DNA from: Pseudomonadota bacterium
GTDB taxonomy: Bacteria; Pseudomonadota; Alphaproteobacteria; Rhodobacterales; Rhodobacteraceae
Reading direction: 5' to 3'
Length of the DNA: 64,000 bases
NCBI GenBank assembly: GCA_020161655.1
Contig: JAIUPC010000019.1
Coordinates: 186,001-250,000, forward strand
In this document: in pieces, positions 1-64,000 of the stretch
How positions within the stretch are numbered: the stretch's first letter is position 1
Layout of the letters: every line of letters starts with the position of its first letter
Position numbers and translations under genes: made by a program
The notes under the pieces: generated by a model
Told to the model about the DNA's origin: nothing
The model's input: the letters and a program-made list of their open reading frames with translations, nothing else
The model's database searches: none

Positions 1-656
1 CCACCACGACTGTCGGACCAGCGGTGATAGAGCGTCGGCGCAAGGTCATCGGTGGCGTAGCGCACGGCGTAAAGCCGTTGGCCGTCGGAAAAAGCCGCCG
101 TCATGCGGAAATGCGGTGCGGTGCCCTTTTGCCGCGACAGCGCTTCAAGCCGCGCGGTGGCGCGTTCCAGCGCGGCCTTGGCGTTAGTCTCCAACCCCTC
201 GGCAAGGGCGAGCAGGAAAAGCGCTTCGCTGTCCGTAGCACCTTTCCTTTGCGGATAAAGCGCATCGGGGATCAGCATGTCGGCATCGCGGCGGAAGGCG
301 TCATAGCCGCCGATCTGGCCGTTGTGCATGAAGGACCAGCGCCCGACGACGAAAGGATGGCAGTTGTTGCGGCTGGTCGCGGAGCCGGTCGAGGCGCGGA
401 CATGGGCGAGGAAAAGCCGCGAGCGCACTTGCGCGGTAAGGGACCTCAGGTTCGGGTCCGACCAGGCCGGCAGGATGTCGCGGAAAAGGCCCGGCTCCTC
501 GCGCTCACCATACCAGGCGAGGCCGAAGCCATCGGCATTGATCGCCGACTTGCATTGCGTCGCGCCATGGCTCTGATGGATCAGCGAATGGCCGGGGCGG
601 CTGATGATATCCTCAAGGAAGATCGGATCGCCGATGTAGGCCGCCCATCTGCACAT
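1..656 (-). CDS. Class II glutamine amidotransferase (partial)
   Basis: This gene reads leftwards off the window, so only the first 218 or so codons are present and the C-terminus is missing. The chosen ATG (654-656) places Cys at residue 2, where the N-terminal nucleophile of class II (Ntn-type) amidotransferases must be. Further family motifs are NADGFG (40-45), HVRAST (85-90), HPF (100-102) and HNGQI (111-115), the glutamine-binding and oxyanion elements. The protein resembles the stand-alone YafJ/EgtC group, which runs to about 250-260 residues, so perhaps 40 residues lie outside. EgtC removes glutamate during ergothioneine synthesis, but no egt gene is visible here, so the substrate is unknown. 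The domain assignment is firm; the specific function is not. Confidence 0.85.
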   Translation of the reverse strand, partial: MCRWAAYIGDPIFLEDIISRPGHSLIHQSHGATQCKSAINADGFGLAWYGEREEPGLFRDILPAWSDPNLRSLTAQVRSRLFLAHVRASTGSATSRNNCHPFVVGRWSFMHNGQIGGYDAFRRDADMLIPDALYPQRKGATDSEALFLLALAEGLETNAKAALERATARLEALSRQKGTAPHFRMTAAFSDGQRLYAVRYATDDLAPTLYHRWSDSRG

Positions 657-807
657 TCACTCGCCTCGTTTTTGGGTCCGCGCGCTGTTCCGCGTCACGA
701 TACCTGTTTTCTTCCTTGATATGGGCAAAACTCTCACGGACCAAGCCATATATGGGATGGCCAGGCACAGGGGGCGCAAAATCCTGCGACTTGGCGGGCG
801 TATCCGC

Positions 808-2259
808 TTATTGTGTCGCCCGGATCGCCGGATAGGCCGCACGGAACCGCGCGAATGCCTCGTCATAGGCAGCCCGCAGGCCTTCGTCAGGGGCAATCGT
901 GGCACCGAGATCTGGCATGGTCATCACCACCTGCGGATCGGCCCCCATCGCGGCGCAGATCCCGAGCCGTGCGGCACCAAGCGCCGCGCCGAACTCGCCC
1001 CCCGCCGGCAGCCTGAGCGGCACGCCGAGGACCGTGGCGATGAACTTGAGCCAGTAGCGCGAGCCGGTGCCGCCGCCGATGGCAATGAGGCTCTCCAACT
1101 GCGCACCGGTCGCCTTCAACGCCTCGAAACTGTCGCGCAGGCCGAAGGCCACGCCCTCAAGGACGGCGCGCGTCAGATCCTCGCGCCGCGTATCGGCACC
1201 CAGCCCGGTGAAGGCGCCGCGGATCGCCGCATCGTTATGCGGGGTACGCTCGCCCGAGAGATAGGGCAGGAACCGCACGCTCCCCGGTGGGCCGAGGTCT
1301 TCGCCCAGCGCCGTCGTCAGGGCGGCAGGCTTTTCGCCGGTGATGCGCGACAGCCAGTTGAGGCTGTCGGTCGCCGATAGCATCACGCCCATCTGGTACC
1401 AGCGGTCGGGCACGGCATGGCAGAAGGTATGGACGGCCGTCGACGGCGCCGGGCTGTAGCCCCGCCGCGCCGCAAGGATCACGCCCGAGGTGCCGAGCGA
1501 GACGAAACCCTGGCCTTCGTCCATCGTGCCGATGCCGCAGGCGGCGGCGGCATTATCCCCTGCCCCGCCCGCCACCGCGACATTGTCGCCGACGCCCCAT
1601 TTGTGCGCGAGGCCGGCCCCAAGCGTCCCGGCCCGGGCCGAACCTTCGACCAGCCTCGGCATCTGGTCGCGCCGCATGTGGCCCTTTTCCAGGAGGTAGT
1701 CCGACCACTCCCGCCGCCCGACATCGAGCCATGAGGTCCCGGCACTGTCCGACATGTCGGCGACATGATCGCCGGTCAGGTAGAGGTTGAGATAGGCGGC
1801 GGGCAGGAGAACCTTGGCGATCCTCGCGAAATTCTGCGGCTCATGGGTGCGCACCCATTCGAGCTTCGGCGCTGTGAAGCCAGGGAAGACGATATTGCCG
1901 GACAGGTCGCGGACCTTCTCGATGCCGTCGAGCAGTGCCGCCTCGGCATGGGACCGCGTGTCGTTCCAGAGGATGCAGGGCCGGATCACCTTGTCCCCGG
2001 CATCCAGAAGTGTCGCGCCATGCATGTGGCCGGCGATGCCGATGCCCTTCAGCCCGGCAAACTCCGGATGCGCGGCCTTCAGCGCCGCCACTGCGCCTTC
2101 AAGTGCGGCGATCCAGTCGGCGGGGTCCTGCTCCGACCAGCCCGATTTCGGATGCGCCGCCTCATAATGCCGCTCGGTCGCGCCGATGGGCGCGCCGGTA
2201 TCATCCACCAGCAAGGCCCGCAGCCCCGACGTCCCGAGATCAATGCCGAGAAAGCTCAT
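808..2259 (-). CDS. xylB: Xylulokinase (FGGY family)
   Basis: Predicted to phosphorylate D-xylulose to xylulose 5-phosphate with ATP in the cytoplasm, delivering pentitol carbon to the pentose phosphate pathway. The 483-residue length is normal for XylB. The N-terminal ATPase-fold motif GIDLGTSG (5-12) and the catalytic-base region GAGDNAAAACG, with Asp at about 235, are both present. A glycine-rich GGGTGSRYW segment near residue 395 matches the second nucleotide-binding motif. It lies about 100 bp downstream of the dehydrogenase at 2362-3414 on the same strand, consistent with a polyol to ketose to ketose-phosphate pair. D-xylulose could come from xylitol through that enzyme or from D-arabitol through the MtlK-like enzyme at 14215. 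Ribulokinase-type activity is less likely. Confidence 0.93.
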   Translation of the reverse strand: MSFLGIDLGTSGLRALLVDDTGAPIGATERHYEAAHPKSGWSEQDPADWIAALEGAVAALKAAHPEFAGLKGIGIAGHMHGATLLDAGDKVIRPCILWNDTRSHAEAALLDGIEKVRDLSGNIVFPGFTAPKLEWVRTHEPQNFARIAKVLLPAAYLNLYLTGDHVADMSDSAGTSWLDVGRREWSDYLLEKGHMRRDQMPRLVEGSARAGTLGAGLAHKWGVGDNVAVAGGAGDNAAAACGIGTMDEGQGFVSLGTSGVILAARRGYSPAPSTAVHTFCHAVPDRWYQMGVMLSATDSLNWLSRITGEKPAALTTALGEDLGPPGSVRFLPYLSGERTPHNDAAIRGAFTGLGADTRREDLTRAVLEGVAFGLRDSFEALKATGAQLESLIAIGGGTGSRYWLKFIATVLGVPLRLPAGGEFGAALGAARLGICAAMGADPQVVMTMPDLGATIAPDEGLRAAYDEAFARFRAAYPAIRATQ

Positions 2260-2361
2260 CCCTTACCCTTTCGATTGTCCTGCGCGCAGCGGCCCTCGCG
2301 GAGCCTCGCCGCAGATGCGGCGCATGTCCAGATGTGCCATTCGACTGCGAACTGCCGTCCG

Positions 2362-3414
2362 CTACTGCGGCAAGACGATCTGCATCTTCACATCGGCCGG
2401 CGAGGCCGAGGCCGCGACCTCGAAGGCGCGCACGCTGTCGTCGAAATCGAAGGTCCGGGTGATGAGCGGCTTCACGTCGACGGCGCCGGAACTCAGCATC
2501 GCCACGCAGCGCGGAAAGACATGGGCGTAGCGGAAGATGTTCTCGACCCGCGCCTCGCGCACCATGGCGGCACCGGCGTCGTAGGAGATGGGGTCGGGCT
2601 GGCCACCGATCATCACCACGCAGCCGCCGGGCGCGAGCGGCTCGAAGACGCCCGCCGCGGCGCGCGGCGATCCCGTCGCCTCGAAGACCACATCAGCGCC
2701 CCAGCCGTCAGTATCGCGTTTGATCCGTTCGACGAGGTTCTCCTTGCCGACATTGACCCCGGTGATGGCGGGGCTGAGGCTTTCGGCGATCTCGAGCTTC
2801 TTCGGCGCAAGGTCGCTGACATAGACCCTTGCGCAACCGGCGGCGAGGGCTGCGAGCGCCGTGACAAGGCCGATCGGCCCAGCGCCAAGGACGACGCCGA
2901 TGTCGCCGGGCTTGACCCGCGCCTTGGTCGCGGCATGGACGCCCACCGCCAGAGGCTCGACCATCGCGGCTTCGGCGAAGCTGACGTTGTCGGGCAGCTT
3001 GAAGGTGAAGGCCTCGGGGTGAACGCAAGTAGGCCGGAGGATGCCGTGGACTGGCGGCGTCGCCCAGAAGCGCACTGCGGGGTCGATGTTGTACATCCCT
3101 AAGCGTGTGGCCTTCGAATTCGGATCGGGGATGCCCGGCTCCATGCAGACCCGGTCGCCGACCTTCAGCGTCGTCACCTCGGCCCCGGTCTCGATCACCG
3201 TGCCGGAGGCCTCATGCCCAAGGATCATCGGCTCATTGACCACGAAGGGGCCGATCCGGCCATGGGTGTAGTAATGCACGTCCGAGCCGCAGATGCCGAC
3301 GGTATGGAGCCTGATCCGCACGTCCCGTGCCCCGAGCCTTTCCTCCGCCCGGTCAATGGCCGGGAAGTCCCTGAGCGTAAGTTCGTCCTTCTTTTCGAGT
3401 ACCAGCGATTTCAT
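2362..3414 (-). CDS. Zinc-dependent polyol dehydrogenase (xylitol/sorbitol dehydrogenase type)
   Basis: A 350-residue medium-chain dehydrogenase that would oxidise a polyol such as xylitol or sorbitol to the 2-ketose with NAD. Catalytic zinc ligands are Cys42 (in GICGSDVH), the His-Glu pair at 67-68 (in GHEASG) and Glu153 (in MVEPLAVG). The Rossmann motif is GAGPIG (177-182). The four-cysteine structural zinc lobe of many alcohol dehydrogenases is missing from the region around residues 90-130, as in animal sorbitol dehydrogenases. It is upstream of xylB on the same strand, which favours D-xylulose as product. Substrate choice between xylitol, sorbitol and L-iditol cannot be settled from sequence alone. 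The ATG start gives a normal N-terminus. Confidence 0.88.
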
Positions 3415-3763
3415 GGTCCTGTCCTTTTCCGGGGCGGCTCATCCATAGCACGGGATGTGGATGCGGGGCCTGCGCGATATCAGGGTGCATATTCGGAGCG
3501 CGCCGCCAAGAGGTGCGATGCACCGGAACCGAAAAAGCGCCGACGTGGCCAGGCGGAAATCCGAGCGATCCGCGAGCTGGCATCCGCCGGCACGACCATC
3601 CCCGGCGCCGCGCCGAGTGGTGCCTTGGACGGGAAAGTGCCGGAAACTGCTGCACTATCGCCGAAAAGCGGCTATCTTGCCCCCGACTCTGCTGCAAAAG
3701 GCCTTTCATGTCCAAGACCTTACCCTTGCCGAGCTGGCCTGCCCGCACGGAGCTAGAACGCGC
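3415..3763. other. Divergent intergenic region, 349 bp
   Basis: This stretch separates the minus-strand dehydrogenase from the plus-strand glycosyltransferase and should hold both promoters. The long glycosyltransferase reading frame stays open back to 3455, but the translated residues before 3764 look like non-coding sequence (Arg/Pro-rich, no family similarity). I see no convincing operator palindrome. A 19-codon leader-like frame starts at 3708 and is listed separately. Confidence 0.6.
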
Positions 3764-3767
3764 GTGA
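3708..3767 (+). other. Possible leader peptide overlapping the glycosyltransferase start
   Basis: An ATG at 3708, preceded by an AAGG element, opens a 19-codon frame (MSKTLPLPSWPARTELERA). Its TGA stop (3765-3767) overlaps the GTG start of the next gene in a GTGA arrangement. It could couple translation to the downstream gene, or could be the real N-terminus of the glycosyltransferase joined by a frameshift or sequence error. There is no direct evidence that it is expressed. Confidence 0.3.
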
Positions 3768-4768
3768 CGGCCACTTCCACCCCGTCGCGGCCCGATCTCA
3801 GCATCGTCGTCGCCGCCTATAACGAAGAGGATGTCCTCCACATCTTCTTCGACAGGCTGCGCACGGTTCTCGGCGGGCTTGGCGTCAGCTATGAGATCGT
3901 CTGCATCAATGATGGCAGCAGCGACCGCACGGCGGAAATCCTCAACGCCGCCCATGCCGCCGATCCGCGGATCAAGGTGATCCACTTTGCCCGCAATTTC
4001 GGCAAGGAACTGGCGCTGACGGCAGGGCTCGACTTTGCCAACGGCGAGGCCGTCGTCCCCCTCGATGCCGATCTGCAGGACCCGCCCGAACTGATCGCGG
4101 ATTTCCTGAGGCTCTGGCGCGAGGGCTTTGACGTCGTCTATGCGGTGCGCGAGGCGCGCGACACCGACAGCTGGATGAAGCGGACAACTGCAGGGATCTT
4201 CTATTCCCTGCTCGGCAAGGTCTCGAACGTACAGATCCCGCGCAATGCCGGCGACTTCCGCCTCATGGACCGCCGCGTGGTGGAGGCGCTGCGGCTTTTC
4301 CGCGAACGCAACCGCTTCATGAAGGGGCTCTTCTCATGGGTCGGCTTCCGCCAGACCTCCGTCAACTACCGGCGACCTGAACGCGCGGCGGGCCGGTCGA
4401 AGTTCAACTACTGGAAGCTCTGGAATTTCGCGCTGGACGGGATCACCGGCTATTCCACGGTGCCCCTGAGGATCGCAGGTTATTCCGGACTGGTTTTCGC
4501 CTTTGTCGCAATGCTTTACGGTGCCTACCTGATGCTGCGGACGATGATCTCGGGCGTCGACATGCCCGGCTATGCCTCGCTCATGGTGGCGGTCATCTTC
4601 ATGGGCGGCGTGCAGCTTGTCGTCCTTGGCATCATCGGCGAATATCTCGGCCGGATGTACAGCGAGGCCAAGCAGCGCCCGCTTTACATCGTGGAAAGCG
4701 TCCTCGGCATTGATCCACCCGATCTCAGGGCTGTCGTGATACCCGCGCGTGCCGGAGAGCGCGTGTGA
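3764..4768 (+). CDS. Family 2 glycosyltransferase, GtrB/DPM1-like
   Basis: Predicted to transfer a sugar from a nucleotide donor onto undecaprenyl phosphate at the inner face of the membrane. With the GTG start at 3764 the protein has 334 residues. It opens with the GT-A signature SIVVAAYNEE (about 13-22), followed by VCINDGSSDRT and the metal-binding DADLQDPP, with the DxD-type pair at 101 and 103. Two hydrophobic segments at about 235-290 form the membrane anchor typical of GtrB and ArnC relatives. The frame is open further upstream, but family similarity begins only after 3764. Its end overlaps the following membrane protein gene by four bases, so the two are co-expressed. No GtrA-type flippase is adjacent. 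Confidence 0.88.
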   Translation: MTATSTPSRPDLSIVVAAYNEEDVLHIFFDRLRTVLGGLGVSYEIVCINDGSSDRTAEILNAAHAADPRIKVIHFARNFGKELALTAGLDFANGEAVVPLDADLQDPPELIADFLRLWREGFDVVYAVREARDTDSWMKRTTAGIFYSLLGKVSNVQIPRNAGDFRLMDRRVVEALRLFRERNRFMKGLFSWVGFRQTSVNYRRPERAAGRSKFNYWKLWNFALDGITGYSTVPLRIAGYSGLVFAFVAMLYGAYLMLRTMISGVDMPGYASLMVAVIFMGGVQLVVLGIIGEYLGRMYSEAKQRPLYIVESVLGIDPPDLRAVVIPARAGERV

Positions 4769-6606
4769 GCGGCAGCTCTCTGTGGGCCGCACGGGGGTTG
4801 ACGCCGAAACAGGGCCTGCTGACAGCACTTTGCCTCTATCTCGTCGTCACCGGCTGGGGCGTCCTCAACGACGGCTACCATTCTGACGACTGGCGCCACC
4901 TGACCGGCGCATCGCCGCTTTGGACCGCGGTCGAGGGGCGCTGGCTTCTTGACCTGATCTACCGCGACATCTTGGGGCAACGCTTCCTGCCGCCGGTCCA
5001 GGCGGCGCTGGCATTTCCTTGTTTTTACTGGGTCGCATGGACGCTAGCCGGCAGGGTTGCGGACGAGGCCGGGCGACCGCTAGCCGCCGTCCTGATCTTC
5101 GCCATCGGCGTGAACCATCCCTACATGTCGGACGTGCTCAGCTTCGGCTCGAACGTCTTCGCCTATCCGCTGGCCATGGCGCTCTCCGTTGCCGCCTTCG
5201 ACCTCATCGAACGGAACGGCGGGCAACCGGTACCGCGGCAGATGGCGGCGGCCACGCTTGCCGCCGTCCTCCTTTCCCTCAGCGTCTCGATCTACCAGAC
5301 CTTCGCCATCGCCGGGCTGATCGTGCCCGCGCTGGCGCTCATGCGCGCCGACAGGGTGAGTTTCGCCGCCGCTGTCCGACTTGCGTTGATCGGAGCGGCG
5401 GTCTCCTTGGCGGCGATCATGCTTTATCTGGTGGAATGGCGTCTCTACGCCGGACTGCGAAGCATCACCATCGATGCGCTGCGGTTCCAGGCCGCGGGCC
5501 TTGAGGGCATGGCCGAGAAACTCGCCGCGCTTCCCTTCATGGTGCGCAGGCTGCAGACCGGAAGCCTGATGGAGCTGCCATTTGGCCTGCGTGCTCTCCT
5601 TGGCTGCCTGTCACTGGCTGCCCTTCTCCTTGCCGCGCTCGCCGCTGTCCGGATGTTGGCCGGAGGACTTCCCGGCGGACGCCTCCTCGGTCCGTTGCGC
5701 GTGGGCCTCGCGGCGGGTCTCATCCTCTTCGTTTTTCCGGTTTTCTTCTGGATCGGTTATGAGGGTGACAACGCCCCGGCCCGGGCTTTCGGCTATTTCG
5801 GCTTCTGGGTCACTTCGCTTGTCATCGCCGGCATCACGATGGCATGGCCGCAGCGCGCTTTGCGCAATCTCGGCTTCACCGCCCTGGCGCTATCGGGACT
5901 GAGCGTTGCGCTGACGGCTGCTGTTTTCTGGTCCGACACCCGGCGGATTGGCGCCCGCGATGTCGAGCTGGCCCGGGCGGTCTACTCCCGCCTTGTCAAC
6001 CTTCCCGGCTACTCCGGTGGCCCGTTCCGGCTGGTCGGCGGCGTCGCCGATCCGGACACCTCGTGGGGCGGGCTGGCGAGCTGGTCGAGTTTCCATGGCG
6101 GCAACCCCTCGATAGGCATCTTCCGGGAGCTTTATCGCCTGCCCGACTACACCGCCTCACTTCCCGCGAGTCCGAAAGCTTGCCCGGCCTTTCCCGCCGA
6201 CGGGTCTGCCTTCATGCACGACGGCATCGCCTATGTCTGCCTCGAAGCTTTCGACGCCCTGACCGACAGCCTCAGATGCGCCCCTCTGGCCGAGACAACG
6301 GACCAGACTATCTGCCTCGGCCCAAAGATCATGGTGCATGTCGGACCGACTTGCCTCGTCACAGGGGATGCTGACCCCGCGCTTTCGGTGGCGTTTCAGA
6401 ACGAGGGGCGCAGTTTCGCAGCCGAATGGAACTTCAGCGTCGAGAACTTTCCTGTCGACCTGGGCCCGGTGTGCGCAACGCTCGCACTCGCCCCGGACAG
6501 CCCGAAACTGGAAACGCTGAAGGTGACACTGCGCGCGCCTGATGGAACGCCGCTCTGGAAGCAAGAGATCCCGGCATCGGCACTGGTCCCCAACACCCTG
6601 CCCTGA
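4765..6606 (+). CDS. Polytopic glucosyltransferase-like membrane protein (GtrII family)
   Basis: A 613-residue protein starting with GTG in a GTGTGA overlap with the preceding glycosyltransferase. The first 400 or so residues form about ten hydrophobic segments. An Asp pair at 41-42 in the first extracytoplasmic loop (GYHSDDWRHL) fits the acidic catalytic motif of GT-C enzymes. The remaining 200 residues are soluble with several cysteines, probably periplasmic. Organisation and sequence resemble the Glucos_trans_II (GtrII) family, which moves glucose from a lipid-linked donor to O-antigen or another surface polysaccharide. The acceptor here is unknown. Together with the upstream enzyme it forms a minimal surface-glycosylation pair without a flippase gene. 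Confidence 0.75.
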   Translation: MSGSSLWAARGLTPKQGLLTALCLYLVVTGWGVLNDGYHSDDWRHLTGASPLWTAVEGRWLLDLIYRDILGQRFLPPVQAALAFPCFYWVAWTLAGRVADEAGRPLAAVLIFAIGVNHPYMSDVLSFGSNVFAYPLAMALSVAAFDLIERNGGQPVPRQMAAATLAAVLLSLSVSIYQTFAIAGLIVPALALMRADRVSFAAAVRLALIGAAVSLAAIMLYLVEWRLYAGLRSITIDALRFQAAGLEGMAEKLAALPFMVRRLQTGSLMELPFGLRALLGCLSLAALLLAALAAVRMLAGGLPGGRLLGPLRVGLAAGLILFVFPVFFWIGYEGDNAPARAFGYFGFWVTSLVIAGITMAWPQRALRNLGFTALALSGLSVALTAAVFWSDTRRIGARDVELARAVYSRLVNLPGYSGGPFRLVGGVADPDTSWGGLASWSSFHGGNPSIGIFRELYRLPDYTASLPASPKACPAFPADGSAFMHDGIAYVCLEAFDALTDSLRCAPLAETTDQTICLGPKIMVHVGPTCLVTGDADPALSVAFQNEGRSFAAEWNFSVENFPVDLGPVCATLALAPDSPKLETLKVTLRAPDGTPLWKQEIPASALVPNTLP

Positions 6607-6617
6607 CGGGCCGAGCC

Positions 6618-7640
6618 CTAGCGGTAGAGTACCACCGGCGCGTAGATGACGCCTTCGGGCATCGCGCCCTTCTCTGTACCCACCGCGCCCAGAATGCTTT
6701 CGCCGAGAAGCCGTCCCGCCTCGCGGATGTCCTCGAATATCTGGTCGAGGCCGGGGTCGACAAGGCTGAGAAGGCTGGATGAGACCTTGATGACGGCATG
6801 GTAGTCGCGCCCATGCTCAAGCCCGCGGCGTCTGAGCCCGGCAGCGGTCGCAAGGTATGACACCTCGCCGGGAAAGACGAAGCCATCCGGCACCGGATCA
6901 AGGCTTTCCGCCCAGGCGCTGACCTGTTCGGGGGGCGAGTCGATCGACAGGTGTTCGGGGATCGTCACCGTCATCCCGCGTTCCGCCGCCGCACGACGGA
7001 CACCGGCGCGCAGATGGCCGGCGAAGGTATAGGGTTCGGGCGGAGAGATCAGGCAGACGCTTTTCGCGCCCTTGTCGGCCAGCCGCATCGTCGCGGCATG
7101 GGCGAAGGCGTCATTGTCGAAATCGACGAAGGGATGCGGGGCCGGCCCGCGTGTCCGACCGTGGCTTGCGAAGGGAAAACCGCGTTCAAGCAGGAAGCGC
7201 ACCCGCATGTCATCGTCCCGGGTGCGCGAAAAGATCACGCCGTCGGCGAGGTTGTTGCGCACGACATGCTGGATCGGCGCCAGCGTATCGCCGCCGACTG
7301 TCTGGGGGAACACCGTCAGATGATAACCCGATCCGACCATCGCCCCGGTCAGGCCTTCTATCAGGTGATTGGTGAAGCCGAGGATCTCGTGGTGGGGGTC
7401 GAGCATCAGGCTGATGACCTTGGTGCGCCCGGTCCTCAGGCGCTGCGCTGCGCGGTCCGGCACATAGCCGAGCCTCTGCGCCGCCGCTGCCACCGTCTCC
7501 CGCGTCGATTCGGCGATCTTCGGATCGTTGGCGAGCGCCCGACTCACCGTGGCGACGGCGAAGCCGGTCTCCGCGGCAAGAGTCCGCAGCGTCGGCCTGA
7601 CTGCCGCCCCACCTCTGCCGTGACTCTCATCAACCGACAA
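6618..7640 (-). CDS. LacI-family transcriptional regulator
   Basis: A sugar-responsive repressor likely to control the divergent ABC transporter operon. The helix-turn-helix reads [20 protein letters not shown] near the N-terminus, followed by the hinge and a periplasmic-binding-protein-like effector domain ending around residue 340. I place the start at TTG 7640 because GGGAGGGGG lies just upstream at a good distance; the frame continues to an ATG at 7703, but those extra 21 residues have no counterpart in LacI proteins. The effector is probably the transported sugar or a derivative (mannose, lyxose or glucose) judging from the operon it faces. Candidate operators lie at 7733-7789. Confidence 0.9.
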
Positions 7641-7732
7641 ACGGCCCCCTCCCGGTTCGTTGAAAACGAGGCAAAAAATGCCAATCCGCCTTCCTGCTCC
7701 CAAGCTATACCCGACCCGGCGAAAACTTCAAT

Positions 7733-7789
7733 GAAACGTTATAAATTTTGCTTGATGGGTGAAGAGAGATTTTGTAACGTTTTAAAACG
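7733..7789 (+). promoter_or_regulatory. Paired LacI-type operator sites in front of the sugar ABC operon
   Basis: Two AACGTT cores (7735-7740 and 7776-7781) lie 41 bp apart, close to four helical turns, in the AT-rich divergent region. The second core runs into a perfect 12-bp palindrome CGTTTTAAAACG (7778-7789). Central CG palindromes of this kind are typical of LacI-family operators, and the regulator gene is divergent. Looping or cooperative binding is an inference. Confidence 0.6.
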
Positions 7790-7811
7790 CCATAACATAC
7801 GGGAGGAAAAT

Positions 7812-9071
7812 ATGGCTTTCGTTCGCAGGATCGCTTTTGGCGGCGCTTTCGCCGCACTCATGGGCACGACCTCGGCTGGCTATGCCGCCGAACAGGTCGA
7901 AGTGCTGCACTGGTGGACCTCGGGCGGTGAGGCTGCGGCCCTCAACGTCCTGAAGGAAGACCTCGCCAAGCAGGGCGTCGAATGGCTCGACATGCCAGTC
8001 GCCGGTGGCGGCGGCGAGGCGGCCATGACCGCGCTCCGCGCCCGCGTCACCGCCGGCAACCCGCCGACCGCCGTGCAGATGCTAGGCTTCGACATCCAGG
8101 ACTGGTCCGCCGAAGGCGCACTTGGCAACCTCGATGCCACCGCAAGCGCCGAAGGCTGGGACAGTGTCGTTCCGGCGGCGCTTCAGGCCTTCTCGAAGTC
8201 GGCGGATGGCAACTGGATCGCCGCGCCCGTCAACGTGCATTCGACCAACTGGGTCTGGATCAACAAGGCGGCACTGGATGCGGCTGGCGGCAAGGCGCCC
8301 GAATCCTGGGACGAGCTTGTCGCCATGCTCGACAAGATGAAGGAAAACGGCATCACGCCCCTCGCCCACGGCGGCCAGCCCTGGCAGGACGCGACGATCT
8401 TCGACGCGGTCGTCCTTTCGATGGGCGGCGACTTCTACAAGCGCTCGATGATCGACCTTGACCCGGCAGCACTCGACAGCCCGGAAATGGTCGAGGCCTT
8501 CAACCGCATGGCAAAGCTGCGCTCCTACGTCGATGACAACTTCTCGGGCCGCGACTGGAACCTCGCCTCGGCCATGGTCATCAACGGCGAAGCCGGCATG
8601 CAGATGATGGGCGACTGGGCCAAGGGCGAATTCCTCAAGGCCGGAAAAGTCCCCGGCACGGATTTCGTCTGCATCCGCTTCCCCGGCACGCAAGGGTCGG
8701 TGACGTTCAACTCCGACCAGTTCGCCATGTTCAACGTCACCGCCGATGAGGCCAAGGCGGCGCAGGCCAAGATGGCGTCCGCGGTGATGAACCCGGCGTT
8801 CCAGTCGGCCTTCAACGTGGTCAAGGGCTCGGTCCCGGCGCGGACGGACGTGCCGAACGACGCGTTCGACGATTGCGGCAAGAAGGGCATGACGGACCTT
8901 GCCGAAGCCAACACCGCCGGAACGCTCTATGGCTCGATGGCGCATGGCCATGCCGCACCGGCTGCCGTGAAGAACGCGCTTTATGACGTGGTGACCGCCC
9001 ACTTCAACGGCGAGTACGATGCCGCGACCGCGGCCAAGGAGCTCGCCTCGGCGGTTGCAGGGGCGCAGTAA
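7812..9071 (+). CDS. Sugar ABC transporter substrate-binding protein (GtsA-like)
   Basis: Periplasmic sugar-binding protein of the ABC transporter encoded next. The ATG at 7812 follows a strong GGGAGG ribosome binding site and gives 419 residues with a Sec signal peptide ending near AGYAA (about residue 25). The mature protein begins [18 protein letters not shown], characteristic of the glucose/mannose-binding GtsA branch of extracellular solute-binding family 1. It is the first gene of an operon with two permeases, an ATPase, an epimerase-like protein and a D-lyxose/D-mannose isomerase, so mannose, lyxose or glucose are the best candidate ligands. Two strong stem-loops follow the stop codon and probably keep its transcript more abundant than the permease part. 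Confidence 0.9.
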
Positions 9072-9080
9072 CCGGCCTTC

Positions 9081-9136
9081 CTGCGGGTCCCGCTCCCGGA
9101 CCCGCAGCCTAGCCGGCCCTCGTGACGGGGGCCGGC
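9081..9136 (+). other. Two stem-loops between binding-protein and permease genes
   Basis: The first hairpin pairs CTGCGGGTCC (9081-9090) with GGACCCGCAG (9098-9107) around a 7-nt loop. The second pairs GCCGGCCC (9112-9119) with GGGCCGGC (9129-9136). Neither is followed by a T-run, so mRNA 3'-end protection or partial termination is more likely than full termination. Confidence 0.65.
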
Positions 9137-9162
9137 CCACCCCTCTTGGGAGGAACGGGGAA

Positions 9163-10038
9163 ATGATCGACCGCCTGCAGCAATGGCTGCCAAGGCTCGT
9201 GCTTGCGCCGAGCTTTCTGGTAATCCTGCTCTTCGTCTACGGATTCATCGCCTATACCGGCGTCTTGTCCTTCACCGACAGCAAGATGATGGCCAGGTTC
9301 GACTTCGTCGGCTTCAAGAACTACGTCCAGCTTTTCTCGCTGCCGAACTGGCAGACCGCGCTGAAGAACCTCGCCATCTTCGCGACGCTCTACATCCTCG
9401 TCTGTTCGACGGTGGGGCTTCTTGTCGCCATCCTCCTTGACCAGAAGATCCGGGCCGAGGGGCTCTTGCGCCCGATCTACCTTTACCCGATGGCGCTCAG
9501 CTTCATCGTCACCGGCACGGCGTGGAAATGGTTCCTCGACCCCGGCATCGGGCTTGAAAGCATCATGCAGCAGTGGGGCTGGGCAAGCTTCAGCTTCACC
9601 TGGATCAAGGACCGCGATTTCGCGATCTACACCCTTGTCATCGCCGCCGTCTGGCAATCCTCGGGCTTCGTCATGGCGATGTTCCTTGCTGGTCTTCGCG
9701 GTGTCGACAACGAGATCATCAAGGCCGCCCAGATCGACGGCGCCACCGGCCTGCGCATCTATTCGCGGATCATCATCCCGATGATGCGCCCGGTGTTCCT
9801 GTCGGCCTTCGTCGTGCTGATGCACCTTGCGATCAAGGTCTATGACCTTGTCATCGCGATGACGGGGGGCGGTCCGGGCCGGGCGACCGAAATGCCCGCG
9901 ACCTTCATGTATTCCTACACCTTCACCCGCAACCAGTTGGGCATCGGGGCTGCCTCGTCGGTCATCATGCTGATGATGATCTTCGCGATCATCGTACCTT
10001 ACGTCTACAGCGAGCTTTCCAAGGGGGGCCAGCGATGA
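9163..10038 (+). CDS. Sugar ABC transporter permease (MalF-like)
   Basis: Inner-membrane subunit of the sugar importer, 291 residues with six predicted transmembrane segments. The start at ATG 9163 follows GGGAGGAACGGGG. The coupling-loop motif that contacts the ATPase is present as EIIKAAQIDGATGLRIYSRIIIP in the second half (about 185-207), matching the EAA motif of MPT-family sugar permeases. The gene overlaps the next permease by four bases (ATGA), showing translational coupling. Substrate specificity follows the binding protein upstream. Confidence 0.92.
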   Translation: MIDRLQQWLPRLVLAPSFLVILLFVYGFIAYTGVLSFTDSKMMARFDFVGFKNYVQLFSLPNWQTALKNLAIFATLYILVCSTVGLLVAILLDQKIRAEGLLRPIYLYPMALSFIVTGTAWKWFLDPGIGLESIMQQWGWASFSFTWIKDRDFAIYTLVIAAVWQSSGFVMAMFLAGLRGVDNEIIKAAQIDGATGLRIYSRIIIPMMRPVFLSAFVVLMHLAIKVYDLVIAMTGGGPGRATEMPATFMYSYTFTRNQLGIGAASSVIMLMMIFAIIVPYVYSELSKGGQR

Positions 10039-10919
10039 GCGGCGGTGTCAGTCAGGATGTCGCGATCCGTGGCAACACGTTCACGCGCATCATCATCCAT
10101 GTCGTTCTCATCGTCTTCGCGATCTACTACCTCCTGCCCCTATGGGTGATGCTGGTGAACTCGCTGAAGCCGCTTGAGGAAATTCGCGGCGGCAACATGC
10201 TGGCGCCGCCGGCGGAATGGACCTTCGAGCCCTGGCGGCAAGCCTGGTCGAAGGCGCAGATCGGGGTGGAGGCGACGGGGCTGAAGCCCTACTTCCTCAA
10301 CTCCTTCCTGATGGTCATACCGGCGGTTGCGATCTCCACCATCCTTGGCGCGCTCAACGGCTATGTGCTGACCAAGTGGCGCTTCAAGGGCGACGGCATC
10401 GTCTTCGGGATGCTGCTTCTCTCCTGCTTCATCCCGTTCCAGATCGTCCTCATCCCGATGGCCCGCGTCCTTGGTATTCCCGGCATCGCCGGGACCCTGC
10501 CGGGGCTGATCCTCGTCCATGTCGTCTATGGCCTTGGCTTCACCACGCTTTTCTTCCGCAACTACTACGCGGCCTTCCCGACCGAGCTGGTGCGGGCGGC
10601 GCAGATCGACGGCGCGGGGTTCTTCCGCATCTTCTGGCGCATCCTCCTGCCGACCTCGGCGCCGATCATCGTCGTCTCGGTCATCTGGCAGTTCACCAAC
10701 ATCTGGAACGACTTCCTCTTCGGCGCCTCCTTCTCGGACGTCGACTCGGTTCCGATGACGGTGGCGCTCAACAACCTCGTCAACTCATCGACGGGCGTGA
10801 AGGAATACAACGTCCACTTCGCGGGCGCGATCCTCGCCGCCCTGCCCACCCTCATCGTCTATGTCGTCTCGGGCCGCTACTTCGTGCGCGGTCTGATGGC
10901 GGGCGCGGTCAAAGGATAG
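10035..10919 (+). CDS. Sugar ABC transporter permease (MalG-like)
   Basis: Second membrane subunit of the same importer, 294 residues. It has an N-terminal membrane segment, a periplasmic region and five further segments. The EAA-type loop is ELVRAAQIDGAGFFRIFWRILLP in the middle of the C-terminal half. The start overlaps the stop of the first permease, and the ATPase gene follows four bases after the stop. MalG-type partners lie second in this operon type, as here. Confidence 0.92.
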   Translation: MSGGVSQDVAIRGNTFTRIIIHVVLIVFAIYYLLPLWVMLVNSLKPLEEIRGGNMLAPPAEWTFEPWRQAWSKAQIGVEATGLKPYFLNSFLMVIPAVAISTILGALNGYVLTKWRFKGDGIVFGMLLLSCFIPFQIVLIPMARVLGIPGIAGTLPGLILVHVVYGLGFTTLFFRNYYAAFPTELVRAAQIDGAGFFRIFWRILLPTSAPIIVVSVIWQFTNIWNDFLFGASFSDVDSVPMTVALNNLVNSSTGVKEYNVHFAGAILAALPTLIVYVVSGRYFVRGLMAGAVKG

Positions 10920-10923
10920 GACC

Positions 10924-12039
10924 ATGGCATCACTGACCATTCGCGACCTGAAGAAAAGCTACGGCGCCGTCGAGATCCTGAAAGGGATCAACATCGAGAT
11001 CGAGGACGGCGGCTTTCTGGTCCTTGTCGGCCCCTCGGGCTGCGGCAAGTCCACGCTTCTCAACACCATCGCCGGGCTTGAGGATATCACCTCGGGCGAC
11101 ATCAAGATCGGCGAAAACTCGGTCGCCGGCCTCCACCCGTCGAAGCGCGACATCGCTATGGTGTTCCAGAGCTACGCGCTTTACCCCAACATGTCGGTGG
11201 CGCAGAACATCGCCTTCGGGATGGAGATGCGCGGCGTCGAGAAGCCGAAGCGCGACAAGGCGGTCAGCGACGTGGCCGAGCTTCTGCAAATCTCCAAGCT
11301 TCTCGACAGGAAGCCGAGCCAGCTTTCCGGCGGCCAGCGCCAGCGTGTCGCCATGGGCCGGGCGCTGGTTCGCAATCCGCAGGTCTTTCTCTTCGACGAA
11401 CCCCTGTCGAACCTCGACGCGAAACTCCGTGTCGACATGCGGACCGAGATCAAGCGGATGCACCAGCGCATGGCCACGACCACGGTCTACGTCACCCACG
11501 ACCAGATCGAGGCGCTGACGCTCGCGACGAAGATCGCGGTCCTGAAGGACGGGTCGCTCCAGCAGTTCGGCACGCCGGACGAGATCTACAATGACCCGGC
11601 CAATGTCTTCGTCGCCGAGTTCATGGGCTCACCATCGATGAACATGCTGACGATGCCGGTCGAACAGGACGCGGGCGGGCTTTTCATGACGCTGAAGCGC
11701 GAGGATGGCAGCGCCATACGCGTGCCGCTGCCCGACAATGCCGCCCTTCGCGGCAAGCTGGGCAAGCCGGTGATCTTCGGCTTGCGGCCCGAGGCGCTGA
11801 CCGACCCGGCGAGTGCCGACCGCACGGCAACGGGCGAGCTTCTGGAAGCGGATTTCCTGATCGACGTGACCGAACCCGCCGGCGCGGATGTCTATGCCGT
11901 GACCACGCTCAACGGTCGCCATGTCACCGCGCGCGTGAAGCCAAGTGCCGCCGTGCATGATGGCCAAAACGCGCGGCTGGCGCTGAACCTTGCCCGCGCG
12001 GTCTTCTTCGACCCGGCAACGCAAGACCGGCTGCGCTAG
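10924..12039 (+). CDS. Sugar ABC transporter ATP-binding protein (UgpC/MalK type)
   Basis: Energises the importer encoded upstream. The nucleotide-binding domain has Walker [10 protein letters not shown] (about 37-45), signature [15 protein letters not shown], Walker [17 protein letters not shown] and the switch His in YVTHDQ. The C-terminal 130 residues form the regulatory TOBE/OB-like domain typical of the MalK/UgpC branch, giving a normal total of 371 residues. It begins four bases after the second permease and is followed five bases later by the epimerase-like gene, so it sits inside one operon. ATPases of this subfamily are sometimes shared between several sugar importers. Confidence 0.94.
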   Translation: MASLTIRDLKKSYGAVEILKGINIEIEDGGFLVLVGPSGCGKSTLLNTIAGLEDITSGDIKIGENSVAGLHPSKRDIAMVFQSYALYPNMSVAQNIAFGMEMRGVEKPKRDKAVSDVAELLQISKLLDRKPSQLSGGQRQRVAMGRALVRNPQVFLFDEPLSNLDAKLRVDMRTEIKRMHQRMATTTVYVTHDQIEALTLATKIAVLKDGSLQQFGTPDEIYNDPANVFVAEFMGSPSMNMLTMPVEQDAGGLFMTLKREDGSAIRVPLPDNAALRGKLGKPVIFGLRPEALTDPASADRTATGELLEADFLIDVTEPAGADVYAVTTLNGRHVTARVKPSAAVHDGQNARLALNLARAVFFDPATQDRLR

Positions 12040-12044
12040 TCGCC

Positions 12045-12995
12045 ATGCGGGCCGATGCAATCCTTTGCCGTCTTGAAAGCGCCTCCGTCTCGGCGGGGGT
12101 GCGCGGCCTCTCGGCGGCGCTTGTCGATCTGGAGTTCAACCTCGGCGGGCGGCCCTTCCGACCGCTTGCCACCGCGCCCTGGCCGGAACCGCCGCAATTT
12201 GCGGAAGCTCCCCCCGCCGCGCATCTCACCGTCATCGGCGGCGAATGGCCCTGCGTTCCCTTCGGCATTGGCGCCCATGATCCGGTCAAGCACGGGCATG
12301 GCACCGACAGCTTCTGGCAACTGCTGTCATCGGACCGGCGCAGCGCACATCTCGCCATCGACTACCCGGAGGGCCATGCCGTCGCCCGGCTAGAACGGAC
12401 GATCACCCTCTCCGAAACCCTGCCGCGCGTTGATCTGACGCTGACCATCCATGCCCGCCGCGCCGTCCGAATGCCGGTCGGCCTGCACCCGAACCTCGCC
12501 TTTCCCGCGAGGCCCGGCAGCCTCAGGATCACCCCTGCGCCGCATGGCGAGGTGACGTCCGCCCGCGCCGCCCGCGCGCCTTCGGCCAGTATGCTGGCGC
12601 CCGACCAGATGATCGCGGCGGATGGCGTGGCAAGGCTGAAGGACGGTGGCGAGACCTGCGTCTGGGACCAGCCCGGACCGGCGGGAGAAGACCTCGTCTT
12701 CCTCCGCGACTGCGCCGGCTGGGTCGAGGCTTCGGACACAGACCGGGGCATGGTGACCCGGATCGAATGGGACGCCGCCACCGTGCCCCATCTTCTGATG
12801 TGGATCGCCAATCCCGGCCTCAGCGGCGAGCCGCGCCTCAAGGGCTTCCGCGGCCTCGGCCTTGAACCCGTCGCCTCGTACTATGACGAGACGCCCGAGG
12901 GCGCCGAAGGCGTTAACATCACCCCGGAGGCGCCCGTCACGATCCGCTATGCCATCGAATGCCGACCCATCAGCCCGAACGAGGCCACGCCATGA
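12045..12995 (+). CDS. Aldose 1-epimerase-like protein
   Basis: A 316-residue protein of the galactose mutarotase-like fold, expected to interconvert anomers of the imported aldose or a related sugar. Supporting segments include GGEWPCVPFGIG (about 65-76), the His-rich HDPVKHGHGTDSFWQL region, GLHPNLAFP (about 146-154) and GLEPVASYYDE near residue 280, which contains an acidic residue suitable for catalysis. Similarity to classic GalM is weak, so exact activity is uncertain; it may belong to a divergent epimerase group. It lies directly after the ATPase gene and overlaps the isomerase gene in an ATGA, which supports a role in processing the same sugar. Confidence 0.65.
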   Translation: MRADAILCRLESASVSAGVRGLSAALVDLEFNLGGRPFRPLATAPWPEPPQFAEAPPAAHLTVIGGEWPCVPFGIGAHDPVKHGHGTDSFWQLLSSDRRSAHLAIDYPEGHAVARLERTITLSETLPRVDLTLTIHARRAVRMPVGLHPNLAFPARPGSLRITPAPHGEVTSARAARAPSASMLAPDQMIAADGVARLKDGGETCVWDQPGPAGEDLVFLRDCAGWVEASDTDRGMVTRIEWDAATVPHLLMWIANPGLSGEPRLKGFRGLGLEPVASYYDETPEGAEGVNITPEAPVTIRYAIECRPISPNEATP

Positions 12996-13675
12996 ACCGA
13001 TCCGACGTCAACGAAGTCCTGCTGGCCGGCGACCGCTTCATCCGCTCTTTCGGCTATGTCATGCCGCCCTTCGCCTATTGGACGCCCGATGAGATGAAGG
13101 CCGCCCCGCATGGCGAATTCGTGCGCCGCGCCATGGGCTGGGACATCACCGACTATGGTCAGGGCAAGTTCGCCGAGCTTGGCCTTTTCCTCTTCACGGT
13201 GCGCAACGGCCTTGTCGCGGACCTGCGCACCGGCGGCGGCATGGTCTATGCCGAGAAGATCATGATCAGCCGTGACCAGCAGGTGTCCCCGATGCACCGC
13301 CATTTCCTCAAGACCGAAGACATCATCAACCGCGGCGGCGGCGATCTGGTGCTTGAGCTTCATTCGTCCCACGCAGACGGCTCCATCGACCGCGCGACCG
13401 GCGCCAGCGTTCTTGTCGACGGGTCGCGGCGCGAGCTGAAGGCCGGCGATCACCTGCGCCTGAAGCCCGGCGAGAGCGTCACGCTGACGCCCGAAGTCTG
13501 GCACGCCTTCTGGGGCGAGACAGGCGATGTGCTCATCGGCGAGGTTTCCACCGTCAACGACGACCGCACCGACAACTGGTTCGAGATGGAAATCCCGCGC
13601 TATACCGAGATCACCGAAGATACCGCTCCGGTGCATCTTTTGGTCTCGGACTACCCCAAGTACCTCGGCACCTGA
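12992..13675 (+). CDS. D-lyxose/D-mannose family sugar isomerase
   Basis: A cupin-type isomerase of 227 residues that interconverts aldose and ketose, typically D-lyxose with D-xylulose and D-mannose with D-fructose. Metal ligands expected for the family are visible: His102 and His104 in MHRHFLKTED, Glu109 in the same stretch and His171 in PEVWHAF. The start is the ATG at 12992, overlapping the preceding stop; an upstream in-frame start at 12959 would lie inside the epimerase gene. As last gene of the transporter operon it implies that mannose or lyxose is a transported sugar, with D-xylulose or D-fructose as product for the kinases and dehydrogenases elsewhere in the window. Confidence 0.88.
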   Translation: MNRSDVNEVLLAGDRFIRSFGYVMPPFAYWTPDEMKAAPHGEFVRRAMGWDITDYGQGKFAELGLFLFTVRNGLVADLRTGGGMVYAEKIMISRDQQVSPMHRHFLKTEDIINRGGGDLVLELHSSHADGSIDRATGASVLVDGSRRELKAGDHLRLKPGESVTLTPEVWHAFWGETGDVLIGEVSTVNDDRTDNWFEMEIPRYTEITEDTAPVHLLVSDYPKYLGT

Positions 13676-13758
13676 CCGCCCAGCGCAGGCATTGGGGAGA
13701 AAGGACGTGCCGAACGGGTGCGGAGCGGGTATGCTTCCCCCCCAGGAGGAAGCCTGCC

Positions 13759-14211
13759 ATGCGCCCGGTCGTCTCTGCTGCCCTTGTTGTGCTCCTGATG
13801 CTTCCACTGCCGGCTAGCGCCGATCAGGCCGCGCAGGAGGCCGCCTGCATCGGCTCGGCATCGCAGCAACTCGGGATCGCCTCTTTCGCGGTGAAGGTGG
13901 TCGACGTCGCGCCCTCTGCTGGCGGGGCGATCGTCACCCTGAGCCTGCCCAGCCAGCTTGCGACCTGCATCGTGACCGAGGCGAATGAAGTGCTTGAAAT
14001 CACCTCCGGCGACGGGCGCACCACTGCGTTGGAACTAAGCTGGCAGCAGGAGTGCATCAGCACCGCCGCCACCATGCAGGGCGTTCCTATGACAAGTGTG
14101 GCGATGGGCGCAAACATCGGCGGGCAGGCTGATGTTCTTATCCTCGGCGGCCAACCGATGGTGTGCAATATCGGCCCCGACGGCAGCGTGCAAAGCGTCA
14201 ACTACCGCTGA
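13759..14211 (+). CDS. Secreted protein of unknown function
   Basis: A 150-residue protein starting after a clear AGGAGG. The first 22 or so residues form a Sec signal peptide (LVVLLMLPLPASA). The mature part has four cysteines, spaced so that two disulfides are possible, and several beta-strand-like stretches rich in Ala, Val, Ser and Gly. No recognisable domain or catalytic motif is present. It stands alone between the lyxose isomerase (83 bp upstream) and the convergent mtlK gene. A periplasmic or outer-membrane-associated location is inferred from the signal peptide only. I do not recognise the family. Confidence 0.7.
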   Translation: MRPVVSAALVVLLMLPLPASADQAAQEAACIGSASQQLGIASFAVKVVDVAPSAGGAIVTLSLPSQLATCIVTEANEVLEITSGDGRTTALELSWQQECISTAATMQGVPMTSVAMGANIGGQADVLILGGQPMVCNIGPDGSVQSVNYR

Positions 14212-14214
14212 CCC

Positions 14215-15687
14215 TCAGGCCTTTGCCGCGATGTAATCGGCCATCACCGCGCGCGATCCACGTGCCCAGACATCCCCCAGCGCCACGGCGAAACGCGCCG
14301 CGAAATCGGCATTGCCGGCAAGGTCGCCGTAGACGGTGCTGATCGCCAGCCACTCGGACGGATCATCCTTCGCAGCCTTGGCGCGTTCTGTCAGCATGTC
14401 CCAGTTGGGATCGTTCGGCGCAATGGCGTTGCCCTGTTCATCCTCACCGTAGCAGTAGCGGCACCAGAGCGCCGAGAGGAGGACGAGCCCGTCCGAGGGC
14501 GTTCCCTTCGCATAGGCATCGCGGATCGTCGGGATGATGAACTTCGGTTGCCGGTTCGACCCGTCGAGGCAGAGGCGGCGCACGGTGTCGGCGACCTCGG
14601 GGTTGGAGAAACGCTCGATGATGAGCCGCTTGTAATCGCCAAGGTCCATCCCCGGCACCGGCGGGACGATGGGCAGCACCTCGCGCGTCAGGATGGCGTC
14701 GAGGAAGGCGCGGATCTGGTTATCGGCCATCGCCTCACCCACGAGCTCGATCCCGGCAAGGCCGCCGGGATAGGCGATGATCGCATGGCCGCCGTTCAGG
14801 ATGCGGATCTTCATCGTCTCGAAAAGATCGACCCGGTCGGTGAAGGTCACGCCGACCTTCTCAAGCGCCGGGCGACCGGTCGGAAACCTGTCCTCCATCA
14901 CCCATTGCCGGAAGGGCTCGCAGGTCACAGGTGCGGCGTCGTCAAGACCGAAGGTCTTCGCCAGCGCCAGTTCCCGCGGGCCGGTGGCGGGCGTGATCCG
15001 GTCGACCATGGCGTTCGGGAAGCTGACATTGGCTGCAATCCAGTCCGCCAGTTCCGGGTCGGACTGGCGGGCGACGCCGACCACGGCGTCATGGGTCACA
15101 TGGCCGTTGTGCGGAAGGTTATCGCAGCACATCACGGTGAAGGGCGCGACGCCGGCCTTGCGGCGGTTGGCAAGGGCGCGGGCGATGGCGCCGAAGACGG
15201 TGCGCGGCGCGTCGGGGTGCCTGGCGTCATGGCGAATGTCGTCATGGTCGGGGCTGAAGGTGCCGGTATCGGGGTCTGTGAAGTACCCCCCTTCCGTCAC
15301 GGTGAGAGAGACGATGCGGATCGCCGGGTCGCTCATCGCGTTGATGAGCGACCCGTTCCCCTCTTCCACCGGCACGAAATCCACCATTGCACCAATCACG
15401 CGGGCCGAGAGATTGCCGGGGGAAAGCTCGATCACGCTCGACATCCAGTCCTGCGCGGCAATGGCATCGCGCATCTTGGCGTCGCCAGCACGGACCCCTG
15501 CCCCGACGATGGCCCAGTCCTGCGACTGGCCAAGCGCGAAAAGGTCGTCGAGATAGACCGCCATATGGGCGCGGTGGAAGTTGCCGCAGCCGATATGGAC
15601 GATGCCGGGCTTCAGCCGTGACCGGTCATAGCCGGGCGCGGCCACCGTGGCAGGAAGGTCTTTCAGGGTTGCATTCGTCGGTTTCAT
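14215..15687 (-). CDS. mtlK: Mannitol 2-dehydrogenase (polyol dehydrogenase, PSLDR family)
   Basis: Oxidises D-mannitol to D-fructose with NAD; family members also act on D-arabitol (giving D-xylulose) and D-sorbitol. The length of 490 residues from ATG 15687 is normal, and GGAAGG precedes that ATG; a start at 15726 would add 13 unsupported residues. The catalytic signature of long-chain polyol dehydrogenases, Lys-x4-Asn-x2-His, appears as KIRILNGGH in the middle of the protein. The N-terminus carries a Rossmann-like IVHIGCGNFHRAHMA motif. It is the last gene of the smoEFGK transport operon, mirroring the Rhodobacter polyol operon, but a sorbitol dehydrogenase (smoS) is not present between smoK and mtlK. 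Confidence 0.92.
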   Translation of the reverse strand: MKPTNATLKDLPATVAAPGYDRSRLKPGIVHIGCGNFHRAHMAVYLDDLFALGQSQDWAIVGAGVRAGDAKMRDAIAAQDWMSSVIELSPGNLSARVIGAMVDFVPVEEGNGSLINAMSDPAIRIVSLTVTEGGYFTDPDTGTFSPDHDDIRHDARHPDAPRTVFGAIARALANRRKAGVAPFTVMCCDNLPHNGHVTHDAVVGVARQSDPELADWIAANVSFPNAMVDRITPATGPRELALAKTFGLDDAAPVTCEPFRQWVMEDRFPTGRPALEKVGVTFTDRVDLFETMKIRILNGGHAIIAYPGGLAGIELVGEAMADNQIRAFLDAILTREVLPIVPPVPGMDLGDYKRLIIERFSNPEVADTVRRLCLDGSNRQPKFIIPTIRDAYAKGTPSDGLVLLSALWCRYCYGEDEQGNAIAPNDPNWDMLTERAKAAKDDPSEWLAISTVYGDLAGNADFAARFAVALGDVWARGSRAVMADYIAAKA

Positions 15688-15732
15688 CGTCACGCCTTCC
15701 TTGTCTTCCTGCCAAGCCCCGAACACCCCGCC

Positions 15733-16728
<996 letters not shown>

Positions 16729-16739
16729 GGTCTATTTCC

Positions 16740-17570
16740 TTATTTCACCGCGCCGAAGGTCAGGCCGCGCACAAGTTGTTTCTGGCTGAACCAGCCGAGG
16801 ATCAGGATCGGCGCGATGGCCATGGTCGAGGCCGCCGAAAGCTTGCCGTAGAAGAGCCCCTGCGGGCTTGAGAACGAGGCGATGAAAGCCGACAGCGGCG
16901 CCGCCTTGGTCGTCGTCAGCGTGATCGTCCAGAAGGCTTCGTTCCAGGCGAGGATCACGTTCAGGAGCATGGTCGAGGCAATGCCCGGAACCGCCATCGG
17001 CGTCAGGACGTAGACGATCTCTTTCCAGAGGCTCGCCCCGTCCATCCGCGATGCCTCAAGGATCTCGCCGGGGATTTCCTTGAAGTAGGTGTAAAGCATC
17101 CAGACGATGATCGGCAGGTTCATCAGCATCAGCGCCAGAACAAGGCCGGTCTTGGTGTCGAAAAGGCCTGTGCGCTGGAAGATCAGGTACATCGGAATGA
17201 GGACGGCCACCGCCGGCATCATCTTGGTGGAGAGCATCCACATCAGAAGGTCCTTGGTGCGCTTGCCCGGCACGAAGGCCATCGACCAGGCCGCCGGAAT
17301 GGCGATGGCAAGACCAAGAAGCGTGGAGCCGACCGAGATGACGACCGAGTTCCAGAAGAAGCGCGGATAATCCGACCGCGCCCAGACCTCGGAATAGTTC
17401 TCCAATGTCCAGTCGGCCGAGAAAAGCTGCGGCGGCATCGCGACGGCGGAGGGTTCCGTCTTGAAGCTCGTCAGGATCATCCAGAGGACCGGGAAGAAGA
17501 TGATGAGCGCAACGCTCCAGGCGGCGACGGTGTTCAGGGCCTTGCGGCGGGGGGTGACGGCACGGGCCAT
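16740..17570 (-). CDS. smoG: Polyol ABC transporter permease (SmoG-like)
   Basis: Inner-membrane subunit of 276 residues with six predicted transmembrane segments. The ATPase-contact loop EILEASRMDGASLWKEIVYV lies in the C-terminal half. MalG-type order (second permease) agrees with its position between smoF and smoK. Its start is 16 bp after the smoF stop, so the genes are co-transcribed. Assignment to polyol transport comes from the whole operon structure with mtlK. Confidence 0.9.
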   Translation of the reverse strand: MARAVTPRRKALNTVAAWSVALIIFFPVLWMILTSFKTEPSAVAMPPQLFSADWTLENYSEVWARSDYPRFFWNSVVISVGSTLLGLAIAIPAAWSMAFVPGKRTKDLLMWMLSTKMMPAVAVLIPMYLIFQRTGLFDTKTGLVLALMLMNLPIIVWMLYTYFKEIPGEILEASRMDGASLWKEIVYVLTPMAVPGIASTMLLNVILAWNEAFWTITLTTTKAAPLSAFIASFSSPQGLFYGKLSAASTMAIAPILILGWFSQKQLVRGLTFGAVK

Positions 17571-17586
17571 TTCTCTCTTCTCCGGC

Positions 17587-18459
17587 TCAGGCGTCGAGGT
17601 TCTTGCCGATGCTGCGCATCAGGAAGAAGGCGACGATGTTGGCGAGGATGACGGCGATGATCCCGCCGGCGGCTGCACGACCGATGTCCTTGGCCACGAT
17701 CGCCTGCTTGAAGATCATGTAAGGCAGCGTCGTGGAGGCAGAACCGGGGCCGCCTTGGGTCGCGGTGAAGATCTCGCCGAAGATCCCCAGAAGGAAGATC
17801 GTCTCGATCAGGATCACCACGGTGATGGCGCGCGTCAGGTGCGGGAAGATGATGTAGCGGAAGCGGTTGAGCGCACTCGCCCCGTCCATCTCGGCGGCCT
17901 CAAGCTGCTCGGACGACAGGGACTGCATCGCGGTCAGAAGGATCAGCGTCGCGAAGGGCAGCCATTCCCAGGCAACGATCGTGATGATCGAGGCCATCGG
18001 GTACTGTTCCATGTAAAGGATCGGCTCGGCCCCGAAGGCGCGGGAGACAGCGCCCAGAAGCCCGTTCTGGGGGTGCATGAAGAGGTTGTCCCAGATCATC
18101 GCCGCGACCGGCGGCATGACGAAGAAGGGCGCGATCACGAGGATGCGGAGGACGCCCTGCCCCTTCACCGGCTGGTCGATCAGAAGCGCGATCAGCGTGC
18201 CGAGAACCACGGTGATGATGAGGACACCAAGCACAAGCGCCAGCGTGTTGCTGATCGCGAGCCAGAACTCGGGCGACTTGAAGAACCATGTGTAGTTTGC
18301 AAAGCCGACCCAGCCCGTCCGGTCCGGCGACAGGAGCCGGTAGATCCGGAACGAGAAGTAAAGCGTCATTGCCAGCGGCACGATCATCCAGATGAAAAGA
18401 ACGATGACCGAAGGCGCCACCATGATGCGCGAAGCCAGGCGGGTTGATTGCGTCGACAT
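17587..18459 (-). CDS. smoF: Polyol ABC transporter permease (SmoF-like)
   Basis: First membrane subunit of the polyol importer, 290 residues with six transmembrane segments. The EAA-type loop is EQLEAAEMDGASALNRFRYIIFP (about 190-212). It begins after a 186-bp spacer from the binding-protein gene; the spacer carries a very stable stem-loop immediately after the smoE stop. The downstream gene smoG is only 16 bp away. Confidence 0.9.
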   Translation of the reverse strand: MSTQSTRLASRIMVAPSVIVLFIWMIVPLAMTLYFSFRIYRLLSPDRTGWVGFANYTWFFKSPEFWLAISNTLALVLGVLIITVVLGTLIALLIDQPVKGQGVLRILVIAPFFVMPPVAAMIWDNLFMHPQNGLLGAVSRAFGAEPILYMEQYPMASIITIVAWEWLPFATLILLTAMQSLSSEQLEAAEMDGASALNRFRYIIFPHLTRAITVVILIETIFLLGIFGEIFTATQGGPGSASTTLPYMIFKQAIVAKDIGRAAAGGIIAVILANIVAFFLMRSIGKNLDA

Positions 18460-18612
18460 GGAGCGGTTCTCCAGAAGTGGGGCCAGTCACCAGCGGCGCT
18501 GGCCGGAATGGAGCGTCAGGATGAGACCGGGGGTCGGCAGCGCCGAGCCGTCAATCGTCGGCCTTGCATCGCTGGCTGGAAGTCCGGGAAGCGGGGGGCG
18601 TCGGGAAAGGAC

Positions 18613-18636
18613 GGGGCCAGCCCGAAGGCCGGCCCC
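18613..18636 (-). other. UUCG-capped stem-loop after smoE
   Basis: On the transcribed strand a 10-bp stem (GGGGCCGGCC with GGCTGGCCCC, one G-U pair) closes a TTCG loop, an exceptionally stable tetraloop. It starts 9 bases past the smoE stop codon, with no T-run after it. It likely protects the smoE mRNA 3' end or causes partial termination before smoF. Confidence 0.7.
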
Positions 18637-18645
18637 GACGTGTCG

Positions 18646-19956
18646 TCACTTGATGTAGCCGGCCGAGGTCATCTCGTCGGTCACAAGGGTCTGGGCCGCT
18701 GCAAGCGCCTCATCCCCGGTCGACTGCCCGGCAAGTGCGGCCGAGAAAAGCTCGCCCACGCTGGTGCCAAGGCCCTGGAATTCCGGGATGGCGACGAACT
18801 GCACGCCGACATAGGGCACCGGCTTGACGGTCGGTGCGGTCGGGTCAGCCGAGTTGATGCTGTCGAGCGTCATCTTGGCGAAGGGCACCTTGGCATATTC
18901 CTCGTTCGAATAGAGCGAGGTGCGGGTACCCGGAGGAACGTTGGCCCAGCCTTCCTTCGAGGCGACGAGCGCGAGGTAGTCCTTGTTCGTCGCCCAGTCG
19001 ATGAAGGTCTTGGCGGCTTCCTGGTTCTTCGAGGAGGTCGGGATCGCGAGCGACCATGCCCAGAGCCAGTTGCCGCGCTTGCCAAGGCCGTTGTCCGGCG
19101 CAAGGGCGAAGCCCACCTTGTCGGCGACGGTCGAATCCTTGCCGGTCACGAAGGACGCCGCAACGGTGGCGTCGATCCACATGCCGCACTTGCCCTGGTT
19201 GAACAGCGTCAGGTTTTCGTTGAAGCCGTTGTTCGAGGCGCCGGGGGGCCCGTAGTTCGTCATCAGGTTGAGGTAGAAGTCGAGCGTCGCCTTCCACTCC
19301 GGCTGGTCGAACTGCGGCACCCAGTTCTCATCGAACCAGCGCGCACCGAAGGAGTTCGACATGGCGGTCAGGAAGGCCATGTTCTCGCCCCAGCCGGCCT
19401 TGCCGCGCAGGCAGACGCCATATTGTTCGGCGTCCTTGTTGGTCATCGCCGCGGCGGCCTTTTCGATGTCGGCCCAGGTCGGCGCGTCGGGCATGGTCAT
19501 CCCGGCGGCTTCCATCAGGTCCTTGCGGTACATGACCATCGAGCTTTCGCCGTAGAACGGCGCGGCCATCAGGTTGCCGTCAACGGTCAGGCCGCCACGG
19601 ATCGCCGGCAGGAGGTCGTCAACGTCATACTCGGCCGGGAGGTCGTTCAGCGACACGAGCCAGCCCTGCTTGCCCCAGATCGGAACCTCGTAGGTGCCGA
19701 TGGTCATCACGTCATATTGGCCGCCGCCGGTGGCGATGTCGGTCGTCACGTTCTGGCGCAGGACGTTCTCTTCCAGCGTGACCCACTCGACCTTGATGTC
19801 GGGGTGCTTGGTGTTGAAGTCGTCCATGAGGCCCTGCATGCGGACCATGTCGCCGTTGTTAACGGTGGCGACGGTGATGGTGGTTTGGGCCATCGCGCCC
19901 GATGCAAGGGCGCAAACAGCGGTGGCGCCCAGAAGCGCCCGCATCGTCAGTGTCAT
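18646..19956 (-). CDS. smoE: Polyol ABC transporter substrate-binding protein
   Basis: Periplasmic binding protein for sorbitol/mannitol-type polyols, first gene of the transporter operon. The ATG at 19956 follows GGGAGGAAATT and gives 436 residues with a Sec signal peptide ending ALASGAMA. The mature sequence QTTITVATVNNGDMVRMQGL fits solute-binding family 1, SmoE branch. The earlier in-frame start at 19989 would precede the ribosome binding site and is rejected. The upstream region holds a consensus -35 and two operator palindromes for the SorC-type regulator. High expression relative to the permeases is expected because of the downstream stem-loop. Confidence 0.92.
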   Translation of the reverse strand: MTLTMRALLGATAVCALASGAMAQTTITVATVNNGDMVRMQGLMDDFNTKHPDIKVEWVTLEENVLRQNVTTDIATGGGQYDVMTIGTYEVPIWGKQGWLVSLNDLPAEYDVDDLLPAIRGGLTVDGNLMAAPFYGESSMVMYRKDLMEAAGMTMPDAPTWADIEKAAAAMTNKDAEQYGVCLRGKAGWGENMAFLTAMSNSFGARWFDENWVPQFDQPEWKATLDFYLNLMTNYGPPGASNNGFNENLTLFNQGKCGMWIDATVAASFVTGKDSTVADKVGFALAPDNGLGKRGNWLWAWSLAIPTSSKNQEAAKTFIDWATNKDYLALVASKEGWANVPPGTRTSLYSNEEYAKVPFAKMTLDSINSADPTAPTVKPVPYVGVQFVAIPEFQGLGTSVGELFSAALAGQSTGDEALAAAQTLVTDEMTSAGYIK

Positions 19957-19972
19957 AATTTCCTCCCAGAAG

Positions 19973-20029
19973 AATGAGCAATTGCCCATTCAGTGCGCAT
20001 ATGCTCATATTACTGCGGCATTTTGTCAA
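19973..20029 (-). promoter_or_regulatory. smoE promoter with tandem SorC-type operators
   Basis: A perfect -35 hexamer TTGACA lies at 20024-20029 (minus strand). Downstream are two related palindromes: AATGAGCAATTGCCCATT (19973-19990, 16 of 18 positions symmetric) and TGCGCATATGCTCA (19994-20007). Their centres are 19 bp apart. Both match TGAGCA-WW-TGCTCA, so they look like two copies of one operator overlapping the -10 region and transcript start. The SorC-type regulator is encoded next door. Confidence 0.65.
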
Positions 20030-20081
20030 CCGGAAAAATTTGTCATTTCAAAGAAGAAATTACCCCGCGGAGGCCGGCCGC

Positions 20082-21038
20082 TCAGCCCAGAAGCAGCGCC
20101 GCCGCCGTCGCCTCATCGGTCACGAGACCGTTGATGAGTCGCCCCTTCAGCGCCGCGCGGATCGCTGCCACCTTGCTCGCCCCGGCAGCAACGGCGATGA
20201 CCGGCGTCGCCCGCCCCGGCTCGATCCTGACCCCGCCCAGCCGGGCCGTCAGCGGCGTGTCGATATAGGCGCCATCGGCATTGAAGACGCAGCCGACGAT
20301 TTCGCCCGCAGCACCACGCGCCTGGATGCCCGCAAGCTGGTCGCGGGTGACGAACCCGTCCTTGTAGAGCGGCGCGTCATCGCCCATCTGGCCGACGCCG
20401 ACGAACATGACATCGGCATTCCGCGCCAGCCTGACGACCGACTGGATCGGGCCGAGAGCATGGAACATCTCCCGCTCCTCGGCGGTTTCCGACAGGACCG
20501 GCACTGGCATGGGATAGTGCTGGACATGCAGCTTGTCGGCGATCCTGAGGATGACATCGTAGAACGAGGCCGATCCGTCCGGGGCGATATTGCCGATGAG
20601 CGAGACGACCTTGTGGCGGTCGGTCGGCACCGGCGACAGTTCCGCCACCATCGCCGACAGGGACCGCCCGGTACCGAAGGCGATGACCTGCGGTTCTGCC
20701 CGCGCGAGATAGGTCTCCAAGAGTTCCGCCGCGACCGAGGCCGTGGCCCGCGCACTGTCGCCGCCGGGACCAAGCGACGGCGCCACCCGCACCTCGTTCA
20801 ACCCGTAGCGCCGTTTCAGCGCGGCCTCGGCGCCAAGGCAGGCGCCGATCTTGTGTTCCAGCCGGACATGGATCAGTCCCTCGGCCATCGCCCGGCTGAC
20901 CAGCCGCTGCGCCCTCTGGCGGGAGACGCCAAGCGCGGTGGCGATCTGGTCCTGGGTCATGCCGCCGACGTAATACATCCACCCGGCCCGGGCGGCGTCG
21001 TCGTGCTTTGAGGTTTCCCGGTCGATCAGGTTCATCAT
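20082..21038 (-). CDS. SorC/DeoR-type sugar-binding transcriptional regulator
   Basis: Likely regulator of the adjacent smo-mtlK polyol operon (SmoC-like). The helix-turn-helix covers about residues 27-48 (MTQDQIATALGVSRQRAQRLV), followed by a 250-residue sugar-phosphate-binding domain related to NagB-type isomerases, as in SorC, DeoR and CggR regulators. Length 318 is normal. Its ATG overlaps the HAD phosphatase stop in an ATGA, so the two are translationally coupled. It lies between the inositol genes and smoE on one strand. The effector is expected to be a phosphorylated sugar or polyol. Confidence 0.9.
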   Translation of the reverse strand: MMNLIDRETSKHDDAARAGWMYYVGGMTQDQIATALGVSRQRAQRLVSRAMAEGLIHVRLEHKIGACLGAEAALKRRYGLNEVRVAPSLGPGGDSARATASVAAELLETYLARAEPQVIAFGTGRSLSAMVAELSPVPTDRHKVVSLIGNIAPDGSASFYDVILRIADKLHVQHYPMPVPVLSETAEEREMFHALGPIQSVVRLARNADVMFVGVGQMGDDAPLYKDGFVTRDQLAGIQARGAAGEIVGCVFNADGAYIDTPLTARLGGVRIEPGRATPVIAVAAGASKVAAIRAALKGRLINGLVTDEATAAALLLG

Positions 21039-21703
21039 GCGCTCCGCAAGTGCGGCGCAATCTGGAAGAATTGCGCGAAGGAATCAAATGCCGCAGCAGC
21101 GCGGGCGTCCTCGGGCGGGGTCAGATCGCCGCCCCGAAGATGGCTTCCGCCGGTGAAACGATAGACTTCCATTCCGGCGGCGAGGCCGGCGCGGATGCCG
21201 TTCAGACTGTCCTCGATAACAAGACAATTCTCTGGGCTGACGCCCATTTGCTGCGCCGCAAGCAAGAAGAGGTCCGGCGCGGGCTTGCCGCGCTCCACCA
21301 TCGAGGCGGTGAAGAGCGGCGTGTCGTCAAGGCGCGGCAGGTCGACGATCTCAAGCGAACGCCGCGCCCGGCGCGGGCTTGACGATGTGGCGATGCAATA
21401 GGGTACGCCAAGCGTCACCAGCAGGTCCGAGACGCCGGGCATGATCGTCAGCCGCTCTTCGAAGGCCTGCATCAGGCGGGCGCGGTACTGCTCCTCGAAC
21501 TCCGGCGGCAGGTCGAGGCCGAACTCCTGACGGATCTGGCGCATCACCGTCGGATAGCTGCGGCCAAGGAAATTCCGCGCGACATAGTCGAGGTCGATGC
21601 CGACACCGAGGGCCGACAACTCATCAATCAGCATCTGGGCGCTGATGATCTCGCTGTCGATCAGCACGCCGTCGCAATCGAAAATCACAAGATCGGTCGC
21701 CAT
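21035..21703 (-). CDS. HAD-family sugar-phosphate phosphatase
   Basis: A 222-residue haloacid dehalogenase-type hydrolase of the beta-phosphoglucomutase-like subgroup. Motif I is DCDGVLIDSE (about residues 8-17, with nucleophile Asp8 and acid/base Asp10), motif II is in IATSSS, and the Lys/acidic motifs III-IV appear in ERGKPAPDLFLLAA and CLVIEDSLNGIRAG. The start at ATG 21703 is chosen because motif I should be close to the N-terminus; the frame remains open upstream into the iolB region. It overlaps the SorC-type gene, suggesting that it modifies the regulator's sugar-phosphate effector or removes a dead-end sugar phosphate. Substrate unknown. Confidence 0.87.
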   Translation of the reverse strand: MATDLVIFDCDGVLIDSEIISAQMLIDELSALGVGIDLDYVARNFLGRSYPTVMRQIRQEFGLDLPPEFEEQYRARLMQAFEERLTIMPGVSDLLVTLGVPYCIATSSSPRRARRSLEIVDLPRLDDTPLFTASMVERGKPAPDLFLLAAQQMGVSPENCLVIEDSLNGIRAGLAAGMEVYRFTGGSHLRGGDLTPPEDARAAAAFDSFAQFFQIAPHLRSA

Positions 21704-21758
21704 CGTCCCCCTCGTCTCACACGCGCGAGTATAGGCCGGCGCGCGGCGGGGGGAAGCG

Positions 21759-22571
21759 TCAGCCCTGCATGTCGCGCTGGTAGATCCAGTCATGGTCGGG
21801 ATCGTTCTGGAAGCGCCAGTTGCGGCGCGGGCCGGCCATGACGTTGAGGTAGTAAAGCTCGTACCCATAGGGCGCGCCGCAGGGGTGATGGCCTTTCGGC
21901 ACAAGGACGACTTCGTGGTTCTTCACCGCGATCGTCTCATCAAGGCTGCCATCCTCGGTATAGACCCGCTGAAGCCCGAAGCCCTGGGGCGGGTTCAGGC
22001 GATGGTAGTAGCTTTCCTCCAGATAGGTCATCCGGGGGAAGTCATCCTCGTCATGGCGATGGCTCGGGTAGGACGACCAGTTGCCCTGCGGGGTGAAGAC
22101 CTCTGTCACCAGAAGGCTGTCGGCCGCGTCCCGCGCCTCCATGGCGATGTTGTTGACGAAGCGGGTATTGGCGCCGGTGCCGCGCTGCGTGAGTTCGATC
22201 CCCTCGGGGCCAAGCTTCTGCGCCTTGTGGTTGCCCTTCCCCGGCGCGGCGCAGACCGCGAGCGTGCAATCGGTCGTGGCGACGGCTTGCCAGTCGCTGT
22301 CGTTCGGCACGTAAAGGCAATGCGGCGGGGTCTTTTCGAAGACATCCATCCTTTCGCCCATCTCGCCGAAATCCACCCCCCCGGCGGAGAGCTTCGCCTT
22401 GCCCTCGACGAGGACAAGGATCACCTCGCGGTCGCCCGTCGCCTCGGCCGCCGTCTCGCCGGGTTTCAGCCGATAGAGGCCAAAGCCCACATAGCCCCAG
22501 CCGGCGCTTTCCGGTGTCACATCATGGACCTTGCCGGTCGTGCCGGCTGGTTTCACCAGAAGCTTGCTCAT
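21759..22571 (-). CDS. iolB: 5-deoxy-glucuronate isomerase
   Basis: Converts 5-deoxy-D-glucuronate to 2-deoxy-5-keto-D-gluconate, the fourth step of myo-inositol degradation. The 270-residue length and the double cupin layout fit IolB. The metal-site region reads SYPSHRHDEDD (about 166-176), followed by LEESYYHRL and later GHHPCGAPYGYELYYLNVMAG, a family hallmark. The start lies 4 bp after the stop of the small membrane protein gene, and the operon continues from iolE. All conserved histidines expected for the metal site appear intact. Confidence 0.94.
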   Translation of the reverse strand: MSKLLVKPAGTTGKVHDVTPESAGWGYVGFGLYRLKPGETAAEATGDREVILVLVEGKAKLSAGGVDFGEMGERMDVFEKTPPHCLYVPNDSDWQAVATTDCTLAVCAAPGKGNHKAQKLGPEGIELTQRGTGANTRFVNNIAMEARDAADSLLVTEVFTPQGNWSSYPSHRHDEDDFPRMTYLEESYYHRLNPPQGFGLQRVYTEDGSLDETIAVKNHEVVLVPKGHHPCGAPYGYELYYLNVMAGPRRNWRFQNDPDHDWIYQRDMQG

Positions 22572-22574
22572 CCC

Positions 22575-22787
22575 TCAGTCCTTGCTGTCACCGGGCGGCG
22601 CTTCGCCCTTGTCGGTCACGAAGACCCAAAGCGCGTAAAGCCCCGCCGCCGCGAAAAGCATCGCCCAGCCGGGCGAGCCGACGACAAGCTCCACCACCGC
22701 CCAGACCAGCGGCAGTGCCACGACCGCCACCCGGACCCAGACCGGCCGGAAGAACGGATGCGCCGGATCGAGGAACTTTCCCCTCAT
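22575..22787 (-). CDS. Small two-helix membrane protein in the iol operon
   Basis: A 70-residue protein with two predicted transmembrane helices (about 18-36 and 39-57) and a polar C-terminal tail ending GEAPPGDSKD. The N-terminal pattern DPAHPFFRPVWVR recalls short DUF3329-like proteins of alphaproteobacteria, though I cannot confirm this. It is placed between iolE and iolB with a 4-bp gap to iolB, so it is expressed with inositol genes. No function is known; its small size excludes a transporter on its own. Confidence 0.72.
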   Translation of the reverse strand: MRGKFLDPAHPFFRPVWVRVAVVALPLVWAVVELVVGSPGWAMLFAAAGLYALWVFVTDKGEAPPGDSKD

Positions 22788-22840
22788 CCCTGGCCCCCGG
22801 TCGAAGCTGTTGTCTCTGCCATTCTGACCCCCGAAGAACC

Positions 22841-23752
22841 TCAGCCGTGCGCGTCGATCTTCAGGCCCGAGGCACGGCAGATGTCCACGATATGGTCATA
22901 GCCGAGCTTTGAATAGTCATAAGGCGTAGCCTTGGCCGGGTCCTGTTCCGCCTCGACGACGATCCAGCCCTCGTAGCCCATCTTCGCCAGTTCATCGGTC
23001 ACGGCGGCGAAGTCGATGGAGCCTTCAATGTCGCCCGGAACGGTGAACGCGCCCGCGATAACACCGTCAAGGAAGCTCTTGTTTTCGGCGCGGATTTTCC
23101 TGGTGACGTCTTCGCGCACATCCTTGAAGTGGACATGTTTCACCCGGTCGCCCCAACGGCGGAGCGTGTCAAGCACATCGGCACCGCCGAACTTCAGATG
23201 CCCGGTGTCGAAGAGGAGCGTGACCTCGGGGGTCGAGCCTTCCATCAGCGCATCCACATCCTCCTGATCCTCGATCATCGAGCCCATGTGGTGGTGATAG
23301 GCCAGCAGCATCCCCTCGCCCGCCATCCACTTCGCAAGCTCGCTGAGCTTCGCCGCGTAAGCCTTCACTTCCGAACGGGTAAGTTTTGGCCGATTGTTGA
23401 CCGGCGTGGCGATGTCGCCCTGCACGGTGTTGGAGCATTCGGCATAGACGAGGCAGGGCGATTTCAGCGCCACGAATTGCTCGACCTGCTGGCGGACGGC
23501 CTCGATCTCTTCCTTCACCGAGTTCTTCATCAGGTTGCCGGAACACCAACCACCGCAAAGCGCGATGTCATACTTGTTGAGGTAAGCCTTCAGCCCCTCG
23601 GTGTCCAGCGGCATCCGGCGGCCGCGCTCGACACCGGTATAGCCGATCTCGCGCGCTTCCTTCAGCGCCTGTTCCATCGTGTAGGCCGCGGTCAGGTCCG
23701 GCAGGTCGTCGTTCTGCCAGGCAATCGGGGAAATGCCGATCTTAACGCTCAT
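22841..23752 (-). CDS. iolE: Myo-inosose-2 dehydratase
   Basis: Dehydrates 2-keto-myo-inositol (scyllo-inosose) to 3D-(3,5/4)-trihydroxycyclohexane-1,2-dione, the second step of inositol catabolism. The 303-residue sequence is an AP-endonuclease-type TIM barrel beginning KIGISPIAWQNDD, a signature of IolE. Metal ligand candidates are in LAYHHHMGSMIE, LLFDTGHLKFGG and VKHVHFKDV. It starts one base after the iolD stop and is followed by the small membrane protein gene. Length is usual for the family. Confidence 0.95.
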   Translation of the reverse strand: MSVKIGISPIAWQNDDLPDLTAAYTMEQALKEAREIGYTGVERGRRMPLDTEGLKAYLNKYDIALCGGWCSGNLMKNSVKEEIEAVRQQVEQFVALKSPCLVYAECSNTVQGDIATPVNNRPKLTRSEVKAYAAKLSELAKWMAGEGMLLAYHHHMGSMIEDQEDVDALMEGSTPEVTLLFDTGHLKFGGADVLDTLRRWGDRVKHVHFKDVREDVTRKIRAENKSFLDGVIAGAFTVPGDIEGSIDFAAVTDELAKMGYEGWIVVEAEQDPAKATPYDYSKLGYDHIVDICRASGLKIDAHG

Positions 23753-23753
23753 T

Positions 23754-25580
23754 TCATGCTCTCTCTTTCACAGCCTTTTCATAGGCTTGCCGTGCTTTTC
23801 TAACTTGTTCCCGGTCCGAGACCTCGGGCACCGCCACGTCCCACCAGTGACCGGCCTTGCCGAAGCCCGGCCCGTTGGTCGGATCGGTGTCGATGACGAT
23901 CACGCTCGGGATGTGGCGCCCGCGCGCCGCGGCGATCTGCGCCTCAAGATCGGCGATGCCCGTGGCCTTGACCGCATGGGCGCCCATCGAGGCGGCATGG
24001 CCGACATAGTCGATCTCAGGCTGATCCTCGACGGCGCTGTCGATATAGAGGTTGTTGAAGCCCGCACTCCCGGTGCCGCGCTGCAAGCGGTTGATGCAGC
24101 CGTATCCCCGGTTGTCGGTCAGGACGACGGTGAAGGGCACCCGGCGCATCACCGCCGTTGCAAGCTCCGAATTCGCCATCATGTAGCTGCCGTCGCCGAC
24201 AAAGCAGATGACCTCGCGGTCGGGGGCGGCGAGCTTCACGCCCATCGCGCCGGCGATCTCATAGCCCATGCAGGAAAAGCCGTATTCCATATGGTAGCCG
24301 CGCTCAGACGCCTGCCAGAGCAGCTTCAGCGCCCCCGGCATGGTCCCCGCCGCGCACATGGCGATGGCGTCCTTGCCGGTCGCGCGCTGCACCGCGCCGA
24401 TGACCTGCGCATCCGTGGGGAGCGCATTGCCGTCCTTAGGTGCCGCGCAATGGGCATCGACGGCGGCGAGCCAGTCGGCGCGGGCCCTGGCATCGACAAC
24501 GCCCTTGTAGCTGCCGATGGCCGCCGTCAGCTTCTCCAGCGCCGCTTTCGCGTCGGCGACAAGGCTCACCGCCCCATGCTTACCGGCGTCATAGGGCTGG
24601 ACGTTGACCGAGACGAGCCTGACCCCCGGCGCCTTGAAAAGCGACCACGAGCCGGTCGTAAAATCCTGAAACCGTGTTCCGACGCCGATCACCAGATCGG
24701 CGACCTCAGCCGCCGCATTGGCGGCTGCGGAGCCGTCGACGCCGCTCGCGCCGAGGTTCATCGGATGCGCCTGCGCCACGGCGGATTTCCCTGCCTGCGT
24801 CTCGATGATCGGAATGTTGAAGCGGGTGGCGAAGTCGCCAAGCGCCACTTCGGCGCCGGAATAGATCACCCCGCCGCCCGCCACGATCACCGGGCGCTTG
24901 GCGGCGCGGATCAGACCCGCCACATCCTCGACCTCGCGCATGTCCGGTTCCGGGCGGCGGATGCGCCAGACCTTCGGCGCGAAGAACGCCTCCGGCCAGT
25001 CATAGGCCTCGGCCTGCACGTCCTGACAGAAGGAGAGCGTTACGGGTCCTGAGTTCGCCGGATCGGTCATCATGGCGAAGGCGCGCGGCAGCGCCGTCAG
25101 AAGCTGTTCGGCCCGCATGATCCGGTCGAAATAGCGGCTGACCGGGCGGAAGCAGTCATTGGCGCTGACGGTGCCATCATCGAAATCCTCGATCTGTTGC
25201 AGGACCGGGTCCGGCGCGCGGTTGGCGAAGACATCGCCGGGGATCAGAAGGATCGGCAGCCGGTTCACATGTGCCAGCGCCGCCGCCGTCACCATGTTCG
25301 TGGCCCCTGGCCCGATCGAGGAGGTGACGGCCATCGCGCGCCTGCGCGACAACTGCTTCGTATAGGCTATGGCGGTATGGGCCATGGTCTGTTCGTTCTG
25401 GCCGCGCCAGGTCGGGAAGTCATCCTTCGCCGCATGAAGCGCCTCGCCAAGGCCCGCCACATTGCCATGGCCGAAGATCGCCCAGCAACCGGCGATGAAA
25501 CGCGTCCCATCCTCGTTCATCTGCGCCGAAAGATAGCGCACCATCGCCTGCGAGGCGGTTAACCTTATCGTCTTCGTCAT
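23754..25580 (-). CDS. iolD: 3D-(3,5/4)-trihydroxycyclohexane-1,2-dione acylhydrolase
   Basis: Thiamine-diphosphate enzyme that opens the inositol-derived ring to 5-deoxy-D-glucuronate. From ATG 25580 it has 608 residues, as expected; the frame is open upstream into iolC, but that part is not IolD-like. The N-terminal Pyr domain contains IAGCWAIFGHGNVAGLGEAL with the cofactor-activating Glu, and the C-terminal PP domain has the ThDP motif GDGSYMMANSELATAVMRR with NRGYGCIN further on. It starts five bases after the iolC stop and ends one base before iolE, so these genes form one transcript. Confidence 0.95.
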   Translation of the reverse strand: MTKTIRLTASQAMVRYLSAQMNEDGTRFIAGCWAIFGHGNVAGLGEALHAAKDDFPTWRGQNEQTMAHTAIAYTKQLSRRRAMAVTSSIGPGATNMVTAAALAHVNRLPILLIPGDVFANRAPDPVLQQIEDFDDGTVSANDCFRPVSRYFDRIMRAEQLLTALPRAFAMMTDPANSGPVTLSFCQDVQAEAYDWPEAFFAPKVWRIRRPEPDMREVEDVAGLIRAAKRPVIVAGGGVIYSGAEVALGDFATRFNIPIIETQAGKSAVAQAHPMNLGASGVDGSAAANAAAEVADLVIGVGTRFQDFTTGSWSLFKAPGVRLVSVNVQPYDAGKHGAVSLVADAKAALEKLTAAIGSYKGVVDARARADWLAAVDAHCAAPKDGNALPTDAQVIGAVQRATGKDAIAMCAAGTMPGALKLLWQASERGYHMEYGFSCMGYEIAGAMGVKLAAPDREVICFVGDGSYMMANSELATAVMRRVPFTVVLTDNRGYGCINRLQRGTGSAGFNNLYIDSAVEDQPEIDYVGHAASMGAHAVKATGIADLEAQIAAARGRHIPSVIVIDTDPTNGPGFGKAGHWWDVAVPEVSDREQVRKARQAYEKAVKERA

Positions 25581-25584
25581 CGGA

Positions 25585-27489
25585 TCATCCTTTCGCGGCA
25601 GACCGCGCCTTGTCCCAGACCTTGCAGAGCCGGTCGAAATTGCCAGCCATCTCGGCGACAGCCTCGGCATCGGTCATTTCGCCCGCCATCCATTTCTGCG
25701 CCGGCCCGGCGAAGATCGTGCGGCCAACGGCAAAGCCCTTGACTAAGGGATGCCGCGCCGCCTCGGCGAAGCTTTCCGCCAGTTCCGCCTCACCCGAACC
25801 CAGCCCCAGCACGACGATGCCGCGCGTATAGGGATCACGCGAAGTGATGGCGTCCGAGGCGGCCTTCCAGGCGGCCTCGGTCTTCATTGGCTCCAACTTC
25901 CACCAGTCGGGGTAGATGCCGATGTCATAGAAGCGGGTGATGATATTAGCGGTGGTCTGGTCCGTTACCGGCGCGACCTTCGAGGGGATCACCTCCAGCA
26001 GGAACTCCAGCCGGTTGCGGCGGCAGGCGTTGAAAAGCCGCGTCACCACGGCTTCCTGTTCGGCCTTCATCTCTGCCGTGTCGTCGGGGTGGTAGAAGCA
26101 GAGGACCTTGACGACATGATCGAGCGGCCATTCGTCCAAACCGCCGAAGTCCGGCCCGATCTCCGGTTCCAGCGTCAGGGGCCGGGAGCCCGGCCATTCG
26201 ACGGGCCGGCCGATCCAGAGGCCACGGCCAGCGGCGGCATAGAGCGCGTCGCGCCCGAGGCGGCTGTCGCAGAGAAGACCGTAGCCGGGCTTGCCATCCG
26301 CGACACTTGCCGCAGCTTCAAGGCAGAGCTCCTTGAATTTGCCGATCTTTTTCGGATCGGCGCCGGGAATGTCCTCCAACTGCATCCGGTGGTCGAAGGC
26401 GAAGACCCGCATCGTCGACCAGTCGCCCTTGCGGTTGGTGGCCCAATGGACCTGCTCAAGCTCGCGGTCCTTGCGAAGCGCCTTTTCCTCCACGCCGCGC
26501 TTGAGGAAGAACTGCAACTCCTCCCAGCTCGGGTAGGCAGGGGTGCAGCCGTGGCGCGAAACGGCGAAGGCGCCGCAGGCGTTGGCGTACATGAGCGCCG
26601 TCGGCCAGTCCTGCCCGGTCAGCCAGCCTTTCAGAAGGCCCGCGAAGAACCCGTCGCCCGCGCCGAGGACGTTGAAGACCTCGATCGGGAAGCCGGGGCC
26701 GCTCTCGCCATCATCCAGACTATCGGGAACCGCGCCGGTGAAGGCCACCGCCCCCATCGGGCCGCGCTTGCAGACGAGCGTCGCCTTTGACACGGCACGG
26801 ACCGCCCGCAAGGCCGCGATGGTGTCGGTGGTGCCGCCGGCGATGTGGAACTCTTCTTCCGTGCCGACGATCAGGTCGAAGTAGTGCAGATGCGCCTGCA
26901 GCTTCGCCGTGACCTTGGCGCTTTCCACGAAGCGGCTTTCGCCCGCGCCATGCCCCGCCACGCCCCAGAGGTTTGGCCGGTAGTCGATGTCGAGCGCGGT
27001 CTGAAGCCCATGCTTGCGCGCGAGCTTCAGCGCCTTCAGGGTCGCGGCCTCAACCCTCGGGTGGCTCAGATGCGTGCCCGTGGCAACGACCGCGCGGGAC
27101 GAGGCGATGAACGCCTCGTCGATATCGCTTTCGTCAAGCGCCATGTCGGCACAGTTTTCCCGGTAGAAGATCAGCGGGAACTGGTGCTGGTCGCGGATGC
27201 CGAGCAGCACCAGCGCCGTCAGACGCTCCGGGTCGGTCTTGACGCCCTCGACATTCACCCCCTCGCGGGCCAGCTCCTCGCGGATGAAGCGGCCCATATG
27301 CTCATCGCCGACACGGGTGATGAGCGCGGATTTGAGGCCAAGCCGGGCGGCGCCGGCGGCGATATTGGTGGGCGATCCGCCGATGTATTTGCGGAAGGAC
27401 CCCATATCCTCAAGCCGGCCGCCGACCTGCGCGCCGTAAAGATCGACCGAAGACCGGCCGATGGTGATGACGTCGAGAGCCTTTGTCAT
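25585..27489 (-). CDS. iolC: Bifunctional 5-dehydro-2-deoxygluconokinase / DUF2090 aldolase-like protein
   Basis: The first 325 or so residues are a PfkB/ribokinase-type kinase: it starts DVITIGRSSVDLYG, contains GGSPTNIAAGAARLG, and has the catalytic-Asp motif VLGAGDGFFAGLLKGWL at about 270-285. This half phosphorylates 2-deoxy-5-keto-D-gluconate. The remaining 300 residues (from about MRVFAFDHRMQLED) are the DUF2090 domain, related to class I fructose-bisphosphate aldolases and thought to cleave the product to dihydroxyacetone phosphate and malonic semialdehyde. The fusion explains the absence of a separate iolJ. A malonic semialdehyde dehydrogenase (iolA) is not in the window. It starts 6 bp after iolG's stop. 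Confidence 0.95.
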   Translation of the reverse strand: MTKALDVITIGRSSVDLYGAQVGGRLEDMGSFRKYIGGSPTNIAAGAARLGLKSALITRVGDEHMGRFIREELAREGVNVEGVKTDPERLTALVLLGIRDQHQFPLIFYRENCADMALDESDIDEAFIASSRAVVATGTHLSHPRVEAATLKALKLARKHGLQTALDIDYRPNLWGVAGHGAGESRFVESAKVTAKLQAHLHYFDLIVGTEEEFHIAGGTTDTIAALRAVRAVSKATLVCKRGPMGAVAFTGAVPDSLDDGESGPGFPIEVFNVLGAGDGFFAGLLKGWLTGQDWPTALMYANACGAFAVSRHGCTPAYPSWEELQFFLKRGVEEKALRKDRELEQVHWATNRKGDWSTMRVFAFDHRMQLEDIPGADPKKIGKFKELCLEAAASVADGKPGYGLLCDSRLGRDALYAAAGRGLWIGRPVEWPGSRPLTLEPEIGPDFGGLDEWPLDHVVKVLCFYHPDDTAEMKAEQEAVVTRLFNACRRNRLEFLLEVIPSKVAPVTDQTTANIITRFYDIGIYPDWWKLEPMKTEAAWKAASDAITSRDPYTRGIVVLGLGSGEAELAESFAEAARHPLVKGFAVGRTIFAGPAQKWMAGEMTDAEAVAEMAGNFDRLCKVWDKARSAAKG

Positions 27490-27494
27490 GCGCG

Positions 27495-28499
27495 TCAGCC
27501 CGTGATTTCCGAAACCTTGACCGCGCGGCCTTCCTTGACCGACTTAACTGCGGCATCGGCAAGCGCCAGCGCGGCCAGACCGTCCTGGCCCGAGGGCGAG
27601 ATCTTTGCGCCGCCCGTGACCGCCGCGATGAAGGCGGCGATTTCGGCGGCATAGGCCTCGGTGTAGCGGGTCATGAAGAAGTCGTGGAGCGGCGGGCGGT
27701 TGTAGCCGGCGGCAGAAGCGATCTCGATCGACACCGGGCGCTGGTTTTCGGCGGACGCGACGCCTTCGGAGCCGTGCACTTCGATCCGCTGGTCATAGCC
27801 ATAGGTGGCGCGGCGGGAGTTGGAGATGACGGCCTGCTTGCCCGACTTCGTGGTCAGGATGACCGAGGCGGAATCCCAGTCGCCGGCCTTGCCGATTTCC
27901 GGATCGACCAGCACGGCGGCGGAGGCCATCACCGTCTCGACCTCTTCGCCCAAGAGGAAGCGGGCCATGTCGAAGTCATGTATCGTCATGTCGCGGAAGA
28001 TGCCCCCCGAGACCTTGATGTAGCTGACCGGCGGCGCGCCGGGATCGCGCGAGGTGATCGTCACCATCTCAACCTTGCCGATCTTGCCGGCGTCGATGGC
28101 ATCACGGACCGCCTTGAAATGCGGATCGAAGCGGCGGTTGAAGCCGACCATCAGCTTGGCCTTGGTCTGATCCACCACCTTGAGGCAGGCCTTCACCCGC
28201 TCAAGCGACAGATCGACCGGCTTTTCGCAGAAGATCGCCTTGCCGGCGCGGGCGAAGCGCTCGATCAGGTCGGCATGGGTGTTGGTGGGCGTGCAGATCA
28301 CCACGGCGTCGATGTCCTTCGCCGCCTCGATGGCTTCGATGCTGCGCACCTCGCAGCCGTATTGCGCGGCAATCGCTTCGGCGGCCGGGGCCATCGCATC
28401 GGCGACGGCGACGAGCGTGGCATTGGGGTCGCCGCTGACGGCTTTCGCATGGACCTTGCCGATGCGCCCCGCGCCCAGAACCGCAAACCTGACAGTCAT
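27495..28499 (-). CDS. iolG: Inositol 2-dehydrogenase
   Basis: NAD-dependent oxidation of myo-inositol to 2-keto-myo-inositol, the first catabolic step. The 334-residue protein begins VRFAVLGAGRIGKVHAK, a GFO/IDH/MocA-type Rossmann motif, and carries the catalytic CEKPVDLS motif (Lys at about 97) and the GGIFRDMTIHDFDMARF segment with the active-site Asp/His pair. It lies between the ABC ATPase gene (72-bp gap) and iolC (6-bp gap). Some family members act on scyllo-inositol or O-methylated inositols, which would be relevant given the mocDE genes nearby. Confidence 0.93.
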   Translation of the reverse strand: MTVRFAVLGAGRIGKVHAKAVSGDPNATLVAVADAMAPAAEAIAAQYGCEVRSIEAIEAAKDIDAVVICTPTNTHADLIERFARAGKAIFCEKPVDLSLERVKACLKVVDQTKAKLMVGFNRRFDPHFKAVRDAIDAGKIGKVEMVTITSRDPGAPPVSYIKVSGGIFRDMTIHDFDMARFLLGEEVETVMASAAVLVDPEIGKAGDWDSASVILTTKSGKQAVISNSRRATYGYDQRIEVHGSEGVASAENQRPVSIEIASAAGYNRPPLHDFFMTRYTEAYAAEIAAFIAAVTGGAKISPSGQDGLAALALADAAVKSVKEGRAVKVSEITG

Positions 28500-28570
28500 T
28501 TCTCTTTCTCCTCTGACGCGGACCGCCCCGGCGGTCGCGAATTGCTCGATTGGTTTTTCGACCTGAAGGC

Positions 28571-29341
28571 TCAGGCGACGGCAGCGTCGCTCGCCCCTTT
28601 GACGCCGGTGATGTAGCTGACGATGTCGTTGCCGTCGGTCTCGTCCTTGTTGAGGCTCGCCACGATCCGGCCCCGGCGGAAGACCACGATCCGGTCCACG
28701 AGGTCGAAGACCTGGCGGAGGTTGTGGCTGATGAGGATCATGGGAATCCCGCGTTCCTTCAAGCCCCGGATGATGTTCTCGACCTGCGCGGTTTCCTGCA
28801 CCCCAAGCGCTGCCGTCGGCTCATCCATGATCACCATCTTCGAGGCGAAGGCAGCGGTGCGGGCGATGGCCACGCATTGGCGCTGACCGCCCGACATGTT
28901 GCGGATGGCGTTATCGACATTGGGGATCTTGACCGCCGTGGTCTTCAAGGCCTCAAGCGTCCGGTCGCGCATGGCCTTGCGGTCGAGGACCGAGAAGGGG
29001 CCGAGCTTGAAGCGGAAGATCTCGCGCCCGAGGAAGAGGTTCGACGGCACGTCAAGATCGTCGGCAAGGGCCAGCGTCTGGAACACCGTCTCGATCCCGG
29101 CCTCGCGGGCCTCAAGCGGGTCCTTGAACTCGACATTCGAGCCGTCGAAATGGATCTCACCCGAGGAGTGCTTTTCGACCGCCGTGATCTGGCGCACGAA
29201 GGTCGACTTGCCCGCGCCGTTGTCGCCGACGATGGCGACATGCTCGCCGCGACGAAGGGTGAAGTTCGCATCCTCAAGCGCATGGACGCCGCCGTAGCGC
29301 TTGGTCAGGTTGCGGGTTTCAAGAATGATGTCGTTGCTCAT
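28571..29341 (-). CDS. Inositol ABC transporter ATP-binding protein
   Basis: ATPase of the ribose/inositol (CUT2-type) importer, 256 residues with one nucleotide-binding domain. Walker A is GDNGAGKST (about 37-45), the signature is MSGGQRQCVAIARTA, and Walker B is MVIMDEPTAALG. Many CUT2 importers, including the Caulobacter inositol system, use a double-length ATPase; this one is single, as in the FrcA group, so it must dimerise. It follows the permease gene by 12 bp and precedes iolG. Inositol specificity is inferred from location. Confidence 0.9.
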   Translation of the reverse strand: MSNDIILETRNLTKRYGGVHALEDANFTLRRGEHVAIVGDNGAGKSTFVRQITAVEKHSSGEIHFDGSNVEFKDPLEAREAGIETVFQTLALADDLDVPSNLFLGREIFRFKLGPFSVLDRKAMRDRTLEALKTTAVKIPNVDNAIRNMSGGQRQCVAIARTAAFASKMVIMDEPTAALGVQETAQVENIIRGLKERGIPMILISHNLRQVFDLVDRIVVFRRGRIVASLNKDETDGNDIVSYITGVKGASDAAVA

Positions 29342-29353
29342 GGTCCTGCCCCC

Positions 29354-30424
29354 TTACCCGCGCGACCGGCCGCGCTGGCGCCATTGGTCGAGAACGACCG
29401 CGCCGACGATGATCACGCCCTTGACCATCTCCTGATAGTAGGCGTCGAGCCTGAGGAACGTGAAGCCCGAGATGATGACGCCGAAGATCAGCGCGCCAAG
29501 CACCGTCCCGAGGATCGAGCCGCGCCCGCCCTGCAATGAGACGCCGCCGATGACCGCCATGGCGATGGCGTCAAGCTCGTACATCACCCCCATGCCCGCC
29601 TGCGCCGTCAGGTTCTTGGAACTGAGCACGATGGCGGCGAGGGCGGCGAGCATCCCGGCGATGGAATAGACCAGGATCTTGTGACGGTTGACGTTGATGC
29701 CCGACATCCGCGCCGCCTGTTCGTTCGAGCCGATGGCGTAGCAGTGCTTTCCGTATTTCGTGTAGGTCATGATGGCGTGGAAGAGGAGCGCCAGAAGGAC
29801 GAAGATCACGACCGGCATCAGACCCTTGCCGATGGCGGCATAGGATTCGGTCGGGAATGAGATCGGGTTGCCGTTCGACCACCATTTCGACAGGCCGCGC
29901 GCCGTCACCATCATGCCAAGGGTGGCGATGAAGGGCGGGATGCGGGTGGTGGCGATCAGCCCGCCGTTGATGAAGCCCGCGATGAGGCCGCAGCCGAGGC
30001 CGACGAGCACCGGCACGAGGACCGGAAGGTCCATCGCCCAGTCGCCGAAGATGGCCTTCGGGTTGGGGTTGCCGTTGACGAGGGCGGTCTGCGCGAAGCT
30101 CATGGTGATCATCGCGGTCGCGCCGACGATGGAGCCGGAAGACAGGTCGATGCCGCCGTTGATGATGACCTGCGTCACACCGATGGCGATGATGCCGACG
30201 ATGGACACCTGCAGGATGATGATGTTCAGCCGCTGCCAGTTGAAGATGCCCTCAACATTCTCGCGCGTGTTGAAAAGGAAGCTGTCGCCGATGAACAGGC
30301 GGCCGAGAAGCTCGAATGCGACGACAATCGCGACAAGGGCGATGAAGACGTTCAGTTCCTGCGGGCGTTCCCGCTTTGCCGGATCGTATTTCAGGCCGCC
30401 GAGGCCATGTGCAGCTTGCGCCAA
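29354..30424 (-). CDS. Inositol ABC transporter permease
   Basis: Membrane subunit of the CUT2-type importer, about 356 residues with eight or more hydrophobic segments. Family features include GGIDLSSGSIVGATAM (about 95-110), GLIATTRIPPFIATLGMM and the coupling region GINVNRHKILVYSIAGM. I prefer TTG 30424 as start because AAGGGAAGGAACC precedes it; the frame continues to 30484, but that part overlaps the stem-loops downstream of the binding-protein gene. A single permease gene is normal for CUT2 systems, which homodimerise. Confidence 0.88.
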   Translation of the reverse strand: MAQAAHGLGGLKYDPAKRERPQELNVFIALVAIVVAFELLGRLFIGDSFLFNTRENVEGIFNWQRLNIIILQVSIVGIIAIGVTQVIINGGIDLSSGSIVGATAMITMSFAQTALVNGNPNPKAIFGDWAMDLPVLVPVLVGLGCGLIAGFINGGLIATTRIPPFIATLGMMVTARGLSKWWSNGNPISFPTESYAAIGKGLMPVVIFVLLALLFHAIMTYTKYGKHCYAIGSNEQAARMSGINVNRHKILVYSIAGMLAALAAIVLSSKNLTAQAGMGVMYELDAIAMAVIGGVSLQGGRGSILGTVLGALIFGVIISGFTFLRLDAYYQEMVKGVIIVGAVVLDQWRQRGRSRG

Positions 30425-30449
30425 TGCGAGGTTCCTTCCCTTAAGTCCG

Positions 30450-30515
30450 GGCCCGCGCCGGGGCGCGGGCCGGATCAAGTCCACGTTGGTAGGCCGGAGC
30501 GGCTGACGCCGCTCC
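30450..30515 (-). other. Two stem-loops between inositol binding-protein and permease genes
   Basis: GGAGCGGC (30496-30503) pairs with GCCGCTCC (30508-30515) over a 4-nt loop, starting 15 bp after the binding-protein stop. A second hairpin pairs GGCCCGCGC (30450-30458) with GCGCGGGCC (30463-30471). No T-run follows in the direction of transcription. Confidence 0.65.
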
Positions 30516-30530
30516 GTTCATCCGGTCGGA

Positions 30531-31478
30531 TCAGTTCTTCGCGAGGTAGTCGCCGATGTTCTTCGGCGTCACGAGCTCGAACGGCACCCAGACCTTCTGG
30601 TCCACCGCTTCGCCCTTGGCGAGCTTCACCGCCGCGTCGAGCGCGCCCTGGCCCTGGCCGGCGGCGTTCTGGAACACGGTCACGTCGAGATCGCCCGCCT
30701 GCATCGCCGCAAGCGCGTCCTGCGTGGCATCGACACCGCCGACAACGATGGTGCCCATGTCGAGCCCGGCGGCCTTCATCGCCTGGATCGCGCCGATGGC
30801 CATTTCGTCGTTGTTGGAGATCACGCCGTCAAAGGCCGCGCCGGTCGAAAGCCAGTTGGTCATGAGGTTGGTGGCCTCTTCGCGCGACCAGTTCGCCGTC
30901 TGCTCGTCGATGATGTTGAGCTTGACCGCGCATTTGCCGCCGTCGATCACGTCATGGATGTCGGCAGTCCGCTGCACGGCGGCCTGGTTCGAAAGCTCGC
31001 CCATCATCACATAGACATTGGCTTCGGTCTTGCCCTGATCCTCGGCGAAGATGCGGCAAACCTCGATGGTTTCAAGCGTGCCGGAGTCGACTTCGTTCGA
31101 GGCCACGAAAGCCTGATTGTCGGGCAGCGTGTCGATGTTGACCGGCTGGCGGTTGACGTAGACCAAGGGCACGTTGGCTGCGGCGGCGGCATCGGACATC
31201 GCCTGCGTGGCCGAGGTATCGACCGGGTTGACGACGATCGCGCTCACGCCCGAGGCGATGAAGTTGTTGATCTGGTCAAGCTGCTTGGCCACATCGTTCT
31301 GCGCGTCTTCGATCTGCACGCCGATGCCGTTGTCGTCGGCGTACTTCTGGATGCCGTTCCTGAGGACGGTCAGGAAGTTGTCGTCGAACTTCGCCATCGA
31401 AACGCCGACGTTCTCGGCGGCCATGGCGGTAGTGCCCATGAGTGCGGCAAGACCGGCCGCGAACACGATTTTCTTCAT
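30531..31478 (-). CDS. Inositol ABC transporter substrate-binding protein (IbpA-like)
   Basis: Periplasmic binding protein of 315 residues with a Sec signal peptide (MKKIVFAAGLAALMGTTAMA). The mature part AENVGVSMAKFDDNFLTVLRNG and the ligand-site segments VNRQPVN, ISNNDEMAIGAIQAMK and VVGGVDATQDALAAM belong to the ribose/galactose/inositol-binding (periplasmic-binding-protein type I) group. The start follows AGGAGGAAG. It is first of the three transporter genes and upstream of iolG-C-D-E-B, which makes myo-inositol the likely ligand. Strong stem-loops flank the gene on both sides. Confidence 0.9.
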   Translation of the reverse strand: MKKIVFAAGLAALMGTTAMAAENVGVSMAKFDDNFLTVLRNGIQKYADDNGIGVQIEDAQNDVAKQLDQINNFIASGVSAIVVNPVDTSATQAMSDAAAAANVPLVYVNRQPVNIDTLPDNQAFVASNEVDSGTLETIEVCRIFAEDQGKTEANVYVMMGELSNQAAVQRTADIHDVIDGGKCAVKLNIIDEQTANWSREEATNLMTNWLSTGAAFDGVISNNDEMAIGAIQAMKAAGLDMGTIVVGGVDATQDALAAMQAGDLDVTVFQNAAGQGQGALDAAVKLAKGEAVDQKVWVPFELVTPKNIGDYLAKN

Positions 31479-31493
31479 AGTCTTCCTCCTAAA

Positions 31494-31552
31494 GGGATGT
31501 CCGGCACATCCCTGCTCCCTGATCTGAATGCCGGATGCCCTCCTCCGGGCAT
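31494..31552 (-). other. Two stem-loops upstream of the inositol binding-protein gene
   Basis: ATGCCC (31535-31540) pairs with GGGCAT (31547-31552), with a purine-rich loop (GGAGGA on the minus strand). GGGATGT (31494-31500) pairs with ACATCCC (31506-31512), ending just before the ribosome binding site. They lie between the IolI-like gene and the binding-protein gene and may mark an mRNA processing point or a weak terminator. Confidence 0.5.
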
Positions 31553-31570
31553 TTCTTCTTGTGCCTCGCC

Positions 31571-32389
31571 TCAGGCGGTCAGCTCGGCCACCTGGGACGA
31601 GATGAAATCGAAGGACCGGGCGAGTTCGGCCTCCGGATTGCGATATGCGTGAACCTCGGGGGCGAAGCTTTCCATCGAGATCGGCCCCTTGAAGCCGGCG
31701 GCGCGGAGCGCGCGGATCTGCGCGACATTGCCAAGCCGGTCCTTGTCGTCGACGAGGATGCGGTGCTGGTCGCCCATCTCGTCGACCGACAGCGCCGGAT
31801 CGACGACGCCGGAAATATGGATGATGCCGGTATGGGCGGGGAAATAGTCGCCGCCGCCGGCAAGGGTGTGGTGGAAGGTGTCATGGACGAGCTTGAAGCG
31901 GCCAGAGGCGCCGAGCGCCTCGATCGCCTCCACCGCTTCTGATTTGTAGCGAAGGGCGCAGACCGCGAAGCCAAGGGGTTCAACCATGCCGACCAGCCCG
32001 TGATCCTCAAGCATCGGCTTCAGGTCACGGAGCGCGAGCCGCAGGTTCGCCTGCCTCTCACCATTGCCCATGCCAAGCCCGTCGTTGCGCGGGATCAGGC
32101 TGACCGCCTCGGCCCCCGCCGCCTTGGCGATCTTCATCAGCGCCAGCGCCTCATCGGCCTTGGCCGGGGACCAGTCGTTGAAGCGCTTGACCTCGGCCAC
32201 GGCAAGGAGCCTGAGGCCCTTCGACCGCGCCAGTTCCCCGCCCGCTTCCGGCGACATGCCATCGAAGAGCGCCTGCGGCAGGTCGTTCCTGACCTCGATC
32301 CCGACAAGGCCAAGATCGGCGGCCATCTCGACAAGCCGGGCGTAGTTCAGGCGCGCCACAGTCATGTGGTTCAATGCGAATGGCAGCAT
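31571..32389 (-). CDS. IolI-like sugar isomerase/epimerase (TIM barrel)
   Basis: A 272-residue AP-endonuclease-type TIM barrel related to IolI, the 2-keto-myo-inositol isomerase that lets D-chiro-inositol enter the pathway. Candidate metal ligands are Glu in GMVEPLGF, Asp/His in LVHDTFHHTLAGG, His in IIHISGVVD and Glu in ISMESFAPE. The ATG at 32389 follows GGGAGGAACG; the frame's earlier GTG at 32407 lies inside that binding site. It is the first gene after the LacI regulator and before the transporter, an operon position that supports a role in inositol isomer conversion. Confidence 0.85.
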   Translation of the reverse strand: MLPFALNHMTVARLNYARLVEMAADLGLVGIEVRNDLPQALFDGMSPEAGGELARSKGLRLLAVAEVKRFNDWSPAKADEALALMKIAKAAGAEAVSLIPRNDGLGMGNGERQANLRLALRDLKPMLEDHGLVGMVEPLGFAVCALRYKSEAVEAIEALGASGRFKLVHDTFHHTLAGGGDYFPAHTGIIHISGVVDPALSVDEMGDQHRILVDDKDRLGNVAQIRALRAAGFKGPISMESFAPEVHAYRNPEAELARSFDFISSQVAELTA

Positions 32390-32470
32390 GTCTGGCGTTC
32401 CTCCCACAGGTCCGACCCGGTCGCCACCGGGGTTCGGAATGTCAGGAAGGTTGCGCCCTGCCCAACCGAC

Positions 32471-32545
32471 TCGTCAACGCATCGGGGTGCAGTTTCCATC
32501 ATTCATGACGAGTTACCCATCATGCCGATGATGTCTTTTCGTCAT
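32471..32545 (-). promoter_or_regulatory. Iol operon upstream region with TGACGA-type motifs
   Basis: Between the LacI gene and the IolI-like gene, ATGACGA (32505-32511) faces its inverted copy TCGTCAT (32539-32545), with another TCGTCA at 32471-32476. Between the arms is an imperfect palindrome CATCATGCCGATGATG (32518-32533). The same TGACGA word recurs upstream of the LacI gene, suggesting one regulator acts on both sides. Function is inferred. Confidence 0.45.
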
Positions 32546-33576
32546 CAGATGGATTCGCCGATGTAGAGATCGGGCCTGAGGAAATGCTGGCCGGTAATCT
32601 CGGAAGGCCCGTTTGCGACCGCCGCCACCATCAGCACCACCAGATCGCGGCAAAGCGTGGCGAGGGGCGTGGCGATGACCAGAACCGCATAGCGGTCCTG
32701 CAGGGCGGAGCGGCTTTCGGGCGTCAGTTCGTTGATGACCAGCGCCACTTCGCCCGGCGCCCGCGCCTCGCGCAGCGCGGCAATGGCGCCCTCCATCCCG
32801 CCGCCGGCGCAGTAGATGCCGCGCAAGTCGGGATGGCGGGCCAGAAGGTCGAGCGTTGCCTCATAGGTCAGTTGCCGGGTCTCAAGGTTCACCAGCGTAT
32901 CGAGGATGGTGAACTGCGGCGCGAACTCGCGGAAGTAGCTGCGAAAGCCTGTTTCGCGCAGCTCATGCCCATGCCAGCGGTAGCCGCCGACGAAGACCGC
33001 GATCTTGCCCGGCTTGTGCGTTGCGGTCGTGATCATCGACGCGGCGATGCGGCCAACCTTCAGATTGTTGAGGCCAACGTAGTTTTCCCGCACGCCCTGG
33101 GCATAGTCATTGAGAAGCGAAAAGCACGGCACGCCGCTGTCGCGCAGGTCCTGCACAACCTCGGTCACTTCGTGATGGGTGACGGCAGAGGCAGCGATCG
33201 CATCCACCCTGCCCTTCATGCTGGCCATCAGCCGGGCGAAGTCGGCGGGCGACTGTGAGGGCGAATATTCGAAGATCGCCTCAGCATGGACGCCCGTGGC
33301 AGCCGTGACCGCGCGCCCGATCTCGGCGGCGAAGTTCTGGTAGAAGGCCTGCTTTTCCTTGTGGAGGACAAAGCCGAAGCGCATCTGCGGCAGCTCGGTC
33401 TGGATGCGCTGGCCGATCAGCCCGGCGGCATGGTAGCCGATCCGCTGCGCCGCCTCGAAAACCTGGCGCGCGGTTGCCTCGCGCACCTTCTCGCGTCCGT
33501 TCAGGACACGGTCCACGGTGGCGACGCTGACCCCCGCCTCACGCGCCACATCGGTGATCGTCTTTCTGCGGGCCAT
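32545..33576 (-). CDS. LacI-family regulator, probable inositol regulator
   Basis: A 343-residue LacI-type regulator. The DNA-binding helix-turn-helix is ITDVAREAGVSVATVDRVLNGR (residues 7-28); the VDR variant in place of VSR is seen in sugar-alcohol regulators. The C-terminal domain has the periplasmic-binding-protein fold of ribose/inositol type. It lies between the inositol operon (same strand, downstream) and the divergent mocDE genes, so it is well placed to control both. Repeated TGACGA words occur on both sides of the gene. Inositol or an inositol derivative is the expected effector. Confidence 0.9.
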   Translation of the reverse strand: MARRKTITDVAREAGVSVATVDRVLNGREKVREATARQVFEAAQRIGYHAAGLIGQRIQTELPQMRFGFVLHKEKQAFYQNFAAEIGRAVTAATGVHAEAIFEYSPSQSPADFARLMASMKGRVDAIAASAVTHHEVTEVVQDLRDSGVPCFSLLNDYAQGVRENYVGLNNLKVGRIAASMITTATHKPGKIAVFVGGYRWHGHELRETGFRSYFREFAPQFTILDTLVNLETRQLTYEATLDLLARHPDLRGIYCAGGGMEGAIAALREARAPGEVALVINELTPESRSALQDRYAVLVIATPLATLCRDLVVLMVAAVANGPSEITGQHFLRPDLYIGESI

Positions 33577-33584
33577 GTGATTTC

Positions 33585-33637
33585 TGACGAAATGCCATCA
33601 CTCATTCTGACGATAATTGACGATAACTGACGAGAAA
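33585..33637. promoter_or_regulatory. TGACGA repeat array between the LacI regulator and mocD
   Basis: Three tandem units with an exact 10-bp period, TGACGATAAT, TGACGATAAC and TGACGAGAAA, occupy 33608-33637, and a fourth TGACGA is at 33585-33590. One helical turn per unit places all copies on one DNA face. It lies in the divergent promoter region, so it is a candidate operator for the LacI gene itself and for mocD. Confidence 0.6.
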
Positions 33638-33683
33638 GGAAGAGCCGGTCTGGCGTGATGCGCCACACCGCCCTTAACCTTCC

Positions 33684-33719
33684 CCTCCGACGGCCCGATC
33701 ATGGAACGGGCCTCGGAGG
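33684..33719 (+). promoter_or_regulatory. Hairpin covering the mocD ribosome binding site
   Basis: CCTCCGA (33684-33690) pairs with TCGGAGG (33713-33719) and GGCCCG (33692-33697) pairs with CGGGCC (33707-33712), leaving one bulged C and a 9-nt loop. The 3' arm contains GGAGG, 7 bases before the mocD ATG. A 13-bp stem of this strength would hide the ribosome binding site unless opened. Confidence 0.6.
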
Positions 33720-33726
33720 AGGACAG

Positions 33727-34812
33727 ATGGCCAAAAGGGATTACAGCCTCTTGGGTGAGGATTCGCGCCGCGCGGTCGAAAACGGCCTTGCCGCCGCCGA
33801 ATGGTATCATACCGAGATCCCGCGCAAGGAGATGAAGGCGCTGATGGCGCGGGAGGATCAGCCCGCGATCCGCGATTCGATCATCCTTTACGGGTCGATG
33901 ATCCTCTTTGCCGGTCTCGGCATCTGGCTCTGGCCCTCATGGTGGTCGGCCCCCTTCTGGCTCGCCTACGGCGTCCTTTACGGCTCGGCGATGGATTCGC
34001 GCTGGCATGAATGCGGCCACGGCACGCCTTTCCGCACCCCGTGGATGAACGTCGTCGTCTACCAGATCGCCAGTTTCTGCATGGTTCGGAACCCGGTGAC
34101 GTGGCGCTGGAGCCATGCCCGCCACCATACCGATACCGTGATCGTCGGCCGCGATCCGGAGATCGTGGCGATGCGGCCCCCGGCGCTTTTCCGCATCTTC
34201 CTCAACTTCTTTGGCATTATCGACGCCTGGAACGGCTGGGCGCGGATGCTTCTGAATGCCTCCGGCAGGCTCGACCCCGAAGAGGCGACCTATATCCCCG
34301 AAAGCGAACAGCCGAAGGTGATCCGTGTCGCGCGGATCTGGACCGCGATCTACGCGGCGACGATCCTGCAGGCGCTTGCGATGCAGTCGATCCTGCCCCT
34401 GATGGTGATCGGCCTGCCGCGGCTGTACGGCGCCTGGCACCATGTCCTGACCGGCATCCTCCAGCACGCGGGCCTTGCCGATAACGTCATCGACCACCGG
34501 ATGAACAGCCGCACGGTCTACATGAACCCGATCAGCCGCTTCATCTACTGGAACATGAACTACCATGTCGAACACCACATGTTCCCGATGGTGCCCTATC
34601 ACCGGCTGCCGGAGCTGCACGCAAAGATCATGCATGACCTGCCGCCACCGAACACGTCGATCTGGCAGGCCTATGCCGAGGTCTGGCCGGCACTGAAGCG
34701 GCAGCTTCGCTACGAGGACTACTTCCTCCGCCGCGACCTGCCGGCGACGGCGAAGCCCTACCGGGAAGATTTCCATAAAGACGCGCTCGGCCATGCCGTG
34801 CCGGCCGAATGA
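33727..34812 (+). CDS. MocD-like membrane di-iron oxygenase (fatty acid desaturase superfamily)
   Basis: A 361-residue integral-membrane oxygenase with the three histidine boxes of desaturases and hydroxylases: HECGH (94-98), HARHH (130-134) and HVEHH (280-284), plus QHAG at 246-249. Several hydrophobic segments lie between them. It resembles MocD, which with MocE acts in rhizopine (3-O-methyl-scyllo-inosamine) catabolism. The next gene encodes a matching Rieske ferredoxin. Position beside an inositol pathway and its LacI regulator supports an inositol-derived substrate, probably an O-methyl ether that is oxidatively demethylated. No ferredoxin reductase (MocF) is adjacent. A fatty-acid or other alkyl substrate cannot be excluded. 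Confidence 0.85.
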   Translation: MAKRDYSLLGEDSRRAVENGLAAAEWYHTEIPRKEMKALMAREDQPAIRDSIILYGSMILFAGLGIWLWPSWWSAPFWLAYGVLYGSAMDSRWHECGHGTPFRTPWMNVVVYQIASFCMVRNPVTWRWSHARHHTDTVIVGRDPEIVAMRPPALFRIFLNFFGIIDAWNGWARMLLNASGRLDPEEATYIPESEQPKVIRVARIWTAIYAATILQALAMQSILPLMVIGLPRLYGAWHHVLTGILQHAGLADNVIDHRMNSRTVYMNPISRFIYWNMNYHVEHHMFPMVPYHRLPELHAKIMHDLPPPNTSIWQAYAEVWPALKRQLRYEDYFLRRDLPATAKPYREDFHKDALGHAVPAE

Positions 34813-34839
34813 CCACTGATTGAAAGGGAGGCAACACCT

Positions 34840-35154
34840 ATGAGCAACTGGATCGACGCCTGTTCGACCGACGAGATCGACGAAGAAGACGTGATGCGCT
34901 TCGACCACGATGGCCGGACCTTCGCCATCTACCATTCGCCGGATGGCGAGTTCTTCGCCACCGACGGGCTTTGCTCGCACGAGAAGGTCCACCTCGCCGG
35001 GGGCCTCGTCATGGACTACATGATCGAATGCCCGAAACATAACGGCCAGTTCGATTACCGGACCGGCGAGGCGATGCGCGCGCCGGTCTGCGTCAACCTT
35101 CGGACCTATCCGGTCAAGGTCGAAGGCGACCGCGTGTTGCTTCAGGTCGGCTGA
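34840..35154 (+). CDS. MocE-like Rieske [2Fe-2S] ferredoxin
   Basis: A 104-residue soluble Rieske protein that would pass electrons to the MocD-like oxygenase. Cluster ligands are Cys45 and His47 (CSHEKVH) and Cys64 and His67 (CPKHNGQ), with 16 residues between the two pairs, as in biphenyl-type and MocE ferredoxins. Start at 34840 follows AAGGGAGG. It begins 27 bp after mocD and its stop is one base before the PanB-like gene, so the three are one unit. Confidence 0.92.
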   Translation: MSNWIDACSTDEIDEEDVMRFDHDGRTFAIYHSPDGEFFATDGLCSHEKVHLAGGLVMDYMIECPKHNGQFDYRTGEAMRAPVCVNLRTYPVKVEGDRVLLQVG

Positions 35155-35155
35155 G

Positions 35156-35968
35156 ATGGCATTCGAGCCCTCGGCCAAGCACACCGTCGCCAGCCTCCGC
35201 GCGGCGCGCGGCAAGCACAAATACGCCATGCTCCGCGTCGAGACGCTGGCTGAGGCGGCGGCAGCCGAAGCGGCGGGGGTCGAGATGTTCTCGGTCCCGC
35301 CCGCCATGATCATGGACCGCCGCTTTCGCGAGGTGGCGCCCAATGCCTTCGCCTTCCCCGGCGACAATTTCTATGAAATCGGCGGGACGGAAGACTTCCT
35401 GCGCTGGGCCTTCCCGCTGGTGAAGCACGGCGCCGATGCGGTCTATTGCTCCGGCAGCCTCGCCACCGTCCGGGCGCTGGCCGATCACGCGATTCCGGTC
35501 TGCGGCCATGTCGGGCTGATCCCTTCGAAACGAACCTGGACGGGCGGCTTCAGGGCGGTGGGCAAGACGCTCGACAGCGCCAAGCGGGTCTGGGACCAGT
35601 GCCTGGCGCTTGAGGAAGCCGGCGCCTTTGCCGTGGAGATAGAGGTGGTGCCGGATGCAATCACGGCGGCGATTGCCGAAAAGACCTCGCTGTTTTTGCT
35701 GTCGATGGGCGGGGGTGCTGCCGGCGATGCCCAGTACCTTTTCTCGGACGACGTGCTGGGCCAGAACCGGGGCCACACCCCGCGTCATGCCAAGGTCTAT
35801 GCCGATTTCGCCGCCGAAGAGGACCGGTTGCAGGAGATGCGGATCACCGCGATGCGCAGCTTTGCCGATGAGGTGCATTCCGGCGCATATCCTTCCGACG
35901 ACTATCTGGTGAAGGCCGAGACGGAGGTAGCGCTCGACTTCCGCGACTGGCTGTCGCGGCAAAGGTAG
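35156..35968 (+). CDS. Divergent PanB-like (ketopantoate hydroxymethyltransferase superfamily) protein
   Basis: A 270-residue TIM-barrel protein clearly related to PanB: IPVCGHVGLIPSKRTWTGGF (113-132), EEAGAFAVEIEVVP (153-166, with Glu163 at the catalytic-Glu position) and a DDVLGQNRGHTPRHAKVYADF stretch. But the canonical metal-site V-G-D-S near residue 47 is VPPA, and the ketopantoate-site K-L-E-G-G is YCSGS (97-101). It therefore probably no longer makes ketopantoate. PanB uses methylene-tetrahydrofolate, so a role in handling the one-carbon unit released by MocDE is conceivable, but this is inference. It is one base downstream of mocE. Confidence 0.8.
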   Translation: MAFEPSAKHTVASLRAARGKHKYAMLRVETLAEAAAAEAAGVEMFSVPPAMIMDRRFREVAPNAFAFPGDNFYEIGGTEDFLRWAFPLVKHGADAVYCSGSLATVRALADHAIPVCGHVGLIPSKRTWTGGFRAVGKTLDSAKRVWDQCLALEEAGAFAVEIEVVPDAITAAIAEKTSLFLLSMGGGAAGDAQYLFSDDVLGQNRGHTPRHAKVYADFAAEEDRLQEMRITAMRSFADEVHSGAYPSDDYLVKAETEVALDFRDWLSRQR

Positions 35969-36051
35969 GCGGCGACACGGGCGGCGTCGCATCTGGCAAA
36001 GCCGGGCGGGCGGGCGCGGGCCACCATGGCCGCATCTTCCCCGGAGAAGCC

Positions 36052-36993
36052 ATGCCCGCCGACTATGCCCGCCTGATCGACGCCGAGACCTGGGCCTTCA
36101 TCCGGGAAACCGAAACCTGGTATCCGCACGAGACGGCGACCTTCACTATCGCGCGCCAGCGCGAGGTCTACGACGCGATGTGCCGCGCCTTTCATCGCGG
36201 CTACCCCGAAGGCATCGCGGCGCGGGACGAGGCGCTGGGCGGCGTGCCCTGCCGGATCTATGATCCGACCCGGCCCGGCGCGGTGACGGTCGTCTATTAC
36301 CACGGCGGCGGCTTGGTGGTGGGCGGGCTGGAAAGCCATGACGATGTCTGCGCCGAAATCTGCGCGGGCACCGGGTATCGCGTGGTCTCGGCCGACTATC
36401 GCCTTTGCCCCGAACACCGCCACCCCGCCGCCTTCGACGATGCGCTGGCCGTAGCCTATGCGGCGGCCGAACGCTTCGGCCAGCCCATTGTGCTGGCGGG
36501 CGACAGCCAAGGCGGCAACCTTGCCGCCACAGTGGCGCACGCGATGCGCGGCTCGGACGTCGAGGTGCGGGGCCAGGTGCTCATCTATCCCGGCCTCGGC
36601 GGCGACAAGACCGGGGCCAGCTACGTGTTTCACGCCAATGCGCCGATGTTGACGCGCGACGACCTCGATTTCTACAGGAGCATCCGCTACGAGGACGGCA
36701 TCGAGCCGCGGGCCGACCCCACCGCCTCGCCGCTGCGCGACACCGACTTTTCCGGCCTGCCCCCCACCGTCGCCATCGGCGCAGAATGCGATCCCCTCTG
36801 CGACGACGCGACCGAATACGCTGCCCGCATCCGCGCCGCCGGTGGCCAAGCCTTGGCCTGGGTCGAGCCGGGCCTCGTCCACGGCTACCTCCGCGCCCGC
36901 GTCACAGTCACCCGCGCGCGCGAAAGCTTCGCCCGGATCAAATCCGCCATATCGGCGCTGGCCGAAGGGCACCTGCCCGCCCCGCCCGCATGA
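36052..36993 (+). CDS. Alpha/beta hydrolase, hormone-sensitive-lipase-type esterase
   Basis: A 313-residue family IV (bacterial HSL) esterase. The oxyanion motif HGGG is at 84-87, the nucleophile Ser152 sits in GDSQG, and Asp247 (in AECDPLCDD) with His277 (in GLVHGY) complete the triad. It starts 83 bp after the PanB-like gene and its stop overlaps the start of the EamA transporter gene in an ATGA. It could belong to the moc unit (for example hydrolysing an ester) or form its own pair with the exporter; spacing favours the latter. Substrate unknown. Confidence 0.9.
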   Translation: MPADYARLIDAETWAFIRETETWYPHETATFTIARQREVYDAMCRAFHRGYPEGIAARDEALGGVPCRIYDPTRPGAVTVVYYHGGGLVVGGLESHDDVCAEICAGTGYRVVSADYRLCPEHRHPAAFDDALAVAYAAAERFGQPIVLAGDSQGGNLAATVAHAMRGSDVEVRGQVLIYPGLGGDKTGASYVFHANAPMLTRDDLDFYRSIRYEDGIEPRADPTASPLRDTDFSGLPPTVAIGAECDPLCDDATEYAARIRAAGGQALAWVEPGLVHGYLRARVTVTRARESFARIKSAISALAEGHLPAPPA

Positions 36994-37925
36994 GCGAAAC
37001 CAGCGCCCCGGCCGGATGGATGGACAGCCTGGCCTTCGGGGCGGCCATGGTCGGGCTGTCCTCGGTCGGCTTCGGCCTCGTGCCCTATTTCGCCCGCAGC
37101 CTGACCGACGCCGGCATAGCGCCCCCCGCCATCGCCTTCTTCCGCTACACCTTCGCCGCAGTCGCCTTCCTGCCGTTCCTGCGGCTGAAGGGCGAGGCGG
37201 GGAAGGCCACCCTCTGGGGCTATTGCACCGGCTTCGGCGTCGGGCTTGGCTGGGTCGGCTATGTCAAGGCGCTGACGCTGTTGCCGGTCTCCATCGCCGG
37301 GGTCTTCTACATGACCTATCCGCTCTTCACCCTGATCGTCGGCTGGCTGGTCTTCCGCGACCGGCCCGGCATGCGCTCGGTCTTCGGCGGGCTGATGATC
37401 CTCGGCGCGGCGGCTCTGGCGGCGCGGTCGGCAGAGGAACTTGGCAGCCTGACGCTGACGGCGGTGCTGCTTGCCTTGTCCGCGCCACTTGCCTTCGGCC
37501 TTTCGATCAACGTCCTCGCTCGCAAGCTGGTGATCCTGCCGCCCCTCAGCCGCATGTCCTCCTTCGCGCTCGGCTCCTCGACCGGGCTCCTGCCGCTGAT
37601 CGCCACCTATCCCCGGGCCGAGGTCGTGCCGGCAACGGCGGAGCAATGGGGGCTGGTCGTGGCGCTCGGCATCATCGCGGCCCTGCTGCCGCAGTTCATC
37701 TACTCCACCTTCGTGCCGAAGATCGGCGGCGCCAAGGCGGCGGCGCTTGGCAGCATCGAGCTGCCGACGATGTTTGCCGTGGGCTACTTCGCTTTCCACG
37801 AGGCCATCGGCTGGCGCGAGGCGCTGGCGGGGGCCCTGGTGCTGACGGCGATCTTCCTGACGCCGTCACGACGGCCGCCCGCGTCGGTCACGGCGACGGC
37901 GAGCATCGAGCAGAAGCGTCCTTGA
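36990..37925 (+). CDS. EamA/DMT-superfamily transporter
   Basis: A 311-residue inner-membrane protein with ten predicted helices in two EamA repeats (about 12-145 and 160-298), typical of RhaT/YdcZ-type metabolite exporters. It starts at the ATG that overlaps the esterase stop. The C-terminal end is a short basic tail. The transported compound is unknown; coupling to the esterase suggests export of a hydrolysis product or amino-acid-like metabolite, but this is speculative. A stem-loop just downstream belongs to transcription from the other strand. Confidence 0.85.
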   Translation: MSETSAPAGWMDSLAFGAAMVGLSSVGFGLVPYFARSLTDAGIAPPAIAFFRYTFAAVAFLPFLRLKGEAGKATLWGYCTGFGVGLGWVGYVKALTLLPVSIAGVFYMTYPLFTLIVGWLVFRDRPGMRSVFGGLMILGAAALAARSAEELGSLTLTAVLLALSAPLAFGLSINVLARKLVILPPLSRMSSFALGSSTGLLPLIATYPRAEVVPATAEQWGLVVALGIIAALLPQFIYSTFVPKIGGAKAAALGSIELPTMFAVGYFAFHEAIGWREALAGALVLTAIFLTPSRRPPASVTATASIEQKRP

Positions 37926-37926
37926 C

Positions 37927-37964
37927 AGAAAAAGCCGCCGCACTCCGGGCGGGAGTGCGGCGGC
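37927..37964 (-). terminator. Intrinsic terminator of the 40-aa membrane peptide gene
   Basis: A 13-bp perfect stem, GCCGCCGCACTCC (37934-37946) with GGAGTGCGGCGGC (37952-37964), closes a 5-nt loop. Read on the minus strand it is followed by TTTTTCT. It lies about 100 bp past the small gene stop and just after the convergent EamA gene, which lacks a T-run in its own direction. Confidence 0.85.
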
Positions 37965-38063
37965 AAGTGGCGATTTCCGGCATCCGGGCGCGTGGGCTTG
38001 GGGAAGCCACGAGTGACAGGGGACAGGCGCTAAACCGGCGGAGAACCGCGAGGCAGAAAAGGG

Positions 38064-38186
38064 TCAGATCAGGTTGGGCAAGTTCAGCCCGACGATCAGC
38101 ATCGCGATGAGAGAGACGACCCCGGCACCGTCACGCAGAAGCGTGCTGCGGTTGCGGAGAATGACGGATTTCAGTTCCTGTGCCAT
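38064..38186 (-). CDS. 40-residue single-helix membrane peptide
   Basis: A short frame with a good ribosome binding site (GAGGAGACG) before its ATG. The peptide reads MAQELKSVILRNRSTLLRDG for its polar, basic first half and then one hydrophobic helix (about 21-37) ending LNLPNLI. The charge distribution predicts a cytoplasmic N-terminus. It has its own intergenic space on both sides and a strong terminator after it, which argues for a real gene. It lies downstream of recG on the same strand. Function unknown. Confidence 0.65.
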   Translation of the reverse strand: MAQELKSVILRNRSTLLRDGAGVVSLIAMLIVGLNLPNLI

Positions 38187-38288
38187 CTGACGTCTCCTCT
38201 CATTCACTATGTTGCTTCTTTGTTCTCATGTCGGCATCAGTCTGTAAAGAACTTTTTAGGAACGCTTGTGAACAAAGAGGGGTTTTTC

Positions 38289-42544
<4,256 letters not shown>

Positions 42545-42629
42545 TTAGGACGCCGGGCGGCATTGGTCCAGTGCCGGACGAGCGGGACCGGCAGCCAACC
42601 CCGATGGCGCCCCACCCGAAAAGGCTGAA

Positions 42630-42647
42630 GGCAGCGCGATGGCTGCC
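42630..42647 (-). terminator. Possible weak terminator after ctrA
   Basis: In the 179-bp gap between ctrA and ligA, GGCAGC (42642-42647 read on the minus strand) pairs with GCTGCC (42630-42635), followed within ten bases by CCTTTTC. The 6-bp stem and interrupted T-run make this a weak candidate. The rest of the gap should contain the ligA promoter. Confidence 0.3.
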
Positions 42648-42690
42648 CCCTACCCGTCATCCCTTCCCTCGGGCCGTCCTGCCAGCCGCC

Positions 42691-43401
42691 TCAGGCGACA
42701 GCAGCGCGCCGTGGCGCGTCGATCGGCGTCGGCTCGCGGAGCACATAGCCGCGGCCCCAGACCGTCTCGATGTAGTTGTCGCCACCGGTAGCCTCGGCGA
42801 GCTTCTTCCTGAGCTTGCAGATGAAGACGTCGATGATCTTCAGTTCCGGCTCATCCATGCCGCCGTAGAGATGGTTGAGGAACATCTCCTTCGTCAGCGT
42901 CGTGCCTTTCCTGAGGCTCAGGAGTTCCAGCATCTGGTATTCCTTGCCGGTCAGATGCACCGCCTGCCCGTCCGTCTCGACTGTCTTGGCGTCGAGATTG
43001 ACCGAGATCTTGCCGGTGTGGATCACCGATTGCGCATGGCCCTTGGAGCGGCGGATGATCGCGTGGATGCGCGCCACCAGCTCTTCCCGGTGGAAGGGCT
43101 TGGTCAGGTAGTCGTCCGCGCCGAAGCCGAAGCTTCTGACCTTGTTCTCGGTATCGTCGGTCCCGGTCAGGATCAGGATCGGCGTCTCCACCCGCGCCAT
43201 GCGCAACTGCCGCAAGACATCGTGCCCGGTCATGTCCGGCAGGTTGAGGTCGAGAAGAATGAGGTCGTAATCGTAAAGCTTCGCCAGATCGACGCCCTCC
43301 TCCCCAAGGTCCGTACAATAGACATTGAGGTTGGCATGGGTCAGCATCAGTTCGATGCTGCGTGACGTGGTCGGATCATCCTCTATCAGCAGGATTCTCA
43401 T
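42691..43401 (-). CDS. ctrA: Cell-cycle response regulator CtrA
   Basis: OmpR-type response regulator of 236 residues, the alphaproteobacterial master regulator of cell cycle, motility and, in Rhodobacterales, gene transfer agent expression. The receiver domain starts [10 protein letters not shown] with the phospho-acceptor Asp51 in [10 protein letters not shown] and the conserved Lys in [11 protein letters not shown]. The winged-helix domain contains [17 protein letters not shown] and VWGRGYVL. The sequence is closely CtrA-like over its full length. A CtrA-box-like TTAA-N7-TTAC site lies upstream, pointing to autoregulation, and the gene for its inhibitor SciP is immediately upstream on the same strand. 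Confidence 0.97.
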
Positions 43402-43453
43402 CTGGCGTACTCCGCATTAATCCCTCGATCACCCTGACCTTCGCCGACATTGG

Positions 43454-43468
43454 TTAACCACAAGTTAC
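43454..43468 (-). promoter_or_regulatory. CtrA-box-like site between sciP and ctrA
   Basis: TTAA at 43454-43457 and TTAC at 43465-43468 are separated by exactly 7 bases, one mismatch from the TTAA-N7-TTAA CtrA consensus. It lies 53-67 bp upstream of the ctrA start codon, in the 94-bp gap after sciP. Confidence 0.6.
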
Positions 43469-43495
43469 TGGCGCAACGGTCTTTCGTGAATCTTC

Positions 43496-43774
43496 CTAAG
43501 GTTGTCGGTATCGCTGGATCGCGGTAACTTTAAGGCCCTTCTCGCCATGTTTTTCGACCGCCTCCTGCCAGAATCCGAACTCCTCTTCCGACAGCGCGTA
43601 GCGCTCCAGAGCCTCCTTCAGCGGCAAGAGCCCGGCGGCCACGGCGCGCACCACCACGGCCTTGCGGCTGGCCACCCAGCGCCGGGTTTCCGGCGGTGGC
43701 AGGTCCGCCCGCGTCAGGATCGTGCCATCCGGCAGCGCAACGGCCCTTGGCCCGTCGATCTTCTTAAGGTACAT
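43496..43774 (-). CDS. sciP: CtrA inhibitor SciP (DUF1153)
   Basis: A 92-residue helix-turn-helix protein matching SciP, which binds CtrA at promoters and blocks transcription activation in Caulobacter. The DUF1153 pattern is clear: N-terminal GPRAVALPDGTILTRADLPP, then RRWVASRKAVVVRAVAAGL (about 31-49), and LSEEEFGFWQEAVEKHG. Length matches the family. It lies 94 bp upstream of ctrA on the same strand, so activator and inhibitor may be co-transcribed from a sciP promoter while ctrA also has its own promoter. Confidence 0.93.
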   Translation of the reverse strand: MYLKKIDGPRAVALPDGTILTRADLPPPETRRWVASRKAVVVRAVAAGLLPLKEALERYALSEEEFGFWQEAVEKHGEKGLKVTAIQRYRQP

Positions 43775-43897
43775 GTCTCACCCCTCGGCTTCACCCGGGC
43801 CAGAGCCTCGGGCACGCAGGCTTAAGGGCCGGTGAAACCGGAGATTGTGAGTGCGTAGGATTTTCCTATATTCCTAACGATCCTGCCGGAGAGAGTG

Positions 43898-45043
43898 ATG
43901 GCGCTTGATGACACGAAGCTGAATTCGCTGGGCCTGCCCAAGGCCCCGGCCGATACGCGCGTCGTCGTTGCCATGTCGGGCGGCGTCGATTCATCCGTCG
44001 TGGCGGCAATGCTGAAGGACGAGGGCTACGATGTGGTCGGCGTCACCTTGCAGCTTTACGACCACGGCGCGGCGCTGGCGAAAAAGGGCGCCTGCTGCGC
44101 CGGGCAGGACATCCACGACGCCCGCCGCGTGGCCGAGGCGATGGGTTTCCCGCATTACGTCCTCGACTATGAAAACATGTTCCGCGAGGCGGTGATCGAG
44201 GAATTTGCCGATGCCTATCTTGCCGGCGCGACCCCGGTGCCCTGCATCCGCTGCAACGAAAGGGTGAAGTTCAAGGACCTCCTCGCCACCGCGAAGGAGC
44301 TGGATGCCGACTGCATGGCGACCGGCCACTACATCCAGCGGAAACTCGGCGCTTACGGACCGGAACTCCATTCCGCCGCCGATCCGAACCGCGACCAGTC
44401 CTATTTCCTCTTCTCGACGACGCCGGAACAGCTGGCCTATCTGCGCTTCCCGCTCGGGTCGCTGGCCTCCAAGGCCGAAACGCGCGCGCTTGCCGCGAAA
44501 TACGGGCTTTCCGTCGCCGACAAGCCCGACAGCCAGGACATCTGCTTTGTCCCGAACGGCAATTACGCGAGCGTCATCGAGAAGCTGCGTCCCGGCGCCG
44601 CCGATCCCGGCGAGATCGTGGACCTCGACGGCAATGTCCTTGGGAGCCATCGCGGCGTGATTCACTACACGATCGGCCAGCGCCGCGGTCTTGGCATCGG
44701 CGGGCTTGGCGACAACCCGCTTTATGTCGTGAGGCTCGACCCCGACAGCCGCCGGGTGATCGTCGGCCCGAAGGAGGCGCTGGAAACCCGCATGGTCCCG
44801 GTGCGCGAGATCAACTGGCTTGGCGATGCGCCCTTCGACAGCCGGCCGGAATGGCAGGCGAATGTCCGCATCCGCTCCACCCGCGCGCCCCGCCCTGCGG
44901 TGATCCGGCCCCTGTCGCCGACCACCGCCGAGGTCGAGCTTCTCGACCCCGAGGAGGGCGTCAGCCCCGGACAGGCTTGCGTCTTCTACGAACAGGGCGG
45001 CAGCCGCATCCTCGGCGGCGGCTGGATCTGGCGCGGCTACTGA
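43898..45043 (+). CDS. mnmA: tRNA-specific 2-thiouridylase MnmA
   Basis: Thiolates U34 of Lys, Glu and Gln tRNAs. The PP-loop ATP-binding motif is SGGVDSS (about 27-33), the first catalytic Cys is in [13 protein letters not shown] (about 125-130), and the second is in [12 protein letters not shown]. From ATG 43898 it has 381 residues; a GTG at 43895 is equally in frame but too near the GGAGAG ribosome binding site. It is divergent from sciP, across a 123-bp gap. Confidence 0.96.
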
Positions 45044-45051
45044 CCGCCGCC

Positions 45052-45675
45052 TCAGTCGCCCGTCGTGTAGGAGATCGCGCGGTAATAGTCCGTGGCGTAG
45101 GTCGCGATCAGATCGGCCTTGTCGAGGCCATTGATCACTCTGCGCGCGTTCTTCCAGTCCTGCCGGACCCCGGAAATGTAGTCCTCAAGCTTCTTGCCCG
45201 TGAACGTCCCCCGGATCGACCCTTCGAAGATGATCGGGATCGCGATGTTCAGTTGCAGAACCTTGTCGGCCATCGCCCTTGAACTGGTCAGATCGGTTTT
45301 CAGCTCGTTCTGCCAGAAGGCATAATTCGCGCGCCCGGTCAGTTGCACGAAGCCGCGGCCATGAAACAGGACCCCATCACCCTTGGCGATGTTGCCAAGG
45401 GTCCGCGCCACCCCGGGGCGGAAGCCGTCGCTGTCGTACATCTGGAAGAAATACCTGTCGCCGCCGTATTCCTTGGTCGGTCGGAAGGTCCGGTCGACCT
45501 CATGATGCGCAGTGGCAAGGATATAGGCCAGCCAGCGGTCGTCCTTGGTGGCGTGGTTGGTTTCCCAATAGTCGAGAAAGGCCGTCAGGCCGTCGACCTG
45601 AGCCTGTCGCAGCGACCCGCCAAAGAGCGTCAGCCGCGCGGAATCGAAGAAGAATGGTCTGTTGATCCTGCTCAT
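45052..45675 (-). CDS. GH19-like muramidase/chitinase-type hydrolase
   Basis: A 207-residue lysozyme-superfamily protein resembling glycoside hydrolase family 19. The catalytic region has YILATAHHEVDRTF with Glu59 as likely general acid, TKEYGG with Glu69, and the family hallmark GRGFVQLTGRANY (106-118). No signal peptide is visible, as in phage endolysins released by holins. It is convergent with mnmA and separated from lpxB by 108 bp. No neighbouring phage genes exist, so it is either a relic of a mobile element or a host-adapted cell-wall enzyme. ATG 45675 is preferred over TTG 45678 because of the GGGAG spacing. Confidence 0.82.
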   Translation of the reverse strand: MSRINRPFFFDSARLTLFGGSLRQAQVDGLTAFLDYWETNHATKDDRWLAYILATAHHEVDRTFRPTKEYGGDRYFFQMYDSDGFRPGVARTLGNIAKGDGVLFHGRGFVQLTGRANYAFWQNELKTDLTSSRAMADKVLQLNIAIPIIFEGSIRGTFTGKKLEDYISGVRQDWKNARRVINGLDKADLIATYATDYYRAISYTTGD

Positions 45676-45783
45676 CAAAATGACTCCCGGATAAATGAAC
45701 TGTCGGCTCGAAAAATCGGTCGTGCCGGCAATGCCTCAGCCTAGCAAAAAACCATGTCGCTGTCGCGTGGGTTTCCCTGACTG

Positions 45784-46926
45784 TCAGAGATGCGCCAGGA
45801 CCGAGCGTGCCGCGCGAAGGCCCGGCGCCTCGCCTCCTGCACCAAGCCGCTCCATCGTCGTCTCCATCGCCGCGAACTGGCGTTCGCGCGCGTCCTTATC
45901 GTCGATGAGCGCCATCAGCGCATGGGAGATCGGCCCCGGCTGGCAGGCGGGGCCGAGGTATTCCGGCACGGCGCGAGTATCGGAAACGATGTTGACAAGC
46001 GTCACCGTGTCGATGAGTGCCGCGCGCTTCATCATCCACCAGGTCAGGCGATTGAAGTCATGGGCAATGACCATCGGCACCCGGTTCGCCGCGAGTTCAA
46101 GGCTGACCGTGCCGGAGGCCGCAAGCGCGAGGTCGGCGGCGGCGAAGGCGCGGGCCTTGTCCTCTGGCGTTTCCACCACCAAGGGCGCGACTTTCCAGCG
46201 CGCGGCAAGGTCGCGCACCACGCCCGCGACGCCGCGCACGGTGGGCAGCACAACCCTGAGGTCGGGCACCCTATCCCTGAGCCGCGCGATGGCTTCCTCG
46301 AACCGGGGCGCAAGGCGCGTGACCTCGCCGCGCCGCGATCCCGGCAGGCAGAGGAGAACCGGCTGGCGCGGGCCGATGGAATGGGTCTCGCGGAAAGCCT
46401 CGGCCTCTGCCGGTGCGGCGCGCGTCTCAGCCACGACCGGATGGCCGACGAAGTCGCAGGTCATGCCGGCGGCTTCCATATAGGGCGGCTCGAAGGGGAA
46501 GAGCGCCAGCACATGGTCAATGACCAGCGCCATCTTTGCCGCGCGACCGGGACGCCAGGCCCAGACCGTCGGCGCAACATAATGGATCGTGCGCTGACGA
46601 GGGTTCACCTCGCGCACGAGGCGGGCGACGCGCAGGCAGAAATCGGGGCTGTCGATGGTGATGAGCGCGTCGGGCTTAAGCTTGAGGACCGCCTCGGCGG
46701 TTTCCTTCAGGCGGCGCTTGAGGTCGAGGTACTTCGGCAGGATCTCAATGAGACCCATGACCGACAGCTCTTCCATCGGGAAAAGGCTTTGCAACCCCTC
46801 TGCCGCCATCTTCGGCCCGCCGACGCCGTGGAACTCCACCCCCGGCGCAAGAGACTTCAGCCCGGCCATGAGAGCTGCGCCGAGCGCATCGCCCGAAGCC
46901 TCACCTGCGATGAGGAACAGTTTCAT
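45784..46926 (-). CDS. lpxB: Lipid-A-disaccharide synthase
   Basis: Condenses UDP-2,3-diacylglucosamine with lipid X to the lipid A disaccharide at the inner membrane surface. The 380-residue GT19 protein begins KLFLIAGEASGDALG, an LpxB hallmark, and contains GVGGPKMAAEG, YVAPTVWAWRPGR and LPGSRRGEV motifs. Its start overlaps the lpxI stop in an ATGA. It ends the envelope gene block that starts at pyrH. Confidence 0.96.
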   Translation of the reverse strand: MKLFLIAGEASGDALGAALMAGLKSLAPGVEFHGVGGPKMAAEGLQSLFPMEELSVMGLIEILPKYLDLKRRLKETAEAVLKLKPDALITIDSPDFCLRVARLVREVNPRQRTIHYVAPTVWAWRPGRAAKMALVIDHVLALFPFEPPYMEAAGMTCDFVGHPVVAETRAAPAEAEAFRETHSIGPRQPVLLCLPGSRRGEVTRLAPRFEEAIARLRDRVPDLRVVLPTVRGVAGVVRDLAARWKVAPLVVETPEDKARAFAAADLALAASGTVSLELAANRVPMVIAHDFNRLTWWMMKRAALIDTVTLVNIVSDTRAVPEYLGPACQPGPISHALMALIDDKDARERQFAAMETTMERLGAGGEAPGLRAARSVLAHL

Positions 46927-47747
46927 GGCTCCCGCGCCCAGAGGAAAAGGCCGCTCGCCTCAGCCTCTGCCTGCGCAACCTTGCGGTCAAGAAGGATCGC
47001 GCCGCCGGCTTCCCAGACGATCCCGGCCAGACCGGCGCGGGCGGCGGCGCGCACGGTCTCGGGGCCGAGGGTCGGACAGTCAAAGCGGCGGTCCTGCCCC
47101 GGCTTCGGCGCCTTGTAGAAGACGCCCTTCGCGCCGTTCGGATTGGTCCTCAGCCCGCCGCAGCTTGCGGCCACGAAGCCGAGCATGGCGTCGGTCCCCG
47201 GCAAGGTCTCGATGGCAAGGCAGAGACGCTGCGCCACCACCGCGCCCTGCCCGATGTCGAGCGGCCCGAGGGCTTTCACGATCTCCGCCGCGCGCTCTGC
47301 ATCATTGCGGTCGGCATCCGTCGGCGCGCCGCAGAGGATGCCCGGCCCCGGCACGAGGTCGGGGGCGATCTCCTCGGCGCCCACGACTTCCATGTCCCAA
47401 TCCTCGAAAATCGCGGCAACGGCACGCAACACGGCATCGTCGCCGGTCTGCATGGCGCCGACGATGCGCGGCACCAAGGCCGCCGTTTGCGGATCGAAAA
47501 GCTCAGGCTCGATGCGCGGCCGGCGGATCGCACCGGCAAAGACCACCCGGGTGACGCCCTGCGCCACGAGATGGTCGAGAAACGGCACCAGCCGCTCGAT
47601 GCGGAAACTGATCGGCGTATCATCCGGCAGATCGGGCGGAAAGCCGTCGAGGCTGCCGACGACATAGGGCGCACCCGCCGCCTTAAGCGCCGCAACCAGA
47701 TGAACCGGCAGACCACCCTGGCCGGCAATGACCGCTGTCACGCTCAT
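46923..47747 (-). CDS. lpxI: UDP-2,3-diacylglucosamine pyrophosphatase LpxI
   Basis: Hydrolyses UDP-2,3-diacylglucosamine to lipid X; LpxI (DUF1009) replaces LpxH in alphaproteobacteria. From ATG 47747 it has 274 residues, overlapping the lpxA stop. Family features include VIAGQGGLPVHLV at the N-terminus, RVVFAGAIRRPRI (about 70), VVGAEEIAPDLVPG (about 127-140) and AMLGFVAASCGGLRTNPNGAKGV. The frame stays open upstream, but that part lies inside lpxA in another frame and is not LpxI-like. Confidence 0.95.
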   Translation of the reverse strand: MSVTAVIAGQGGLPVHLVAALKAAGAPYVVGSLDGFPPDLPDDTPISFRIERLVPFLDHLVAQGVTRVVFAGAIRRPRIEPELFDPQTAALVPRIVGAMQTGDDAVLRAVAAIFEDWDMEVVGAEEIAPDLVPGPGILCGAPTDADRNDAERAAEIVKALGPLDIGQGAVVAQRLCLAIETLPGTDAMLGFVAASCGGLRTNPNGAKGVFYKAPKPGQDRRFDCPTLGPETVRAAARAGLAGIVWEAGGAILLDRKVAQAEAEASGLFLWAREP

Positions 47748-48538
47748 CGCGGGGTCAGGAACGAACGATCCGAAGGGCCGAGGATGAAATCGAGCGCCTC
47801 GCGCACCAGCGCAGAGTCGCTGCCCTTTTCGGCGGCGGCGCGGGCGGTTTCGCGGAAGGTGCCGCCACCGAGCGCATCGAGAAGCTCGCGCAGCGCCGCG
47901 ATGTCGGACCGCCCCGCCCCGCGCCGCTTCAGCCCGACGAGGTTCAGCCCGTCGAGCGCGCCGCGCGGCCCCTGCACCAACCCGTGCGGGATCACATCCG
48001 CCGTCACCATCGTCACCGCGCCGATCATGGCACCACGCCCGATGCGGACGAACTGATGGACGCCGGAGAGGCCACCGATGATCACCTCGTCCTCCAGCAC
48101 GCAATGCCCGGCAAGGGCGGCGTTGTTGACGAGGATCACGTGATTGCCGATCTGGCAGTCATGGGCGACATGGCTCCCCGCCATGAAAAGCCCGTCATCG
48201 CCCACCCGCGTAACGCCGCCACCGCCTTCGGTTCCGGTGTTCATGGTCACGTTTTCGCGGATGCGGTTCCGCGCACCGATGACAAGGCGGGTCGCTTCGC
48301 CCCGGAACTTCAGGTCCTGGGGAATTTCGCCCAGAGTCGTGAAGGGAAAGACCACGGTGTCGTCGCCGACCTCGGTCTGGCCCGTCACCACGACATGGGA
48401 TTTCAGCTCCACCCCCCGGCCAAGCACGACCTTCGGCCCGACGATGCAGAACGGCCCGATCCGGCAGTCCGGCCCGATCACCGCGCCCGGCTCGATCACG
48501 GCGGAAGGGTGGATCTGCGCGCTCATGTCTGAAGACAT
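47744..48538 (-). CDS. lpxA: Acyl-ACP--UDP-N-acetylglucosamine O-acyltransferase
   Basis: First step of lipid A synthesis. The protein is a left-handed beta-helix built of hexapeptide repeats, beginning IHPSAVIEPGAVIGPDCRIG, with the catalytic His126 in SHVAHDCQIGNH. I chose ATG 48538, just after the fabZ stop, giving 264 residues; ATG 48526 would give 260 and is equally compatible with the family. It is two bases downstream of fabZ and overlaps lpxI by four bases. Confidence 0.95.
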   Translation of the reverse strand: MSSDMSAQIHPSAVIEPGAVIGPDCRIGPFCIVGPKVVLGRGVELKSHVVVTGQTEVGDDTVVFPFTTLGEIPQDLKFRGEATRLVIGARNRIRENVTMNTGTEGGGGVTRVGDDGLFMAGSHVAHDCQIGNHVILVNNAALAGHCVLEDEVIIGGLSGVHQFVRIGRGAMIGAVTMVTADVIPHGLVQGPRGALDGLNLVGLKRRGAGRSDIAALRELLDALGGGTFRETARAAAEKGSDSALVREALDFILGPSDRSFLTPR

Positions 48539-48540
48539 CG

Positions 48541-48999
48541 TCAGTCCCTGAGGTCCATCATGGCGACGATCTCGGCCTCGCAGCACATTTCGCCGTTCAC
48601 CTTGGCCTCGCCGTGGAATTTCCAGATCTTGCCGCCGCCGCGCTTGACCGTCATGTGCAGCATCAGCACGTCGCCCGGCACCACCATGCGGCGGAAGCGG
48701 CAACTGTCGATGCTGAGGAAATAGGTCAGGAGGTCACGCCCGACCACATCCATCGAGATGCCGACCAGAACCGCCGCCGCCTGCGCCATCGCCTCGACAA
48801 CGAGGACGCCGGGCATGATCGGCTTGGCCGGGAAATGGCCCTGGAAATGCGGCTCGTTGAAGGTCACGTTCTTGACGCCGACGCAGCCCTTGTCCCTGGC
48901 GATATCGACAACCTTGTCGATCAGGAGAAACGGATACCGGTGCGGAATGATCCGCTGGATGAGGTCGAGATCGGCCTCGGTGATAGCAGCGTCGGTCAT
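48541..48999 (-). CDS. fabZ: 3-hydroxyacyl-ACP dehydratase FabZ
   Basis: Hot-dog-fold dehydratase of fatty acid elongation, 152 residues. The active site pair is His55 in [13 protein letters not shown] and Glu69 in [10 protein letters not shown]-terminal [18 protein letters not shown] is typical. The gene lies between skp and lpxA; the lpxD gene normally found just before fabZ in many proteobacteria is missing here. Confidence 0.96.
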
Positions 49000-49068
49000 T
49001 CTCGCTCCTTCCGCAGTGCTTCGGCGATAGCTAGCAACTCGCCCACCCTAGGGCAAGCTTGTCGGGGG

Positions 49069-49692
49069 TCAGTTGCCACCGTTCGCGCCGGGTGCGGGCG
49101 CAGGAGCAGGCTGCGGCACGGGTGCAGGTGCCGGTTCGGGCGCGGGATCGTCGGCATTCTCGCCGGCGCCGAGCTTGGCGTCGATGCTCGCGATCATGTC
49201 GTCGGTGACGTCGATCGAATCCGCCGAAACGAAGATCGCGCGGGAATCCAGCACCACCACCGCGCCGCGTTCGCGAAGAACCTCGCCCATCACAGGCAGT
49301 GCGGCGGCATAGAAGCGCTGCCGTTCGGCGTCGGAAATCCGCCCGATCGACCGGGCCTTGGCCTCCTGCGCGCTCCGCAACTCGACGACGCGGGCGTCGA
49401 AGGCGTCGGCAGCCTTGCGAAAAGCCTCCGGGTCCATCGTCGGCCGGGCGTCCGTCAGCGCCCGTTCCTCGGCGACGAGATTCGCCTCAAGCTCGCGGTT
49501 CTCTGCCGCGAGGCTGGCCGAGATGTCGGCAAGGTGCTGGGCCGCACGCTTTCCCCAAGCCGATTCATTGTAGAGCCGGTCTTGATTGATGGCGAGGATC
49601 GCACTGGCGAGCGGCGGCGTCTCTGTCTGGGCAAGCGAAGACGCGGCGCCCGTCATAAGCGCCGCGGCCAGACATGCCAAAAGGATGCGCAT
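49069..49692 (-). CDS. skp: OmpH/Skp-type periplasmic chaperone with Pro/Ala-rich tail
   Basis: Periplasmic chaperone that holds unfolded outer-membrane proteins for BamA. A signal peptide (MRILLACLAAALMTGAASSLA) precedes a long helical, charged segment (about 55-125) typical of the Skp tentacle, then a beta-rich segment VVVLDSRAIFVSADSIDVTDD. The last 30 residues are a low-complexity tail with repeated PAP units that ordinary Skp proteins lack. It starts in a one-base overlap with the bamA stop, so the pair is translationally coupled. Confidence 0.87.
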   Translation of the reverse strand: MRILLACLAAALMTGAASSLAQTETPPLASAILAINQDRLYNESAWGKRAAQHLADISASLAAENRELEANLVAEERALTDARPTMDPEAFRKAADAFDARVVELRSAQEAKARSIGRISDAERQRFYAAALPVMGEVLRERGAVVVLDSRAIFVSADSIDVTDDMIASIDAKLGAGENADDPAPEPAPAPVPQPAPAPAPGANGGN

Positions 49693-52013
49693 CAGAACTT
49701 CGTCGAGATCGACAGGTCGAAGTTCTGTTCCTTGTCGTAGCTTTCCTTCTGGATCGCCTTCGAGAAGTTGAAGCGCAAGGGACCGATCGGCGAGGACCAG
49801 AGGATTGAAACGCCGATGGAGGAACGCAGGTTCATGCTGTCGTCGATGGTCCCGCCGAGATTGTTGTCGAGTTCCCAGACGGAGCCGACATCGGCGAAGA
49901 GACCGCCGGTGATCCCGTATTCCTCGGGCAGGCCGATCGGGAATTCCGCCTCAAGCCGCGCCACGGCGAAATAATTGCCGCCAAGCGCATCCTGGTTCAC
50001 CGCGGTGAGGTCGCGCGGCCCAAGGCCGTTCGGCTCGAAGCCGCGGATCTTGCCGTTGCCGGTGAAGCGGTCGACGATCCGGCTGTCGCCGCCCGAGGTC
50101 ATCACGGCGCCACCTTCCAGTTCGGCCCGGAAGGTAACCTCTTCCTTGAAAGCCTTGATCTGGTAAGACGCCAGCGCCGTGGAGGTGACGGAATCGATGT
50201 CGCCGCCGAGGCCGGCGTAATCCTGGCCGAAACGGAACAGGAAGCCCCGGTTGGGATCAAGCCCGCCAATCCGGTTGTCGAAAGTGTAGCGGTAGCCAAG
50301 AGCGCTCGTCACCAACGCGCCGCGTGCCTCTTCAGCCTTCAGCACGTTGGATGAGTTGACGTTGACGTTGTAGACCTCGTCACTCGACGCCTTGTAGTGG
50401 ATATCGAGCTTGCCGAACTCGCTGACCGGAAACTCGAATCCAACCTCGGTTCCGAACCGTTTCGTCGAATAGTCGGAGTTCTGGTTCTCGGTCGTGTTGT
50501 AATAGAACCGGGTGCTGAACTTCAGATCGCGGTCAAGGAACGACGGCTCGACGAAGCTAAACGAACTGTTCTTGTTGTCCACGCCGCCCGACAGGTTGAG
50601 GCTGACCGTCTGGCCGCGGCCAAGGAAGTTGGTCTCTGTGAGACCAACAACCAAACCGACGCCGCCCGAGACGCTGTAGCTCGCGCCGAAGTTTAGCGAT
50701 CCGGTCGGCTGTTCCTCGACGTTCACGTCCACGATCACCTGATCGGTTGACGTTCCCTGACGGGCGTTCACATCCGCCGTCTTGAAGAAGCCGAGCGCCC
50801 GGATGCGCTCTGCCGCCTGACGGATTTCGCGCGGATTGAAGGGGTCGCCCTCGACCGAGCGGAACTGCCGCCGAACCACCCGGTCCAGCGTGGTTGTGTT
50901 GCCCTCGATGTCGATGCGTTCGACAAAGACCCGCGGCCCTTTGGTCAGCGCAAAGACCACGTCGAGCGTCTGGTTCGCCTCGTTCCGGGCGATGCGCGGT
51001 TCGACCGCAAGGAAGTTGATACCCTGCTTCAGCGCTAGGTTTTCCATCCGGGTGATGGTGGTGTCGATTGCCGTGGGCGAATAGGTCACGCCAGACCGGA
51101 TGCGGATCGAATCCGCATAGGCGGCGGCGTCGATACCCGGATATTCGCTGACCACACGGGTGGAATTGATCTTGTAGCTCTGCCCTTCGCGGACGTTATA
51201 GGTCAGGAAGAAGCCCTCGCGGTCGCGCGCATACTCCTGCGCCACCGACAGGACCTGGAAGTCGATGAAGCCGCGGTTGCGGTAAAAGTCGGTCAGAAGC
51301 TGCTTGTCGAACTCGATCCGGTCGGCCTGATAGCTGTCGCGCTGGATGAAGGCGCGGAGAAACCCCGCCTGCTTGCTGGCCAGCACCTGCCGCAGGCGGC
51401 GGTCGGAATAGCTGCGGTTGCCGGTGAAGGACAGGCGCTCCACCTCGGTCACCTTGCCTTCGCGAATCTCGAAAACCACGTCGACGCGGTTGTCGCCACG
51501 GTCGATCACCCGCGGCTCCACCCGCGCGGCCATGCGGCCCCTGTCGGCGTAAAGCTGGGTGATGGCTGCGGCATCGGCCTGAAGCTGCGCCGCCGAATAG
51601 ATGCGCCGGCTCTGCGACTTGACGGCGGCGGCAAGCTCTTCGTCCTTCAGCCGCGCGTTACCCTCGAAGTCGATCACGTTGACCGTAGGATTCTCGACGA
51701 CCCGGATGATGAGCGTGCCGCCAGAGGGAACCAGTTCGATGCTGGAAAAGAGGCCGGAGGCGTTCAGCCGCTGGTAGGCGTCATTCAGCCCCGCCTGGCT
51801 GATGGACTGGCCCTGCGCCACGCCGGCGAACTTGGCGATCGTCGCCGGGTCGACCCGCTCGTTGCCTTCCACGACCACGCTGCTGAAAACGTAAGATTGC
51901 GAAAAGGCAGGCACGCCACCAAAGGCAACGGCCACTGCGATAAGTCCGACCGCGCTTGCGCGCCGCACTGCAGACAAGGAAAACCTGCGCGCTCCGCCCG
52001 AAACCTCCAGCAT
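49692..52013 (-). CDS. bamA: Outer membrane protein assembly factor BamA
   Basis: Central component of the outer membrane beta-barrel insertion machine, 773 residues. A signal peptide of about 38 residues ends near PAFS, followed by five POTRA domains (for example VVVEGNERVDPATIAKFAG for POTRA1 and RVFVERIDIEGNTTTLDRVVRRQFR for POTRA5) and the 16-stranded barrel, which ends with FNFSKAIQKESYDKEQNFDLSISTKF carrying the terminal aromatic signature. The ATG at 52013 follows GAGGGGCAGAAC. It is preceded by a small membrane peptide gene and rseP. Confidence 0.96.
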   Translation of the reverse strand: MLEVSGGARRFSLSAVRRASAVGLIAVAVAFGGVPAFSQSYVFSSVVVEGNERVDPATIAKFAGVAQGQSISQAGLNDAYQRLNASGLFSSIELVPSGGTLIIRVVENPTVNVIDFEGNARLKDEELAAAVKSQSRRIYSAAQLQADAAAITQLYADRGRMAARVEPRVIDRGDNRVDVVFEIREGKVTEVERLSFTGNRSYSDRRLRQVLASKQAGFLRAFIQRDSYQADRIEFDKQLLTDFYRNRGFIDFQVLSVAQEYARDREGFFLTYNVREGQSYKINSTRVVSEYPGIDAAAYADSIRIRSGVTYSPTAIDTTITRMENLALKQGINFLAVEPRIARNEANQTLDVVFALTKGPRVFVERIDIEGNTTTLDRVVRRQFRSVEGDPFNPREIRQAAERIRALGFFKTADVNARQGTSTDQVIVDVNVEEQPTGSLNFGASYSVSGGVGLVVGLTETNFLGRGQTVSLNLSGGVDNKNSSFSFVEPSFLDRDLKFSTRFYYNTTENQNSDYSTKRFGTEVGFEFPVSEFGKLDIHYKASSDEVYNVNVNSSNVLKAEEARGALVTSALGYRYTFDNRIGGLDPNRGFLFRFGQDYAGLGGDIDSVTSTALASYQIKAFKEEVTFRAELEGGAVMTSGGDSRIVDRFTGNGKIRGFEPNGLGPRDLTAVNQDALGGNYFAVARLEAEFPIGLPEEYGITGGLFADVGSVWELDNNLGGTIDDSMNLRSSIGVSILWSSPIGPLRFNFSKAIQKESYDKEQNFDLSISTKF

Positions 52014-52095
52014 GTTCTGCCCCTCACCGCCGATTATTTAGAATTACCTTTGCAACGTGAGTACCGTTTCAGACGGACCTTGTCAAAAGCCGAGA

Positions 52096-52163
52096 CGCGG
52101 CCCGGATGAGGGGCCGCGCCTTGCGGTTTCGGCGGTGCTGAATATGCGCTGAAATCAGCGCAT
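52096..52163 (-). terminator. Paired stem-loops after the 54-aa peptide gene
   Basis: ATGCGCTG (52144-52151) pairs with CAGCGCAT (52156-52163), overlapping the stop codon of the small gene. A second stem pairs CGCGGCCC (52096-52103) with GGGCCGCG (52111-52118), followed on the minus strand by CTTTTG after a few bases. Together they may terminate or attenuate transcription before bamA. Confidence 0.45.
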
Positions 52164-52319
52164 GAAATCGGATTGCGGGATCTGGAGCTTTGCGACTTCG
52201 GCGCCGATCATGGCGCCACCGGCCAGTCCGACGACGATGGCGGCGGGAATCAGGATGCGGCCGAGGCTGAGTTCGAGGACCAGCGAAAGCCCCCTGTAGC
52301 CGCTCTGGATCATCTGCAT
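52155..52319 (-). CDS. 54-residue single-helix membrane peptide
   Basis: A small protein starting at ATG 52319. It has a polar N-terminus MQMIQSGYRGLSLVLELSLG, one hydrophobic helix (about 21-41) rich in Gly and Ala (IPAAIVVGLAGGAMIGAEVA) and a short polar tail. The earlier in-frame start at 52400 adds 27 unlikely residues. It lies between rseP and bamA, two envelope-biogenesis genes. Gly-rich helix packing suggests an interaction partner in the membrane, but no function is known. Confidence 0.62.
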   Translation of the reverse strand: MQMIQSGYRGLSLVLELSLGRILIPAAIVVGLAGGAMIGAEVAKLQIPQSDFMR

Positions 52320-52415
52320 TTCCGTACCCTCATGCGTACCTGCTCTGCCGCCCGAGACTAGGTAGCAAATGTGGCGCGATTGGGGCGAGCACGCAACCAT
52401 AGGTAGAGTGTCGGT

Positions 52416-53753
52416 TTATTTGCAGAAAAGATCGTTCGACAGCCCGAAGAACATCAGGGCAAGGACCACCGTAAGCCCGACGGCCAAAGCCACGTTCATC
52501 ACCCGGTCCGACGGCGGTTTGCCGCGCGCCCATTCATAGGCGTGAAACACCAGATGCCCGCCATCGAGGACCGGAATCGGGAAAAGGTTCAGAAGGCCGA
52601 TGGCGGTGGAAAGCGCGGCGATCATCCAGATGAACGATGTCAGCCCGGCGCTGGCCGCATTGCCGGTGGCCTTGGCCATGCCGATCGGGCCATTGATGTT
52701 GCAGGTCGAAATCTTGCCAGCGACCATGCTGGAGATTGCCGAGAAGGTGCTGTCGATCACGCCCCAGGTCATGCGGGCGCCGGATTTCAGCGCCTCCAGC
52801 GGGCCGGGCATCCGCGTCTCTGGCTCAAACATGAAGCTGCCGGAAATGCCAAGCTGGTAGCCGGTTTCAAGGCCGCCATCCTCACCCGTCACCGGGCGCT
52901 GGCGGGGGGTCAAGGTGGTATCGAACACCTCGCCGTCGCGCCAGACACTCAGCGCGACCGGGGCGCCGGCGCTGGCCTGAACCTCGCCCCTGAGATCATC
53001 GAAACGCGGGATCGGCTTGCCGTTGGCCTTGACGATCACATCGCCGACGGCAAGCCCGGCATCGCCCGCGGCACTCGCCGGCAGGACCGACTGGACGAGC
53101 GCCGGAATCAGCGTCGGCCCGGTGACGGTTTCCTCGCGCCCGTCACGTTCGACGACGTAGGTGATCTGGTCCTGCGCCGGAAGCTCGTCGGCGACCTTGC
53201 CGAGTGCTTCGTAATCCGGCGTCGGCTTGCCGTCGACCGAAACGATCCTGTCGCCGGGCATGAGCTGCGTCTCGACCGGCAGCGGCTTCAGCGCGGCGAT
53301 CGTCGGCTGATCGGTGGCGATGCCGGTGAAGAAGAGCATCCCGCCAAAGACGATGATCGACAGGATGAAGTTGAAGGCCGGTCCGGCAAAGACCGTTGCC
53401 GCCCGCGCCCAAAGGGGCGCGCCGTGCATGGTATGGCGCTTCTCCGCCTCGGAAAGCTGCGCCATCGTCGCCTCGTCGGCACCGGCGGAGCTGGCATTGG
53501 CATCGCCAAGGAATTTCACATAGCCGCCGAAGGGCAGCGCCGCGATCTGCCAGCGCGTGCCGCGCTTGTCCATCCGGCTCCAGACCACCGGGCCGAAGCC
53601 GATGGAGAACACCTCCGCCCGGATGCCCGACCAGCGGCCGACGATGTAATGGCCGAACTCATGGACAAAGACGATGATCGACAGCGCCACGATGAAGGTC
53701 GCCACCGTGTAGGCGAGGCTGCCGAGGCTGAGAAGAAGGGCGGGAAGTTCCAA
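52416..53753 (-). CDS. rseP: Site-2 intramembrane metalloprotease RseP
   Basis: Membrane protease that cleaves anti-sigma factors in the envelope stress response. The zinc motif HEFGH is at 31-35 in the first membrane helix, PDZ domains occupy the middle, and the third ligand motif NLFPIPVLDGGHL lies near residue 400. I selected TTG 53753 as start: an AGGA element precedes it, it lies just after the dxr stop, and the zinc motif then falls at the normal distance from the N-terminus. Total 445 residues. Confidence 0.94.
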   Translation of the reverse strand: MELPALLLSLGSLAYTVATFIVALSIIVFVHEFGHYIVGRWSGIRAEVFSIGFGPVVWSRMDKRGTRWQIAALPFGGYVKFLGDANASSAGADEATMAQLSEAEKRHTMHGAPLWARAATVFAGPAFNFILSIIVFGGMLFFTGIATDQPTIAALKPLPVETQLMPGDRIVSVDGKPTPDYEALGKVADELPAQDQITYVVERDGREETVTGPTLIPALVQSVLPASAAGDAGLAVGDVIVKANGKPIPRFDDLRGEVQASAGAPVALSVWRDGEVFDTTLTPRQRPVTGEDGGLETGYQLGISGSFMFEPETRMPGPLEALKSGARMTWGVIDSTFSAISSMVAGKISTCNINGPIGMAKATGNAASAGLTSFIWMIAALSTAIGLLNLFPIPVLDGGHLVFHAYEWARGKPPSDRVMNVALAVGLTVVLALMFFGLSNDLFCK

Positions 53754-53766
53754 ATTGGCGTCCTGT

Positions 53767-54933
53767 CTATTGCATCGTCTCAGCGGCGATGCGGCGCGCC
53801 TGACCGTCGATGTCGAGAACCATATCGATGCTGTCCGGGACTTTGCCAAGCCCCCCTGTGGCGGAAAGCCGGTCGAGAACCTTCTCGACCACCGCCGCCA
53901 TGTCGGTGAAACGGATGCGCCCCGCGATGAAGGCGTCGAGAGCGGTTTCCTTGGCGGCGTTGAAGCTCGCGCCGGCCAGACCGCCGATCCGCATGACTTC
54001 GCGCGCGAGCCTCAGAGCCGGGTAGCGGGCCGGATCGGGGTTGCGGAAGGTCAGGCTGCCGATCCGGGCGAGGTCGAGCCGCGCAATGGGAAGATGCGCC
54101 CGGTCAGGCCAGTTCAGCGCATAGCCGATGGCATGGCGCATGTCGGGCGCGCCAAGATGGGCGATCATGCCGCCGTCACGGAACCCGACCAGCGCATGAA
54201 CCAGCGATTCCGGGTGGACGAGAACCTCCACCCGGTCGGGGTCTATGCCGAAGAACTCTTTCGCCTCAATGACTTCCAGCGCCTTGTTGAACATGGAGGC
54301 GCTGTCGATGGTGATCCTCTGCCCCATCGCCCAATTCGGGTGGCAGGAGGCTTCGGCCACCGTCGCAGCCGCCAGCCGTTCCATCGGCCAGTCGCGGAAG
54401 GCGCCGCCCGAGGCGGTGATGGTGATATGTTCGACCGTCGCCAGGTTCTCGCCGAGAAGGGCCTGGAAGACCGCGGAATGTTCGCTGTCGACCGGCAGGA
54501 TCGTCGCGCCATGTTTTCTGGCCCTGGCCATCAGCAATGGCCCGGCTGTGACGAGGCTTTCCTTGTTGGCCAGCGCCAGTACCGAGCCATGGGAAAGCGC
54601 GCGGAAACCGGGTGCGAGCCCTGCTGCCCCGACGATGCCGGACATGATCCAGTCCGCCGGACGCTCCGCCGCTTCAGCAACCGCCATCGGCCCGCCGGCG
54701 CATTCCGTCGCGGTCCCGGCCAAAGCAGCGCGGAGGTCGGGCAGAAGTCTGGCCTCGGCAATGACCGCAAGCTCGGCCTTCAGCGACCGCGCCTGTTCGG
54801 CCAGACGCGCCACGTTGCGCCCCCCGGTCAGCGCCACGGTCCGATATCGCTCTGGCCCACCCTGCCGCATCAGCAGGTCGAAGGTGCTTTCTCCAATGGA
54901 GCCGGTCGATCCGAAGACGGAGATGCTGCGCAT
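53767..54933 (-). CDS. dxr: 1-deoxy-D-xylulose 5-phosphate reductoisomerase
   Basis: Second step of the non-mevalonate isoprenoid pathway, reducing DXP to MEP with NADPH. The N-terminal Rossmann motif is FGSTGSIGEST (about 6-16); metal and substrate sites include LPVDSEHSAVFQ and ITASGGAFRDWP. Length 388 is usual. It is 4 bp after cdsA, and isoprenoid supply matches neighbouring uppS. Confidence 0.96.
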   Translation of the reverse strand: MRSISVFGSTGSIGESTFDLLMRQGGPERYRTVALTGGRNVARLAEQARSLKAELAVIAEARLLPDLRAALAGTATECAGGPMAVAEAAERPADWIMSGIVGAAGLAPGFRALSHGSVLALANKESLVTAGPLLMARARKHGATILPVDSEHSAVFQALLGENLATVEHITITASGGAFRDWPMERLAAATVAEASCHPNWAMGQRITIDSASMFNKALEVIEAKEFFGIDPDRVEVLVHPESLVHALVGFRDGGMIAHLGAPDMRHAIGYALNWPDRAHLPIARLDLARIGSLTFRNPDPARYPALRLAREVMRIGGLAGASFNAAKETALDAFIAGRIRFTDMAAVVEKVLDRLSATGGLGKVPDSIDMVLDIDGQARRIAAETMQ

Positions 54934-54937
54934 GGCC

Positions 54938-55732
54938 TCAGAACCTGACGACCGGAACCGGCGTCAGCTGCGCCACGAGGAGCATGAAGAGCGCCGCCCC
55001 GAGCAGCCCGTCGAAGCGGTCCATGAGGCCGCCATGGCCGGGAATGAGGTTGGAACTGTCCTTCACCCCTGCCCGTCTTTTGATGGCGCTTTCGGCGATG
55101 TCGCCCATCTGCGAGGCGAAGGCGAGAACCGAGGAGATCCAGAGAAGGTCGATCCCCGCCGTCGATATCTTGAGAAACACGAATCCCACAATCGCCGCAA
55201 AGATCCAGCCGGCGACGGTCCCCGACCAGGTCTTCTTCGGGCTGACCGCCGGCCAGAACTTCGGCCCGCCGAGGATGCGCCCGGCGAAGTAGCCGGCGAT
55301 GTCGGTGATGACAACGACGAGGACCAGCCAGAGGAGCCAGAGCATCCCGTAGCCTTCGCGGAAGGCGACAAGGCCGTAGCTCGCCAGCATGATCATGACG
55401 GCATAGACCGTCGCCTCGATCTTCATCGGCCGCTCCGGGCGCACCGCGATCAGAAGCGGCGGCACAAGAAGCAGCGGCGTGAAATAGGGATTGCCGGTGT
55501 AGAGGACAATCGCCAGCGCGACCGCCGCGACAAGGCCGAGAATCTTCGCCTCGTCAGGCCGGGCCTGATCGGTCATCGCCGCCAGTTCCCAGACCATCAG
55601 CCCGGCGCAGACAACCGCCAGCGCCGCGAACCAGATACCGCCCATCCAGACCAGAAAGAGGCCGCCCGCCGCCATCGCCGCGCCCGAGATGATCCGGGGT
55701 GCGAGGTCGTCCCATTTGCGCGGCGCGTTCAT
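54938..55732 (-). CDS. cdsA: Phosphatidate cytidylyltransferase
   Basis: Makes CDP-diacylglycerol for phospholipid synthesis. The 264-residue polytopic membrane protein has the CDS signature in its C-terminal third (SAIKRRAGVKDSSNLIPGHGG followed by LMDRFDGLLGA), including the conserved Asp residues. Its start overlaps the uppS stop in an ATGA. Confidence 0.94.
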   Translation of the reverse strand: MNAPRKWDDLAPRIISGAAMAAGGLFLVWMGGIWFAALAVVCAGLMVWELAAMTDQARPDEAKILGLVAAVALAIVLYTGNPYFTPLLLVPPLLIAVRPERPMKIEATVYAVMIMLASYGLVAFREGYGMLWLLWLVLVVVITDIAGYFAGRILGGPKFWPAVSPKKTWSGTVAGWIFAAIVGFVFLKISTAGIDLLWISSVLAFASQMGDIAESAIKRRAGVKDSSNLIPGHGGLMDRFDGLLGAALFMLLVAQLTPVPVVRF

Positions 55733-56457
55733 GCGGTCAGCGCACCGCCGTAACGCCGCTCGCGCCCGCAGAACCGGGCCACGATCGCCTCAAGCTCCTC
55801 AGCCGAAAAATCGGGCCAGAGCGTGTCGGTGAATTCATATTCGGCATAGGCCGACTGCCAGAGCAGGTAGTTGGAGATCCGCGTCTCGCCGCTGGTGCGG
55901 ATCACGAGGTCGGGATCGGGGAGGTCGTGGGTATCAAGCCGCGCCTCCAGCGCCGCCTCATCAACCTCGGACGGGGTAAGCTTGCCGGCGGCCACGTCTT
56001 CGGCAATCTGCCGCGCGGCGCGCATCAGCTCGTCCCGGCCGCCGTAGTTGATGGCGACGGTCAGGTGCAGCCGGTCGTTGTCCTTGGTCCGCTCCTCGAT
56101 CCCCGCCATCAGCTTTTGCAGCTTCTTGTCGAGCCGGTCGCGGCCGCCGATGAACCTGAGGCGCACGCCCTCGGTCGAAAGCCGTTCAGCCTCGGACTGG
56201 ATGTAGCGGGCGAAGATCGTCATCAACCCGATGACCTCTTCGGTCGAGCGCTTCCAGTTCTCGGTCGAAAAGGCGTAAAGTGTCAGGTAGCGGATGCCGA
56301 GGCCGGGTGCCGCCTCGACGATGGAGCGGACGCGTTCGGCGCCGCGACGGTGGCCGACAAGACGTGGCCAACCGCGTGCGGTGGCCCAGCGGCCATTGCC
56401 ATCCATGATGATGGCGACGTGGGACGGCATCGTACCCGTGATGTCCTTCGCGGCCAT
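55729..56457 (-). CDS. uppS: Undecaprenyl pyrophosphate synthase
   Basis: Cis-prenyltransferase that makes the C55 lipid carrier for peptidoglycan and polysaccharides. The catalytic Asp19 lies in AIIMDGNGRWA, followed by GHRRGAERVRSIV and YAFSTENWKRS; the C-terminal LVIRTSGETRISNYLLWQ is also diagnostic. Length 242 is usual. It overlaps cdsA. Confidence 0.96.
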   Translation of the reverse strand: MAAKDITGTMPSHVAIIMDGNGRWATARGWPRLVGHRRGAERVRSIVEAAPGLGIRYLTLYAFSTENWKRSTEEVIGLMTIFARYIQSEAERLSTEGVRLRFIGGRDRLDKKLQKLMAGIEERTKDNDRLHLTVAINYGGRDELMRAARQIAEDVAAGKLTPSEVDEAALEARLDTHDLPDPDLVIRTSGETRISNYLLWQSAYAEYEFTDTLWPDFSAEELEAIVARFCGRERRYGGALTA

Positions 56458-56490
56458 TGGCCCTGCCCTTTTCCGCCCCCGCGCAGGTCC

Positions 56491-57054
56491 TCAGACCTGC
56501 ATGATCTCCGCCTGCTTGTCTTCCAGTGCCTTGTCGACGCCGACGATGGCCTTGTCCGTCAGGCTCTGCACTTCATCATGCCAGAACTTCTGATCGTCTT
56601 CGCTCATCCCGTCGCCCTTGGCCTTCTTGATCTGGTCCATCCCGTCGCGCCGCACATTGCGGACGGCCACCCGCGCGTGTTCGGCATATTGCGCCGCAAC
56701 CTTGGTTAACTCACGACGCCGTTCTTCATTAAGTTCGGGAATGGGCAACATTATGATGGTGCCGTTGGTCTGCGGATTGATGCCGAGACCGCTTTCACGG
56801 ATCGCCTTCTCGACCTTGCTGACAAGGCCCTTGTCCCAGACGTTCACCGTGACCATGCGCGGTTCGGGCACGTTGATGGTGCCGACCTGATTGATCGGCG
56901 TCATCGAGCCATAGGCATCGACCATCACCGGCTCGACAATCGAGGCGGAGGCGCGGCCGGTCCTGAGGCTGGCGAATTCGTGGCGGAGCGCGTTCATGGC
57001 CCCGTCCATGCGACGCGAGAGTGCGTCAATGTCAATCTCGATATCGTCAGACAT
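56491..57054 (-). CDS. frr: Ribosome recycling factor
   Basis: Releases ribosomes from mRNA after termination together with EF-G. The 187-residue sequence has the typical start ending in [20 protein letters not shown] and the C-terminal three-helix domain with [20 protein letters not shown]. It follows pyrH by 75 bp, the standard order pyrH-frr-uppS. Confidence 0.97.
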
Positions 57055-57129
57055 CGTTTTGTTCCGTTTCTGCTCGTCTCGACCGTCTTTGCGCCCTTTT
57101 ACATAGAACGCACGGGGAAAGAAACTGTT

Positions 57130-57861
57130 TCAGCCACCCACGCGGGTATAGGTGCCGCTGCCGGCAAGAATGCCGCGGAAGCCGCCGGGTTCGTCCAGAG
57201 AGAAGACGATGATCGGCAGGTTGTTGTCGCGGGCAAGCGCGATTGCCGAGGCATCCATAACGCCGAGGTGCTTTTGCAGCACCTCGTCATAGCTCACCGT
57301 GTCGTAGCGCTTGGCGTCGGGGAACTTCTTGGGGTCCTTGTCATAGACCCCGTCGACCTTGGTGCCCTTGAAGATCGCCTCGCAGCCCATTTCGTTGGCG
57401 CGGAGCGTCGCGGCGGTGTCGGTGGTAAAATAGGGGTTCCCGGTACCGGCGGCGAAGATGCAGACGCGTTTCTTCTCAAGGTGGCGCACCGCGCGGCGGC
57501 GAATATAGGGTTCGCAGACCGTGTCCATCGGGATGGCCGAGATGACGCGGGTATGAATACCCTGCGCCTCAAGCGCTGCCTGCATGGCGAGCGCGTTCAT
57601 CACCGTGGCCAGCATCCCCATGTAATCGGCCGTCGCCCGTTCCATCCCCTGAGCCGAGCCTTGCAGGCCCCGGAAGATGTTGCCGCCGCCGATCACCATG
57701 CAGATCTCGACGCCGAGGTCATGGACCGTCTTCACCTCGGCGGCGATACGGCTGACGGTTGGCGGATGCAGGCCGTAGCCCTGATCGCCCATCAGCGCCT
57801 CGCCCGAAATCTTCAGGAGAACGCGTTTGTACTTGACCTGTGGTCCATCCGGCCCGCTCAT
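57130..57861 (-). CDS. pyrH: Uridylate kinase
   Basis: Phosphorylates UMP to UDP. From ATG 57861 the protein has 243 residues with [12 protein letters not shown] at the N-terminus, [11 protein letters not shown], and [16 protein letters not shown]. The frame stays open far upstream on this strand, but those residues are antisense to miaA and the AraC gene and not PyrH-like. Gene order with frr and uppS is the conserved one. Confidence 0.96.
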
Positions 57862-57999
57862 TGCCCGCTCCGCTTGCCGCATTGTTTGTTCGCGCGCAAA
57901 ATGAAGGAAATCCCCGCCGGGTACAACCAGATGGCTGAACGACAGGTCAAGGGCATGGCGGGGGCAGTCGAAACTGGATGAACCAAGGCGGGTAAGCTT

Positions 58000-58875
58000 C
58001 TGACACTTCTGGATGAACTGAGGCCGGACCTGCCGGTCCTGATCGCCGGGCCGACGGCCTCCGGCAAGTCGGCGCTGGCGCTTGAGATCGCGGCACGGCA
58101 GGGCGGGATCATCGTCAATGCCGACGCGCTTCAGGTCTGGCGCACATGGCGGATTCTCACTGCCCGACCGACGGAAGAGGAGGAAGCCCGCGCGCGGCAC
58201 CGGCTTTACGGCCAAGTGGCGCCCGGCAACGACTATTCGGTCGGCCACTGGCTCCGCGAGGTGGCGCCGCTGCTGGCCGGGCCGGAGCGGGTGATCATCG
58301 TCGGCGGCACCGGGCTTTACCTCACCGCGCTGACCGAGGGGCTGGCAGAAATCCCGCCGACCCCGCCAGAGGTCCGCGCCGAGGCCGACCGGCGCATGGC
58401 GACGGAGGGGCCGGCACCGATGCTGGCGGAGCTCGAGGCCGGGACGGCGGCCCGTATCGACCGGCTCAACCCCGCCCGCATCCAGCGCGCCTGGGAGGTG
58501 CAGCGCGCCACGGGCAGAGGCCTTGCCGCCTGGCAGGATGACACCGCAGCCCCGCTTTTGCCGCTCTCTCGCGCCCAGCCTTTGGTGCTGGTGCCGGACC
58601 GCGACTGGCTCGCCCGGCGCATCGACACGCGCTTTGACCGGATGCTTCAGGAAGGCGCACTTGATGAGGTGCGCCGGGTGCTCCCCTATTGGGACCCCGC
58701 CGCGCTTTGGGCCAGGGCGATCGGTGCGCCGGAACTGGTCTCGCATCTTCGCGGCGACATGGCGATCGATGCCGCGCGTGACGCAGCGCAGGCCGCCAGC
58801 CGGCAATATGCCAAGCGCCAGCGGACCTGGTTCCGCAGCCGGATGAAGGAGTGGCGCTGCGTCACCCTGCCCTGA
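58000..58875 (+). CDS. miaA: tRNA dimethylallyltransferase MiaA, with non-standard start
   Basis: Adds a dimethylallyl group to A37 of UNN-reading tRNAs. The P-loop [10 protein letters not shown] lies about 20 residues in, followed by [21 protein letters not shown] and [14 protein letters not shown], so the domain is complete. In this frame an in-frame TGA lies at 57979, and no ATG, GTG or TTG occurs before the P-loop. The first plausible codon is CTG 58000, with AAGGCGGG shortly upstream, giving 291 residues, the usual length. An ATG at 57978 would reach the gene only with a one-base frameshift. The 3' part alone could start at GTG 58216, but this would remove the P-loop. Confidence 0.88.
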
Positions 58876-58968
58876 CGCCACCGCAACTTTTCCCTTTGTT
58901 TGCCGGACGTTTGCGCCTAATGTTCCCAGCGCACGCGCAGATACCGGGCGCCGGACGACCGGCAAGAA

Positions 58969-59865
58969 TTGGGGATACGGGACTTGAAGCTGTTTTCCGG
59001 GACGCCGCTGGCGCAGTTCTCCGACCAGCCAGAGAAGAAGCCGCGTGCGTCGCGGCGGATCGAGGCGCTGCCCGAAGCGCCGGAAACAACGCCCGTCCGC
59101 ATCATCCCGATCCCGCGCCTCGCCGCCGGCGGCCGCTGGCGGATCGAGGCGATGCGCTCGCTCTCTGAACCCCTGCTCTTGTGGTTCACCCGCGGTCAGG
59201 GGCGCATCACCGTAGGCGGCGTCACCCGCGGTTTCGGCGCCCATAACGCGATCTTCATTCCGGCAGGCTGCATGCACGGCTTCGAGATGGGGGCGCAGAG
59301 CTTTGGCACCGCCGTCTTCTTCGGGCGCGGCACCACGCTCGACCTGCCGACCGAGCCGCAGCACATGCGCATCCGCGATGTCGCCCCGCAGGCCGAACTT
59401 TCCGCCCTGATCGACAACGTCCAGAAAGAGCTTGAAAGCGGCAAGCCCGGCGCCGAACGCGCAGCGCGGCATCATCTTGGCCTGCTGGGTGTCTGGCTGG
59501 AACGCAATGTCGCCCAGTTGGGCGAGGACGGGCGCAGGCCCGACGCGGCCCGGCGCCTTGCCCGCCGTTATGCGGCGCTCCTGGAACGAGATTTCAAGAC
59601 CGGCAAGGGCGTTGCCGATTATGCGCGCGAGTTGGGCGTCACGCCCACGCACCTGACCCGCGTCTGCAACCAGACCTGCGGCCGCTCCGCCTCGGACCTT
59701 CTGCACGACCGGCTGATCTTCGAGGCGCGGCTTCTGCTCAGCGAAACCCGCCTGCCCGTCGCGCGCGTGTCGGAGGCCTTGGGATTCACTTCCGCCGCCT
59801 ATTTCACCCGCGCCTTCCAGCACCGGACCGGCAAGACCCCGTCGGCGTTCCGCCGACAGGGCTGA
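58969..59865 (+). CDS. AraC-family transcriptional regulator
   Basis: A regulator of about 298 residues. An N-terminal cupin-like sensing region (about 55-125) contains [17 protein letters not shown] and a His/Gly-rich [13 protein letters not shown] patch. The C-terminal 100 residues form the double helix-turn-helix, with [21 protein letters not shown] and the AraC signature [32 protein letters not shown]. Start codons are TTG 58969 or TTG 58984; neither has an excellent ribosome binding site. Targets unknown; the peptide ABC operon begins 175 bp downstream. Confidence 0.88.
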
Positions 59866-59924
59866 TCGCGCCCCCCTTCGCCGCAACTTGACGCAAAAAC
59901 GACAAGATGTGCCGCCTACAGGCA

Positions 59925-60002
59925 TTGACGCTGCGGCAAAAAGCGGGCGCTATAAGGCCTTGGGGACGCGCTCCATGATGTGAAACGCCGGATCAACCGG
60001 CG
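59925..60002 (+). promoter_or_regulatory. Probable promoter and leader of the peptide ABC operon
   Basis: TTGACG (59925-59930) and GCTATA (59949-59954) with an 18-bp spacer form a reasonable sigma-70 promoter. A second TTGACG is at 59888-59893. A small leader hairpin CGCCGG/CCGGCG occupies 59986-60002, shortly before the ribosome binding site of the next gene. Confidence 0.4.
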
Positions 60003-60040
60003 ATCCAAGGGGCCGCTTCTGCTCGCAGGGAGAAAAGCGA

Positions 60041-61675
60041 ATGACTGGAAATCTCACACCGAAGAAACTGCACCCCGCCGCGCTTGCCTACGCGCAGGAA
60101 GTCACCGCCGGCACCATGGACCGGCGCGAATTCCTGACCCGCGCCACGGCGCTTGGCGTCTCGGCGGCCGGCGCTTACGGCCTTCTCGGCATCAAGGCTC
60201 CGGCTGTTGCGCAAGAGGCCAAGGCCGGCGGCGTGATCCGCATGGCAATGGAAGTGAAGGGCACCAAGGACCCGCGTCTGGCCGACTGGCCGCAGATCGC
60301 CAACATCTATCGCGGCTGGCTCGAATACCTGATCCAGTACAACAGTGATGGCACCTTCGAAGGCCGCCTCCTCGAAAGCTGGGAAGCGAATGCCGACGCC
60401 ACCGAATACACGCTGAAGGTCCGCCAGGGCGTGACCTGGAACAACGGCGACCCCTTCACAGCCGATGACGTGGTGCGCAACTTCGCCCGCTGGACCGATG
60501 GCAATGTCGAAGGCAACGCCATGGCCTCGCGCTTCCCCGGCCTCGTGGATGAGGCGACCAAGACGATGCGCGAAGGCGCGGTGACCAAGGTCGACGATTC
60601 CACCGTGAAGCTCAGCCTCAGCATCTCGGACATCGCCGTGGTGCCGAACCTCGCCGACTATCCTTCGGCAGTCGTGCATTCCTCGTTCAAGGACGGCGAC
60701 GATCCTTCGGCCAATCCGATCGGCACCGGCCCCTATATCCCGCAGGAAGTGTCCGTCGGTCAGCGCGTCGTTCTGGTGCGTGCGCCGAACCACACCTGGT
60801 GGGGCGGCACCTCGCCCCTGGATGAGATCCACTACATCGACTTCGGCACCGATCCGGCGGCGATGGTCGCGCTCTTTTCCTCGGACGAGGTCGATGCCAA
60901 CTACGAATCGGTGGGCGAATTCATCGACATCCTCGACGGGATGGGCCTGACCAAGGAAGAGGCCGACACCGCCTCGACCATCGTGGTGCGGATGAACTCC
61001 AGCAGCGACCTTTACAAGGACAAGGCCGTGCGTCAGGCGATCCAGCTTGCGGTCGATCCAGCCGTGGTGCTTGAGCTTGGCTACAACAACCTCGGCAAGA
61101 CCGGCGAGAACCACCACTGCTTCCCGATCCACCCGGAGTATGCGGAGATCCCGAAGCAGACGATCAACCCGGCCGGCCTTCCGGCCGCGCTTGAGGCGGC
61201 GGGTCTCAAGGATACCGAGCTGGAAGTCATCTCGCTTGACGACGGCTGGGAATCGGCCACCACCGCCGCCGTTGTCGCTCAGATCCGCGATGCGGGCGCG
61301 ACCATCAAGCACACGGTCATGCCCGGCTCGACCTTCTGGAACGACTGGCAGAAGTACCCGTTCTCCTCCACGACCTGGAACCACCGCCCGCTCGCGGTGC
61401 AGAACATGTCGCTGGCCTATACCTCGACAGGGTCGTGGAACGAGACGGCGATGGCCAACCCGGAGTTCGACAAGCTGATGGCCGAAGCACTTGCCATCGC
61501 CGATGCCGAGAAACGGAAAGAGGTCAACGCCAAGCTGGAAGCGATCCTGCAGGACGAGGGTTACATCATCAACCCGTTCTCGCGCTCGCTCTTCCGTCAC
61601 CACAAGGAAGGCTTCGCCGGTCTCGCCCAGCATCCGGCGTTCGAGCATCACCATTACAAATGGTCGGTCGCCTGA
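60041..61675 (+). CDS. Peptide-type ABC transporter substrate-binding protein (Tat-exported)
   Basis: A 544-residue family 5 solute-binding protein (DppA/OppA group). The N-terminus carries a twin-arginine signal: DRREFL at 27-32, then a hydrophobic stretch and cleavage after APAVA (about 56). Mature-domain features include the family signature region LLESWEANADATEYTLKVRQGVTWNNGDPF and ADDVVRNFARW. Two permease genes follow. Ligands of this family range from peptides to nickel and opines, and nothing here fixes the choice. A perfect 10-bp stem-loop follows the stop. Confidence 0.9.
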   Translation: MTGNLTPKKLHPAALAYAQEVTAGTMDRREFLTRATALGVSAAGAYGLLGIKAPAVAQEAKAGGVIRMAMEVKGTKDPRLADWPQIANIYRGWLEYLIQYNSDGTFEGRLLESWEANADATEYTLKVRQGVTWNNGDPFTADDVVRNFARWTDGNVEGNAMASRFPGLVDEATKTMREGAVTKVDDSTVKLSLSISDIAVVPNLADYPSAVVHSSFKDGDDPSANPIGTGPYIPQEVSVGQRVVLVRAPNHTWWGGTSPLDEIHYIDFGTDPAAMVALFSSDEVDANYESVGEFIDILDGMGLTKEEADTASTIVVRMNSSSDLYKDKAVRQAIQLAVDPAVVLELGYNNLGKTGENHHCFPIHPEYAEIPKQTINPAGLPAALEAAGLKDTELEVISLDDGWESATTAAVVAQIRDAGATIKHTVMPGSTFWNDWQKYPFSSTTWNHRPLAVQNMSLAYTSTGSWNETAMANPEFDKLMAEALAIADAEKRKEVNAKLEAILQDEGYIINPFSRSLFRHHKEGFAGLAQHPAFEHHHYKWSVA

Positions 61676-61686
61676 CGGCCGCCGAA

Positions 61687-61712
61687 GGGACGCGCCGGTC
61701 ACGGCGCGTCCC
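61687..61712 (+). other. Stem-loop after the peptide-binding-protein gene
   Basis: GGGACGCGCC (61687-61696) pairs perfectly with GGCGCGTCCC (61703-61712) over a 6-nt loop, 12 bp past the stop codon. A T-run is lacking, so transcript protection or partial termination is likely. Confidence 0.7.
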
Positions 61713-61791
61713 GCTTCCACTCTCTCTCGGCTAGTCCGTCACCAGACCTGGCGCGCCACGGGCGCGAACCACACGGGGGATAGTACATTCC

Positions 61792-62880
61792 ATGTTGAAG
61801 TTTATCCTCCGCCGGTTGGGCGTGATGCTTCTCACCGCATTTGCGCTGACCTTCGTCGTGTTCTACCTGACCAACCTCGCGCCGAACCTTGAAAAGCTGG
61901 CGCGCAGTGAAGGTTCGGTGCGGATGACGGAAGAGGCCGTCACCGCCTGGATCGAACAGAACGGTCATTCCGGCCCGGTGCTGATGCGCTATGGCCAGTG
62001 GCTCGGCGTGGTGCCAGGCTGGACCTTTACCGACGAGAAGGGCGTGACCCGTGGCCGCTGCATCGCCCAGGACGGCGATGCTGCGCTGGCGCCGCGCTAC
62101 TGCGGCGTGCTTCAGGGCAACTGGGGCTATTCCACTGTCTTCAAGCAACCCGTCGGCCCGGCGCTTCTGGAGAAGCTCGGCGCGACCGGCTGGCTGATGC
62201 TCTGGGTGATGATCGTCATGGTGCCGGTCTCGCTTATCCTCGGCGTCCTTTCGGGGATGCGCGAGGGTTCGGCGATGGACCGGACGCTCTCGACCTTCGC
62301 CATCGTCTCGACCGCGACGCCGGAATATGTCTCGGGCGTCGTCCTCGTGGCGCTTTTCGCGACGGCCACGACCGGCCTTTCGCCGCTTCTGATCGACATG
62401 GGGCTGCTGGAACCGAAAAAGACGCTCTTTCTCGCCTCCTCGACCTCGGCGATGGACAACATCACCTTCTGGAACTTCACCCTGCCGGTGATGACCATCG
62501 CCCTTTACGGCATCGGCTACATCGCCCGCATGACCCGCGCCTCGATGACCGAGGTAATGACGCAGCAATACATCCGCACTGCCCGGCTCAAGGGAGTCAA
62601 CTTCCGCAGCGTGGTGATGAAGCACGCGCTGAGGAACGCGCTGATCGCGCCCTTCACCGTGATCATGCTGCAGTTCCCCTGGCTTCTGAACGGCGTCGTC
62701 ATCACCGAGACGCTCTTCAACTACAAGGGCTTCGGCTGGACGCTGGTGACGGCGGCAAGCAACAACGACATCCAGCTTCTGCTCGGCTGTTCGGTCGTCG
62801 CGGTGCTTGTCGTTCTCGTGACCCAGCTGATCTCCGACATCGGCTACGTCTATCTCAACCCGCGCATCCGGATTTCGTAA
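61792..62880 (+). CDS. Peptide-type ABC transporter permease (DppB-like)
   Basis: First membrane subunit, 362 residues with six predicted helices. It starts LKFILRRLGVMLLTAFALTFVVF, the standard DppB N-terminus. The ATPase-contact region is RTARLKGVNFRSVVMKHALRNALIAPFTV near residue 270. The first periplasmic loop has an unusual insert (about 72-105) with two cysteines, Cys90 and Cys104, that could form a disulfide. Confidence 0.9.
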   Translation: MLKFILRRLGVMLLTAFALTFVVFYLTNLAPNLEKLARSEGSVRMTEEAVTAWIEQNGHSGPVLMRYGQWLGVVPGWTFTDEKGVTRGRCIAQDGDAALAPRYCGVLQGNWGYSTVFKQPVGPALLEKLGATGWLMLWVMIVMVPVSLILGVLSGMREGSAMDRTLSTFAIVSTATPEYVSGVVLVALFATATTGLSPLLIDMGLLEPKKTLFLASSTSAMDNITFWNFTLPVMTIALYGIGYIARMTRASMTEVMTQQYIRTARLKGVNFRSVVMKHALRNALIAPFTVIMLQFPWLLNGVVITETLFNYKGFGWTLVTAASNNDIQLLLGCSVVAVLVVLVTQLISDIGYVYLNPRIRIS

Positions 62881-62893
62881 GGGGAGCTTTGCC

Positions 62894-64000
62894 ATGGAGC
62901 CGTTGACCTGGACTGGTTCGCTGTCCCTCCTGAACCCGGTGCTCGCCGCGCTGGCAGCCCTTCTCGTCCTCGCCATCCTCGCGCGGATCGCGCTGTCCTT
63001 CTTTGCGACCGAACCCGCCGTCGTGGTGAACCCGGACGGCACCGCAACAGCGCCGAACGGCCTCTGGTCGCTTTCGGTGACGGCGGGGAAATGGCTGTTC
63101 CTGTCCTTGGTCGGTGTCCTTGTCCTCTATATCGTCGGCGGCGTGGTGACGCCGCTCGGCAGCGGCGGCATCTTCGGCGCGGCGGCGAAGAAGTTCCTGC
63201 CGGTCTGGATCGCTCTCGTCGTCCTTTTCGCCGTCTCGCTGCGGTTCAAGCGCCGCCTCGGGCTTTACGGCAAGCTCTTCGACTCGACGATCGGCATGAT
63301 CGGCTTCGGTCTTGTGATGTTCTGGGTCTTCACCGCGATCTTCGCCGACATGATCGTCATGCATGACCCGCTCGGCCAGATCAGCCAGTTGAAGAACAAG
63401 GCGCCGGGCGTAGCCCTGCCCGACGGATCGGGCTGGTACATCTTCGGCGGCGACCATCTTGGCCGCGACGTCTTCAGCCGCATGATCAAGGGAAGCCAGG
63501 TCGTCATCCAGATCGCGCCCCTGGCCACGCTCTTCGCCTTCATGGTCGGCATCACGCTTGGCCTGCCCGCCGGTTACTATGGCGGCAAACTCGACTCAGG
63601 TCTGTCGTTCCTCGCCAACCTGATCCTCGCCTTCCCGGTGATCCTGCTCTTCTATCTCCTCGTCACGCCCGAGATCGTGACCACCGGCCTGCCGCAGTTC
63701 ATGGCGGTGGCGCTCTTTATCTTCCCGCTGGTCTTTCTCACCATCCTCCTGAATTCGCGCTATTACGTGCAGCCTCAGCGCCGCAACCTGATGGTGGCGG
63801 CGGTCCTTGGCATCGGCGGCTGGCTCTATCTCTCGCTCATCTCGACGCCCGGCACCGCCGTCTCGTTCTTCCCCGCTGCGATTGACCTCTTTGACGTACC
63901 TCCGAATATCCTCATCGTTTTCGTCTCGGTGGTCTTCGTGAACTCGCCCACGGTGTTCCGCATCGTCCGGGGCCTCACCCTCGACATCAAGACGCGCGAC
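62894..64000 (+). CDS. Peptide-type ABC transporter permease (DppC-like), partial
   Basis: Second membrane subunit, beginning at ATG 62894 after GGGGAGC. The 369 codons present run off the right end of the window. A family core is visible: GGDHLGRDVFSRMIKGSQVV followed by LGLPAGYYGGKLDSGLSF and, near the edge, SPTVFRIVRG, the ATPase-contact loop start. It is larger than usual: about 130 residues with three or four extra helices precede the core, and a segment of about 70 residues with another helix separates LAFPVILLFYLLV from the contact loop. Confidence 0.88.
   Translation, partial: MEPLTWTGSLSLLNPVLAALAALLVLAILARIALSFFATEPAVVVNPDGTATAPNGLWSLSVTAGKWLFLSLVGVLVLYIVGGVVTPLGSGGIFGAAAKKFLPVWIALVVLFAVSLRFKRRLGLYGKLFDSTIGMIGFGLVMFWVFTAIFADMIVMHDPLGQISQLKNKAPGVALPDGSGWYIFGGDHLGRDVFSRMIKGSQVVIQIAPLATLFAFMVGITLGLPAGYYGGKLDSGLSFLANLILAFPVILLFYLLVTPEIVTTGLPQFMAVALFIFPLVFLTILLNSRYYVQPQRRNLMVAAVLGIGGWLYLSLISTPGTAVSFFPAAIDLFDVPPNILIVFVSVVFVNSPTVFRIVRGLTLDIKTRD

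Follow-up and report, generated by a model that had tools for sequence, protein, structure and literature searches.

Introduction

The mocDEF genes, known from S. meliloti L5-30 and R. leguminosarum, are among the genes required for the catabolism of rhizopine, an O-methyl-inositol-amine, according to the parts of two reports available to us (PMC10107442, PMC3538637). The second of these, in the same part, already describes the rhizobial arrangement lacI(fixV)-TIM barrel-mocDEF. In R. mesoamericanum, mocDEF homologues were up 1.53-2.11x in response to an exudate in which pinitol was the top component (PMC5789663, in excerpt), and marine bacteria demethylate 6-O-methyl-galactose by means of a cytochrome P450 (PMC10033563, in excerpt).

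On the fate of formaldehyde, the sections of He et al. 2020 at hand (PMC7073904) state that its uncatalysed reaction with tetrahydrofolate falls far short of the rate that growth on C1 compounds demands. PanB was weighed there as a promiscuous candidate, deletion of panB and ltaE in E. coli brought no change, and an uncharacterised formaldehyde-tetrahydrofolate enzyme remained possible.

The oxygenase half of the locus analysed here is already known, as rhizopine mocDEF. Its third gene encodes PANL, a protein from a little-known enzyme family that seems to take charge of the one-carbon unit set free.

Results

The mocD-mocE-PANL trio and the adjoining inositol genes

The features of the window, the whole 64 kb stretch of DNA that was analysed, are listed in Table 1. 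The three open reading frames of the trio, the gaps of 27 bp (34812 to 34840) and 1 bp (35154 to 35156) between them and the divergent lacI gene were all as described in the first-pass annotation. The best start of mocD is the ATG at 33727, preceded directly by a ribosome site, GGAGGAGG; the GTG listed at 33655 is an upstream alternative.

Table 1. Features of the mocD-mocE-PANL and inositol region of the window
Feature	Coordinates	Strand	Remarks
iolB	21759..22571	-	TIGR04378 336.1 vs 205
iolE	22841..23752	-	TIGR04379 394.5 vs 290
iolD	23754..25580	-	TIGR04377 872.3 vs 715
Bifunctional 5-dehydro-2-deoxygluconokinase/phosphogluconate aldolase (iolC type)	25585..27489	-	NF047869 732.6 vs 600
iolG, inositol 2-dehydrogenase	27495..28499	-	TIGR04380 430.2 vs 355
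Ribose/inositol-type ABC importer	28571..31478	-	ATPase 28571-29341, permease 29354-30484, binding protein 30531-31478
Xylose-isomerase-like TIM barrel, candidate inositol/inosose epimerase or isomerase	31571..32407	-	PF01261 72.1 bits
Palindrome, second copy	32529..32544	.	gap between lacI and TIM-barrel/ABC/iol genes
lacI-family regulator	32545..33576	-	divergent from mocD; fixV-like arrangement
Operator-like palindrome TGAYG-N6-CRTCA	33585..33600	.	between lacI and mocD
Three TGACG direct repeats, 10-bp period	33608..33632	+	before mocD
mocD-type membrane di-iron oxygenase (FA_desaturase family)	33727..34812	+	361 aa; PF00487, His boxes
mocE-type Rieske [2Fe-2S] ferredoxin	34840..35154	+	104 aa; TIGR02377
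PANL, PanB-family protein without PanB metal/lysine residues	35156..35968	+	270 aa; PF02548

MocD matched PF00487 with 126 bits in a profile search (cut-off 29.7). The three His boxes claimed earlier for the oxygenase were found in its sequence (HECGH at 94, HARHH at 130 and HVEHH at 280), as were the Rieske ligands claimed for the ferredoxin, in a CSH...CPKH motif starting at residue 45. The ferredoxin belongs to the MocE family, scoring 172.3 against the curated TIGR02377 cut-off of 136.15. Fatty-acid desaturation was considered for MocD and rejected: all four NCBIfam families matched were below cut-off (DesB, for example, at 33.6 vs 500), and the accompanying ferredoxin and sugar genes also disfavour it. 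No mocF ferredoxin reductase gene lies beside the trio, the best relative in the genome being 39% identical and located on another contig (C11).

On the other side of lacI, iolG, C, D, E and B all score above curated cut-offs and make up an inositol catabolic operon. The earlier description of lacI as heading a full inositol operon is right as to the completeness of the genes, but the genes for a TIM-barrel protein and for an ABC importer of the ribose type intervene before iolG. The TIM-barrel protein, which had no NCBIfam match at E 0.01, is 49-50% identical to the product of the gene beside rhizobial lacI-mocD.

A palindrome shared by both flanks of lacI

The layout around the regulator is of the FixV type, with lacI divergent from mocD and the TIM-barrel gene behind lacI. 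The LacI protein of the window is 52-54% identical to those encoded next to rhizobial mocD, which were the sole FixV-type reference compared.

The palindrome occurs twice in the 64 kb, once on each flank of lacI, where 0.35 copies are expected; two copies were reached in 6/100 shuffles. Among relatives, 15/41 loci have it in the lacI-TIM gap; letter shuffles gave 0.04 on average. The motif was derived from the lacI-mocD region, so that the count of relatives for that region is circular. Since the palindrome is common to both lacI flanks and found nowhere else in the window, the trio and the inositol importer/iol genes look co-regulated, presumably under the control of the lacI product. Together with the synteny described below, the shared palindrome supports the tie to inositol originally proposed for the trio.

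Synteny among mocD and PANL relatives

The order lacI-mocD-mocE, usually with a third gene, recurs in many genera, which is more than chance. Among 54 well-flanked loci of close MocD relatives, 28 had iol or inositol-type transporter/binding-protein genes nearby. By order, this neighbourhood was present at 25/35 Rhodobacterales and 2/15 Hyphomicrobiales mocD loci; none of the 11 loci labelled Rhizobium had iol or inositol-type binding-protein genes within 10 kb. In Marivivens and Aestuarium the genes form a single run, lacI-mocD-mocE-PANL-lacI-TIM-SBP-permease-ATPase-iolG-iolC-iolD-iolE. PANL was missing within 3 kb at 17 of the 54 well-flanked mocD loci, indicating that a linked PANL is not indispensable to mocD-mocE.

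In the wider PanB-like family, with about 8 kb per side covered, iol genes were close at 9/96 loci, and an ABC ATPase gene lay within 8 kb at 62/96. A one-to-one inositol role was accordingly rejected for the PANL family as a whole and kept for the window locus, and the trio is not an inositol-only set. The original proposal was to fail if homologues lay mostly away from inositol genes: this is the situation in the wide family and in the Hyphomicrobiales, whereas the Rhodobacterales orthologues mostly lie near them.

Comparison with the rhizopine genes

The kinship of MocD and MocE with the rhizopine system, assumed from the outset, is borne out by comparison with a rhizopine-type cluster: MocD, matched to its counterpart there in two pieces, shows 72% and 66% identity, and MocE 71%. 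In S. meliloti RCAM1115, a MocR at the curated rhizopine level (756.5 vs 650) adjoins mocD-E-F-PANL-purU. The link to inositol degradation is also common to rhizopine mocDEF and the window; the window operon differs in having no mocF, a LacI-type instead of a MocR regulator and an inositol-type importer. Rhizopine itself, one of the substrates first suggested, is unlikely in the organism of the window and was set aside, since its binding protein scores 29.8 against the rhizopine binding-protein cut-off of 420; that of the rhizopine-type cluster is likewise below it (45.4).

The fixV-msi119-mocDEF region of rhizobia, as given in the part of PMC3538637 available, shares with the window a lacI divergent from mocD and followed by the TIM-barrel gene; the window differs in its attached iol genes and in having PANL third. 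The consulted text of that paper, figures aside, has no mention of panB or ketopantoate. PANL sits in the L016 cluster but is unnamed in the portions of the rhizopine literature examined, and the literature matches listed, as far as their text was available, gave no account of PANL or of its pairing with an oxygenase. The assertion that no such three-gene set had been described thus holds, within this literature, for the PanB relative, and not for lacI(fixV)-TIM barrel-mocDEF.

PANL compared with PanB

PANL belongs to the PanB family (PF02548, 128.5 bits, cut-off 28.7) and missed both PanB cut-offs (NF001452, 113 vs 272; TIGR00222, 102.4 vs 207.55). The positions of H136 and E181 are retained in 153/153 PANL homologues. 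Conserved residues of PANL include Y97, C98, H118, W128, K137, E163, R210 and H211, which are predicted to share a single pocket. The D84 position, which we take to be a Mg ligand of PanB, is D in 1/153 homologues, and that of the lysine K112 is K in none of the 153; PANL of the window has G69 and Y97 there. E114 is also replaced, as is the VGDS motif, after which PANL lacks about 20 residues. In PanB, these sites presumably bind Mg and the 2-oxoacid. In the tree PANL forms a clade apart from PanB, and the source genome has another gene that falls within the true PanB clade. By its sequence, PANL is not PanB, although public annotation names it 3-methyl-2-oxobutanoate hydroxymethyltransferase in 7/7 regions inspected.

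Oxygenase and one-carbon genes around PANL

A membrane di-iron oxygenase gene was found within 3 kb of PANL at 72/96 loci and within 6 kb at 76/96, and at 0/14 loci of true-PanB controls. Along the PANL tree, a quick tree, the oxygenase type switched at least four times, and a second PF02548 branch adjoins vanillate-O-demethylase-type oxygenases at 5/8 loci. Sugar-type neighbours of PANL relatives include many sugar importers, an L-rhamnose mutarotase fusion, an L-fucose mutarotase-like gene and an alpha-amylase.

The cluster contains purU, and sometimes folD, in several genera: PANL is followed directly by purU and folD in M. huakuii and A. tumefaciens, and by folD and purU at another locus (L220). 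A purU gene (at least 38% identity) lay within 8.5 kb of mocD at 8/80 named loci; the wider PANL set had purU at 3/96 loci and folD at 1/96. No PurU above the curated cut-off was found in the genome of the window (best 78.5 vs 285.95), and the folate-to-formate branch of other genera is therefore absent there in that form. Formaldehyde dehydrogenase was not a general neighbour in a scan of 18/85 clusters of unassigned operon members, which is no census; one zinc alcohol dehydrogenase (L233) was seen, below the class III cut-off (295.9 vs 543.95). The purU/folD neighbours and the oxygenase pairing favour the one-carbon role suggested for the PanB relative in the first-pass annotation.

Discussion

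In our judgement the locus probably serves to import a methylated inositol and to remove its O-methyl group by oxidation, with PANL taking the formaldehyde, perhaps to tetrahydrofolate. We infer every reaction and binding step of this scheme from the gene content, residues, synteny and palindrome copies observed. An O-methylated inositol, be it ononitol, sequoyitol, bornesitol or pinitol, would enter through the ABC importer and act on the LacI regulator, which would control the trio and the importer/iol genes. MocE, together with a ferredoxin reductase whose gene lies elsewhere, would supply MocD with electrons, and MocD would hydroxylate the methyl carbon. The hemiacetal would break down to inositol (or chiro-inositol) and formaldehyde; chiro-inositol, if formed, would then undergo isomerisation, a step that the TIM barrel may catalyse, and the freed inositol would pass through iolG into the iol pathway. 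PANL would remove the formaldehyde (or the hydroxymethyl group), most likely by transferring it to a carrier, for which tetrahydrofolate is the leading candidate. The 6-O-methyl-galactose system (PMC10033563, in the part available) resembles the scheme proposed here in that a methylated carbohydrate loses its methyl group oxidatively as formaldehyde; it employs a cytochrome P450, the window a membrane di-iron oxygenase and a Rieske ferredoxin. Compared with the original interpretation, the inositol link, the rhizopine kinship and the one-carbon role are retained, while the inositol-only set, rhizopine as a substrate here and the blanket claim of no previous description are given up.

It is rather unlikely that MocD/E instead attacks a ring C-H of inositol or another sugar, by hydroxylation or dehydrogenation, with PANL cleaving or rearranging the product and no methyl group taking part. 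The sugar importers, mutarotase genes and alpha-amylase beside PANL relatives would fit such chemistry (methylated substrates are plausible there, if unproven), but mocDEF belongs to the catabolism of an O-methyl compound, purU/folD repeatedly adjoin PANL, and the second PF02548 branch abuts oxygenases of the vanillate O-demethylase type.

Demethylation by the oxygenase could also be coupled to a PANL that is a PanB-like formaldehyde:2-oxoacid aldolase, acting for example on formaldehyde and pyruvate, and not a folate enzyme. Its family membership, the conserved H136/E181 positions and a tetrahydrofolate-independent KPHMT reaction cited in the part of PMC7073904 consulted speak for this; the changes at D84, K112, E114 and VGDS, the missing residues and the purU/folD neighbours, which point to folate, make it distinctly unlikely. 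That PANL is a second pantothenate enzyme in an incidental operon position, as its public annotation would have it, is scarcely credible given the missed PanB cut-offs, the altered catalytic positions, the separate true-PanB-clade gene and the frequency of oxygenases within 6 kb.

Returning to O-demethylation, we tentatively raise the possibility that PANL represents a new PanB-fold family of formaldehyde (or hydroxymethyl-hemiacetal):tetrahydrofolate transferases. Such enzymes would make 5,10-methylene-THF directly, bypassing the slow uncatalysed reaction, and would work, mainly in Alphaproteobacteria, alongside oxygenases of the membrane di-iron type, and perhaps of other types, that O-demethylate many different sugars and cyclitols. 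PANL, encoded beside oxygenases expected to release formaldehyde, is a concrete candidate for the formaldehyde-tetrahydrofolate enzyme. If true, this would account for the pantothenate enzyme annotations within sugar operons, and methylated sugars and cyclitols, pinitol among them, would have a route that needs no P450.

Organization of the mocD-mocE-PANL region

The first-pass annotation had proposed a tight module of mocD, mocE and a PanB-like gene (PANL), divergent from lacI and next to an inositol operon. This arrangement was confirmed: mocD (membrane di-iron oxygenase) and mocE (Rieske ferredoxin) are separated by 27 bp, mocE and PANL by 1 bp, and lacI is divergent from the trio. At the residue level, the three His boxes of the oxygenase and the Rieske ligands of the ferredoxin are all present, as had been claimed. 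Beyond lacI, away from the trio, a xylose-isomerase-like TIM-barrel gene (TIM) and a ribose/inositol-type ABC importer precede iolG, which is followed by iolC(+aldolase), iolD, iolE and iolB; all five iol products scored above the curated family cut-offs.

Features of the window and of the other loci discussed
Feature	Location	Strand	Remarks
mocD	33727-34812	+	desaturase-type protein
mocE	34840-35154	+	above curated MocE cut-off
PANL	35156-35968	+	PF02548 match
Esterase	36052-36993	+	hormone-sensitive-lipase type, 83 bp 3' of PANL; LipP1 209.3 bits, cut-off 350
Polyol genes	808-3414 and 14215-21904		near the iol operon
Palindrome	33585-33600		lacI-mocD gap
Palindrome	32529-32544		lacI-TIM gap
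L010	contig C23:334000-352500		same genome; PANL, lacI, sugar ABC importer, FA_hydroxylase-type membrane protein, MocE above cut-off
L011	contig C17:81500-99000		same genome; PANL, lacI, sugar ABC importer, FA_hydroxylase-type membrane protein, L-fucose-mutarotase-like gene below cut-off
L016 mocD	7251-8314		S. meliloti RCAM1115 plasmid; no annotation
L195 fusion gene	2816-4030		L-rhamnose mutarotase domain fused to amidohydrolase

The further polyol genes of the window include a xylulokinase above its cut-off (527.1 versus 380.25), a polyol-dehydrogenase-like protein, an ABC importer (recognized by eye) and a DeoR/LsrR-like regulator.

The palindrome TGAYG-N6-CRTCA, defined from the lacI-mocD gaps of relatives, occurs exactly twice in the 64-kb window, against 0.35 copies expected; two or more copies were obtained in 6 of 100 shuffles, a test blind to the position of the copies. 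It was found in 23 of 80 lacI-mocD gaps of the window and its relatives, a circular count as the motif was derived from these gaps. The lacI-TIM gaps provide a more independent test: 15 of 41 contain the palindrome, compared with 0.04 on average after simple shuffling of the letters. Three TGACG repeats with 10-bp spacing are located 5' of mocD. Because the same palindrome flanks lacI on both sides, a single regulator, predicted from sequence to bind there, probably controls both the trio and inositol uptake.

PANL is distinct from PanB

Despite its PF02548 match, PANL reached half or less of both PanB cut-offs in the profile search. Alignment with E. coli PanB (1m3u) showed G69 at the position of D84, Y97 at K112 and S99 at E114, while H118 (H136) and E163 (E181) are retained; the PanB residues at the compared positions presumably act in Mg binding, in 2-oxoacid binding and as the base. 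In the profile comparison the VGDS motif of PanB was replaced and about 20 residues after it were missing. Among 153 homologues, the D84 position is G in 133, A in 14, S in 4, C in 1 and D in 1, the K112 position is Y in 143, F in 6, M in 2, I in 2 and never K, and both retained positions are conserved in 153/153. In a quick tree of 69 rows, the branch dividing PANL and PanB had an SH-aLRT support of 100%.

Neighbourhoods of MocD relatives

The best 80 of 581 confirmed MocD relatives in named genomes were surveyed; this set holds the nearest relatives instead of a random draw, and some of its members are closely related to each other. MocE adjoins mocD in 73 of them, and 73 have lacI no more than 600 bp away; 57 have PANL within 3 kb, and 24 have a MocF-type ferredoxin reductase. 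For 54 of these loci at least 9.4 kb was available on each side. Among these, iol genes were near in 23; counting inositol-type binding proteins as well raised this to 28: 25/35 in Rhodobacterales, 2/15 in Hyphomicrobiales and 1/4 with no order assigned. The proposed association of the trio with iol genes thus holds for Rhodobacterales but not for Hyphomicrobiales. The complete set occurs as a single run on Marivivens and Aestuarium plasmids. PANL was absent within 3 kb in 17 of the 54, several of which carry mocD-mocE alone. Loci with mocD-mocE beside lacI and without PANL include L026, L027, L031, L035 and L053, among others.

PANL recurs beside different oxygenases

PANL was searched in 397 genomes spanning the phylum and in 199 from the family. 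From the matches listed, 104 loci of at least about 130 bits were fetched, leaving out three loci of the window's own genome and one listed place; 96 were PANL and 8 belonged to another branch. Fourteen true-PanB control loci and two unrelated stretches were fetched as well. An FA_desaturase- or FA_hydroxylase-type oxygenase was located within 3 kb in 72 of the 96 PANL loci (54 and 18, respectively) and within 6 kb in 76, although several loci come from one genome and so are not independent. MocE was found within 3 kb in 61 and MocF in 10, an ABC ATPase within 8 kb in 62, and close iol genes in 9. In the true-PanB controls, oxygenase, MocE, MocF, purU, folD and iol each scored 0/14, and an ABC ATPase was near in 1/14. 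Some PANL loci without oxygenase lie at contig ends (L171, L255); in L228, L236 and L240 the stretch had no oxygenase match. Since the partner type switched at least four times on the PANL tree (rows with one partner type), the oxygenase is exchanged while PANL stays.

The second PF02548 branch (L187, L256-L262), placed between PanB and PANL, repeats this pattern. In L256-L259 and L261 the PF02548 gene abuts a Rieske oxygenase with a VanA_C vanillate-O-demethylase domain, in L187 and L260 an FA_hydroxylase-family protein is nearby, and in L262 neither was seen; the tblastn seeds by themselves gave an oxygenase in 0/8. GcvT-type folate proteins lie beside L257, L258 and L261.

A possible link to folate

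PanB is a methylene-tetrahydrofolate enzyme by ancestry, and 5,10-methylene-tetrahydrofolate is converted by FolD to 10-formyl-tetrahydrofolate, from which PurU releases formate. At the MocD loci purU was found in 8 of the best 80 of 581 (9 without the identity floor, at 8 kb), in seven genera and one MAG and in varying positions; about 0.4 would be expected by chance at one purU per 4 Mb. Both purU and folD directly follow PANL in M. huakuii and A. tumefaciens, and purU alone in S. meliloti; the order is PANL-folD-purU in L220, and in R. rosettiformans purU is found on the opposite side of lacI, past the importer genes. Such a chain beside PANL makes sense if the one-carbon unit enters as methylene-tetrahydrofolate, which FolD and then PurU would take to formate. 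According to He et al. 2020 (PMC7073904), the uncatalysed reaction of formaldehyde with tetrahydrofolate is too slow for growth and PanB is considered as a possible catalyst. Counted against this lead are the rarity of purU in the wide PANL set (3/96 within 8 kb; folD 1/96) and the lack of a PurU above cut-off in the window's genome.

Proposed role of the trio

The oxygenase half of the system is already known: two papers (PMC10107442, PMC6668481) give mocDEF as rhizopine genes. The earlier statement that no description was known of a three-gene set with a PanB relative therefore stands for PANL alone, for which no account as a recurring oxygenase partner was found among the matches listed, in a literature search covering few subscription journals. 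On the S. meliloti plasmid (L016) the order is binding protein, regulator, mocD, Rieske, FAD reductase, PANL and purU. The binding protein scored below the rhizopine binding-protein cut-off (45.4 versus 420), and mocD matched as two overlapping pieces, possibly due to a frameshift or sequencing error. As the regulator exceeds the curated rhizopine MocR cut-off (756.5 versus 650) and PANL lies in the same gene run, at least one rhizopine-type cluster includes PANL.

The best reading, which we hold with moderate confidence, is that MocD-MocE is an oxidative demethylase for an imported methyl-inositol. Granted this, a role of PANL in handling the one-carbon unit, in whatever form, has a similar probability; the boldest proposal, the tetrahydrofolate form, is more tentative. 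The L195 fusion gene lies within a PANL/FA_hydroxylase operon, which could possibly represent a methyl-rhamnose or methyl-fucose pathway. In L010 and L011, FA_hydroxylase-type proteins (62.6 and 69.1 bits versus 31; 62% mutual identity) take the place of MocD, and these two loci are candidate demethylation modules for other sugars.
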